Assembly (NCBI GenBank): GCA_011958945.1 | Contig: BLLT01000015.1 | Coordinates: 1 to 37,613 of the forward strand | DNA from: Lachnospiraceae bacterium | Lineage (GTDB): Bacteria > Bacillota > Clostridia > Lachnospirales > Lachnospiraceae | Length of the DNA: 37,613 nucleotides | Direction: 5' to 3' | Part shown: in pieces, positions 1 through 37,613 of the stretch | Numbering within the stretch: position 1 is the first letter of the stretch | Layout of the letters: every line of letters starts with the position of its first letter | Position numbers and translations under genes: made by a program | The notes under the pieces: model-generated | The model's input: only the letters and a program-made list of their open reading frames with translations | The model's database searches: none | What the model was told of the DNA's origin: nothing

Positions 1-966
1 ATGGAATTGGGGATAGAAACGCTGATTGAAGGAAAAATTGAGGAAAAAGGCATCATAGCCCTGGATGCTAAAATTTTCCTGGAAATCGTAAGAAAGCTTC
101 CGGATAATGAAATTACCATCGTTACCGATGATAATTTTAAAACTACGATTACCTGTGAAAAATCAAAATTTAATATTATTGGCAAGTCAGGGGAAGATTT
201 TTCTTATCTGCCTGTTATTGAAAAGATTGACTCTATTATTATTTCCCAGTTTACTTTGAAGGAAGTTGTAAGGCAGACGATTTTTTCCATAGCGGATAAC
301 GATAACAATAAATTAATGACTGGTGAATTGTTTGAAATTAATGAGGATATTTTAAAAGTGGTATCTTTGGACGGGCATAGGATTTCTATCCGTAAGATCA
401 GGCTGAAGAATTTTTATATGCCGAAAAAAGTTGTTGTGCCAGGGAAAACTTTAAACGAAATAAGTAAGATATTATCTGGCGACATGGACAAGGACGTACA
501 TATTTTCTTTACGGATAAACATATTGTTTTTGAATTTGATAATACTACGGTAGTTTCCCGTCTTATAGAAGGGGATTATTTTAAAATAGACCAGATGCTG
601 TCCAGCGATTATGAGACTAAAGTGAGAATCAATAAAAAAGAATTCCTCAATTGTATCGACAGGGCGACTTTGCTTGTGAAGGAAGGGGATAAGAAGCCCA
701 TAATTATAAATATTACCGATGGTATGATGGAACTGAAAATCAATTCTGCGGTGGGCAGCATGAACGAGGAAATAGATATCGATAAAAAGGGCAAGGATAT
801 TATGATTGGGTTCAATCCGAAATTCCTCATTGATGCATTGCGGGTAATTGATGACGAAGAAGTGGACATCTATCTGGTAAATCCAAAGGCTCCATGTTTT
901 ATCAGGGATTCCGATGAAAAATATATTTATCTGATTCTGCCGGTAAACTTTACGACTGTAAACTGA
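1..966 (+). CDS. dnaN: DNA polymerase III beta subunit (sliding clamp), 5'-truncated by window edge
   Basis: This is the ring-shaped processivity clamp that tethers DNA polymerase III to the template. The visible 321 residues carry the family's features, including the early ELGIETLIEG segment, a SLDGHRISIR-like motif near residue 125 and the C-terminal ILPVNF tail that closes the third clamp domain. Bacterial clamps are usually about 365-370 residues, and the first visible segment normally sits near residue 50. The ATG at base 1 is therefore almost certainly an internal Met, with about 50 residues lying off the left edge. Downstream yaaA, recF, gyrB and gyrA give the classic dnaA-dnaN-yaaA-recF-gyrB-gyrA order, so dnaA is expected immediately to the left. 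Confidence 0.97.
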   Translation: MELGIETLIEGKIEEKGIIALDAKIFLEIVRKLPDNEITIVTDDNFKTTITCEKSKFNIIGKSGEDFSYLPVIEKIDSIIISQFTLKEVVRQTIFSIADNDNNKLMTGELFEINEDILKVVSLDGHRISIRKIRLKNFYMPKKVVVPGKTLNEISKILSGDMDKDVHIFFTDKHIVFEFDNTTVVSRLIEGDYFKIDQMLSSDYETKVRINKKEFLNCIDRATLLVKEGDKKPIIINITDGMMELKINSAVGSMNEEIDIDKKGKDIMIGFNPKFLIDALRVIDDEEVDIYLVNPKAPCFIRDSDEKYIYLILPVNFTTVN

Positions 967-1013
967 ATCAATGGTTTTAGCCGTTACAGAAAAAGAGAAT
1001 AAGAAGGGAAAAT

Positions 1014-1223
1014 ATGGAAATAATAAAAATTAAGGATGAGTTTATAAAACTTGGCCAGGTATTGAAATTAGCGGGATGGGTAGGAAGTGGCTTGGATGCG
1101 AAGATGGTAATACTAGACGGCCTGGTAAAAGTAAATGGAGAAATTGTGCTTCAGAGGGGGAAAAAAATTTACCAAGGGGATATAGTAGAATTCGATGGAA
1201 AATCGTTAAAAGTACAGAACTAA
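1014..1223 (+). CDS. yaaA: S4-domain RNA-binding protein YaaA
   Basis: A 69-residue protein that is essentially a single S4 RNA-binding fold: a LGQVLKLAGWVGSG helix-turn segment, then VKVNGEIVLQRGKKI and a closing GDIVEFDG strand. S4 domains bind structured RNA. The cellular role of the yaaA family is not settled, although its place between dnaN and recF is highly conserved in Firmicutes. The start is preceded by GAAGGG about 7 bases upstream. The gene begins 47 bases after dnaN and ends 26 bases before recF, so the three are probably co-transcribed. Confidence 0.93.
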   Translation: MEIIKIKDEFIKLGQVLKLAGWVGSGLDAKMVILDGLVKVNGEIVLQRGKKIYQGDIVEFDGKSLKVQN

Positions 1224-1249
1224 TTATATTTCAGTCAAAGGTGTAATAT

Positions 1250-2329
1250 ATGATTATAAAATCGTTGGAACTGATGAATTTCAGGAATTATGAATTCTTG
1301 GATTTGAAATTCAGTGAAGGAACCAATATTCTGTATGGTGATAATGCACAGGGAAAGACGAATGTGCTGGAAGCGATTTATTTATCCGCTACTACGAAGT
1401 CACATAAAGGAAGTAAAGATAGGGATATTGTAAGTTTCGGCAAAGAGGAAGCCCATATAAGGGCTTATCTTGAAAAAGATGAAAATGAATATAAGATAGA
1501 CATGCATCTTCGTAAAAATAAGTCTAAAGGAGTTGCTGTAGATGGACAGAAGTTAAAAAAAGCGGCAGAACTTTTAGGCTTATTAAATGTTGTCTTTTTT
1601 TCTCCTGAGGATTTGAGTATAATTAAAAATGGCCCTGCTGAAAGAAGAAGATTTGTGGATATGGAGTTATGTCAGCTGGATAATTTTTATCTCTATAATC
1701 TGAATCATTATAACAAAATTGTCAATCAGAGAAATAAGCTTTTAAAGGACATATATTTTAATCCACAGTTAAAAGATACATTGAATATATGGGATTCCCA
1801 GTTGGTTTCTTTTGGGAGTAAGATTATAGAAAGACGGCGTGTTTTTATAGAACAGCTAAATGAAATTATATATGGCATACATAAGAAATTATCGGGGGAT
1901 AAAGAAGAACTTATAATTCATTATGAGCCGGATGTGGAAATTGACAGCTTTGAGGATGCCCTGAAAAAAAGCCAGGAAAAAGATATGAAGCTGAAACAGA
2001 CTCATGTAGGCCCCCATAGGGATGACTTTTCCTTTATGGCTGAAAATATAGATATCCGTAAGTTTGGTTCACAGGGACAGCAAAGGACGGCTGCTCTATC
2101 TTTGAAGCTTTCGGAAATAGAACTAGTAAAAAAAATAACAAAGGATACGCCGGTATTATTGTTGGATGATGTGCTGTCGGAACTGGACAGCAACAGGCAG
2201 AATTATCTTTTAAATAGTATAGGGGATATACAAACAATTATAACCTGCACCGGTTTGGATGAATTCGTCAATAACCGGTTTGAAATAAATAAAGTATTCA
2301 AAGTAGTGGAAGGAACAATACAGGAATAA
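1250..2329 (+). CDS. recF: DNA replication and repair protein RecF
   Basis: An SMC-like ATPase that loads RecA at single-stranded gaps with RecO and RecR. The 359 residues match the family's usual length. The N-terminus has the MNFRNYEFLDL opening typical of RecF, then a Walker A motif GDNAQGKTN around residue 31-39. A signature region SQGQQRTAALSLKL and the Walker B/D-loop LLLDDVLSELD lie near residues 275-310. It sits in its conserved place between yaaA and gyrB, with a 31-base gap to gyrB. Nothing appears truncated. Confidence 0.97.
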   Translation: MIIKSLELMNFRNYEFLDLKFSEGTNILYGDNAQGKTNVLEAIYLSATTKSHKGSKDRDIVSFGKEEAHIRAYLEKDENEYKIDMHLRKNKSKGVAVDGQKLKKAAELLGLLNVVFFSPEDLSIIKNGPAERRRFVDMELCQLDNFYLYNLNHYNKIVNQRNKLLKDIYFNPQLKDTLNIWDSQLVSFGSKIIERRRVFIEQLNEIIYGIHKKLSGDKEELIIHYEPDVEIDSFEDALKKSQEKDMKLKQTHVGPHRDDFSFMAENIDIRKFGSQGQQRTAALSLKLSEIELVKKITKDTPVLLLDDVLSELDSNRQNYLLNSIGDIQTIITCTGLDEFVNNRFEINKVFKVVEGTIQE

Positions 2330-2339
2330 TTCGTTTTGA

Positions 2340-4295
<1,956 letters not shown>

Positions 4296-4321
4296 GCTTA
4301 TAAAATGTTTGGATTGAGGCA

Positions 4322-4380
4322 TGAAAAGGTTTTTCACAAAACATATAAATGAGATGCATAAAACTGCGCAGAAGTGGAGT
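4322..4380 (+). repeat. Shortened copy of interspersed leader element upstream of gyrA
   Basis: A small inverted repeat TGAAAA-GGT-TTTTCA (4322-4336) is followed by ATGCATAAAACTGCGCAGAA and GTGGAG. The ATGCATAAA and TGCGCAGAAGTGGAG segments align with the two flanks of the full copy before the ABC ATPase gene, as if the CCCGG hairpin between them were absent. GTGGAG lies just before the gyrA ATG and serves as its ribosome binding site. Homology rests on about 25 matching bases plus equal placement, so it is an inference. Confidence 0.5.
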
Positions 4381-4385
4381 AATTA

Positions 4386-6953
4386 ATGGAAGATAATATT
4401 TTTGATAAGATTCATGATGTGGATTTGAAGAAGACAATGGAGAATTCGTATATTGATTATGCGATGAGCGTTATTGCTTCCAGGGCATTGCCGGATGTGA
4501 GGGATGGCTTAAAACCGGTGCAGAGGAGGGTTCTTTATTCAATGATAGAGTTGAATAACGGCCCTGATAAGCCGCATAGAAAATGTGCCCGTATCGTGGG
4601 TGATACAATGGGTAAATATCATCCTCACGGGGATAGTTCCATTTATGGGGCGTTAGTCAATATGGCGCAGCCTTGGTCTACCCATTATCCTTTGGTGGAT
4701 GGCCATGGGAATTTTGGTTCTGTGGATGGAGATGGGGCGGCAGCTATGCGTTATACGGAGGCAAGGCTGTCTAAAATCTCAATGGAAATGCTGGCAGATA
4801 TCAATAAGGATACTGTGGATTTCATTCCTAACTTCGATGAAACGGAGAAAGAGCCTTCCGTTCTGCCCAGCCGTTTTCCTAATCTTTTAGTGAATGGTAC
4901 CACGGGGATTGCTGTTGGTATGGCTACGAATATACCTCCTCATAATTTGAGGGAGGTCATAAGCGCTGTTGTAAAAATTATAGATAACCGGATAGATGAG
5001 GACAGGGATACGGAGATGGAAGAGATTCTTTCTATCGTAAAAGCGCCTGATTTTCCTACCGGAGGGGTTATATTAGGAACGAGGGGCAGCGAAGAGGCAT
5101 ACCGCACCGGCAGGGGTAAGGTAAGGGTGCGCGCCGTATCGGATATAGAAACTATGCCCAATGGGAAAAGCCGTATAATTGTGACGGAACTGCCTTATAT
5201 GGTGAATAAGGCAAATCTGATACTGAAAATTGCGGAACTGGTGAAATTAAAGAAAATAGATGGAATTACTGACCTTCGGGATGAATCCGACAGGGAAGGT
5301 ATGCGGATTGTGATAGAGCTGAGAAGGGATGCCAATGCCAATGTAATTATGAACCAGCTTTATAAGCATACCCAGATGCAGGATACCTTTGGCATTATAA
5401 TGCTTGCCTTGGTGAATAATGAGCCCAAGGTTATGAATATTCTGGATATGCTGACCAATTATTTGGCTCATCAGGAAGAAGTAGTTACAAGAAGGACAAA
5501 ATATGATTTAAATAAGGCCGAGGAAAGAGATCATATATTACAGGGGTTATTGATTGCCCTTGACCATATTGATGAAGTAATTCAGATTATAAGAAGCAGC
5601 GAAAATGTGCAGAGGGCAAAGGAAAGGTTGATTGAACGTTTTGCCCTAAGCGATGCCCAGGCCCAGGCTATTGTGGATATGAGGCTGCGTACCCTGACCG
5701 GCTTGGAAAGGGATAAGATAGAAAATGAACATAAAGAGCTGTTGAAGAAAATTGCGGAGTTAAAAGCTATTCTGGCCGACAGAAAATTATTATTAGGGGT
5801 TATTAAAGAAGAAATTTCCATTATCTCTGAAAAATACGGGGATGACAGGAAAAGTGTTATAGGTTTTGATGCTTATGATATTTCCATGGAAGATTTGATA
5901 CCGAAGGATAATACTATAATCGCAATGACAAGCCTTGGGTATATTAAAAGGATGACCATTGACAATTTTAAAAGCCAGAATAGGGGAGGTAAAGGCATCA
6001 AAGGGATGCAGACCATTGAGGAAGATTATATTGAAGACTTGCTGATGACGACTACCCATCATTATATTATGTTCTTTACCAACTTTGGAAGGGTATACAG
6101 GCTGAAAGCCTATGAAATACCGGAAGCCAGCAGAACGGCCAGGGGAACGGCTATTATAAATCTGCTGCAGCTTAATCCGGGGGAAAAGATTTCTGCAATT
6201 ATTCCCATTAAAGATTATGAGAATAATAAAAATCTTTTCATGGCAACGAAAAAAGGCATTGTAAAGAAAACTCATATAATAGAGTATTCAAATGTAAGGA
6301 AAAACGGCCTTGCGGCTATCAATTTACGTGAAGATGATGAATTGATAGAAGTTAAGATTACTGATAAGGATACGGATATTTTCCTTGTAACCAAGCAGGG
6401 CGTATGTATCAGGTTTAAGGAAACGGATGTCAGGTCTACGGGAAGAATGTCCATGGGCGTTATAGGAATGAATCTGAACGATGGGGATGAAGTGGTAGGT
6501 ATGCAGTTAGACCATCAAGGGGATTCCCTCCTTATTGTTTCGGAAAACGGTATGGGCAAGAGGACTTATCTGGAGGAATTTTCCGTTCAGAAAAGGGGCG
6601 GTAAAGGCGTTAAATGTTATAAGATTACGGATAAGACAGGTTATGTGGTGGGAGTAAAGGGAGTTAATAACGACCATGAGATTATGATGATAACTACTTC
6701 CGGTACGATTATCCAGTTAAGGATGGAGGATATTTCTACCTTTGGAAGGGTTACATCGGGTGTTAAGATGATTAACCTGGATGAAGGCTCTAAGGTGGCT
6801 AAAATAGCCAAGGTAAGGGAAAAGGTATCGGATGGAGACCATGAATTCGATAATTTTGAAGATGCCTTAGAGAATATTCCGGAAAACGAAAAAAATCCTG
6901 TGATTCCTGACGGTGAAGAAGAGGTTACTTTGCCGAAGGAAGAGAATGAATAA
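4386..6953 (+). CDS. gyrA: DNA gyrase subunit A
   Basis: The DNA-cleaving and DNA-wrapping subunit of gyrase. The 855 residues include the breakage-reunion domain with catalytic Tyr123 in [11 protein letters not shown] six-bladed wrapping domain follows, with a GyrA-box-like NRGGKGIKG near residue 535 and a second KRGGKGVKC blade repeat. The tail is acidic ([14 protein letters not shown], ending in KEENE). The quinolone-determining segment reads [13 protein letters not shown], so Ser84 is present but residue 88, equivalent to E. coli Asp87, is glycine. The start is supported by GTGGAG about 7 bases upstream. The gene ends in a GC-rich terminator. Confidence 0.98.
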
Positions 6954-8523
6954 GATTTGAATAAACTATAATTGGGCGGCGGCAGAATTCAGTATTTTCA
7001 TTTACTGTATTGCCGCCGCTTTCTTTATTTTTATGATTTGTTTCTGGAATATGAAAAGGATTTTCAAAAAGTAATTTCGGTGTATAACCTCCCCCTTTTT
7101 TCCATAGGATGGTAAGTGGAATCAGGCTGTATTTTTTTATTTCATAACCGCCTGGTGCCGGAACTACGGTAAAGTGCGCCATCCCGCCTTTTATACAGGA
7201 TTCTTCCGGCTGGACGCTGACGTAATTTCCAATGGAATAATATATCAGCATTTTGTGCCCATCCGTACTTTCCAGCATTTCATAAGGCTGCAATATATGC
7301 GGATGCGTTCCTATTACTACATTTACCTTATTCTCAAGAAAAAAAGAAGCCCATTTTCTTTGAAAATCATCAATTTCTTCCGTATTTTCCGTTCCCCAAT
7401 GTGTAAATATAATAATAAAATCCGCTTCCTTTCGAGCCTTCTCTATATCAATCCGGATTTGTTCTTCATCTTCCAGAAGATGCACCATATATGGATAACT
7501 TTTCGGCAAAGGGATGCCGTTTGTGTCATAGGTGTAATTGAACAAGGCAAACTTTATATTGTTTCTCATTATAATTTCATAAGGTTTATTTTCAGGTTCT
7601 TCCGTTGTCTGAATGCCAAGGCAAAGAATTCCATGTTTGGTAAAAAAATTTTTGGTGGTATGGATTCCCTCCGTTCCCTGGTCAAGTGCATGGTTTGTGG
7701 CACAGGTGACCACATGAAACCCTGCATTTACGATGGCATCCCCCACCTGAATGGGAGTTCCGAACCTTGGGTAGTCACTGTATTTGGAAGAATCCGTTAC
7801 AAAGGGGGTTTCCTGATTGATAACGGCGATGTCATTTTCCCCAATCGTTTCTATCATATGTTCATATAGAAAATTGAAATCACCTCCGTGATTTAAACCG
7901 TATTTATAAATAGGCTCGTGAATCAGGTTATCTCCAAATACAGCAAAAGAAATTTCTGCCTCTTCTTTTTTAAATCCCCAAGAATCCCACTTCCAGTAAC
8001 TTATTTCCCCTTCAGGTTCAGTCAATAAGAGATATTTTGCATATTGATTTCCGCCGCCGGATGATATGTTTGCTACATCCTGTCCGATATAGGAAGACAT
8101 CCATTTAGGTTGTATCTCATGGTTCACATATTCATAAACAAATATATGCTGAGACCATTTTTTTTCATCTTTTTCAATCCAGAAAGGTTTATACTTTCCA
8201 AATCTCCCTTTTTTCCAGCAAAGAAGAATTAATTCGTCCATACCATCATAGTCTATGTCGGCAGAGAGTATCTGCTGTACTTTTACTCCTTTTGGGGATT
8301 TCCATATTTCCCTGTTTTCCAGGGAAACATAGGCGGTTTTATTTTTAAGGGAAATATGATAACTGCCCGATGTATCCGTTATATTATTTTCTTCCCAGAC
8401 AGCCCATCCTGGCAGGAATGTACCGCAATTCCATAGGATATACAATACGATGCCGGACAGAATAAAAACAATGATTGTTATAATTATTTTTTTATATGAA
8501 AAGGTTATATTTTTTAATTTCAT
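6925..8523 (-). CDS. CapA-family metallophosphoesterase-like protein, membrane anchored
   Basis: A 532-residue protein with one N-terminal membrane helix (about residues 12-32). An extracytoplasmic region follows with an FG-GAP-like acidic loop, DIDYDGMDE. The C-terminal half is a PGA_cap/CapA domain showing [46 protein letters not shown] and YSIGNYV. CapA-family proteins act in poly-gamma-glutamate or surface polymer export. The catalytic role of this member is unknown, and no capB/capC homologue is present. The start lies one base after the stop of the DUF3160 gene with a weak ribosome binding site, suggesting translational coupling. The last 29 bases overlap the end of convergent gyrA, and roughly the last 30 residues (after about NHKNKESGG) are translated across the gyrA terminator palindrome. 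Confidence 0.85.
6975..7030 (+). terminator. Rho-independent terminator of gyrA
   Basis: GCGGCGGCA pairs perfectly with TGCCGCCGC across a 26-base interior that contains a smaller CAGTA/TACTG stem. A T-rich run (TTTCTTTATTTTT) follows on the + strand. It lies within the C-terminal codons of the opposing CapA-type gene. Confidence 0.85.
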
Positions 8524-8524
8524 T

Positions 8525-10804
8525 TTAATATCGGTAGCTTAGTGTCCATTGGGGTTGATTTATCGGTATTTCACCAAAATTCCAGTTTCCGTTTTCATCC
8601 GCCTGAAACCCCATCATATAACGCCACTTCGAATCTGTAAGGCGGTCATCAATGGGCCAGGGGAACTGATAAAATGAATATACGCTGCCTTTTGCTATTT
8701 TTACTTTTCCATCCACTTTGACTGCAACATAGATGGTAGACGGATTTCCGGTTGCTATTTCCAGTATTTGCCCATTTGGGTCTGTAGCAATATCTACTAC
8801 GATGGCAGCAGGGAGTTCCTGGGTATGTATTCCATCATTATTTTTTGGTAAGGTTTCCATCCAGAAATGCTCCAAGTTTCCGCCATAATTTCTTATAAAT
8901 TCATATTCTTCGTCACTTAGAACTTCATCTTGTAGTTCTTTTTTAGAAATAATAAAGAATTTCTCTGCTATTTCTTTTAACCTCATTAGGTTTTCTTCAT
9001 CTATTTTATCAAGCATCCTATATTTTTTCAGCCCGTCTGCTGTCAAACTAGCAAGACAGGCAAACCTTGAATATACAAGTGGTTCTGGTTCTACGTAACC
9101 TCTGTCATCCGGTTCCTCTTCCATATACCATCCCATTTCAGCCATAATTTGCTTTGTATAAAGGACAGTATCATGTTTTAGTTCCGCAAAACTACCTGCA
9201 AAACATTCTAAATTCTTTTTTGTCCATTCTTCATTCTGCATAAAGAAAGGATAGCCTTCCCCTTTCTTATCAAGAAGTGGGCGGAGGGTATTCAGCCAGT
9301 TGGCATAGAGGCTTGCTGTCCATAATGTTTGGTTGGAATCCGATAAGCTTTCTTTAAGCTTTGCCATATTTTCCGAATAATTTTTATATTCAGTATCGCC
9401 TTGTTGAGTTAGAATCTGAAGGGCCATATCTGAACCAAGAGCTGCGGGAACATCCAATACATCGGGCAGCATACGATTATCGCCAAAACTGTTTTGTTGG
9501 ACGTTATCATAAATAAGCTGCTGCATAATTGCCGCATCTATGGTAAAACGTTGCCCCATGAAGCGGAATCCTGGTATTGCATAGCTTTCCCATTCCATGA
9601 TAGGGATGGAATTTATCTTAGGGGATTCAAGGTTTGCTGTCATTTCGTGGAATTTATTGAAATTTTCCTGATTATTTGGCAAATCGTTGACTGATATATC
9701 TTTGCCATAGGCAGCTTCAATTAGAGGCCAATATTCAAAAATGCCGGAATCATCGCTTGTTCCTGCGAAAAAAGATGTTACGGCATAAATGCCCTTCCAA
9801 AGTTTATAGCTTTCAGCATCTTCCGCTAAAGCCATTGTAATCAACAAGGCACTTTTATCCAACTCTTCTTTATCCTGCCGAAAATGAATTCTCCCGTACC
9901 ACATCATTGCTTTGAAATAAGACTCTAATTGTTCATCGCCTTCATAATATCCTCTTGGGATATATTGGCTGTAATCTTCTTCATCTTCTGTTATTGAGGA
10001 AATAGCAATTCCTTCTGCAATATTTATTTTTTCCAATTCCTGTGATACTGTCGCTTCGGCATAATAATAAGAAGGAATTTCTGCATTCAGAAGCTTTGCT
10101 CCCACGGAAAAAAATGCAACATTACGGGCGGCAGCTTCTTCCCATTCACTTCCTTTCAATGCTTCATATTGTTTTGTGCTATTTTCAGCCATTTTTATGC
10201 TCAATTCCGTAAGATTATTTTCCAGATGATTCTTCTCAATATTTTTCATCAAATGACTGAAATATAAATGATAGGTATGCATCAAGGAATCTACTGTTAT
10301 AAAGTTTGGAATCATGCAATATTTATTCCATTCATATACTTGAAAAAATTCACTGCCTGAAAGTCCATCTACAACAAACCCGTTTTTTATAAATTTTTCT
10401 TTCATTCCATCTTCCATATAGACTTGCCAAAGATTATCAATATTACTTAAGTCCGGTTCAATGATATAAGGCATGACATTTGGCGAAGGCATTTCTTCCT
10501 CTTTTATATCGCTGATATTTAATAAGGAAGGCCTGCTTTTTTCTTCTTGTATGGAAGCAGCTAAAATTTGTTTATTTGATTCACTATTTGTTTCAATATC
10601 TGTTTCTTTATTTGTTTCATGATCTGTTTTCTTTTCAGTATTTTCTCTTTCACTTTCGGGATATTCTTCGCTTTCATCCGCTGAATATATGTTGGATTCC
10701 TCGTTTGTGCCGGATGTTTCACTTATATTTGAAAGGCCGCATCCTCCCAGTATACATGTTGTCAGAATTATCGAAAGTATCCTTTTTATCGTTTTCTTTT
10801 TCAT
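8525..10804 (-). CDS. DUF3160-type lipoprotein
   Basis: A 759-residue exported protein. The N-terminus is a lipoprotein signal peptide with lipobox LGGC at Cys22. A Ser/Thr/Glu-rich linker of about 70 residues follows (ETNKETDIETNSES). The rest resembles the DUF3160 family, with FITVDSLMHTYHLYFSHLM near residue 180 and a conserved C-terminal region including AAIVVDIATDPNG and IYVAVKVDGKVKIAKGSVY. The function of DUF3160 is not established. It shares a transcription unit with the downstream CapA-type protein, so both may act at the cell envelope. The ribosome binding site is AAAGGGGG on the minus strand. The family assignment comes from motif memory and was not searched. Confidence 0.75.
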   Translation of the reverse strand: MKKKTIKRILSIILTTCILGGCGLSNISETSGTNEESNIYSADESEEYPESERENTEKKTDHETNKETDIETNSESNKQILAASIQEEKSRPSLLNISDIKEEEMPSPNVMPYIIEPDLSNIDNLWQVYMEDGMKEKFIKNGFVVDGLSGSEFFQVYEWNKYCMIPNFITVDSLMHTYHLYFSHLMKNIEKNHLENNLTELSIKMAENSTKQYEALKGSEWEEAAARNVAFFSVGAKLLNAEIPSYYYAEATVSQELEKINIAEGIAISSITEDEEDYSQYIPRGYYEGDEQLESYFKAMMWYGRIHFRQDKEELDKSALLITMALAEDAESYKLWKGIYAVTSFFAGTSDDSGIFEYWPLIEAAYGKDISVNDLPNNQENFNKFHEMTANLESPKINSIPIMEWESYAIPGFRFMGQRFTIDAAIMQQLIYDNVQQNSFGDNRMLPDVLDVPAALGSDMALQILTQQGDTEYKNYSENMAKLKESLSDSNQTLWTASLYANWLNTLRPLLDKKGEGYPFFMQNEEWTKKNLECFAGSFAELKHDTVLYTKQIMAEMGWYMEEEPDDRGYVEPEPLVYSRFACLASLTADGLKKYRMLDKIDEENLMRLKEIAEKFFIISKKELQDEVLSDEEYEFIRNYGGNLEHFWMETLPKNNDGIHTQELPAAIVVDIATDPNGQILEIATGNPSTIYVAVKVDGKVKIAKGSVYSFYQFPWPIDDRLTDSKWRYMMGFQADENGNWNFGEIPINQPQWTLSYRY

Positions 10805-10834
10805 AAATTACCCCCTTTCCGATATTTGAATTTT

Positions 10835-10840
10835 ATTATA
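10835..10840 (-). promoter_or_regulatory. Candidate -10 box for the DUF3160-capA operon
   Basis: The minus strand reads TATAAT, the perfect sigma-A -10 hexamer, about 30 bases before the start codon. No good TTGACA-like -35 box is seen at 17 bases. The inverted repeat just upstream could instead bind a regulator. Confidence 0.5.
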
Positions 10841-10850
10841 GCATATGCTG

Positions 10851-10872
10851 CCAATTTTAGATAGAAAATTGG
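10851..10872. promoter_or_regulatory. Perfect inverted repeat upstream of DUF3160 promoter (operator candidate)
   Basis: CCAATTTT-AGATAG-AAAATTGG is a perfect 8-bp inverted repeat with a 6-base spacer. On the minus strand it begins about 10 bases upstream of the candidate -10 box and covers the expected -35 region. It has the size and symmetry of a dimeric repressor or activator site. No cognate regulator is identified. Confidence 0.4.
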
Positions 10873-11007
10873 TGGTTTGAAAAAATATCCTTTTATTTTT
10901 CCTTATAATAGGCTACAATAATCCAAGAATCAAAAGCAAAAAAGTTCAATGCGTACAGATATTAAAAATGTAAAAATTTGTGTAAAAGCACGGAAACGGG
11001 GATAAGA

Positions 11008-11970
11008 ATGGAAGTAATTATTCAATTTGGGTTATTGGCTATAGGTTTTTTATTATTAATAAAAGGTGCAGACTGGTTTGTAGGAGGGGCATCGAAGATT
11101 GCGGATAGGTTTGGTATTCCTCAGTTGATTATAGGGTTGACTATAGTAGCTATGGGAACGAGCGCCCCGGAAGCTGCTGTGAGTATATCGGCGGCTGTTA
11201 AAAATACTGCGGAAAATAATAGTGCGGCAATTGCTATCGGAAATATTCTCGGAAGCAATATTTTGAACGTTTTGCTTATTCTTGGCATAACTGCGGTAAT
11301 TGTTACTATTCCGGTACAATTGTCTACGATAAAATATGAAATTCCTTTTATGATAATTATTACTTGCCTTTTGGCCGGGATAGGCTATTTTAAGGGACAT
11401 CTTGGCATGATAGACGGAATTCTTTTATGGTTTTTTATGATTTTATATTTCGTTTATTTAATTGTAATGGCCAGGAAAGGCCAGATTAGTGTAGGGGTTG
11501 AGGAAGGGGAAATAAAGGTAAATGAAAATATGTTCATGCTTTTAGTTCTGTTGGTGATAGGTATTATAGCTATTGTGGCCGGGAGTAATATTGCGGTGGA
11601 TGCAGCAACGGCTTTGGCCAGGATATTCGGGATGAATGAACGCTTGATTGGGCTGACAATAGTTGCTTTTGGTACATCCCTTCCGGAATTGATTACATCT
11701 ATTACCGCAGCTATGAAGAAGAAGGCGGATATTGCGGTAGGTAATATAGTTGGAAGTAACATTTTCAATATATTGTTCGTTATTGGAACTACATCGTTAA
11801 TTACCGATGTACCATATAATTATTCATTTAATTTTGATAGTATAGTCTGTATTGCTACTTCTTTTGTTCTCTTCCTTTGCGTATTAAAGAAAAAAAAGTT
11901 GAACCGTGTCCATGGGGGTATTCTTTTGTGCATGCTGGTGGCATATTATGGGAAGTTGATTTTCTATTAA
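11008..11970 (+). CDS. CaCA-family Na+/Ca2+ (or K+-dependent) antiporter, YrbG type
   Basis: A 320-residue integral membrane exchanger of the Ca2+:cation antiporter family. The two alpha-repeats are obvious. The first holds KGADWFVGG, then IGLTIVAMGTSAPEAAVS and IAIGNILGSNILNVLLILG. The second holds IGLTIVAFGTSLPELITS and IAVGNIVGSNIFNILFVIG. The acidic residues in the GTSAPE and GTSLPE motifs bind cation. About ten membrane helices are expected, and the length is normal for this bacterial branch. The ORF track starts at a TTG at 10978, but the ATG at 11008 has ACGGGGAT just upstream and begins the hydrophobic first helix, so it is preferred. Substrate is probably Na+/Ca2+, though not provable here. 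Confidence 0.9.
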   Translation: MEVIIQFGLLAIGFLLLIKGADWFVGGASKIADRFGIPQLIIGLTIVAMGTSAPEAAVSISAAVKNTAENNSAAIAIGNILGSNILNVLLILGITAVIVTIPVQLSTIKYEIPFMIIITCLLAGIGYFKGHLGMIDGILLWFFMILYFVYLIVMARKGQISVGVEEGEIKVNENMFMLLVLLVIGIIAIVAGSNIAVDAATALARIFGMNERLIGLTIVAFGTSLPELITSITAAMKKKADIAVGNIVGSNIFNILFVIGTTSLITDVPYNYSFNFDSIVCIATSFVLFLCVLKKKKLNRVHGGILLCMLVAYYGKLIFY

Positions 11971-12052
11971 TTTAATATTTTTTCTTTGCCATATTCCAAC
12001 AGGGTGGAAATAGGTCAATGGATTCGGAATAAATTTTATAAGGAGGTATCTA

Positions 12053-13507
12053 GTGACAGAAAAAGAACTAAAAGATTTGATTTATAAAGGTGAAAAAATA
12101 GATGTTGAATTTAAAAAGTCGGAAAATGAATTAAGTAAAAATGTATATGAGTCTGTTTGTTCATTTAATAATAGAAATGGAGGACATTTATTTCTTGGAG
12201 TTATAGATGAAACAAAAGAAATAAATGGTGTTAATCCTAATAAAATAGATAAAATAATTAAGGATTTTACAACGGCTATTAATAATGGGAATAAGATAAA
12301 TCCACCTATGTATTTAACTCCTGAAGTTTATGATATGAACGGAAAGAAAATTGTTTATATAAGGATTCCTGAAGGTACACAATTAAGACGGTTAAATGGA
12401 CGTATATGGGATAGGACTCATGAGGGGGATATAGATATTACTGAAAATGCAGAATTAGTATATAAAATGTACGCCAGAAAACAGAGTACATTTTTCGTAA
12501 ATAAAGTATATCCAAATTTAGGATTGGAATTTTTGGATTCTGAACTTATTCAAAAGGCAAAAAAGATGGCAATATCCAGAGTTGACAGTCATGCTTGGAC
12601 AAATATGAATGAAGAAGAAATTCTTAGAAGTTCAGGATTAATACTGACAGACCCAGATACAGGGCGAGAAGGGATTACATTAGCTGCCATTTTATTATTT
12701 GGTAAGGATAATACAATTATGTCGGTACTTCCTCAATATAAGACAGATGCTATTTACCGTGTAAAAAATATTGACCGTTATGATGATAGAGAAGTTATTA
12801 TTACAAATCTTATTGACAGTTATAGAAAATTAATGGAATTTGGAAAGAAACATTTGAATGATTCATTTGTGTTAGATGGTGACCAGAGCATTAGTGCAAG
12901 AGATAAAATTTTAAGAGAAATAATATCTAATATTTTGGCTCATAGAGATTATTCCAATGCTTATACTGCTCAATTTGTGATAGAAAAGGATAAAATATTT
13001 ACGAAAAATAGTAATTTGCCACATGGACATGGCGAGTTGCAGTTGAATAAATTTGAGCCTTTTCCTAAAAATCCTCCGATTTCTAAAATATTTAGAGAAA
13101 TTGGATATGCAGATGAGTTGGGCTCTGGAATGCGTAATACAAATAAATATACTAAGTTATATTCAGGAGGAACGCCAGTATTTATAGAAGGAAACATATT
13201 TGAAATAGTAATACCTATGGACAATGTAGCTCAAATACAGATTGGACCAGAAGAAACTAACAAAGAAACTAACAAAGAAACTAACAAAGAAACTAGCAAA
13301 GAAACTAGCAAAGAAACTAACAAAGAAATTTACTATAAAATTCTTGATATATTAGAAATGAGGCCAGATATTGCTGTAAAAGAAATTGCTGGGATTTTGA
13401 ATATTTCAGTAGGAGGGGTGAGATATCATATTAATAAAATGAAAAAGGCTGGAATTGTAGCACATATAGGTTCGACAAAAAAGGGAAAGTGGATAATATT
13501 TAAATAA
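12053..13507 (+). CDS. AlbA_2 domain putative DNA-binding/ATP-binding regulator with C-terminal winged helix
   Basis: A 484-residue protein starting at GTG with a perfect AGGAGG six bases upstream. The N-terminus is an AlbA_2 (formerly AAA_4) domain: GEKIDVEFKKSENELSKNVYESVCSFNNRNGGHLFLGV. The middle has ILREIISNILAHRDYSNAYTAQ and IFREIGYADELGSGMRN, typical of this family's GHKL-like ATPase half. A low-complexity linker of six ETNK/ETSK units precedes a winged-helix tail (IAVKEIAGILNISVGGVRYHINKMKKAGI). Members are often annotated as transcriptional regulators or ATP-dependent helicase-like proteins; their targets are mostly unknown. The coding sequence is clearly more AT-rich than its neighbours, compatible with horizontal acquisition. 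Confidence 0.8.
   Translation: MTEKELKDLIYKGEKIDVEFKKSENELSKNVYESVCSFNNRNGGHLFLGVIDETKEINGVNPNKIDKIIKDFTTAINNGNKINPPMYLTPEVYDMNGKKIVYIRIPEGTQLRRLNGRIWDRTHEGDIDITENAELVYKMYARKQSTFFVNKVYPNLGLEFLDSELIQKAKKMAISRVDSHAWTNMNEEEILRSSGLILTDPDTGREGITLAAILLFGKDNTIMSVLPQYKTDAIYRVKNIDRYDDREVIITNLIDSYRKLMEFGKKHLNDSFVLDGDQSISARDKILREIISNILAHRDYSNAYTAQFVIEKDKIFTKNSNLPHGHGELQLNKFEPFPKNPPISKIFREIGYADELGSGMRNTNKYTKLYSGGTPVFIEGNIFEIVIPMDNVAQIQIGPEETNKETNKETNKETSKETSKETNKEIYYKILDILEMRPDIAVKEIAGILNISVGGVRYHINKMKKAGIVAHIGSTKKGKWIIFK
13253..13324 (+). repeat. 12-bp tandem repeat, six units, inside the AlbA_2 gene
   Basis: Six consecutive 12-base units of GAAACTAACAAA, two of them with GAAACTAGCAAA, encode (E-T-N/S-K)6. 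Unit length is a multiple of three, so copy-number change would alter linker length between the ATPase-like region and the winged helix without shifting the frame. Confidence 0.95.
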
Positions 13508-13513
13508 TATGAA

Positions 13514-13570
13514 CTAACATGCGTAAAGACCCGGAAATGCCGGGTCACAAAAGCTACGCAGAAATGGATT
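13514..13570 (+). repeat. Orphan copy of interspersed leader element
   Basis: This copy has TGCGTA (13520-13525) pairing with TACGCA (13555-13560). Inside is a 7-bp hairpin GACCCGG-AAATG-CCGGGTC (13528-13546), then GTCACAAAAGC and the family 3' end CGCAGAAATGGA. It shares a long near-identical core with the copies at 31101 and 36754. No gene follows directly: the ATG in its 3' end reaches a stop after two codons. It lies between the AlbA_2 gene and the fructokinase promoter. Confidence 0.85.
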
Positions 13571-13646
13571 AAAAAATTAATTATTATATAGTAGGATATG
13601 ATAAAATACAAATCATTAATTTTTATAACAAATTAAGAAAAAACAA

Positions 13647-13675
13647 TTTAAATATTTTATATATCGTTATATAAT
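13647..13675 (+). promoter_or_regulatory. Candidate promoter for fructokinase
   Basis: TTTAAA at 13647-13652 and TATAAT at 13670-13675 are separated by 17 bases in a very AT-rich stretch. The -10 hexamer is perfect and the -35 hexamer is weak (four of six). Transcription would begin near 13682, leaving a leader of about 70 bases that contains the small hairpin at 13723-13739. Confidence 0.5.
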
Positions 13676-13722
13676 AGAATAAAACTTAATAGAAATGGAC
13701 GGATATTAAAAGAAAACGAATA

Positions 13723-13748
13723 TGCGCAGGGGCAGCGCAGAAATGAGG
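13723..13748 (+). repeat. Minimal leader element before fructokinase
   Basis: TGCGC (13723-13727) pairs with GCGCA (13735-13739) around the loop AGGGGCA. It is followed directly by GAAATGAGG, the fructokinase ribosome binding site. The GCGCAGAAATGAGG end matches the 3' end of the larger leader repeats, so I read this as a shortened relative with the inner hairpin missing. Confidence 0.45.
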
Positions 13749-13754
13749 AAAAGG

Positions 13755-14726
13755 ATGAAAAAGAAGTATGATGTAGTAGCTTTGGGAGAATTGTTAATTG
13801 ATTTTACGGATAACGGGGTAAGCAAGCAGGGAAACACAGTGTTTGAAGCAAATCCGGGAGGAGCTCCCTGTAATGTTCTTGCCATGCTGCAGAAGCTGGG
13901 TAATAAGACAGCTTTTATTGGAAAAGTTGGGGAAGATATTTTCGGTACAAAACTGAAAAGCGTGTTAAAGGAAGTGGGGATTGATACTTCCGGGCTTGTG
14001 ATAGATAAGGATGCCAGGACTACCCTTGCATTTGTGCAGACATTAAAAGGCGGAGACAGAGATTTTTCTTTTTACCGTAATCCGGGGGCAGATATGATGC
14101 TCCGTTCAGATGAAGTAAATAATAAATTGATTAAAAACTGTGCAATATTCCATTTTGGAACTCTTTCCATGACCCATAAAGAAGTAAGGAAAACAACGAA
14201 AAAGGCGATTAAAAAGGCAAAGGAAAGCGGGGCTTTGATTTCTTTTGACCCTAATCTTCGTCCGCCTCTTTGGAAATCTCTTGATGATGCAAAGAAACAG
14301 GTGGCTTACGGCCTTGGACAATGCGATATCCTTAAGATTTCGGATAATGAAATCCAGTGGTTTACCGGTGAAAAAGATTTTGATAAGGGAATTAAGAAAT
14401 TGCAGGAAGAGTATAAGATTCCTCTTATTGTATTGTCTATGGGCAAGGATGGAAGCCGGGCTTATTATAAAGATTTAAAGGTGGAGAAGGCTGCATTTGT
14501 ACAGAAGAATACGATTGAGACTACAGGTGCAGGGGATACATTTGGCGGATGCTGCTTACACTTTATTTTAAAGTATGGCATTGAAGATCTGGATAAAGAA
14601 AATTTGGAAAAAATGCTTACATTCGCCAATGGGGCTGCTTCCCTGATTACTACGAAAAAGGGGGCATTGCGCGTAATGCCGGAAAAAGAAGAAGTGAAAG
14701 ACTTTATAAAGAAATTTAAGAAATAA
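13755..14726 (+). CDS. Fructokinase-like PfkB-family carbohydrate kinase
   Basis: A 323-residue ribokinase/PfkB-family sugar kinase that transfers phosphate from ATP to a sugar, most likely fructose. The N-terminus has VVALGELLIDFTDNG and the substrate-binding NPGGAPCNVLAMLQKLG, which is the PfkB signature 1 region. The C-terminal signature 2 contains ETTGAGDTFGGCC with catalytic base Asp261. FDPNLRPPLW is typical of bacterial fructokinases. The ORF track begins 33 bases earlier, but those codons cover the GAGG ribosome binding site and the leader hairpin, so ATG 13755 (MKKKYDVV) is chosen. It stands alone with its own promoter and terminator. Specificity for fructose over related ketoses is inferred from motif resemblance. 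Confidence 0.85.
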   Translation: MKKKYDVVALGELLIDFTDNGVSKQGNTVFEANPGGAPCNVLAMLQKLGNKTAFIGKVGEDIFGTKLKSVLKEVGIDTSGLVIDKDARTTLAFVQTLKGGDRDFSFYRNPGADMMLRSDEVNNKLIKNCAIFHFGTLSMTHKEVRKTTKKAIKKAKESGALISFDPNLRPPLWKSLDDAKKQVAYGLGQCDILKISDNEIQWFTGEKDFDKGIKKLQEEYKIPLIVLSMGKDGSRAYYKDLKVEKAAFVQKNTIETTGAGDTFGGCCLHFILKYGIEDLDKENLEKMLTFANGAASLITTKKGALRVMPEKEEVKDFIKKFKK

Positions 14727-14734
14727 AGAAAAAT

Positions 14735-14791
14735 AAAGGAGCTGTTGCAAATGGCAAATAAATTGTGCAGCAGCCCCTTTTATTCTTTTTT
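14735..14791 (+). terminator. Terminator of fructokinase gene
   Basis: AAAGGAGCTGTTGC pairs with GCAGCAGCCCCTTT with one mismatch and one wobble pair, followed by the T-rich run TATTCTTTTTT. It lies 9 bases after the stop codon. Confidence 0.85.
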
Positions 14792-14849
14792 GATATTATT
14801 ATTTTGTAAGTGCCTGTGATTGGCCAAATAAAAGAGAGGGAAAGAAGGT

Positions 14850-16967
14850 ATGAAAGAAAAAGTAAGGGATTTGGAAGATAACAATAAGGTAATTTCTCAG
14901 ATGAGAAGTATCCATATGGTTCCCATGGATGAGGTCTGCGGTTTTGAGGTACGTCCTGGGATGTATGAGATTAACGGGGCTACGGCAATCCCTTGCGGGG
15001 TAAATTTTACGGTTCATTCATTGCATGCTACATCTTGTGAATTACTTCTCTTCCATAGGATGGAAGATGAGCCTTATGCGGTGATTCCGTTTCCGGAGAA
15101 TTATAGGATTGGAAATGTTTATTCCATGATAGTGTTCGGCCTGCATATTGAGGATTTTGAATATGCTTACCGTTTGGACGGCCCATATGATGTAAGAAAG
15201 GGATTATTGTTCAATAAAAATAAGGTGCTTCTTGACATTTATGCCAAGGCAGTGAGCGGACAGAGAATATGGGGAATTAAGAAAAAGGAAGGGGTAAGCT
15301 ATAAGGCCAGAGTAGTGAGGGATGATTTTGACTGGATGAACAATTATCATCCCTTGATTCCTATGGAAGATTTGGTAATTTATGAAATGCATGTACGAGG
15401 CTTTACAAAGGATAATTCTTCTAAAGTAGAATATCCGGGCACATTCCAGGGCCTTCAGGAAAAAATATCCTATTTAAAAGATTTAGGCGTAAATGCCGTG
15501 GAATTAATGCCTATTTTCGAATTCGATGAAATGAAGGACTATAGGGAAATAGATGGCAGGCAGCTGCTGGATTACTGGGGATATAATACGGTTAGTTTTT
15601 TTGCACCAAATACCAGTTATACGGCAGAAGTGGAGTATAACCATGAAGGAACGGAATTAAAGAAGCTGATTAAAGAACTGCATAAAAATGGCATAGAATG
15701 TCTTCTGGATGTTGTTTTTAATCATACGGCAGAAGGCAATGAAATGGGGCCATGTTTTTCTTTTAAAGGGTTTGACAACAATATTTATTATATGCTTACG
15801 CCGGACGGGTATTATTATAATTTCAGCGGATGCGGAAATACATTAAACTGTAATCATCCTATCGTACAGCAAATGATTTTGGAATGTCTGCGGTATTGGA
15901 CAACGGTTTATCATATCGATGGATTCCGCTTTGATTTGGCAACCATTCTAGGACGGAATGAGGATGGTTCTCCGATGAACAACCCGCCGTTGTTAAAGAG
16001 CCTGGCCTTTGACCCTATTCTCGGTAATGTCAAGCTGATAGCGGAGGCCTGGGATGCCGGCGGCTTATATCAGGTAGGAAGCTTTCCTTCCTGGAACAGA
16101 TGGTCGGAATGGAATGGAAGATACAGGGATGATATGAGGGATTTTCTAAAAGGGGATTATGGAAATTCTGGTTTGGCAGCCAAAAGGATTACCGGTTCTA
16201 AGGATTTATATGACCCTCAATATAGAGGGGATAATGCATCTGTGAATTTTATCACCTGCCATGATGGTTTTACTTTATGGGATTTGTATTCTTATAATTG
16301 GAAACATAATGAGGCAAATGGCTGGAACAATACGGACGGAAGCAATGATAACCGCAGCTGGAACTGCGGGATAGAAGGGGAAACGGATAATGAAGAGGTT
16401 CTTTCCCTGCGTTACCGTTTAGTAAAAAATGCGGCAGCAGTACTTTTTATGAGCCGGGGAACGCCTATGTTCCTTGCCGGGGATGAATTTTGCAATACAC
16501 AGTTCGGAAATAATAATGCTTATTGCCAGGATAATGAAATCTCCTGGCTGGACTGGAATCTTTTGGAAAAAAATAAAGATGTCTTCGAATTTTTCCGATA
16601 TATGATACAATTCCGGAAAGAACATGATATAATAAGAAAGCATACAGGAAGCTGTTCTTTAGGTTTCCCTGAAATACAGGTTATGGAGGCTGACGATTCC
16701 TGTAAAGTGCTTCGTATAATTTATGCGGGAAGAAATAAGGAGGATACACAGGATGATATTATCTGTCTGGCAGTAAATGTATTCTGGGAAAATCAGGAGT
16801 TTTGCCTTCCGGCCCTACACCATGATAAAGGGTGGTATGTGGCTGCGGATACTGGAAAAGGATATATTCCAGGTGTCATTCCTTCACAAGGGGAAAAGAT
16901 GCCTTTGCTGGAAAGGGGATGGGTAAAAATGTCACCCCGCTCGGTATGTGTGATAGTAGTAAAGTAA
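14850..16967 (+). CDS. glgX: Glycogen debranching enzyme / isoamylase-type GH13 (GlgX-like)
   Basis: A 705-residue glycoside hydrolase family 13 enzyme that cleaves alpha-1,6 branches in glycogen or similar glucans in the cytoplasm; no signal peptide is present. An N-terminal CBM48-like beta domain (GVNFTVHSLHATSCELLLF) precedes the barrel. Catalytic motifs are DGFRFDLATILGR (nucleophile Asp362), LIAEAWDAGG (acid/base Glu399) and ITCHDGFTL (Asp472). LDVVFNHTAEGNE is conserved region I. The length matches GlgX/TreX. The ribosome binding site is AGAAGG. It follows the fructokinase terminator and precedes the S1 gene, with no other glycogen genes in the window. Confidence 0.9.
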   Translation: MKEKVRDLEDNNKVISQMRSIHMVPMDEVCGFEVRPGMYEINGATAIPCGVNFTVHSLHATSCELLLFHRMEDEPYAVIPFPENYRIGNVYSMIVFGLHIEDFEYAYRLDGPYDVRKGLLFNKNKVLLDIYAKAVSGQRIWGIKKKEGVSYKARVVRDDFDWMNNYHPLIPMEDLVIYEMHVRGFTKDNSSKVEYPGTFQGLQEKISYLKDLGVNAVELMPIFEFDEMKDYREIDGRQLLDYWGYNTVSFFAPNTSYTAEVEYNHEGTELKKLIKELHKNGIECLLDVVFNHTAEGNEMGPCFSFKGFDNNIYYMLTPDGYYYNFSGCGNTLNCNHPIVQQMILECLRYWTTVYHIDGFRFDLATILGRNEDGSPMNNPPLLKSLAFDPILGNVKLIAEAWDAGGLYQVGSFPSWNRWSEWNGRYRDDMRDFLKGDYGNSGLAAKRITGSKDLYDPQYRGDNASVNFITCHDGFTLWDLYSYNWKHNEANGWNNTDGSNDNRSWNCGIEGETDNEEVLSLRYRLVKNAAAVLFMSRGTPMFLAGDEFCNTQFGNNNAYCQDNEISWLDWNLLEKNKDVFEFFRYMIQFRKEHDIIRKHTGSCSLGFPEIQVMEADDSCKVLRIIYAGRNKEDTQDDIICLAVNVFWENQEFCLPALHHDKGWYVAADTGKGYIPGVIPSQGEKMPLLERGWVKMSPRSVCVIVVK

Positions 16968-17039
16968 GAAGTATATAAACATATGTAAAAAAGGGAAATT
17001 TATTAGTAATTTATTATTTTATCAATGGAGGGAAAAGTT

Positions 17040-17960
17040 ATGGCAGAAGAAGTAAGAAAGGAAACGATGGAAGATTACAGCAAGGAACTGGAAGCATCGT
17101 TTAAACCGATTAATGAAGGCGACATCGTTTCAGGAACTGTAATTTCTGTAAATGAAGAGGAAGTGATTCTGGATTTTAATTCATTTGCGCAGGGTGTTAT
17201 TAAAGCAGAAGATATGAGCAATGACCCTAAGTTTAATCTTTTAGAAGAAGTGAAGATAGGAGATAGCATAAAAGCTACTGTTGTAAAGACGGACGATGGA
17301 ACAGGCAGCATTAGATTATCCTGTAAAGAGGCAAAGGAAGTCCTTTCATGGGATGTTTTAAAACAGGATATGGATGAAGAGAAAGAACTTAATGTTAAAG
17401 TAAGCGAAGTAGTTAATGGGGGTGTGATTGCCTATGCGGAAGGCATTCGCGGATTTATACCTGCATCCCATCTTTCCATTAATTATGTGGAAAATCTGGA
17501 GGAATGGGTGAATAAGCAGCTTACGGTAAAAGTGATTACCGTGGATGAAAGCAAGAAAAAACTGGTAATGTCCGCAAAACTGGTAGAAAAAAAGAAAGCG
17601 GAGGAAGAAATCAATCATAAGATTTCTATGTTGGCTCCCGGAACCATTATGGAGGGGGCAGTGGAGTCTTTAATGCCTTATGGAGCATTTGTTGCCCTTC
17701 CCGATGGGTTAAGCGGATTGGTTCATATTTCCCAGATTAGCCAGAAAAGGATTAAGAAGCCTTCGGAGGTTTTAAATGTTGGGGATAAAGTAAAAGTAAA
17801 AGTATTAAATACCAATGATGGTAAGATTAGCCTAAGTATGAAAGCGGTGGAAGAAAATTCCCAGGCCGATGAAGTGGAGAAGGTGGAAACGGCAAAATAT
17901 AGTTCTAAGGAAAATATAGGGACTTCTTTAGGGGATTTGTTGAAAAACCTTAAGTTATAA
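17040..17960 (+). CDS. S1 RNA-binding domain protein (short ribosomal protein S1 homologue)
   Basis: A 306-residue protein with three S1 domains. Domain 1 runs from about EGDIVSGTVISVNEEEVILDF. Domain 2 is EKELNVKVSEVVNGGVIAYAEGIRGFIPASHLS. Domain 3 is PGTIMEGAVESLMPYGAFVALPDGLSGLVHISQIS, the most canonical, ending VLNTNDGKISLSMKA. S1 domains bind single-stranded RNA. Short S1 homologues in Firmicutes lack the two ribosome-binding N-terminal domains of E. coli S1, and their ribosomal role is variable. The ORF track start at 17025 covers the GGAGGG ribosome binding site, so ATG 17040 (MAEEVRKE) is used. Confidence 0.9.
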   Translation: MAEEVRKETMEDYSKELEASFKPINEGDIVSGTVISVNEEEVILDFNSFAQGVIKAEDMSNDPKFNLLEEVKIGDSIKATVVKTDDGTGSIRLSCKEAKEVLSWDVLKQDMDEEKELNVKVSEVVNGGVIAYAEGIRGFIPASHLSINYVENLEEWVNKQLTVKVITVDESKKKLVMSAKLVEKKKAEEEINHKISMLAPGTIMEGAVESLMPYGAFVALPDGLSGLVHISQISQKRIKKPSEVLNVGDKVKVKVLNTNDGKISLSMKAVEENSQADEVEKVETAKYSSKENIGTSLGDLLKNLKL

Positions 17961-17987
17961 TTGATATATTAGGGGCTTATGGGTTAT

Positions 17988-18031
17988 AGTGCTGCAGATT
18001 TATTTCATAATGAAAAAATAAGCACTTTGGC
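17988..18031. repeat. Inverted repeat after the S1 gene
   Basis: AGTGCT near 17988 pairs with AGCACT near 18020. A smaller TTATTTCA/TGAAAAAATAA pairing lies inside it. No T-run follows on the + strand, so it is at best a weak terminator or an mRNA-end structure. Confidence 0.35.
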
Positions 18032-18109
18032 AAAAATACTTCCAAAATTTTTCTGTTTGTTTTATATGAAGATTCTTGGAATCTATAAAATAATAAAGGA
18101 GGGGTAAGG

Positions 18110-18709
18110 ATGTATAATATTGTAACAATTGAAAGAAAATTTGCCAGCGGCGGAAATGAGATTGGGAGGAAATTGGCAGAAGCATTGGGGTATAAGCTGT
18201 ATGACAGGAATATTCTTTTGGAGGCGGCGAAGAATCTGAAAATTCCTTTTGTACAGATTGAAGAATTGGAGGAGGCCAGTGCGGGAAGCCTGTTATTTAA
18301 TCTTTCCAAAACTCCTTTTGGAGGAGTTTCCAAAAATAAGGATCTGCCTTTAGCGGATAAGCTCTTTTTGGAAGAAAAACACATTATTGAAGAAGCGGCC
18401 GAAGAAGGAAAATGTGTAATAGTAGGAAGGGCTGCAGGATACATTTTGCGCGACAGAAAGGACTGCCTAAAGGTATTTATTCATGCCGAAGATGAAAAGA
18501 GAATAAAGAGGGCGATAGAAAAAGAAGGATACAGCGAGCAGGAAGCGGAAAATGCGGTAAAGAAAAACGATAAGAGAAGAAGCGGATTTTACCGTTCCGT
18601 GACAAACCATGAGTGGGGAGACCCGAAACGGCATGAATTATATATGGACAGCGGTAAGCTTTCTATGGATTTATGTTTGAAGCTTTTAATAGAGGCCGTG
18701 AAGTATTAG
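18110..18709 (+). CDS. Cytidylate kinase-like family protein
   Basis: A 199-residue P-loop-like protein of the Cytidylate_kin2 type common in Clostridia. The N-terminus ITIERKFASGGNEIGRKLAEALGYKLYDRNIL-like segment has a nucleotide-binding loop (FASGGNEIG) followed by the YDR motif. CVIVGRAAGYIL and FIHAEDEKRIKRA in the middle, and NDKRRSGFYRSVTNHEWGD with Arg-rich lid residues, match this family. True Cmk phosphorylates CMP; the substrate of these shorter relatives is not established. AGGAGGGG lies upstream of the start. A strong terminator follows the gene. Confidence 0.85.
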   Translation: MYNIVTIERKFASGGNEIGRKLAEALGYKLYDRNILLEAAKNLKIPFVQIEELEEASAGSLLFNLSKTPFGGVSKNKDLPLADKLFLEEKHIIEEAAEEGKCVIVGRAAGYILRDRKDCLKVFIHAEDEKRIKRAIEKEGYSEQEAENAVKKNDKRRSGFYRSVTNHEWGDPKRHELYMDSGKLSMDLCLKLLIEAVKY

Positions 18710-18718
18710 TGATTATGT

Positions 18719-18753
18719 AATCCAGGATTCCTTTTTGGAATCCTGGATTTTAG
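18719..18753 (+). terminator. Strong terminator after cytidylate-kinase-like gene
   Basis: AATCCAGGATTCC and GGAATCCTGGATT form a perfect 13-bp stem with loop TTTTT, followed by TTTTAG. It also separates this gene from the convergent nitroreductase gene and may work in both directions. Confidence 0.9.
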
Positions 18754-18830
18754 TATACAGCCCTGTGCAGAGGAAACAATCCTCTATGTGGAGCATGGGG
18801 GGCACAGCAAATAGGAGAAAGGGAATTTCC

Positions 18831-19583
18831 CTACTCGATTTCATATGGGCATCCGGTCCATTGCTTCAGCATAGCTTTGGCGGAACGGTTCATTTCTTTT
18901 CTGAAATCCACATAGAATTTCCGATTGGCAAAGGCTGTAATATAAGCCTTCAGTTCCTCCCCGGATTTTCCGGATTGCTTTTCAAACATAGTCTTAATTT
19001 CTTCTATAGATTTTTCATGGTAAGTATTTACGTGGACGATATCTTCCAGTTCGAAGCGTTTTGGCTTTGGCCTGTCTTTTTGCTGCTGTGTGGGTCTTCC
19101 GAATACTACCATGGAATAGGGAAGGGCATAGGTGGGGAGATGGAGAAGTTCCCTGTTTATTTCAAAGTTTTCCATTATATCCCCTATGTAGCAGGAGCCG
19201 ATTCCCATGGATTGGGCTGCCACAACAGCATTTTGGGCGGCAATCACGCAGTCTTGGGAAGCAAGGAATAAATCGGCTTCTCCAATTACAGGGGTTTCTT
19301 CGCAGCAGGCATTGAAAATATCATACCATTTCTGAAAATCAGCCAGAAAAATGAGTACCAAAGGCGCTTTGGCGATAAAAGGCTGGTTGTCACATCTTTT
19401 TGCCAATTCTTCTTTCAAATCCTGTTCCTGTATATCAAGAATGGAATAAAGAGTCATGTTTCCGGCCGTGGGTGCCTGAAGGGCAGATTCCAGGATAATT
19501 CTCCTTTCTTCTTCCGTAATAGGATCATCGGTGAAAACCCGTGTGGATTTTCGGCTGAATAAATCTTGAATGGTTTGGTTCAT
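18831..19583 (-). CDS. Nitroreductase-family FMN-dependent oxidoreductase
   Basis: A 250-residue flavoprotein of the nitroreductase superfamily, NfsA/FRP-like in length. The N-terminal FSRKSTRVFTDDPITEEERRIILESALQAPTAGNM is the standard FMN-binding opening, with the Arg-Ser-x-Arg pattern. The central VIAAQNAVVAAQSMGIGSCYIGDI is the conserved helix and FMN loop. The C-terminus is extended relative to small nitroreductases. It probably reduces nitro compounds or quinones with NAD(P)H. The physiological substrate is unknown. Its ribosome binding site is AAGGAGA. It is transcribed alone, convergent with the kinase-like gene. Confidence 0.9.
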   Translation of the reverse strand: MNQTIQDLFSRKSTRVFTDDPITEEERRIILESALQAPTAGNMTLYSILDIQEQDLKEELAKRCDNQPFIAKAPLVLIFLADFQKWYDIFNACCEETPVIGEADLFLASQDCVIAAQNAVVAAQSMGIGSCYIGDIMENFEINRELLHLPTYALPYSMVVFGRPTQQQKDRPKPKRFELEDIVHVNTYHEKSIEEIKTMFEKQSGKSGEELKAYITAFANRKFYVDFRKEMNRSAKAMLKQWTGCPYEIE

Positions 19584-19682
19584 GGGTAAATTCTCCTTAT
19601 GATGTGTGGATTAAATATTTTATCTTCTATATATTATAAACGTAATAATTTGCCTTGCCAATGGGATTCTATAGTGTTTTTA

Positions 19683-19711
19683 TTGATACATACATTTCTT
19701 TCTGTTATTAT
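19683..19711 (+). promoter_or_regulatory. Sigma-A-type promoter upstream of the MNT remnant and flotillin
   Basis: TTGATA (19683-19688) and TATTAT (19706-19711) are separated by exactly 17 bases. It is the best promoter-like sequence between the divergent nitroreductase and the flotillin region, and could still drive flotillin through the broken nucleotidyltransferase. Confidence 0.6.
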
Positions 19712-19793
19712 AAAATATAGGATAGGCATTGGTATTTTTGTATATCAAATAATCAATATTAGATGTACTGGGATGAGAGGGAGGAATGCGGCT

Positions 19794-19928
19794 ATGGAAA
19801 AGATATATGCTTTTGATGAGATAAGGAGAATTGTAAGTCCTATTTTACAAAATTATGGTGTGAGTCGGGCATATCTTTTTGGTTCTTATGCCCGGGGTGA
19901 AGCAACAGAACATAGAGGTAACTATTAA
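19794..19928 (+). pseudogene. Remnant of MNT-type (minimal) nucleotidyltransferase
   Basis: Forty-four residues starting at ATG 19794 behind GGGAGG. They contain an N-terminal helix (FDEIRRIVSPILQNYG) and the nucleotidyltransferase signature LFGSYARGEAT. In intact MNT proteins this is followed directly by the metal-binding SDIDL motif. Here the frame leaves homology (EHRGNY) and stops. No catalytic Asp residues and no HEPN partner gene are present. MNT proteins are often antitoxins paired with HEPN toxins, so this looks like a decayed MNT/HEPN module or a deletion scar. Confidence 0.75.
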
Positions 19929-20006
19929 TTTAAAATAAAAAGTATTTGGAGAATTCTCGTATAAAGTACGGAGAGGATTCCAGGAGTACGGAAATGGAGG
20001 GAGAAT

Positions 20007-21509
20007 ATGGTAGGAGTTTTAATTGGTTTGGCGGCAGCAGCAGTCATCATTGTCATTCTGGTGACAGGGTATAAGAAGGCGCCGCCGGATACGGCATTTA
20101 TTATTTCAGGCCTTAGGAAAAAGATAATTATAGGTAAGGCAAGCGTGAAAATTCCGTTTTTCGAGCGGATGGACAAATTGAGCCTTAAATTGATTGCTAT
20201 TGATGTGAAGACGTCCAATGCAGTACCTACGGCGGATTATATTAATATTCAGGTAGATGCTGCAGTAAATATAAAAATCAGCAGCGAACCGCAGAGACTT
20301 GCTTTGGCAGCTGAGAATTTCCTGAATCAGAATACCCAGTACATAGCCGGTATAGCCAGGGAAGTTCTGGAAGGCAATATGAGGGAAATCGTAGGCCGTA
20401 TGCGTCTGGAAGAAATGGTCAGCGACAGGCAGAAATTTGCTAATTTGGTAAAAGAAAATGCGGAGCCTGACCTGGCGGCTATGGGGTTGGATATCGTCAG
20501 CTTTAATGTGCAGAATTTTGCAGACGGTAATGGTGTTATCGATGACTTAGGTATTGATAATATTTCTCAGATTAAGAAAAAAGCAGCAATTGCAAAGGCA
20601 GAGGCGGAAAAAGAAATTGCGGTGGCTAAAGCGGATGCAGACCGTCAGGCCAATGATGCCCGTATTAATGCGGAAAGAGAAATCGCAAAGAAAAATAATG
20701 AACTTTCCCTGCAGAAATCGGAATTGAAGAAACTGGAGGATACAAAGAAGGCGGAAGCGGATGCGGCATATAAGATTCAGGAGCAGGAGCAGAGGAAAAC
20801 AATAGAAGTGGCCACTGCGGAAGCCAGCATTGCAAAGCAGGAAAAAGAAGTAACTTTAAAGCAAAAAGAAGCCGAAGTAAGGGAAAAAGCACTGGATGCA
20901 GAAGTGCGCAAGAGGGCAGAAGCGGAAAAGTTTGCCCGCCAGCAGCAATCCGATGCGGAACTGTATGAAAGGCAGAGAAAGGCGGAAGCGGAGAAATTCG
21001 AACAGGAAAGGGAAGCGGATGCCATGAAGGCAAAAGCGGAAGCACAGAAGTTTGCCAAAGAGCAGGAAGCGGCAGGAATCCGTATGGTAGGTGAAGCGGA
21101 GGCGGAGGCTATCCGTGCAAAGGGTATTGCGGAAGCGGAAGCTATGGAAAAGAAAGCGGAAGCTTACCAGAAGTATAATAATGCAGCTATGGCTGAAATG
21201 CTCATTAAAGTATTGCCTGATATCGCCGGAAAGATTGCAGAGCCTTTGACCCAGATCGATAAGATTACGATTATTGGAGGCGGCGGCCAGTCAGACGGAG
21301 TAAGCTCCGTAGCGGATAACGTACCTGCGGTAATGGCAAAGCTTTTTGAAACCATGAAGGATACGGTAGGTATAGATTTAGCGGATATTGTAAAAGCTGG
21401 TACTTATGATGCTAAGGTAAACAGGCACATTAGTATTACGACAGATGACGGGGAAGAAAATAATGATATAGATAAGGTCTCTGTGGCATCTTCTGAAATG
21501 TTGTTTTAA
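20007..21509 (+). CDS. Flotillin-like SPFH/Band-7 membrane scaffold protein
   Basis: A 500-residue protein with an N-terminal membrane segment (VGVLIGLAAAAVIIVILVTGY). An SPFH domain follows (about residues 30-190; YINIQVDAAVNIKIS, EVLEGNMREIVGRMRLEEMVSDR). A long Ala/Glu/Lys coiled coil with repeated EAEA/KAEAE blocks spans about residues 195-400. The C-terminus (MAEMLIKVLPDIAGKIAEPL, then IGGGGQ) matches flotillins. Flotillins form oligomeric membrane microdomain scaffolds. The frequently linked NfeD-like partner is not in the window. GGAGGGAG lies upstream. The gene is preceded by the MNT remnant and followed by an inverted repeat. Confidence 0.92.
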   Translation: MVGVLIGLAAAAVIIVILVTGYKKAPPDTAFIISGLRKKIIIGKASVKIPFFERMDKLSLKLIAIDVKTSNAVPTADYINIQVDAAVNIKISSEPQRLALAAENFLNQNTQYIAGIAREVLEGNMREIVGRMRLEEMVSDRQKFANLVKENAEPDLAAMGLDIVSFNVQNFADGNGVIDDLGIDNISQIKKKAAIAKAEAEKEIAVAKADADRQANDARINAEREIAKKNNELSLQKSELKKLEDTKKAEADAAYKIQEQEQRKTIEVATAEASIAKQEKEVTLKQKEAEVREKALDAEVRKRAEAEKFARQQQSDAELYERQRKAEAEKFEQEREADAMKAKAEAQKFAKEQEAAGIRMVGEAEAEAIRAKGIAEAEAMEKKAEAYQKYNNAAMAEMLIKVLPDIAGKIAEPLTQIDKITIIGGGGQSDGVSSVADNVPAVMAKLFETMKDTVGIDLADIVKAGTYDAKVNRHISITTDDGEENNDIDKVSVASSEMLF

Positions 21510-21524
21510 CTTTATTTGATTTGA

Positions 21525-21543
21525 GTCACAGCAAAGCTGTGAC
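21525..21543. repeat. Perfect hairpin after flotillin gene
   Basis: GTCACAGC-AAA-GCTGTGAC is a perfect 8-bp stem with a 3-base loop, 16 bases after the flotillin stop. It lacks a T-run (ATGGAGG follows), so it may stabilise an mRNA end rather than terminate. Confidence 0.6.
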
Positions 21544-21631
21544 ATGGAGGTTTGCGTGTAAAAGCGTTATAGAGAACAGAAGGCTATTTAGGGATGAATA
21601 AGCTGTGGATGAAGTAGAAATGTAGATAAAG

Positions 21632-21694
21632 TCTCCTGTAGCAGAAGGAGGATGGCGTTGCATGCCGGATTCATTTTGTTACGGGAGATTTTTT
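21632..21694 (+). terminator. Terminator-like hairpin in the leader of the LytTR regulator gene
   Basis: TCTCCTGTAGC (21632-21642) pairs with GTTACGGGAGA (21678-21688) over 11 positions with two G-U wobbles. TTTTTT follows at once. The 35-base loop contains AGGAGG. It lies 47 bases before the response-regulator start, so it either ends flotillin transcription or acts as an attenuator for the two-component system. The ORF-track start at 21652 lies inside this loop and is rejected. Confidence 0.6.
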
Positions 21695-21741
21695 ACCATA
21701 TAGGAAATAAGCAGATATATAGGATTGAGGTGGAAAGTTTT

Positions 21742-22449
21742 ATGGTCAGGATAGCGATTGTGGAAGATGAAATAATGTATAAAAAACAGCTGGAAGATTT
21801 TTTGCATCAGTATGAGAAAGAGAGAAAAGAAACATTTGAAATTACTCTGTTTACAGATGGAGATGAAATAATAGAGAATTATAAGGCACAGTTTGATATT
21901 ATCCTTATGGATATTCAAATGCAGTTTATGGATGGAATGACTACAGCAGAGGCAATAAGGGAAGTGGATTCGGAAGTAATTATTATATTTATAACAAATC
22001 TGCGTCAGTATGCCATACGGGGGTATGCAGTGGATGCTCTGGACTATGTGGTAAAACCGATATCCTATTTTGCTTTTTCGGAGAGGTTAAACAGAGCTGT
22101 CAGGCGGTTGAAAAAAAGAACAAAACATACCATTATAGTGAAAATGAGGGGAGGTATAACACGGATTGATGTGGCGGATCTTTATTATGTGGAGAGCAGA
22201 GATCATACAATGATTTACCACACTGCCAAAAAAAATATAGAGGCGTCCGGTACAATGAAAGAAGCGGAAAATATGCTTGTAGAATTTCATTTTTTCAGAG
22301 GGAATAAAGGATATCTGATTAATTTAGCCCATGTGGATTCCATACAGAATGATTATGCCGTTGTCCGAGGGGAAAAACTGCTTTTAAGCAGATCCAGGAA
22401 GAATGCTTTTATGGAGGAATTGACAAATTACTGGGGGGAAGTGAAATAG
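21742..22449 (+). CDS. LytTR-family response regulator (AgrA/LytR-like)
   Basis: A 235-residue regulator. The receiver domain opens with VRIAIVEDE (acidic pocket). The phosphoacceptor is Asp57 in ILMDIQM, and the conserved Lys lies in VVKPISY. The LytTR DNA-binding domain covers about residues 130-235 (VKMRGGITRIDVADLYYVES ... LINLAHVDSI ... LLLSRSRKNAF). LytTR proteins bind pairs of direct repeats with an ACAGTT-like core. Such a pair occurs upstream of the first GH3 gene. The start is placed at ATG 21742, where the receiver begins behind GAGGTGG, not at the track's 21652. Two bases separate its stop from the histidine kinase gene, so they form an operon. Confidence 0.92.
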   Translation: MVRIAIVEDEIMYKKQLEDFLHQYEKERKETFEITLFTDGDEIIENYKAQFDIILMDIQMQFMDGMTTAEAIREVDSEVIIIFITNLRQYAIRGYAVDALDYVVKPISYFAFSERLNRAVRRLKKRTKHTIIVKMRGGITRIDVADLYYVESRDHTMIYHTAKKNIEASGTMKEAENMLVEFHFFRGNKGYLINLAHVDSIQNDYAVVRGEKLLLSRSRKNAFMEELTNYWGEVK

Positions 22450-22451
22450 GG

Positions 22452-23765
22452 ATGGAAAATGTATTTCTTGATATTCCGAGGCTTTATACGGCAATTGCAG
22501 AGTGGACGGCCTGCATGGTGTATATTTTGAATATGAAAAAACGTTTTAAAGGAAAAACTCTGGCATTTTTATCATTAGGCGGACTTTTGATACAGAGTTT
22601 TTTCCTTGTTGTGACAGGAAATGTAAATATCATCTGGTGGATTCCCTGTATGATTACAGCCGTAATTTTGATGATCGGCTTTATCTGGATTTGTCATAAA
22701 GGAGACTGGAAGGATGCAGTGTATGTAGGGCTTCATGCTTTTGTTCTTGCGGAATTTGCTGCGTCTTTAGAATGGCTTTTGCACTGTTATTTTTTTAATG
22801 AAAAAGCAACGGATGCTGTCAGTTTTTGGATGACGGCTGTTATTTATGGGATTGTTTATAGTTTTTATGCCAGTCTGTTAAAGCGCCAGCAGTTGGAAAA
22901 TGAACAGCTGGATATAAAAGGGCCGGAACTTATGGCGACATTGCTGATTGCAGTTTCGATTTTTTCTGTAAGCAATCTGAGTTTTGTTTCAATGGATACT
23001 CCTTTCAGTACTTCCTATCAGGGTGCAGTGGCTATCATCCGGACAATGGTGGATTTGGGCGGTGCGGCGATTATGTATGCCTATTATTTGCAGCGTTTTC
23101 AATTTCGAATGAAACAGGAACTTTCCCTTATGCAGAATATTGTCCAGAATCAGTATCTCCAATATCAGATGTCAAAAGAGAGCATTGATGTAATCAATTA
23201 TAAATACCATGATTTAAAACATCAGATTGCCGTGCTGAGGGCGGAAGAGAGCGCAGAAAAAAGGATGGCTTTCCTGGATAGCATGGAAGAAGAAATTCAC
23301 CAATACGAGGTACAGAATAAAACGGGAAACAAAGTATTGGATGCAGTGCTTACAAGCAAAAATGTGGTTTGTGAACAGAACGGGATTTCCTTAAACTGTG
23401 TGGCAGACGGAGAACTATTGGACTTTATGGATATTATGGATATCTGTACGATTTTGGGGAATGCTCTGGATAATGCCATTGAGTGTGAAAAAAAGATTCA
23501 GGAAAAGGAAAAAAGGCTGATAGATGTAGCAATTTTTTCGAAAAAGGATTTTCTTATTATGCGGTTTGAAAATTATTTTGATGGGGAATTAAAATTTTCA
23601 GAAGGTAATTTGAAGACAACAAAAACAAAAAGAAGCGAACTTCATGGCTATGGGATTAAAAGTATTAAGCATGCGGTAAAAAAATATGGCGGAGCGGTGA
23701 ATATTAATGTAGAGGAAAACTGGTTTGAATTAAAAGTGTTGATTCCTATTCCATCGAAAAACTGA
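22452..23765 (+). CDS. GHKL-type sensor histidine kinase (AgrC-like)
   Basis: A 437-residue kinase. The first about 215 residues are hydrophobic, with roughly six membrane helices (for example LLIQSFFLVVTGNVNIIWWI and MATLLIAVSIFSVSNLSFV). This is the AgrC/ComD-style sensor layout rather than an extracellular PAS domain. The phosphoacceptor His253 is in KYHDLKHQIAVLR. The GHKL ATPase has an N-box DICTILGNALDNAIE and a G-box GYGIKSIKHAVKKYGG. These kinases often sense peptides, but no agrB/agrD-like genes are seen here, so the ligand is unknown. It should phosphorylate the adjacent LytTR regulator. Confidence 0.9.
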   Translation: MENVFLDIPRLYTAIAEWTACMVYILNMKKRFKGKTLAFLSLGGLLIQSFFLVVTGNVNIIWWIPCMITAVILMIGFIWICHKGDWKDAVYVGLHAFVLAEFAASLEWLLHCYFFNEKATDAVSFWMTAVIYGIVYSFYASLLKRQQLENEQLDIKGPELMATLLIAVSIFSVSNLSFVSMDTPFSTSYQGAVAIIRTMVDLGGAAIMYAYYLQRFQFRMKQELSLMQNIVQNQYLQYQMSKESIDVINYKYHDLKHQIAVLRAEESAEKRMAFLDSMEEEIHQYEVQNKTGNKVLDAVLTSKNVVCEQNGISLNCVADGELLDFMDIMDICTILGNALDNAIECEKKIQEKEKRLIDVAIFSKKDFLIMRFENYFDGELKFSEGNLKTTKTKRSELHGYGIKSIKHAVKKYGGAVNINVEENWFELKVLIPIPSKN

Positions 23766-23824
23766 ATTGAATGTTTTGCACAAAAAGAATATTTTAGAAT
23801 TGTGAAATATGCACATTTCGTTGA

Positions 23825-23858
23825 ACAGTTTACGAAAAAAAAATACAGTTTACGAAAA
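23825..23858 (+). promoter_or_regulatory. Direct-repeat LytTR-type binding site upstream of GH3 operon
   Basis: Two perfect 14-bp copies of ACAGTTTACGAAAA start at 23825 and 23845, a period of 20 bp. Each ACAGTTTAC fits the published LytTR consensus [TA][AC][CA]GTTN[AG][TC]. The ACAGTT core is the same as in AgrA sites. The gap between 9-mers is 11 bases rather than the usual 12-13. The pair ends 5 bases before the candidate -35 box, a typical activator position. Confidence 0.75.
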
Positions 23859-23863
23859 GTGCG

Positions 23864-23891
23864 TTTGCAGAATAAAAAAGAATGCTATACT
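23864..23891 (+). promoter_or_regulatory. Promoter of the surface GH3 operon
   Basis: TTTGCA (23864-23869), a 16-base spacer and TATACT (23886-23891). The -35 hexamer is poor and the -10 hexamer good, as expected for a promoter needing an activator bound just upstream. It leads to the GH3 start at 23930 behind AAGGAGG. Confidence 0.6.
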
Positions 23892-23929
23892 AAGAGCCAT
23901 CAAAAACAGATGAAAAGAAGGAGGCAAAA

Positions 23930-26900
23930 ATGTTTAGGAAAAAGTTAAACAAAACAGTGGCTCTGTTGTTGTGCGGCATTCTTACATTTAGTGTTATGGC
24001 ATGCGGCAACAGTACAGAACAGCCGGCAGAAATGCAGGAAGAAACAACACAGGAAACGTCTGATGCGTCCGAAAGTCCGGAAACGGTTCAGACGGCATCA
24101 CCGGAAACACCGGTGCTGTATGAGTCAGAGTATGGGAGCAAGGCGGAAGCTTTGGAGGCTGGCCTTGCACTGAATCTGGAAATTTCCAAAGAAGGTATGA
24201 TCCTTTTGAAGAATGAAGAAAAAGCACTTCCTCTTGCAGGCGGTGCAAAAGTAACGCTGCTCGGTTATGCGGCGATTAATCCGGATGCAGGCAGCGGAGC
24301 AAACGTAGTAGATGCTTCGGCAGGGGCTGCTATTGCAAAGAAAACTGTCATAACCAGCATGGAAGATGCGGGCTTTAGCCTGAATAAAACGGTGATTGAC
24401 CTGTATACTAAGTGGGAATCTGAGGATGTGGAAGGCGCAGAGGCGGATGACCAGGGAAATATTCCCAAGAAAACTTCCGATATTCTGGTTGCTGAGGACT
24501 TTGCAGAGGCTTCAGAGACAGATGAGTGGAAATCCTCAATTGAGGAATACAGTGATGCGGCTATCGTAGTTATTTCCGGTGGAACCGGTGAAATTTCAGG
24601 AGATGGAAGAGTGCATCCCTGTCAGTTGGATGATGTACAGTATGACCTGATTGATTATGCGACAGAAAATTTTGACAAAGTTATCGTACTGGTAAACAAA
24701 AGTACACCGATTGAGATAGCGGATATCCAGAGAAACAGCAAAGTAGATGCTGTGCTGAATATCGGTGAACCCGGTGATAACGGGTTTGATGCCCTTGGTA
24801 TGATTCTTTCCGGCGAGGTGAATCCTTCCGGCAGGACAGTGGATGCCTGGGCGGTAGATTTTACGAAGAACCCGTCTTATCCTATTTTCAACATCTCTTT
24901 GAGCGATGATGGACAGAGCACGGACGGAAACGGTAATCTGGTTGGATATACCCGTTACAGTGTAAACGGCGAACTGGTAGATACATGGTCCGTAGGTTAT
25001 GAAGAAGGTATCTATGTGGGATATAGATATTATGAGACAAGAGCTCACGAAGAAGGCGGCAGCTGGTGGGAAAATAATGTAAACTATCCTTTTGGCTATG
25101 GTCTTTCCTACACTGATTTCACATGGGAAGTTACACCTGCCACGGCGGCGGATTCTGCCATTACAAAAGATGACACATTGTCATTTGACGTAAAAGTAAC
25201 AAATAATGGCGATGTTGCAGGTAAAGATGTTGTTCAGCTGTATTATACGGCTCCTTATGGTGAAGAGGAGACCGGAAACGAAACGGTAATCGAGAAAGCT
25301 TATGTTGTCCTTGGGGATTATGCAAAGACAGGTATTATCGAACCGGGTGCCAGCGAGACAGTGACGCTTTCCGTAAAGGTATCCGATATGGCTTCTTATG
25401 ATGAAGTGACAGATAAGACTTATGTGCTGGATGCCGGTACATATAATGTAAAGATTGCAGAAAACTCACATTATGGAATGGGCGATAATGATATTGACTT
25501 TAATTATTCCGTAGGGGAAAAGGCTCTTTGCAATACGGCAGTGACAGGGGCAGAGATTACAAATGTTCTGGATGATGTGACAGAAGGCTTTAAGAGCGAA
25601 GGTTATACGGCACTGAGCCGCAGTGATTTTGCAGGCACTATGCCGGATGGTTTTGAACACGTAAAGGAAATTTCTGAGGAAGAACTGGCAACATGGAAAT
25701 ATGATGATGAGGCATTTAATGCTTATTATGATGCAGCAAGCATTGGTACGCCTGTTTATGAGACGGATGCGGCAAACCGTACGTCAGACAGATATAGTGT
25801 GGTACTTTCCGACTTAATCGGTGCAGATGCGGATGATCCTCGTTATCAGGAACTGGTAGAGCAGCTGACATTAGAAGAGATGATAAACATGGTGAATTCC
25901 GGCGGTTTTGATTCCGAGGCAATTCCTTATATAGGCAAACCTTATTCCCGTGATACGGACGGTCCTAAAGGCTGGACGGGCAACTATACGGATACAAATG
26001 ACAGATATAACTATTTTGCAGCAGAGCCTATGATAGCGGCAACCTATAATAATGATCTTCTTTACCAGATGGGCGTTATGATTGGCGAACAAGGTTTGTG
26101 GGGCAACAGCACACAGGAAAGCGGTATGGTTTATAACTATACAGGCTGGTATGCACCGGGCATGAATATTCATCGTTCTCCTTTCGACAGACGCGGATCT
26201 GAGTATTATTCGGAGGATCCTTACCTTACAGGAAAACTGGCAGCGAATGTGTCTCTGGGTGCAAAATCAAAAGGGGCTTACATTACGCTGAAGCACTTTG
26301 CATTCCACAATGACGGTGCCGGTTCGAGTACTTACCGTAACGGCGCGATGGGTGCAGATGGTACGGGAACAGGCGGTTTATCCGCATGGATGACAGAACA
26401 GGCTGCACGTGAAATTTACTTAAAAGGATTCCAGAGGGCGGTAGAAGAAGGCGAAGCAACGTTTGCAATGGGTTCCTTTACCAGAATCGGTAAGACATGG
26501 TGCGGCGGCAGTTATGCGGTGATGAATCAGATTACCCGCGGCGAGTGGGGATTCAAAGGATCGGTGGTAACAGATATCGTTATATATAATACATGTAATG
26601 CTTACCAGTTGATTAAATCGGGTGCTAATCTGATGCTGGATGCCATGGTTTATAATATAGAAGGCGGTATCTACCTGGATAAAGAAGAAATCCTTGCCAT
26701 GGATGAAGATGCAAAGAACATTACCATTCATTGTCTTCAGGAAGCAACAAAACAGGTTCTGTATATGGTTGCGAACAGCAATGCTATGCAGATGCCGAAG
26801 GGAACTAAAGTAGTTTATAAGGATACTGTTGAAGTGGACGGCGAAGATGTTGCGATGACGCTTGAAAATGCAAAAACAGGCGAAGCTTATACTTCCATAG

Positions 26901-27109
26901 AAGTGAATACGGCTATTCTGAATACTTATTATCCGTATTCCAATATTACTTATACAGTGGAAGGACTTCCGGAAGGATTAAGCTTTGATGCGGAAGCCGG
27001 CGTTATAAGCGGTATCCCGTCGGCGGCAGGAAGCTATACGGTTAAGATTACAGCAGAAGCGACAGGTTACGAATCCGCTTCTATAGAATTACCCCTTACC
27101 GTTGAATAA
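23930..27109 (+). CDS. Surface lipoprotein glycoside hydrolase family 3, circularly permuted
   Basis: A 1059-residue exported enzyme. Lipoprotein signal MFRKKLNKTVALLLCGILT has lipobox VMAC, followed by an acidic linker to about residue 60. Domain order is reversed compared with ordinary GH3. The C-type alpha/beta sandwich comes first (SKEGMILLKNEEKALPL near residue 85; acid/base candidate in GTGEISGDGR). The fibronectin-III-like domain is next (YPFGYGLSYTDF, VVQLYYTAPY). The catalytic barrel is last (DTDGPKGWTG, APGMNIHRSPFDRRGSEYYSEDP, LKHFAFHND). The predicted nucleophile is Asp882 in GSVVTDIVIYN. A C-terminal He_PIG/Ig-like domain (GLPEGLSFDAEAGVISGIPSAAG) follows. Permuted GH3s are known from rumen Clostridia. 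Beta-glucosidase-like activity is likely; the substrate is unknown. Confidence 0.88.
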   Translation: MFRKKLNKTVALLLCGILTFSVMACGNSTEQPAEMQEETTQETSDASESPETVQTASPETPVLYESEYGSKAEALEAGLALNLEISKEGMILLKNEEKALPLAGGAKVTLLGYAAINPDAGSGANVVDASAGAAIAKKTVITSMEDAGFSLNKTVIDLYTKWESEDVEGAEADDQGNIPKKTSDILVAEDFAEASETDEWKSSIEEYSDAAIVVISGGTGEISGDGRVHPCQLDDVQYDLIDYATENFDKVIVLVNKSTPIEIADIQRNSKVDAVLNIGEPGDNGFDALGMILSGEVNPSGRTVDAWAVDFTKNPSYPIFNISLSDDGQSTDGNGNLVGYTRYSVNGELVDTWSVGYEEGIYVGYRYYETRAHEEGGSWWENNVNYPFGYGLSYTDFTWEVTPATAADSAITKDDTLSFDVKVTNNGDVAGKDVVQLYYTAPYGEEETGNETVIEKAYVVLGDYAKTGIIEPGASETVTLSVKVSDMASYDEVTDKTYVLDAGTYNVKIAENSHYGMGDNDIDFNYSVGEKALCNTAVTGAEITNVLDDVTEGFKSEGYTALSRSDFAGTMPDGFEHVKEISEEELATWKYDDEAFNAYYDAASIGTPVYETDAANRTSDRYSVVLSDLIGADADDPRYQELVEQLTLEEMINMVNSGGFDSEAIPYIGKPYSRDTDGPKGWTGNYTDTNDRYNYFAAEPMIAATYNNDLLYQMGVMIGEQGLWGNSTQESGMVYNYTGWYAPGMNIHRSPFDRRGSEYYSEDPYLTGKLAANVSLGAKSKGAYITLKHFAFHNDGAGSSTYRNGAMGADGTGTGGLSAWMTEQAAREIYLKGFQRAVEEGEATFAMGSFTRIGKTWCGGSYAVMNQITRGEWGFKGSVVTDIVIYNTCNAYQLIKSGANLMLDAMVYNIEGGIYLDKEEILAMDEDAKNITIHCLQEATKQVLYMVANSNAMQMPKGTKVVYKDTVEVDGEDVAMTLENAKTGEAYTSIEVNTAILNTYYPYSNITYTVEGLPEGLSFDAEAGVISGIPSAAGSYTVKITAEATGYESASIELPLTVE

Positions 27110-27145
27110 GAGACAGATATTTTTAGATAATAATAAAGAACCTTT

Positions 27146-27183
27146 ACAGATGCAGTTGCGGCACTGGCCGCAATTGTATCTGT
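27146..27183. repeat. Intercistronic 17-bp hairpin after first GH3 gene
   Basis: ACAGATGCAGTTGCGGC pairs with GCCGCAATTGTATCTGT (two wobble pairs) around the loop ACTG. Only TT follows, so full termination is unlikely. It may be a partial terminator or RNA-stability element that sets the GH3 to lipoprotein ratio. Confidence 0.65.
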
Positions 27184-27256
27184 TTCAAAATACCCATGGA
27201 ATCGGGTTGGAACTCTTACAGTAAATTTAAATCAGAAAAAAATGGAGGAAAATGGA

Positions 27257-27922
27257 ATGAAAAAGAAAGCGGCAGCTGCCGTACTCATGGCGGCGGTAAC
27301 GATATTTATGATAGCTTGCGGCGGCAGTAACGATGCGGGGAACGGTGCAGCGCCTGAAAGTGAAGAGACGGCGGAAGCTGAAGAAGAAAGTGCAGATACA
27401 GAAGGAACGGGAACAGAATATATTTTTGAAGCAGAATATACCGTATTGGAAGGGCTGGAAGGACTCGGCGTATCCGGTTCGCCGACAGGAATAGGCCTTG
27501 CAAAGGAAAAAGCCAGTGCAAGTAATGGATTTTATGTAGGAGAACTCGGCACATCCAGTCCGATTACTTTTGTGATTACATCTGATGCCGATGCAGCAGC
27601 TACTTTAAAAGGCGTATTCGGCTCCAATGCTTTGGGAAACTGCAGTTGGAATCCGGAAAGCTTTATTGTGACTGTGAACGGCGAAGCAGTCCAGTATGAG
27701 GAATTTACAACGGATAATGGAATGGATGCAAACGATCAGGAAAATTTCAAGACAAAAAATCTTGGTGAAATTCAGTTAAAAGCAGGAGAAAATGAGATTG
27801 TTTTTGTTGCAGGGGATAACACCTATCGAAGCAATCTTCCCAGTGCACCTTCTATAGACTGTCTGAAAATTACAACAGAAGCGGCGCTTTCCATGGAAGA
27901 AGTTGTGGAAAATATTGAATAA
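27257..27922 (+). CDS. Small lipoprotein with carbohydrate-binding-module-like domain
   Basis: A 221-residue exported protein. The signal peptide MKKKAAAAVLMAAVTIFM ends in lipobox MIAC, and an acidic Glu/Ala/Asp linker runs to about residue 55. The remaining about 160 residues look like a beta-sandwich of the CBM6/CBM35 type: it opens with FEAEYTVLEG and has GFYVGEL, an ILE/Val-rich core, and closes with PSIDCLKIT. There are no catalytic motifs. The start follows GGAGG at ATG 27257; the track start 27242 covers that ribosome binding site. Lying between two surface GH3 genes, it may hold or present glycan to them. The family assignment is by overall pattern only. Confidence 0.7.
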   Translation: MKKKAAAAVLMAAVTIFMIACGGSNDAGNGAAPESEETAEAEEESADTEGTGTEYIFEAEYTVLEGLEGLGVSGSPTGIGLAKEKASASNGFYVGELGTSSPITFVITSDADAAATLKGVFGSNALGNCSWNPESFIVTVNGEAVQYEEFTTDNGMDANDQENFKTKNLGEIQLKAGENEIVFVAGDNTYRSNLPSAPSIDCLKITTEAALSMEEVVENIE

Positions 27923-27942
27923 TACTGTGAAATATTTGTGCA

Positions 27943-27980
27943 TGCGATTCCTCTGTTAAGGGATTGCGGCAGAAATGGAG
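27943..27980 (+). repeat. Possible divergent leader element before second permuted GH3
   Basis: TGCGATTCCT (27943-27952) pairs with AGGGATTGCG (27959-27968) over 10 positions with wobbles, loop CTGTTA. GGCAGAAATGGAG follows, giving the ribosome binding site. The 3' 12-mer is identical to the family end, but the hairpin sequence differs. It may be a relative or convergence on a strong ribosome binding site. Confidence 0.35.
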
Positions 27981-27986
27981 AAGATC

Positions 27987-30980
27987 ATGGGGTTAATTTG
28001 GAAGAATAAGAAGACGAGGATATGGCTGATTGTAACGGCTATTGTACTTGTTCTGGGGATTGTGGTTAATGCTGTTTTGCTGAGCGTGCCGATTGTAACA
28101 AATTCATTGAGCCTTGTTTTTGGCGGAGAACGTGCGAATATTACCGAGGATAACAGGACGGAATGGTATGACAGGCAATATGCCAGCAAGGAAGAAGTAT
28201 TGGATGCGGCAAATGATTTTGTAATCGAGGTGGAAAAGGAAGGAATCGTACTCCTTAAAAATGAAAATGATGCGCTTCCCCTGTCAGGCAAAGATGCACA
28301 TATCAGTGTATTTGGCAAGAACTCAGTAAATATCGTTTATTCCGGCTCCGGTTCAGCCAGCAGCAACAGTTCCACTGCACAAAGAACATTGTATGAAAGC
28401 CTTGAAGCGGCGGGAATCTCCTACAATGAAACATTGAAAAGCTTTTATGAGGATTCCGGGAAATCCGGTAAAGGAAGGCCGGAAAATCCCGCTATGACAT
28501 CGGGACAGAGGCTTCCAGGGTTCGGAACCGGCGAAACACCGATGGATTCCTATACTCCGGATGTGGTAGACAGTTATGCCGGATATCAGGATGCGGCGGT
28601 TGTAGTTTTTTCCAGAATCGGCGGCGAGGGTTTTGATCTTCCCAGGGCAATGGCAGAGAGCTTTAACGGTGCCGCTGTGGCGGGGGCTTCGGCGGACAGC
28701 CATTATCTGGAACTGGATGAGAACGAGAAGGCTCTTTTAGAGCATGTAAAAGAAAATTTTTCAAAGGTTATTGTCGTACTGAATGTAGGAACTACCATGG
28801 AAATACCTGAATTGAAGGCGGATGAGGATATTGATGCGATTCTCTGGATAGGATTTCCGGGTGCAACAGGCATTATGGCATTAGGACAGATTTTAACAGG
28901 AACGGATACGGAAGGAAACCAGATTAGCCCTTCCGGCCATACGGTGGATACTTGGGCGGCAGATTTTACGATGGACCCGACCTGGTATAATACTGGTATT
29001 TATGGCAGTGAATATGGCAACCGTTACCTTTATAACGGTGAAACAACGGATTATGCGTTTGTAAACTATGAAGAAGGAATCTATGTGGGATACCGTTATT
29101 ATGAGACCCGGGGCTATGAAGAAGCAGCGGCAGATCCTCAGTCCGTATGGTATGAGAACAGTGTAGTGTATCCTTTTGGGTATGGGCTTTCCTATACGGA
29201 ATTTGACTGGGATGTTTCCTTTGGAACGGATTCCGGCAGCGGAATTACAGCAGATGATACACTGGAGGTATCTGTCACAGTGAAAAATACCGGTGATTAT
29301 GCGGGGAAAGATGTAGTAGAGCTATATTACAGCGCACCGTATGATTACGAGAGTCCGGCGATTGAAAAGTCTCATGTTGTTTTAGGGGATTTTGCTAAAA
29401 CAGATATTTTGGCGCCAGGGGAAGAACAGACGCTTACCCTTACATTAGATGTGGAAGACATGAAGTCTTATGATTATGCAGACGCCAACGAAAACGGATT
29501 CAGCGGGTATGAACTGGAGGCCGGCGAATATCGTATTATTATTGGAAGTGATGCACATACAGCGAAAGCGGATGCAGTGTATACTCTTTCAGAAGATTTG
29601 CAGCTTAAGACAGATATGAATGCGGACGGTGAAGAAACAGAAGTTGCAAATGCATTTGATGATGTCAGTGCCGGTATATTTGGAACGAATACATACGCAT
29701 CTTATGTATCCCGAAAGGACTTTGAGGGTACGCTCCGGACGGAATATCTGGATGATGCCGAAAGAACTTTGACAGATGAACTCAAAGAAGAACTGGACGA
29801 AAGCATCAAGCGTAAATATACGGAACCCGATGCCGGAAAACCTTGGGAAGTGGCGGGAGATGCTCCGGCTATAGTACCGGTGAACAGCGGATTATCCTTG
29901 AGGGATATGCTTTATGATGAAGCAGGAAACTATGTGGGAGAGGTGTCTTTTGACGATCCCAGGTGGGAAACATTGTTAAATGAGATTTCCCTTGATGAGA
30001 TGAAAAATCTGGTGGGATTCGGCGCTTTCCGTACAAGTGAAGTAAAAGGTGTGGACGGAGTGGTGGGAAAACCGCTTACTGTGGATTCAGACGGGCCAAG
30101 CGGGTTTACAAGCTTTTTGTCGGAATCTGTTGTCTATGGTACTTGCGCTTATCAGGCAGAATGTGTGATGGGTTCTACATGGAATGTCCAACTGGCAGAG
30201 AAAATGGGTGAACTGATAGGAGAAGAAGGGCTTGCCGGAAATGAAAAAGGAGACGGGCTGCCTTATTCCGGATGGTACGCTCCGGCGGTTAATATCCATC
30301 GCTCTCCTTTTGCAGGAAGAAATTGGGAGTATTACAGTGAAGACGGTCTGCTGTCCGGTAAGTTTGCAGCCAGTGTAATCAAAGGAGCGGGCAAAAAAGG
30401 CGTTTATTGCTATGTGAAACATTTTGCAGTAAATGATCAGGAGACAGACAGAGAGTATAACGGTATTCTCGTCTGGGCGAACGAACAGTCAATGCGTGAG
30501 ATTTATCTGTATCCTTTTGAGATTGCAGTAAAAGAAGGCGGGGCGACAGGTATGATGTCTTCTTTCAACCGTCTGGGTATGAAATGGGCAGGCGGGAGTT
30601 ACGCATTGCTTACACAGGTGCTCCGTGATGAGTGGGGGTTCCATGGTTCAGTTATTACAGATTACAGCCTGAATACTTATACACATGTGGATGAAATGAT
30701 ACGCGCCGGCGGCGACCTGTTCTTGACACAGGATGTCAAAACATTTGGTATGGAGGATGATGCGACACAAATTGCTATGCTTAGACAGAGCACAAAAAAT
30801 ATTTTGTATATGGTTGCGAACAGCAGCGCCATGAGTATTTCGACAGACGGATATTTAAGGCCGGTATGGCAGATAGTTATGATTTGCGTTGATATTGTTA
30901 TTGTTGCGGCATTGGCTCTTTGGGGTATGTTTGCGGTTCGTTCTGTAAAAAAGAAAGAACAGCAGGGAGAAAAAGCGTAA
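27987..30980 (+). CDS. Membrane-bound glycoside hydrolase family 3, circularly permuted, helix at both ends
   Basis: A 997-residue enzyme. A basic N-terminus (KNKKTR) precedes helix 1 (IWLIVTAIVLVLGIVVNAVLL). A large outside region follows, and a final helix (IVMICVDIVIVAALALWGMF) with a Lys-rich tail returns inside. Domain order is again GH3_C (EKEGIVLLKNENDALPL; acid/base candidate in GGEGFDLPR), Fn3-like (YPFGYGLSYTEFDW), then the catalytic barrel (SDGPSGFTSF, APAVNIHRSPFAGRNWEYYSEDG, KHFAVNDQE). The nucleophile is predicted as Asp892 in GSVITDYSLN. The start at 27987 is chosen because GGAG lies 7 bases upstream; the track start 27975 contains that site. It is the last gene before a strong terminator. 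The substrate is unknown. Confidence 0.88.
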   Translation: MGLIWKNKKTRIWLIVTAIVLVLGIVVNAVLLSVPIVTNSLSLVFGGERANITEDNRTEWYDRQYASKEEVLDAANDFVIEVEKEGIVLLKNENDALPLSGKDAHISVFGKNSVNIVYSGSGSASSNSSTAQRTLYESLEAAGISYNETLKSFYEDSGKSGKGRPENPAMTSGQRLPGFGTGETPMDSYTPDVVDSYAGYQDAAVVVFSRIGGEGFDLPRAMAESFNGAAVAGASADSHYLELDENEKALLEHVKENFSKVIVVLNVGTTMEIPELKADEDIDAILWIGFPGATGIMALGQILTGTDTEGNQISPSGHTVDTWAADFTMDPTWYNTGIYGSEYGNRYLYNGETTDYAFVNYEEGIYVGYRYYETRGYEEAAADPQSVWYENSVVYPFGYGLSYTEFDWDVSFGTDSGSGITADDTLEVSVTVKNTGDYAGKDVVELYYSAPYDYESPAIEKSHVVLGDFAKTDILAPGEEQTLTLTLDVEDMKSYDYADANENGFSGYELEAGEYRIIIGSDAHTAKADAVYTLSEDLQLKTDMNADGEETEVANAFDDVSAGIFGTNTYASYVSRKDFEGTLRTEYLDDAERTLTDELKEELDESIKRKYTEPDAGKPWEVAGDAPAIVPVNSGLSLRDMLYDEAGNYVGEVSFDDPRWETLLNEISLDEMKNLVGFGAFRTSEVKGVDGVVGKPLTVDSDGPSGFTSFLSESVVYGTCAYQAECVMGSTWNVQLAEKMGELIGEEGLAGNEKGDGLPYSGWYAPAVNIHRSPFAGRNWEYYSEDGLLSGKFAASVIKGAGKKGVYCYVKHFAVNDQETDREYNGILVWANEQSMREIYLYPFEIAVKEGGATGMMSSFNRLGMKWAGGSYALLTQVLRDEWGFHGSVITDYSLNTYTHVDEMIRAGGDLFLTQDVKTFGMEDDATQIAMLRQSTKNILYMVANSSAMSISTDGYLRPVWQIVMICVDIVIVAALALWGMFAVRSVKKKEQQGEKA

Positions 30981-31002
30981 CACAGGATAGGGGCCTGTAT
31001 AT

Positions 31003-31042
31003 AAAGTAAAAACTGCCGCATCCTGCGGCAGCTTTTTACTTT
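31003..31042 (+). terminator. Terminator of the surface GH3 operon
   Basis: CTGCCGCA-TCC-TGCGGCAG is a perfect 8-bp stem, extended by AAAGTAAAAA with TTTTTACTTT around one bulged base. It separates the membrane GH3 genes from the cytoplasmic GH3 gene. Confidence 0.9.
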
Positions 31043-31075
31043 ATGGTTACTTATCGGGTCAGTAGGAAGAAAAGA

Positions 31076-31190
31076 TTGGAAATTGAAAATTTTCAATCCA
31101 AAGTTTGCGTCTGCGCGGCATCCACAAATTTGACATACGTAAAGCCCCGGAAATGCCGGGTCACAAATGCAGTGCAGAAATGGAGAAAAG
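31076..31190 (+). repeat. Full copy of interspersed structured leader element before cytoplasmic GH3
   Basis: The palindrome ATTGAAAATTTTCAAT (31082-31097) is followed by TTTGCG and the left arm TCTGCGCGGCAT (31110-31121). Its partner ATGCAGTGCAGA (31167-31178) pairs over 12 positions with one mismatch and one wobble. Between them is a hairpin CCCGG-AAATG-CCGGG (31146-31160). AATGGAG directly follows the right arm and is the ribosome binding site for ATG 31193. The sequence is closely similar to 36732-36840. Confidence 0.9.
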
Positions 31191-31192
31191 AG

Positions 31193-33640
31193 ATGAAATT
31201 AAAATATCAAAATATTATTTCACAAATGTCTTTGGAAGAAAAATGTTATATGTTTTCCGGCAAAGATTTTTGGCAGACCAGAAGTGTGGAACGTGTCGGG
31301 ATAAAGAGTATTATGTTGTCGGATGGGCCTCATGGTGTCAGGAAACAGGAGGGAACAGGAGATCAGCTAGGGTTAAATCCCTCTTTGCCGGCCACCTGCT
31401 TTCCGACGGCTGCAACGATTGCAAACAGCTGGGATACTTCATTAGGAGAAGAAATCGGCCGTATGATAGGTGAGGAGGCGGCAAGCCAGGGAGTCAGCGT
31501 GATACTTGGACCCGGCATGAATATTAAAAGAAACCCATTATGCGGCAGAAATTTTGAATATTTTTCTGAAGATCCATATCTTTCGGGAAAGATGGCGGCG
31601 GGCTATATTAAAGGGATTCAGGAAAATGGCGTGGCGGCCTGCCCCAAACACTTCGCGGCAAACTCGCAGGAACTTAGACGGATGGCAAGTGATTCTGTGG
31701 TGGATGAACGGACACTTCGGGAGATTTATTTGACAGGGTTTGAGATTGCGGTAAAAGAATCAAAGCCCAAAAGTCTCATGTCTTCTTATAATCGTGTAAA
31801 TGGTGTGTATGCTAATGAAAATGAACATCTGTTGCAGGAAATTCTGCGGGATGAATGGGGATTTGACGGGTTTGTGGTTTCTGATTGGGGCGGAAGCAAT
31901 GACCATGTAGAAGGCGTGAGAGCAGGCTCCCATTTGGAGATGGCCACTACCGGGGGTGACAGTGATGAAGAATTGATTCGGGCGGTGAAAGAAGGCCGGA
32001 TCAGCGAAGAACTGATAGACAGGAGATTGGATGAGTTTTTAGATGTTATTTTTTCTGCCAGAGAGGCGGTAGAGAAGGCGGCAGATAGTACATTCGATGT
32101 GGAATCCCATCATAAAATTGCACAGAAGGCCAGCGAAGAAAGTATTGTGCTTTTGAAAAACGAGAATAATATTCTGCCTTTAAAAAAGGGAACTTCCGTA
32201 GCGCTGATTGGTGATTTTGCTGATACGCCCAGATACCAGGGGGCAGGATCTTCCGGCGTAAACCCAACGAAATTAGATTCTGCGAAAGCTGTCATCGGGC
32301 AGTTTGACTTGAAGGTGGCAGGGTATGAGCAGGGATATCCAAGGGTAGGATCAAGGAATATCATGATGCGGGATCAGGCGGTGGAACTTGCGAAACATGT
32401 TGATGTTGTACTTCTTTATCTGGGATTGGATGAAATTTCTGAGACAGAGGGGCTTGACAGGAAGCATATGAGGCTTCCGGAAAGCCAGACAGATCTGCTC
32501 CATAAGATTGCACAAGTGAATGAGAATATTGTAGTTGTTATGGCAGCCGGTTCTCCGGTGGAAATGCCGTGGTTAAATGAATGTAAAGCATTGATCCATG
32601 GGTATTTATGCGGACAGGCGGGTGCTGCGGCTATGTTGAAAGCGATTATGGGAGAGGTAAACCCGTCAGGGAAACTGTCCGAAACATATCCGGTCTCCTA
32701 TGAGGATACACCGTCTGCACCATATTTCCCGTCAAAACAAAGAAATGTGGAATATCGGGAGGGATTGTATGTGGGCTACCGTTATTTTGAGACAGTGGAA
32801 AAGCCTGTGTTATTTCCGTTTGGGTATGGCTTAAGTTATACAACATATGAATATTCCGATTTACATATAGAAACTCATGAAGAAAACAGGGAGAATCCCG
32901 TTACTGTATCTTTTAGAATTACGAATACCGGAAAACAGGACGGAGCGGAAGTGGTGCAGATTTATGTGGGCGCGAAAGAACCTTCCGTTTATCGTCCTGC
33001 AAAGGAATTGAAGGGATTTGCAAAAGTATTCCTGAAAGCCGGTGAAAGCCGGGAAATAGTGATTCCTCTGGATGATAAAGCTTTCCGTTATTTTAATGTA
33101 AAGACAAACCGTTTTGAAATCGATGGCGGAGAATATGAAATTATGGCAGGGGCTTCTGTGGCGGATATCCGCCTTCGGGGTATTGTGTCTATAGCCGGAA
33201 CAAAAGCGCCGGCTTCTTGTGATATGGAAAATCTTCCGGATTATGCGTCAGGGGAAATTTTATCTGTTCCTGACAGGGAGTGGAAAGAACTGCTGGGGCA
33301 TGAAATCCCTGACGGGGAATGGAGCGGAACTTTGGAAGCAAATGATGCGTTATGCCAGATGTATTATGCCAGAAGCCTTCTTGCAAGGCTGGCATATAAA
33401 ATTTTGACGAACATGCTGAATAGAAGCATTAAAAAAGGAAAGCCGGACTTAAATATTACCTTTATTTATAATATGCCGTTTAGGGGGATAGGTAAAATGA
33501 CGGGCGGGCTAGTAAGTCAATGTATGGTGGACGGGATCGTAAAAATGGTAAACGGCCATTTCTGCAGAGGGGCAGGACAGGTGATTTCCGGTTATTTTAA
33601 ACAGCGAAAAGTCCTGAAAAAGGCAAATACGATGAAATAA
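31193..33640 (+). CDS. Cytoplasmic glycoside hydrolase family 3 (beta-glucosidase type), canonical order
   Basis: An 815-residue GH3 without signal peptide. The order is normal. The catalytic barrel has LSDGPHGVRKQ, GPGMNIKRNPLCGRNFEYFSEDP and KHFAANSQE, with nucleophile Asp231 in GFVVSDWGG. The alpha/beta sandwich follows (EESIVLLKNENNILPLKKG; acid/base candidate in SETEGLDRKHMRLPE). The Fn3-like domain is next (FPFGYGLSYTTYEYSD, GAEVVQIYVGAKEPS). An extra C-terminal segment of about 130 residues (for example LNITFIYNMPFRGIGKMTGG) has amphipathic character. The track start 31043 runs through a terminator and the leader repeat, so ATG 31193 is used. It probably hydrolyses imported oligosaccharides or glycosides. 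It is linked to the GtrA-like gene 48 bases downstream. Confidence 0.93.
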   Translation: MKLKYQNIISQMSLEEKCYMFSGKDFWQTRSVERVGIKSIMLSDGPHGVRKQEGTGDQLGLNPSLPATCFPTAATIANSWDTSLGEEIGRMIGEEAASQGVSVILGPGMNIKRNPLCGRNFEYFSEDPYLSGKMAAGYIKGIQENGVAACPKHFAANSQELRRMASDSVVDERTLREIYLTGFEIAVKESKPKSLMSSYNRVNGVYANENEHLLQEILRDEWGFDGFVVSDWGGSNDHVEGVRAGSHLEMATTGGDSDEELIRAVKEGRISEELIDRRLDEFLDVIFSAREAVEKAADSTFDVESHHKIAQKASEESIVLLKNENNILPLKKGTSVALIGDFADTPRYQGAGSSGVNPTKLDSAKAVIGQFDLKVAGYEQGYPRVGSRNIMMRDQAVELAKHVDVVLLYLGLDEISETEGLDRKHMRLPESQTDLLHKIAQVNENIVVVMAAGSPVEMPWLNECKALIHGYLCGQAGAAAMLKAIMGEVNPSGKLSETYPVSYEDTPSAPYFPSKQRNVEYREGLYVGYRYFETVEKPVLFPFGYGLSYTTYEYSDLHIETHEENRENPVTVSFRITNTGKQDGAEVVQIYVGAKEPSVYRPAKELKGFAKVFLKAGESREIVIPLDDKAFRYFNVKTNRFEIDGGEYEIMAGASVADIRLRGIVSIAGTKAPASCDMENLPDYASGEILSVPDREWKELLGHEIPDGEWSGTLEANDALCQMYYARSLLARLAYKILTNMLNRSIKKGKPDLNITFIYNMPFRGIGKMTGGLVSQCMVDGIVKMVNGHFCRGAGQVISGYFKQRKVLKKANTMK

Positions 33641-33688
33641 AAAGGTTTGGGGAAGTCCTGAGCGGAATGAAACAGAGAGGAGCTGAGT

Positions 33689-34255
33689 ATGAAGTTTTTT
33701 GAAAGTTTTTCTGAAAAACATCCAAAAGCTGCCCAGTGGATCAGGGAAGGCGGATTGTTTCTTATCTTCAGTTATGTGATTACATTTTTAAAATATCTGA
33801 TGCTGTTGTTTTTGCCGAAATTGTTTTCTGCTTATGCGGATAACGGCTGGGGGTGGCCGGGAATTGAAGGCAGCCTGTTTGGTATATCGTTCACATTTAA
33901 TGTAATAGGATATGCTGTTGCGGACGGCGGTATGGCATATATGTTTGCAAATCTGGTGTCTAGTCTGTTGGGGGAGTGCGTTAATTTCCCTCTGCAGAGA
34001 AATATTACATTTCGCAGCAAAGGGCCGTTAAAGCTTCAGATACCGCTTTACTTTATGGGATGGCTCGTTATTTTCTTAGTTGTAAATGCCATAAACAGTG
34101 TGTGGGTAGGCGTGGCAAAGGTATTGCTTCCCGCAGCGGTTTATAACATCGGAACGACTGTTCTTACCGGCGGTGTGGCGATGGTTGTGTTTTTTGTTGT
34201 GAATAAAATAATTTTTGCGGAAGGATTCGGAGAGAAGAAAAAGATAGAAATTTAA
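33689..34255 (+). CDS. GtrA-like family membrane protein
   Basis: A 188-residue membrane protein with about four helices (LFLIFSYVITFLKYLMLLFLP; AYMFANLVSSLLG; IPLYFMGWLVIFLVVNAI; GTTVLTGGVAMVVFFVVNK). The motif ECVNFPLQRNITFRSKG matches the N-F-x(3)-R-x-x-T/V-F loop typical of GtrA/GtcA proteins. Those proteins help move or use undecaprenyl-linked sugars during cell-surface glycosylation. The Trp-rich outside loop (NGWGWPG) is longer than in small GtrA proteins. AGGAGC lies upstream. It is probably co-transcribed with the cytoplasmic GH3, and a terminator follows. A role in this locus, perhaps exporting a lipid-linked sugar, is inference. Confidence 0.72.
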   Translation: MKFFESFSEKHPKAAQWIREGGLFLIFSYVITFLKYLMLLFLPKLFSAYADNGWGWPGIEGSLFGISFTFNVIGYAVADGGMAYMFANLVSSLLGECVNFPLQRNITFRSKGPLKLQIPLYFMGWLVIFLVVNAINSVWVGVAKVLLPAAVYNIGTTVLTGGVAMVVFFVVNKIIFAEGFGEKKKIEI

Positions 34256-34264
34256 TAAATAATC

Positions 34265-34297
34265 TGCCCGGTGTTATGCCGGGCATTTTTTTGTTTG
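34265..34297 (+). terminator. Terminator after GtrA-like gene
   Basis: TGCCCGG-TGTTATG-CCGGGCA is a perfect 7-bp stem followed by TTTTTTTG, 9 bases after the stop codon. Confidence 0.93.
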
Positions 34298-34327
34298 AAT
34301 CCTCCCCAACATCATGATATTGCAGGC

Positions 34328-34349
34328 TGAACTGTTACTGAACTGTTAC
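34328..34349 (+). promoter_or_regulatory. 11-bp tandem direct repeat resembling a Pho-type box
   Basis: TGAACTGTTAC is repeated exactly twice in tandem, giving CTGTTAC-TGAA-CTGTTAC: 7-mers with an 11-bp period, as in PhoB-type boxes. A candidate -10 TATAAC begins 21 bases downstream with no good -35, consistent with activator-dependent transcription of the foldase gene. The regulator is not identified. Confidence 0.4.
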
Positions 34350-34463
34350 GAATTTTAAAACATGCTCTGGTATAACATATTAAAATGTGATAGAATATGG
34401 TTTAGCAAAAATGATAGAAATTTATATATTGAGATTGAAAGGAATAATCAGGAGGAGTTATAA

Positions 34464-35681
34464 ATGGCGAAGGAAAAGAAACCGCAGGTGGAAACGGAGC
34501 AAAAAGTTCAGACAAAATATGAAAAGAAGATGGAAGCGAGAAGGAAGCAGGAGGAAAAGGATAGACGGGAAGCTAAGATTTGGCGTATCTGTTCGATTGC
34601 CGTATGTGTCCTTATTGTAGCAGCAATAGGTGTTTCTATTTTTGCTTCTGTTTGGAATAAGAAGACGGCTACGAAAGATACTTATTTAACAATAGGCAGC
34701 CATTCGGTAACGAAACTGGAATACGATTACTATTATTCTATGCTTAAGAATAATTATTTATCCAGTTATGGTTCCTTATTTTCTTATATGGGCGTGGATA
34801 CCACACAGGATATTGAGGGGCAGCAGTATAACGATACCATGACATACAAGGATTTTTTTGACCAGATGACTGTGGAGCAGATCAGCGAGACGAAAGCATT
34901 GGTGGATGATGCTGCCAAAAATGGCTTTTCTTATGATGTGACGGAAGATTATACAGAAATCGTAAACGGTATTGTGTCAGGTGCGGAAACGGCAGGCACA
35001 TCAATAAAAGAGTATTATCAATCGATGTACGGGAAATATGCTACGGAGAAAAATATGGAGCCTTTCATCAAGGACGGACTTTTGGCCAATGAATATTACA
35101 ATCATCTGATTGAGCAAAATGCACCGGAAACCCAGGAAATCAAAGATTATTATGGGGAACATGTCAGAGATTATGACAGGGTGGATTATCATAGCTTCGC
35201 TATTGCGGCACAGACGCAGGAGGATGCATCGGAAGAAGATACGGATAAGGCTTTGATGGATGCAGAAAATAAAGCGAAAGATATGAAAGAAGCTTTGGAA
35301 AGCGGAAAAGATTTTAAGGAGCTTTGTATCGAATATTCTACAGAAGAGAATAAGGCTACTTATGAAGATGAAGAAACGGATGCTTCTCTGAGGGAGGGGG
35401 CTTATTATTCCGGCATACCGTCAGTGGTTGCGGATTGGCTCTATGAAGATGGAAGAAGCGAAGGGGATACGGCAGTTTTGGAAGATACAGCGAATAACCA
35501 GTATTATGTGGTGAAATTTATCAGCCGTTATTACGATGAAGCGGATGATACGAATATTTCCAATACCATTTCCAGCGAAAGGGCCAGGGAATATATTGAT
35601 GGATTGCTTGTGAACTATGGGGTCACAGACGTAAAGGGCGAACTAAAGTATCTGACTCTGGAAGAGGAAGCGGTTGGGTGA
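34464..35681 (+). CDS. PrsA/SurA-like membrane-anchored foldase (PPIC-type, divergent)
   Basis: A 405-residue protein with a highly charged cytoplasmic N-terminus (about 42 residues, Lys/Glu-rich). One helix follows (ICSIAVCVLIVAAIGVSIFA), then an extracytoplasmic domain. It resembles SurA/PrsA chaperones: an N-terminal helical region (SVTKLEYDYYYSMLKNNYL) and a parvulin-like part (VDYHSFAIAAQ, MKEALESGKDFKELCIEYST, GAYYSGIPSVVADWLYED, NNQYYVVKFISR). Parvulin catalytic residues are not clear, so it may act only as a chaperone. Being bitopic rather than a lipoprotein is common in Lachnospiraceae members. AGGAGGAG lies upstream. It could help fold the exported GH3 enzymes, but no sequence link proves this. 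Confidence 0.78.
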   Translation: MAKEKKPQVETEQKVQTKYEKKMEARRKQEEKDRREAKIWRICSIAVCVLIVAAIGVSIFASVWNKKTATKDTYLTIGSHSVTKLEYDYYYSMLKNNYLSSYGSLFSYMGVDTTQDIEGQQYNDTMTYKDFFDQMTVEQISETKALVDDAAKNGFSYDVTEDYTEIVNGIVSGAETAGTSIKEYYQSMYGKYATEKNMEPFIKDGLLANEYYNHLIEQNAPETQEIKDYYGEHVRDYDRVDYHSFAIAAQTQEDASEEDTDKALMDAENKAKDMKEALESGKDFKELCIEYSTEENKATYEDEETDASLREGAYYSGIPSVVADWLYEDGRSEGDTAVLEDTANNQYYVVKFISRYYDEADDTNISNTISSERAREYIDGLLVNYGVTDVKGELKYLTLEEEAVG

Positions 35682-35726
35682 GTTTTACCTGATAGGAAAG
35701 CAGGGAAAACTACCGATGGAAGGATA

Positions 35727-35762
35727 AAAAAGCGGCACTGGCAAAAGCTAATGTCGCTTTTT
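35727..35762 (+). terminator. Terminator after PrsA-like gene
   Basis: AAAAAGCGGCA pairs with TGTCGCTTTTT over 11 positions with one wobble, around a 14-base loop. The stem's own 3' arm supplies the T-run. Confidence 0.85.
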
Positions 35763-35788
35763 GAAGTAATATGGAGGAAAACGAAGAA

Positions 35789-36712
35789 ATGGTAATTATT
35801 ACTATATTTTTTCAAATGCTTGCGCTTGTGATTATGATTGGCGCCGGGTATTGGATGACTAAAAGGAAGATGCTGGATGAACATACCAACAGTCATATGT
35901 CTTCTATGATCGCAAATGTATTCAATCCTTTGCTTGTTTTTTCCAGTGCAGTGAATTCTGTGGGATTGGTCTCCATAAAAAAGATGGGGATTGTAGGAAT
36001 AGTTGCCATATGTATGTTCCTTTTTTTTATTGTAATAGGAATGATATTATCTCCTTTTTTCGATAAAGATAAGGAGCAGCGGAAAATATTTCAAATGATG
36101 TTTGTTTTTTCTAATTTGGGATTTATCGGTATCCCCGTTGTTTCCAGTATTTTGGGGGCGGAATATGTAGTGTACGTTATGGAATTTATGCTCGTGTATT
36201 CCTTTGTTTTTTATACATATGGGGTAACATTGATGGAGGGGAAATTTTCCCTGTCTTCTTTAAAAACTATGGTGAATCCCGGCACCATATTTAGCGTAGC
36301 CTCCCTGTTAGTAATTGTCTTTAACATACGAATTCCCGGTTTTATCGGTACGGCAGTTACTTATCTTGGAAATGTGGCTTCGCCAATGGCTTTGGTGGCA
36401 GTAGGTTTTTCGTTGGCCCATACGGATTTAAGAAAAATATTCGGAGAAATGAGGCTGTATATTTTTTCTGTAATTAAACTGTTAGTATTGCCGTTAATTA
36501 TGCTTCCGGCCTTGAATTTTATTATGCCGGACGCAGAATTAATCCCCGTCTGTATGGTTATGTTCGGAATGCCAATCGGTAATATGCCACTCATCTTGGG
36601 AACGGAAAAAGGAATGGATGTGACTACATGCAGTGCTGCAATTATATTGTCCACAATACTTTGTGTGTTCACCGTTCCCATATTGATTGCTGCGGCTGCG
36701 GCTTTTCGGTAA
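35789..36712 (+). CDS. AEC-family (auxin efflux carrier-like) transporter
   Basis: A 307-residue membrane protein with about ten helices, typical of AEC permeases. The N-terminal FFQMLALVIMIGAGYWMTKRKMLDE and HTNSHMSSMIANVFNPLLVFSS match the family's first two helices. The cross-over motif region shows MFVFSNLGFIGIPVVSSILG, and ASPMALVAVGFSLAH precedes the second half, ending MFGMPIGNMPLILGTEKG. AEC proteins export or import organic acids such as malate; the substrate is unknown here. The track start 35771 covers GGAGG, so ATG 35789 is preferred, with 11-base spacing. It follows the foldase terminator and precedes a leader repeat. Confidence 0.88.
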   Translation: MVIITIFFQMLALVIMIGAGYWMTKRKMLDEHTNSHMSSMIANVFNPLLVFSSAVNSVGLVSIKKMGIVGIVAICMFLFFIVIGMILSPFFDKDKEQRKIFQMMFVFSNLGFIGIPVVSSILGAEYVVYVMEFMLVYSFVFYTYGVTLMEGKFSLSSLKTMVNPGTIFSVASLLVIVFNIRIPGFIGTAVTYLGNVASPMALVAVGFSLAHTDLRKIFGEMRLYIFSVIKLLVLPLIMLPALNFIMPDAELIPVCMVMFGMPIGNMPLILGTEKGMDVTTCSAAIILSTILCVFTVPILIAAAAAFR

Positions 36713-36731
36713 ATTATATTTCGCCTTGCAT

Positions 36732-36840
36732 TCAAAGGACGTTTGATATTGAGAGTTTGCGTCTGTGCGGCATCCAGAAACTTGCTATGCATAAAGCCCC
36801 GGCGATGCCGGGTCACAAAAGCCGCGCAGAAATGGAGGAA
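36732..36840 (+). repeat. Full copy of interspersed structured leader element before ABC ATPase
   Basis: A small inverted repeat TCAAA-GGACG-TTTGA (36732-36746) comes first. The left arm TCTGTGCGGC (36762-36771) pairs along its whole length with GCCGCGCAGA (36821-36830), with one G-U pair. A 6-bp hairpin CCCGGC-GAT-GCCGGG (36798-36812) lies inside. AATGGAGG directly follows the right arm and is the ribosome binding site for ATG 36845. It is closely similar to the copy at 31076-31190 and to the orphan core at 13514-13570. Confidence 0.9.
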
Positions 36841-36844
36841 AAAA

Positions 36845-37543
36845 ATGTTACAGACTAAAAACCTGACAAAAACATATGGGAAGTATAAAGCGGCAGACAA
36901 CGTAAATCTTACCGTTGAAAGCGGCGAGATAGGAATTCTTTTAGGGCCCAATGGCGCCGGTAAATCCACGGTGATTAAAAGCATTGCGGGATTGCTGCGG
37001 TATAAAGGAGAAGTATTGATAGAAGGCATGGATGCCAAAAGCATAGAAGCCAAGAAAATTTTTGCCTATGTGCCCGAACTTCCTGCAATGTATGAAGCGC
37101 TGACGGTGCGTGAACATATAGAGTTTATTATAAAGGCCTATAAGCTTTCTGTTTCAGAAGAGGAAATAGGGGAATTATTTGAACGGTTCGAACTGTCTGA
37201 TAAGCAGGATAAATTAGGAAATGAATTATCTAAGGGGATGATGCAGAAAGTGAGCATCTGCTGTGCCCTTATCATAAAGCCCAAAGTTATTATGTTGGAT
37301 GAACCTATGGTAGGGTTGGACCCTGCGGCTATTAAGGAATTAAAGAAAGTCATCCTGGAAATGAAAGAAGCAGGAACTACCATACTCATCAGTACCCATA
37401 TGCTGGAAATGGTAAAGGAACTTTGGGATGTGATGTTTGTAATGGATAAAGGAAATATTGTGGCTTCTTATAAGAAGAGTGATGTAAAGGATGAGGATTT
37501 AGAGGATCTGTTCTTCCATGTCACGGACTTTGAGAAAGTATGA
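36845..37543 (+). CDS. ABC transporter ATP-binding protein
   Basis: A 232-residue ABC ATPase. It opens LQTKNLTKTYGKYKAADNVNL and has Walker A GPNGAGKST near residues 35-43. A divergent signature LSKGMMQKVSICCAL lacks the usual SGGQ. Walker B is VIMLDEPMVGLDP, and the switch His is in ISTHMLE. The type is that of drug, lantibiotic or membrane-lipid exporters with a separate permease, which should follow beyond the right edge. The track start 36743 translates the leader repeat and is rejected; ATG 36845 follows GGAGG. The substrate cannot be inferred. Confidence 0.93.
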   Translation: MLQTKNLTKTYGKYKAADNVNLTVESGEIGILLGPNGAGKSTVIKSIAGLLRYKGEVLIEGMDAKSIEAKKIFAYVPELPAMYEALTVREHIEFIIKAYKLSVSEEEIGELFERFELSDKQDKLGNELSKGMMQKVSICCALIIKPKVIMLDEPMVGLDPAAIKELKKVILEMKEAGTTILISTHMLEMVKELWDVMFVMDKGNIVASYKKSDVKDEDLEDLFFHVTDFEKV

Positions 37544-37561
37544 GTTGGGGTTCAATAGATA

Positions 37562-37585
37562 GTGTGAAAAATAGATTTTTCACAC
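37562..37585 (+). terminator. Perfect inverted repeat after ABC ATPase gene
   Basis: GTGTGAAAAA-TAGA-TTTTTCACAC is a perfect 10-bp stem with a 4-base loop, 18 bases after the stop. The AT-rich stem and lack of a following T-run make it a doubtful terminator. It occupies the place of the small palindrome that precedes full leader copies. Confidence 0.5.
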
Positions 37586-37591
37586 GGCGAT

Positions 37592-37613
37592 TTGTGTCTG
37601 CGCGTTGCTTGCC
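37592..37613 (+). repeat. Probable left end of another leader element, cut by window edge
   Basis: TTGTGTCTGCGCG matches the TTTGCGTCTGCGCGG left arm of the full copies with one change, and an inverted repeat lies just upstream, as in those copies. The hairpin and right arm would lie outside the window. Confidence 0.45.

Follow-up and report, generated by a model that had tools for sequence, protein, structure and literature searches.

The window, that is, the whole stretch of 37,613 nucleotides that was analysed, carries a gene for a family GH3 glycosidase with a transmembrane (TM) helix at each end. On the same strand lie the genes of a LytTR response regulator, a GHKL histidine kinase, a second permuted GH3, a small lipoprotein, a cytoplasmic GH3 and a GtrA-like membrane protein (Table 1). 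The ORF of the double-TM GH3 extends from 27975 to 30980 and encodes 1001 amino acids. Position 27987, given as the start in the preliminary description of this DNA, corresponds to M5. It is probably the true start, because a GGAGAAG motif lies directly upstream and the orthologues begin at the equivalent methionine (L061). The three Pfam domains of the protein all scored above the curated cut-offs, with 94.6 bits for the barrel (PF00933) and 109.5 bits for the sandwich (PF01915), as it is expected for a member of family GH3.

Table 1. Features of the locus, in order of position, with the basis of each assignment. Residue numbers refer to the double-TM GH3.
Feature	Position	Strand	Basis and remarks
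LytTR response regulator	21652..22449	+	PF04397 and PF00072
GHKL histidine kinase, multi-TM N-terminal part	22452..23765	+	PF14501, 1.9e-28; in a clade with other linked kinases
Direct repeat ACAGTTTACGAAAA, two copies, 20-bp period, candidate LytTR operator	23825..23858	+	Upstream of the partner GH3 gene
Second permuted GH3 (partner), lipoprotein, C-terminal He_PIG (Ig-like) domain	23930..27109	+	Pfam; conserved binding Arg lost
Small lipoprotein, CBM35-like fold	27257..27922 (ORF opens at 27242)	+	Structure model, Foldseek
Permuted GH3, TM helix at each end	27987..30980	+	Pfam, hydropathy, AlphaFold, alignment
N-terminal TM helix (predicted), residues 16-38	28020..28088	+	Hydropathy, conservation, AlphaFold; W17, T21 and polar 32 kept
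GH3_C alpha/beta sandwich, residues 91-373, placed first	28245..29093	+	PF01915, 2.9e-31
Acid/base Glu218 (GGEGFD)	28626..28628	+	Aligned to the SGEGYD glutamate of 2x40; invariant in 62
FnIII-like domain, residues 446-526	29310..29552	+	PF14310
GH3 (beta/alpha)8 barrel match, residues 727-898, placed last	30153..30668	+	PF00933
Nucleophile Asp896 (ITDY)	30660..30662	+	Aligned to the Asp mutated in 2x42; invariant in 62
C-terminal TM helix (predicted), residues 963-987	30861..30935	+	Hydropathy, conservation, AlphaFold
Canonical-order cytoplasmic GH3 beta-glucosidase, C-terminal extension	31193..33640 (ORF opens at 31043)	+	Pfam, structure match
GtrA-like membrane protein	33689..34255	+	PF04138, 28.1 bits (cut-off 26.1); recurrent beside double-TM GH3

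Two strongly hydrophobic segments, and only two, were found in the GH3, at residues 18-36 (KD 2.98) and 967-985 (KD 2.59); the third-ranking segment is internal and reaches 1.55. In the AlphaFold model (mean pLDDT 90.1, pTM 0.91) helices span residues 12-37 and 964-1000. The first helix is followed by an amphipathic helix and a strand, and the chain ends in a basic tail after the second one. The positive-inside rule is obeyed at both ends of the window protein and at both ends of 82 among 102 homologues; taken singly, the N side conforms in 83 of these homologues and the C side in 100. Both helices are present in every full-length close relative, and in none of the 29 canonical-order GH3s of the same loci. 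This control is unaffected by the bias of the 121/135 figure, which arises because the ORFs behind it were picked by similarity to the double-TM query. Conservation was also found at specific positions of the 62 homologues aligned: W17 (54/62), T/S21 (53/62) and N/S/T/D32 (56/62) in helix 1, and W965 (61/62), D/N/E at 973 (56/62), W983 (53/62) and G984 (53/62) in helix 2. Chance hydrophobicity was ruled out as the origin of the helices, since both are kept in residues and in position. The preliminary description of a GH3 bracketed by TM helices, with positive residues on the inner side of both, is borne out by hydropathy, the model and the homologues. That the protein would be tethered to the membrane and face outward is likewise supported by the hydropathy, the charge distribution, the conserved helices and the model.

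According to Pfam, the domains of this GH3 follow the order sandwich-FnIII-barrel, which is the reverse of that in ordinary GH3s and the same as in GlyA1. The protein is circularly permuted and has the domain order of the GlyA1-type subfamily, a feature that the preliminary description overlooked. The best fold matches among solved structures were the permuted enzymes 5wvp/5wug and GlyA1 (5k6l-o), with E values of 1e-54 to 1e-57. In the alignment with the canonical enzyme 2x40 of T. neapolitana, residue 918 falls on residue 262 and residue 67 on residue 313. In the AlphaFold model a strand at 53-59 comes right after the first TM helix, and another one at 955-961 right before the second, an arrangement that agrees with neighbouring termini. 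The helix-bearing ends must be close in space, because a short linker joins the equivalent points in ordinary GH3s. In the permuted protein the chain is broken at the junction of barrel and sandwich; therefore the termini would be neighbours and the helices would form one two-helix stalk. Based on alignment and model, it is most likely that the helices leave the enzyme side by side as a single stalk, rather than as two distant pins. It had been proposed that the fold is pinned to the membrane at two points; the two helices are there, but the permuted order probably puts both at one site of the enzyme. The possibility of being anchored by both ends at one place would be a simple reason for keeping the permutation.

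The family GH3 pair of an Asp nucleophile and a Glu acid/base is present as D896 and E218. Together with R782, K815 and H816, these residues are invariant over the 62 homologues, down to 33% identity. Catalytic competence can be deduced from this invariance, and the double-TM GH3 is predicted to be an active exo-beta-glycosidase.

Orthologues at 82-91% were found in Kineothrix alysoides and other Lachnospiraceae, and more distant orthologues in many Clostridia MAGs. Matches at E<=1e-60, which include some permuted GH3s without TM helices, occurred in 73 of 397 sampled Lachnospiraceae genomes, and matches at E<=1e-80 in 4 of 399 genomes across the phylum. Homologues with both helices were also seen in single MAGs labelled Izemoplasmatales (L079) and Acholeplasmataceae (L116), which are wall-less relatives; these cases could be attributed to transfer or to binning error.

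In the loci retrieved, the LytTR regulator and the GHKL histidine kinase are recurrent companions of the double-TM GH3. Within the window's own clade they are joined by another permuted GH3 and by a small protein that is either secreted or a lipoprotein, and in many Lachnospiraceae by a cytoplasmic GH3 and a GtrA-like protein. In the 27 partner GH3s of the window's clade the nucleophile is kept and the ETxR arginine is lost in all, while the acid/base column holds Glu in 6, among them the window's partner, and Gln in 1; the other 20 have neither. By its residues, this partner family may be drifting towards a binding role. The window's own partner is not claimed as a clear dead enzyme, as a Glu aligns at its acid/base position and the nucleophile is kept, with the ETxR arginine lost. 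The surface anchor of the partner differs by species: some have a lipobox, some just a signal peptide and others a C-terminal TM tail that follows GGCG.

The small lipoprotein (226-aa ORF) was modelled with a pLDDT of 84, and Foldseek matched the model to 2wz8 (E 2.1e-6) and 2w3j (TM-score 0.50/0.76). No significant match to a CBM sequence family was found in Pfam, hence the designation of CBM35-like fold only. The cytoplasmic GH3 is close to ordinary beta-glucosidases (7ms2, 1.4e-217). Its tail past the FnIII domain comprises about 100 residues, and a similar tail occurs in L197 and L198. The relatives of the GtrA-like protein scored 19.8-31.3 bits against PF04138, several of them below the cut-off. 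In the genomes searched, this divergent GtrA-like subgroup mostly adjoins the double-TM GH3 module. The GtrA family includes undecaprenyl-phosphate-sugar flippases.

The regulator and kinase genes display the features of a GHKL/LytTR system, namely a GHKL ATPase domain, a multi-TM kinase and an adjoining receiver-LytTR regulator. Among Lachnospiraceae genomes, a LytTR regulator and a GHKL kinase lie within 9 kb of the double-TM permuted GH3 at 21 of 26 loci. The loci without the full pair at this distance are L140, which is a short contig, L150, L151, L153, which has the regulator alone, and L154. In contrast, the linked kinase type was found at none of the 19 permuted GH3 loci without TM helices, where one weak GHKL match occurs (p=3e-8 for the contrast, or 4e-7 if the weak match is counted). 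This indicates that the two-component system accompanies the membrane anchor and not permuted GH3s generally, and the permuted fold alone is ruled out as the cause of the link. In five genomes, a GHKL gene is found no more than 8 kb away from each of the 15 long permuted GH3s, but from only 6 of 41 other GH3s (p=3e-9), most of them located in the same clusters. A high GHKL background was ruled out as well, with about 4% expected within 8 kb versus the 15/15 found. In a complete genome from another family of the phylum (L197) the kinase, the regulator, a cytoplasmic GH3, a GtrA-like protein and a double-TM GH3 occur together. L198 has a permuted GH3 without TM helices, and the kinase is absent.

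A quick maximum-likelihood tree separated 66 GH3-linked kinases from 11 unlinked GHKL kinases sampled in the same genomes (SH-aLRT 99); in this tree, the GH3-linked kinases form one lineage. The 47 kinases that match the window kinase at E<1e-75 all come from genomes that have a match to the double-TM GH3, and 32 of the 47 lie within 12 kb of a GH3 copy, among the matches listed. Several of the remaining close kinases adjoin a cytoplasmic GH3, a GtrA-like gene or another permuted GH3.

The direct repeat upstream of the partner GH3 gene, which we take to resemble LytTR operators, is located just before a promoter-like site at 23864-23891. Operator-like repeats were detected in 5 of 26 homologous partner upstream regions, compared with a background of 2.4% (p=3e-4), and upstream of other genes in 6/95 and 6/40. 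An operator common to all homologues is not borne out, the repeats being present in a minority of the partner upstream regions. In the window, this consensus-like repeat is the candidate site at which the LytTR regulator would bind to control the GH3 promoter. A dispersed repeat of about 90 bp is present at 31102-31195 and 36754-36847. It contains a CCCGG...CCGGG inverted repeat, and the ribosome-site-like GGAG at its end is followed by a start codon. The genome has 40 scored copies, many of them at contig ends. Elsewhere in the window, the adjacent genes of a PGA_cap protein and a DUF3160 protein (6925-10804, reverse strand) lie beside gyrB-gyrA.

The explanation that we prefer, with a probability of about 0.6, is that the double-TM GH3 is an active permuted beta-glycosidase, tethered by two TM helices, that works with the GHKL/LytTR system in a surface module for sugar processing and sensing. 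The two helices (N-in, C-in) would hold the enzyme on the outer face of the cytoplasmic membrane. We infer that, at the cell surface, it would trim beta-glucosides or oligosaccharides and that the kinase would sense what is released or removed and switch on surface genes through the LytTR repeats. With enzyme, binding proteins and sensor sharing one membrane, product and signal would stay local. The module would comprise the dedicated two-component system, often together with a cytoplasmic GH3 and a GtrA-like protein, to which the second permuted GH3, with its binding arginine lost, and the CBM35-like lipoprotein would be added here. A bolder version makes the GH3 itself a co-sensor, whose binding or turnover would be relayed via the helices (Asp 973 and the polar positions 21 and 32) to the membrane domain of the kinase. 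We consider it rather unlikely; if true, it would mean that a glycosidase-gated two-component system is spread through Clostridia.

The adjacency of GH3 and kinase has another reading, as the two-component system may just regulate the enzyme, as in ordinary sugar-use loci. The helices would then only retain a scavenging beta-glucosidase at the surface, and the kinase and regulator would form an inducer-responsive switch of a small sugar-use locus. This is a realistic option, although we give it less than an even chance. It accounts for most of the facts: gene adjacency is equally expected, the neighbouring cytoplasmic GH3 is of the ordinary beta-glucosidase kind, and the surface partners are held by other means too (lipobox or GGCG-TM-KKK tail). 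However, no sugar transporter recurs as part of the module at the loci listed, the kinase subfamily tracks the TM helices and not the permuted GH3 as such (0/19), and specific helix residues are conserved beyond the needs of simple anchoring.

It had been argued earlier that an enzyme held in this way is unusual for a glycosidase and points to a membrane-proximal substrate such as a glycolipid, a lipid-linked sugar or a glucosylated (lipo)teichoic acid. The argument is weak, as the architecture is common in permuted GH3s and tracks the LytTR/GHKL system, and such a substrate is unlikely. The recurrence of the divergent GtrA-like protein in the module is the only genomic hint of it, and this match is weak (21-31 bits). 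In addition, no synthase for glycolipids or teichoic acids recurs among the seven loci listed. Those permuted relatives that have been solved and characterised act on oligosaccharides and bioses, as beta-glucosidases or beta-glycosidases (PMC5104943, PMC11233000). The homologues with both helices in MAGs of wall-less relatives (L079, L116), the binning of which carries the usual doubt, count as evidence against a wall teichoic acid.

The tethering by both ends depends on helix 1 being retained. An A-x-A motif follows this helix in 7 of 62 GH3s, whereas 20 of the 27 partner proteins carry a signal peptidase or lipobox motif, and the uncharged run is longer than in the partners (median 21 versus 17 residues). 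At matched core identity, helix 1 was more conserved than the partner signal peptides in three comparisons (0.33/0.20, 0.34/0.27 and 0.46/0.30). These values favour a retained anchor, possibly with some packing role. If helix 1 were cleaved as a signal peptide, the mature protein would be of type I and keep just its C-terminal anchor. Such cleavage is unlikely in view of these differences and of the amphipathic helix and strand modelled after it, although signal peptide and anchor are inseparable by hydropathy alone and the GH3s of Butyrivibrio were described as "secreted, with a C-terminal TMH" (PMC2914790).

Bacteroides outer-membrane sugar machinery is absent from Gram-positive gut bacteria, in which, to our knowledge, the sensing of glycans at the cell surface is poorly known. 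The module described here suggests an overlooked system for sugar processing and sensing. One GHKL/LytTR kinase subfamily paired with one type of tethered GH3 lends itself readily to genetic work in cultured strains, Kineothrix alysoides among them, where it could be asked which sugar switches the module on and whether the enzyme has a part in the signal.

As compared with known systems, the window shares with AgrC/AgrA-type systems a multi-TM GHKL kinase, a LytTR regulator and, as a candidate, a repeat-type operator upstream of a promoter-like site. It differs from them in that its constant neighbours are GH3 enzymes, and no agrB/agrD-like peptide genes were recognised beside the two-component system of the window. 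GlyA1 from a rumen metagenome (5k6l-o, PMC5104943) has in common with the window GH3 the sandwich-FnIII-barrel order, the catalytic residues and a long linker from FnIII to barrel (fold match with E values of 3.6e-54 to 5.6e-57, identity about 27%). However, no TM helices are present in GlyA1 according to PMC5104943, and it ends in a soluble extra domain, GlyA1-Ct. This domain is lacking in the window GH3, which has the TM helix and the basic tail instead; since GlyA1-Ct occurs in only about half of the cluster (PMC5104943), it is not strictly defining. The beta-glucosidase of Paenibacillus barengoltzii (5wug/5wvp) and BrGH3A (PMC11233000) are permuted GH3 beta-glucosidases, like the window GH3. 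Unlike the latter, neither is described with a TM helix in the text consulted, and BrGH3A lacks a signal peptide and is considered cytoplasmic.

A precedent is found in Butyrivibrio. It was reported in 2010 that each of the three LytTR regulators of B. proteoclasticus has in its vicinity a secreted GH3 that carries a C-terminal TM helix (PMC2914790). These GH3s of strain B316 (PUL7, 21 and 33) resemble the window GH3 in the C-terminal TM helix and in lying next to LytTR genes. Matched by description, they and bgl3D of B. hungatei (PMC5716241) very likely belong to the same group as the window GH3. The remark in PMC2914790 is one sentence, with no mention of the permutation, the N-terminal anchor, the kinase clade, GtrA or the wider distribution. 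For a double-TM form of GH3, the open-access literature, subscription papers aside, gives only the 2010 and 2017 remarks on Butyrivibrio. Already known are family GH3, its permuted subfamily (PMC5104943, PMC11233000) and GHKL/LytTR systems, and the link between GH3 and LytTR was glimpsed in PMC2914790. As far as the open-access literature shows, the new points are the double anchor on the permuted fold, the contrast with permuted GH3s that have no TM helices, the grouping of the linked kinases in one lineage, and a module in which a cytoplasmic GH3 and a GtrA-like protein recur.

Follow-up and report, generated by a model that had tools for sequence, protein, structure and literature searches.

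Why does one block of sequence, ending in a Shine-Dalgarno (SD) region, recur just upstream of genes that share no pathway in a Lachnospiraceae bacterium? The question is raised by contig 15 of a 5.07-Mb draft assembly in 709 contigs, which constitutes the window of this study (the whole stretch of DNA that was analysed, 37,613 nucleotides). A preliminary description had read the block as an RNA element, mobile or domesticated, or as a motif of global post-transcriptional control, rather than a pathway riboswitch, and this reading is supported here. The best explanation, which we consider probable, although well short of established, is a leader cassette, dispersed and in part domesticated, that takes the place of ribosome-binding sites and is maintained as an RNA structure. 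Directly observed are an H-type pseudoknot of about 73 nt that, with its own SD sequence, precedes the start codons of well over a hundred unrelated genes at a constant spacing, the maintenance of its pairing by compensatory change, and the difference of its sites between closely related species.

The recurring block and the shorter copy of its core reported in the preliminary description are present in the window, and all three are scored by the covariance model R1, which was built from 42 full copies of the same genome. Full copy A (36751..36847, plus strand; R1 match 36751-36846, E 5e-22) ends in the start codon (ATG 36845-36847) of an ABC transporter ATPase gene (Pfam ABC_tran). Its hairpin P1 (36752..36784; arms 36752-36761 and 36775-36784) carries in the loop the pseudoknot 5' strand UCUGUGCGGC (36762..36771), and the partner strand GCCGCGCAGA (36821..36830) abuts the SD sequence GGAGG (36834..36838) on its 5' side. 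The linker of this copy contains an optional hairpin, P3 (CCCGG-CGATG-CCGGG, 36798..36812), which, like the SD sequence, was recognised directly in the sequence. Full copy B (31099..31195, plus strand; R1 match 31099-31194, E 1e-23, more exactly 1.3e-23) precedes a GH3 gene (Pfam Glyco_hydro_3, ATG 31193-31195) and has the same parts, namely P1 (31100-31109/31123-31132), the pseudoknot (31110-31119/31169-31178), P3 (31146-31160) and an SD sequence (31182-31185). It is preceded by a 5' hairpin, P0, with the sequence GATTGGAAATT...AATTTTCAATC (31074..31098, assigned from sequence and fold), and the whole copy then spans 31074-31195. Open frames traverse the element into the genes at both sites (31043-33640 and 36743-37543), and gene callers may thus add false N-terminal extensions there.

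The remaining copies in the window, all on the plus strand, are shorter. An orphan 5'-truncated copy composed of linker, P3 and tail (13516..13570; R1 match 13504-13578, E 1.5e-13) has no gene start behind it; TGCGTA (13520-13525) could pair with TACGCA (13555-13560), and the fold z-score is -4.5. The trimmed relatives that had been suspected before gyrA and a sugar kinase gene are indeed 5'-truncated and lack the first hairpin: linker and tail are found before the pfkB-family sugar kinase gene (13722..13757; ATG 13755) and, with one tail mismatch, before gyrA (4350..4388; ATG 4386). A tail-only relative, GCAGAAATGGAG (27966..27990; ATG 27988), had been missed; it precedes an ORF that looks GH3-like, a label that rests on resemblance without a family test. 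The 3' tail motif occurs eight times in the window, compared with 0.62 expected from shuffles, and six of the eight are leader tails, belonging to gyrA (4368), the orphan (13558), pfkB (13737), the relative at 27969 and the two full copies; the motif at 15624 lies within a gene and is not a leader. Two further repeats were seen near these sites. The repeat GGCATGAAAAGGCTTTTCACAAAACATATTGCC occurs at 4318-4350 and at two loci outside the window, one variant standing before the truncated tail in the gyrA leader, and the ORF at 12053-13507 contains a 12-base tandem array, AAGAAACTAACA, at 13239-13352.

The family core of about 73 nt consists of P1, its loop, a linker, the SD tail and the start codon. 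P1 is a 10-bp hairpin (CAAGUUUGUG/CACAAACUUG), the loop of which, UCUGCGCKGCAUC, pairs over 9-10 bp with GCMGCGCAG directly 5' of the SD motif, forming the H-type pseudoknot. The linker between P1 and the pseudoknot 3' strand is usually 12-14 nt long, and the tail AGAAAUGRRG carries the SD sequence, with the start codon 6 nt further on. While the recurrence described earlier stands, its GC-rich CCCGG hairpin does not belong to the core: it is one of several linker hairpins, an optional insert missing in the 73-nt form, and what is conserved is the pseudoknot and the SD sequence. In the 42 own-genome copies, P1 is 93%, the pseudoknot 90% and P3 94.8% paired. In an alignment of 89 copies from many genera in other genomes, made with a model that assumed no pairing for the pseudoknot strands, 96.8% of cells are paired (P1 98%, pseudoknot helix 95%) and two-sided changes are found in 15 of the 19 pairs (nine of ten in P1, six of nine in the pseudoknot). 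Double-change cells number 89 in these copies, compared with 16.8+/-3.1 in shuffles, and the covariation score is 0.244, compared with at most 0.056 for slid versions; the compensatory changes that the preliminary description had named as a test are thus strongly represented. Single-strand folding cannot represent a pseudoknot, and its modest z-scores speak neither for nor against one. An RNA thermometer of the fourU or ROSE type was rejected, as the SD sequence is unpaired in the covarying fold, whereas such a thermometer would hide it in a weak hairpin.

The CCGG...CCGGGTCACAAA core has 63 matches in the genome with up to three mismatches (reversed control 0), and the tail GYGCAGAAATGRRG has 332 with up to one mismatch (reversed control 3), while R1 returns at least 145 matches and a broader model, R2, at least 149. 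Twenty tails outside the model lists were assessed against shuffles and by eye; about a third retain P1 and the pseudoknot, whereas the others appear to be 5'-truncated. The covariance model locates many copies immediately before start codons, an outcome that the preliminary description had said would support it: an ATG follows 5-7 nt past the tail in 62 of 77 parsed own-genome copies and opens an ORF of at least 60 codons in 55 of the 77, and in 46 of these 55 gene-bearing copies it lies exactly 6 nt past the tail motif. Among the 83 matches in other, named assemblies, 69 have an ORF of this same minimum length opening at the model end, compared with 9 of 83 in the opposite-side control, and five further matches run off the sequence. 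Where TTG or GTG instead of ATG stands behind an element, it can belong to the P0 of a second, tandem copy. Many copies, on eight contigs, lie within 100 bases of contig ends, suggesting that the element probably breaks assembly and that the copy counts are low estimates.

How copies came to occupy these positions can be judged from orthologous genes. For 26 element-bearing genes the N-terminus was mapped in five congeners, and in four of these the DNA upstream was viewed for a selection of the genes. Most of about 25 element-bearing genes lack the element in at least one congener, their proteins being mostly 85-95% identical, while at galE, ilvD, pfp and upp it is kept in three or four species; the orthologous copies at pfp and ilvD keep the fold, with changed stems and linkers. 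One filled and empty pair is base-precise. In genome G299 the site reads GGAATAGGAGAAAAG|TTGAAAATT...element...ATG, with the element between AGGAGAAAAG and the ATG, and in G300 it reads GGAATAGGAGAGAAG|AAA|ATG, that is AGGAGAGAAGAAA-ATG, which indicates that the element was placed between the native SD sequence and the start codon. The left and right SD sequences differ in this case, and no target-site duplication was found, few empty sites being base-precise. A similar filled and empty picture was seen by eye for an FAD-oxidoreductase gene (L015 compared with L269). P0 is immediately preceded by an SD sequence in 47 of 80 non-tandem copies, compared with 23 of 279 control windows (p 2e-20), with a motif list picked after viewing examples. 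At tatD and a fucose synthase gene the native SD sequence is gone, so replacement also occurs. Promoter-like sequences are conserved upstream of the element at tatD and glgP, and the element should hence be transcribed, although no expression data are at hand. Presence and absence among congeners, together with the SD sequence stranded just 5' of the element, support the earlier suggestion of a mobile or domesticated element; the putative mobility rests on comparative genomics, and no enzyme has been found.

The downstream genes have folate, nucleotide, fatty acid, sugar, iron and regulatory functions and include folD, upp, ilvD, fur, tatD and feoB, genes for a der-like GTPase, a phosphorylase and rubrerythrin, and fabF-like and galE-like genes. 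They are unrelated housekeeping genes, mostly of central metabolism and core processes, as the earlier claim of no shared pathway had it; the consistent downstream pathway that marks a metabolite riboswitch is lacking, and a pathway-specific riboswitch does not fit. In genomes with one or few copies the downstream genes, identified by eye, are again all different, and a single ancestral gene was rejected on this ground; among the low-copy genomes viewed, a link to ribosomal-protein operons is confined to one gene (L20-like, by eye). The predominance of central metabolism and core processes would suit global riboregulation, in which the pseudoknot serves as the sensor or binding site for one protein, small RNA or ligand that switches the whole set. 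The same can be said of the fold kept in orthologous copies, of residues in the P1 loop, the AGAAAU spacer and the U within the SD sequence, which are conserved beyond the needs of pairing or SD strength, and of the AUG within the SD tail (AAAUGRRG), which is kept in 64 of 77 own-genome tails. However, congeners differ strongly in which genes belong to the set, whereas greater stability would be expected of a regulon, no consistent class of genes emerges, low-copy genomes included, and the switch-like alternative helix, TGCGC:GCGCA, was rejected as a competing fold because it shows no covariation. We regard this explanation as rather unlikely. The U in the tail should weaken the SD sequence, yet it is retained, and in 18 of the 64 AUG-bearing tails a UAA follows one codon later, so that AUG-RRG-UAA forms a two-codon frame before the gene begins.

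The distribution of the element is patchy. Copy numbers in genomes of the same genus are at least 149, at least 143, at least 135, 80, 77, 72, 33, 20, 19, 4, 2, 1, 1, 0, 0 and 0, and 33 of 299 sampled genomes of the family Lachnospiraceae carry it. A sample across the class Clostridia (391 genomes), taken to cover other families, gave matches in Lachnospiraceae only, and one genome of another family within the order has two R1 matches. Named carriers are the Lachnospiraceae bacteria 28-4 and 10-1, Parablautia intestinalis D8-82 and Lachnoclostridium phytofermentans KNHs2131. No match was found in plasmids or in bona fide phage records; 16 phage-labelled matches lie on scaffolds of human faecal origin that are named 'Bacteriophage sp.' without annotation or verification, six of which were inspected and bear bacterial-looking genes (identities by eye), and among 2.9 million viral contigs there is one match, before a gene resembling a P-type ATPase (by eye). 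Copy number does not track Y1 transposases (G299 has at least 143 copies and no Y1, G308 ten Y1 matches and no copies), and the expectation for a repeat derived from IS200/IS605, or a REP sequence, is not met. Nor does it track reverse transcriptases (G307 has 77 copies and no match, G309 a reverse transcriptase and no copies), so a retroelement origin lacks this mark, though the 5'-truncated copies remain suggestive of one. Terminal inverted repeats are absent from the consensus, the sole end palindrome being P0 at the 5' end, with none at the 3' end.

A range from 0 to more than 140 copies within one genus, tandem and 5'-truncated copies and the orphan in the window would also be produced by a purely selfish small repeat without a useful role, tolerated before start codons because it brings an SD sequence. 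We consider this improbable, since compensatory changes are seen both between genera and within orthologous sites, which suggests that the RNA came under selection once inserted, and decaying parasites would not be expected to keep a pseudoknot. P0 exists in two sequence versions (GATTGAAAATT.. and GAGTGAAAG..) and precedes P1 in 93 of 310 P1-core copies. As an SD sequence lies upstream of a (U/G)UG in most P0 copies, this codon could start a short ORF that controls the pseudoknot, as in a leader-peptide attenuator, but its frame relative to the gene is 0, 1 or 2 in 21, 35 and 36 of 92 copies, a stop precedes the gene start in 56 of the 92, the peptides differ and linker length is free; the unconserved frames rule out a conserved leader peptide, and the idea as a whole is hardly credible. 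Chance similarity, shared coding sequence or an assembly artefact can be dismissed, for although the draft is fragmented, with several copies at the ends of contigs, the controls are near zero (63 against 0, 332 against 3) and the element is present in the unrelated assemblies 28-4, 10-1, D8-82 and KNHs2131.

For the leader cassette that we favour, the comparisons strongly suggest that its spread took place through insertion behind the SD-spacer of a gene and ahead of the start codon, that the old SD sequence was stranded upstream while that of the element took over, and that tandem copies arose where a second copy landed behind the SD sequence of the first. How the inserted RNA works is inferred without expression data. 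The rigid pseudoknot would end a few nucleotides before the SD sequence, at the 5' edge of the 30S footprint in the mRNA, holding the SD sequence single-stranded and uniformly placed and sealing off upstream sequence; it would probably also block 5' exonuclease. P0 may enclose the (U/G)UG that could otherwise act as start codon behind the stranded SD sequence, and so silence the old site. The outcome would be a standard, position-independent translation start, with which insertion before essential genes becomes harmless or useful and hundreds of copies become reachable; after the spread, selection would maintain the RNA fold. Some tails are 5'-truncated copies without the pseudoknot, which is thus not needed everywhere.

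No match to the element was found with Rfam 15 in the window, nor at E<=5 for full or E<=2 for short copies, in agreement with the earlier remark that it was not recognised as a named RNA family; an Rfam T-box match at one locus (L073) is a separate leader. No description was found in open full texts, subscription papers and supplements being outside the search. We know of no bacterial repeat family that supplies the ribosome-binding site of host genes wholesale, and BOX and RUP are not known to us to supply an SD sequence. BOX, RUP and SPRITE of Streptococcus pneumoniae are similar to the element in being short intergenic repeats in tens to more than 100 copies, structured when transcribed, patchy among relatives and without a transposase inside, whereas BOX and RUP carry inverted repeats at their termini as well as target duplications and have no tie to start codons (PMC3049150). 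The element meets the trait of many short structured copies, patchy among relatives, that marks MITEs, BOX and RUP, but unlike BOX and RUP it has a fixed orientation and start-codon distance and a covarying pseudoknot. The preQ1 and SAM-II translational riboswitches serve one pathway in few copies per genome and have the SD sequence in or beside the ligand-closed helix; the element, in contrast, serves well over a hundred unrelated genes and has its SD sequence just outside the helix. The likeness lies in an H-type pseudoknot abutting the ribosome-binding site (PMC11625349, PMC9373788). A leader pseudoknot also aids initiation at the tisB mRNA standby site, but it concerns a single gene and lies about 100 nt upstream of a sequestered site, whereas the pseudoknot of the element touches the SD sequence (PMC7708055). 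MRSC-65-2, a mobile or repeat candidate, is likewise a multi-copy motif with covariation, but forms one long stem, in places near transposase genes, and the repeat class of that paper is marked by inconsistent orientation, unlike the element (PMC11109978).

The element thus combines the genomic habit of small interspersed repeats with the architecture of pseudoknot riboswitches, and since it fails testable defining features of both it would be a categorically new kind of element, its mobility being only moderately probable. As a tentative proposal, possible but not yet to be called probable, we put forward a mobile element of a new class, which targets ribosome-binding sites, inserts between SD sequence and start codon with its own pseudoknot-guarded SD sequence and has re-engineered a sizeable share of translation starts, by means of an unidentified mobilising enzyme and a later takeover as a regulatory leader. 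If this is true, translation starts can be replaced gene by gene through a spreading RNA module, and in common gut bacteria mobile DNA would be connected with the adjustment of initiation across the whole genome. The question of why the element is tolerated at essential genes becomes accessible to experiment, a natural, portable leader module is provided for anaerobes, and an explanation is given for the breaks in assembly at many copies and for N-termini that may be misannotated. A structured RNA in hundreds of copies can, moreover, still be missing from Rfam.

Other repeats were also seen in leaders and intergenic regions. A second interspersed leader repeat, roughly GTCTCCGGACTTTGAAAGGAGCATGGTTATAAAAATG, was seen at six loci; its CTCC could pair with an SD GGAG, and at some genes pseudoknot elements lie directly behind it. 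A further repeated leader piece, ending in GCGGAACTGGAATAGGAG just before start codons, was seen at four loci, and G300 has multiplied copies of a longer unit with the GCGGAACTGGAATAGGAG-ending piece. A palindromic intergenic repeat, roughly GTAACAGGGAAGCCGAAGGCTGAACTGTTAC, occurs at several unrelated loci (four were noted), and another intergenic repeat, roughly CTGACGGACGTCCGGCACACGAGTAGGGGAAAA, at several loci of the genus (again four).
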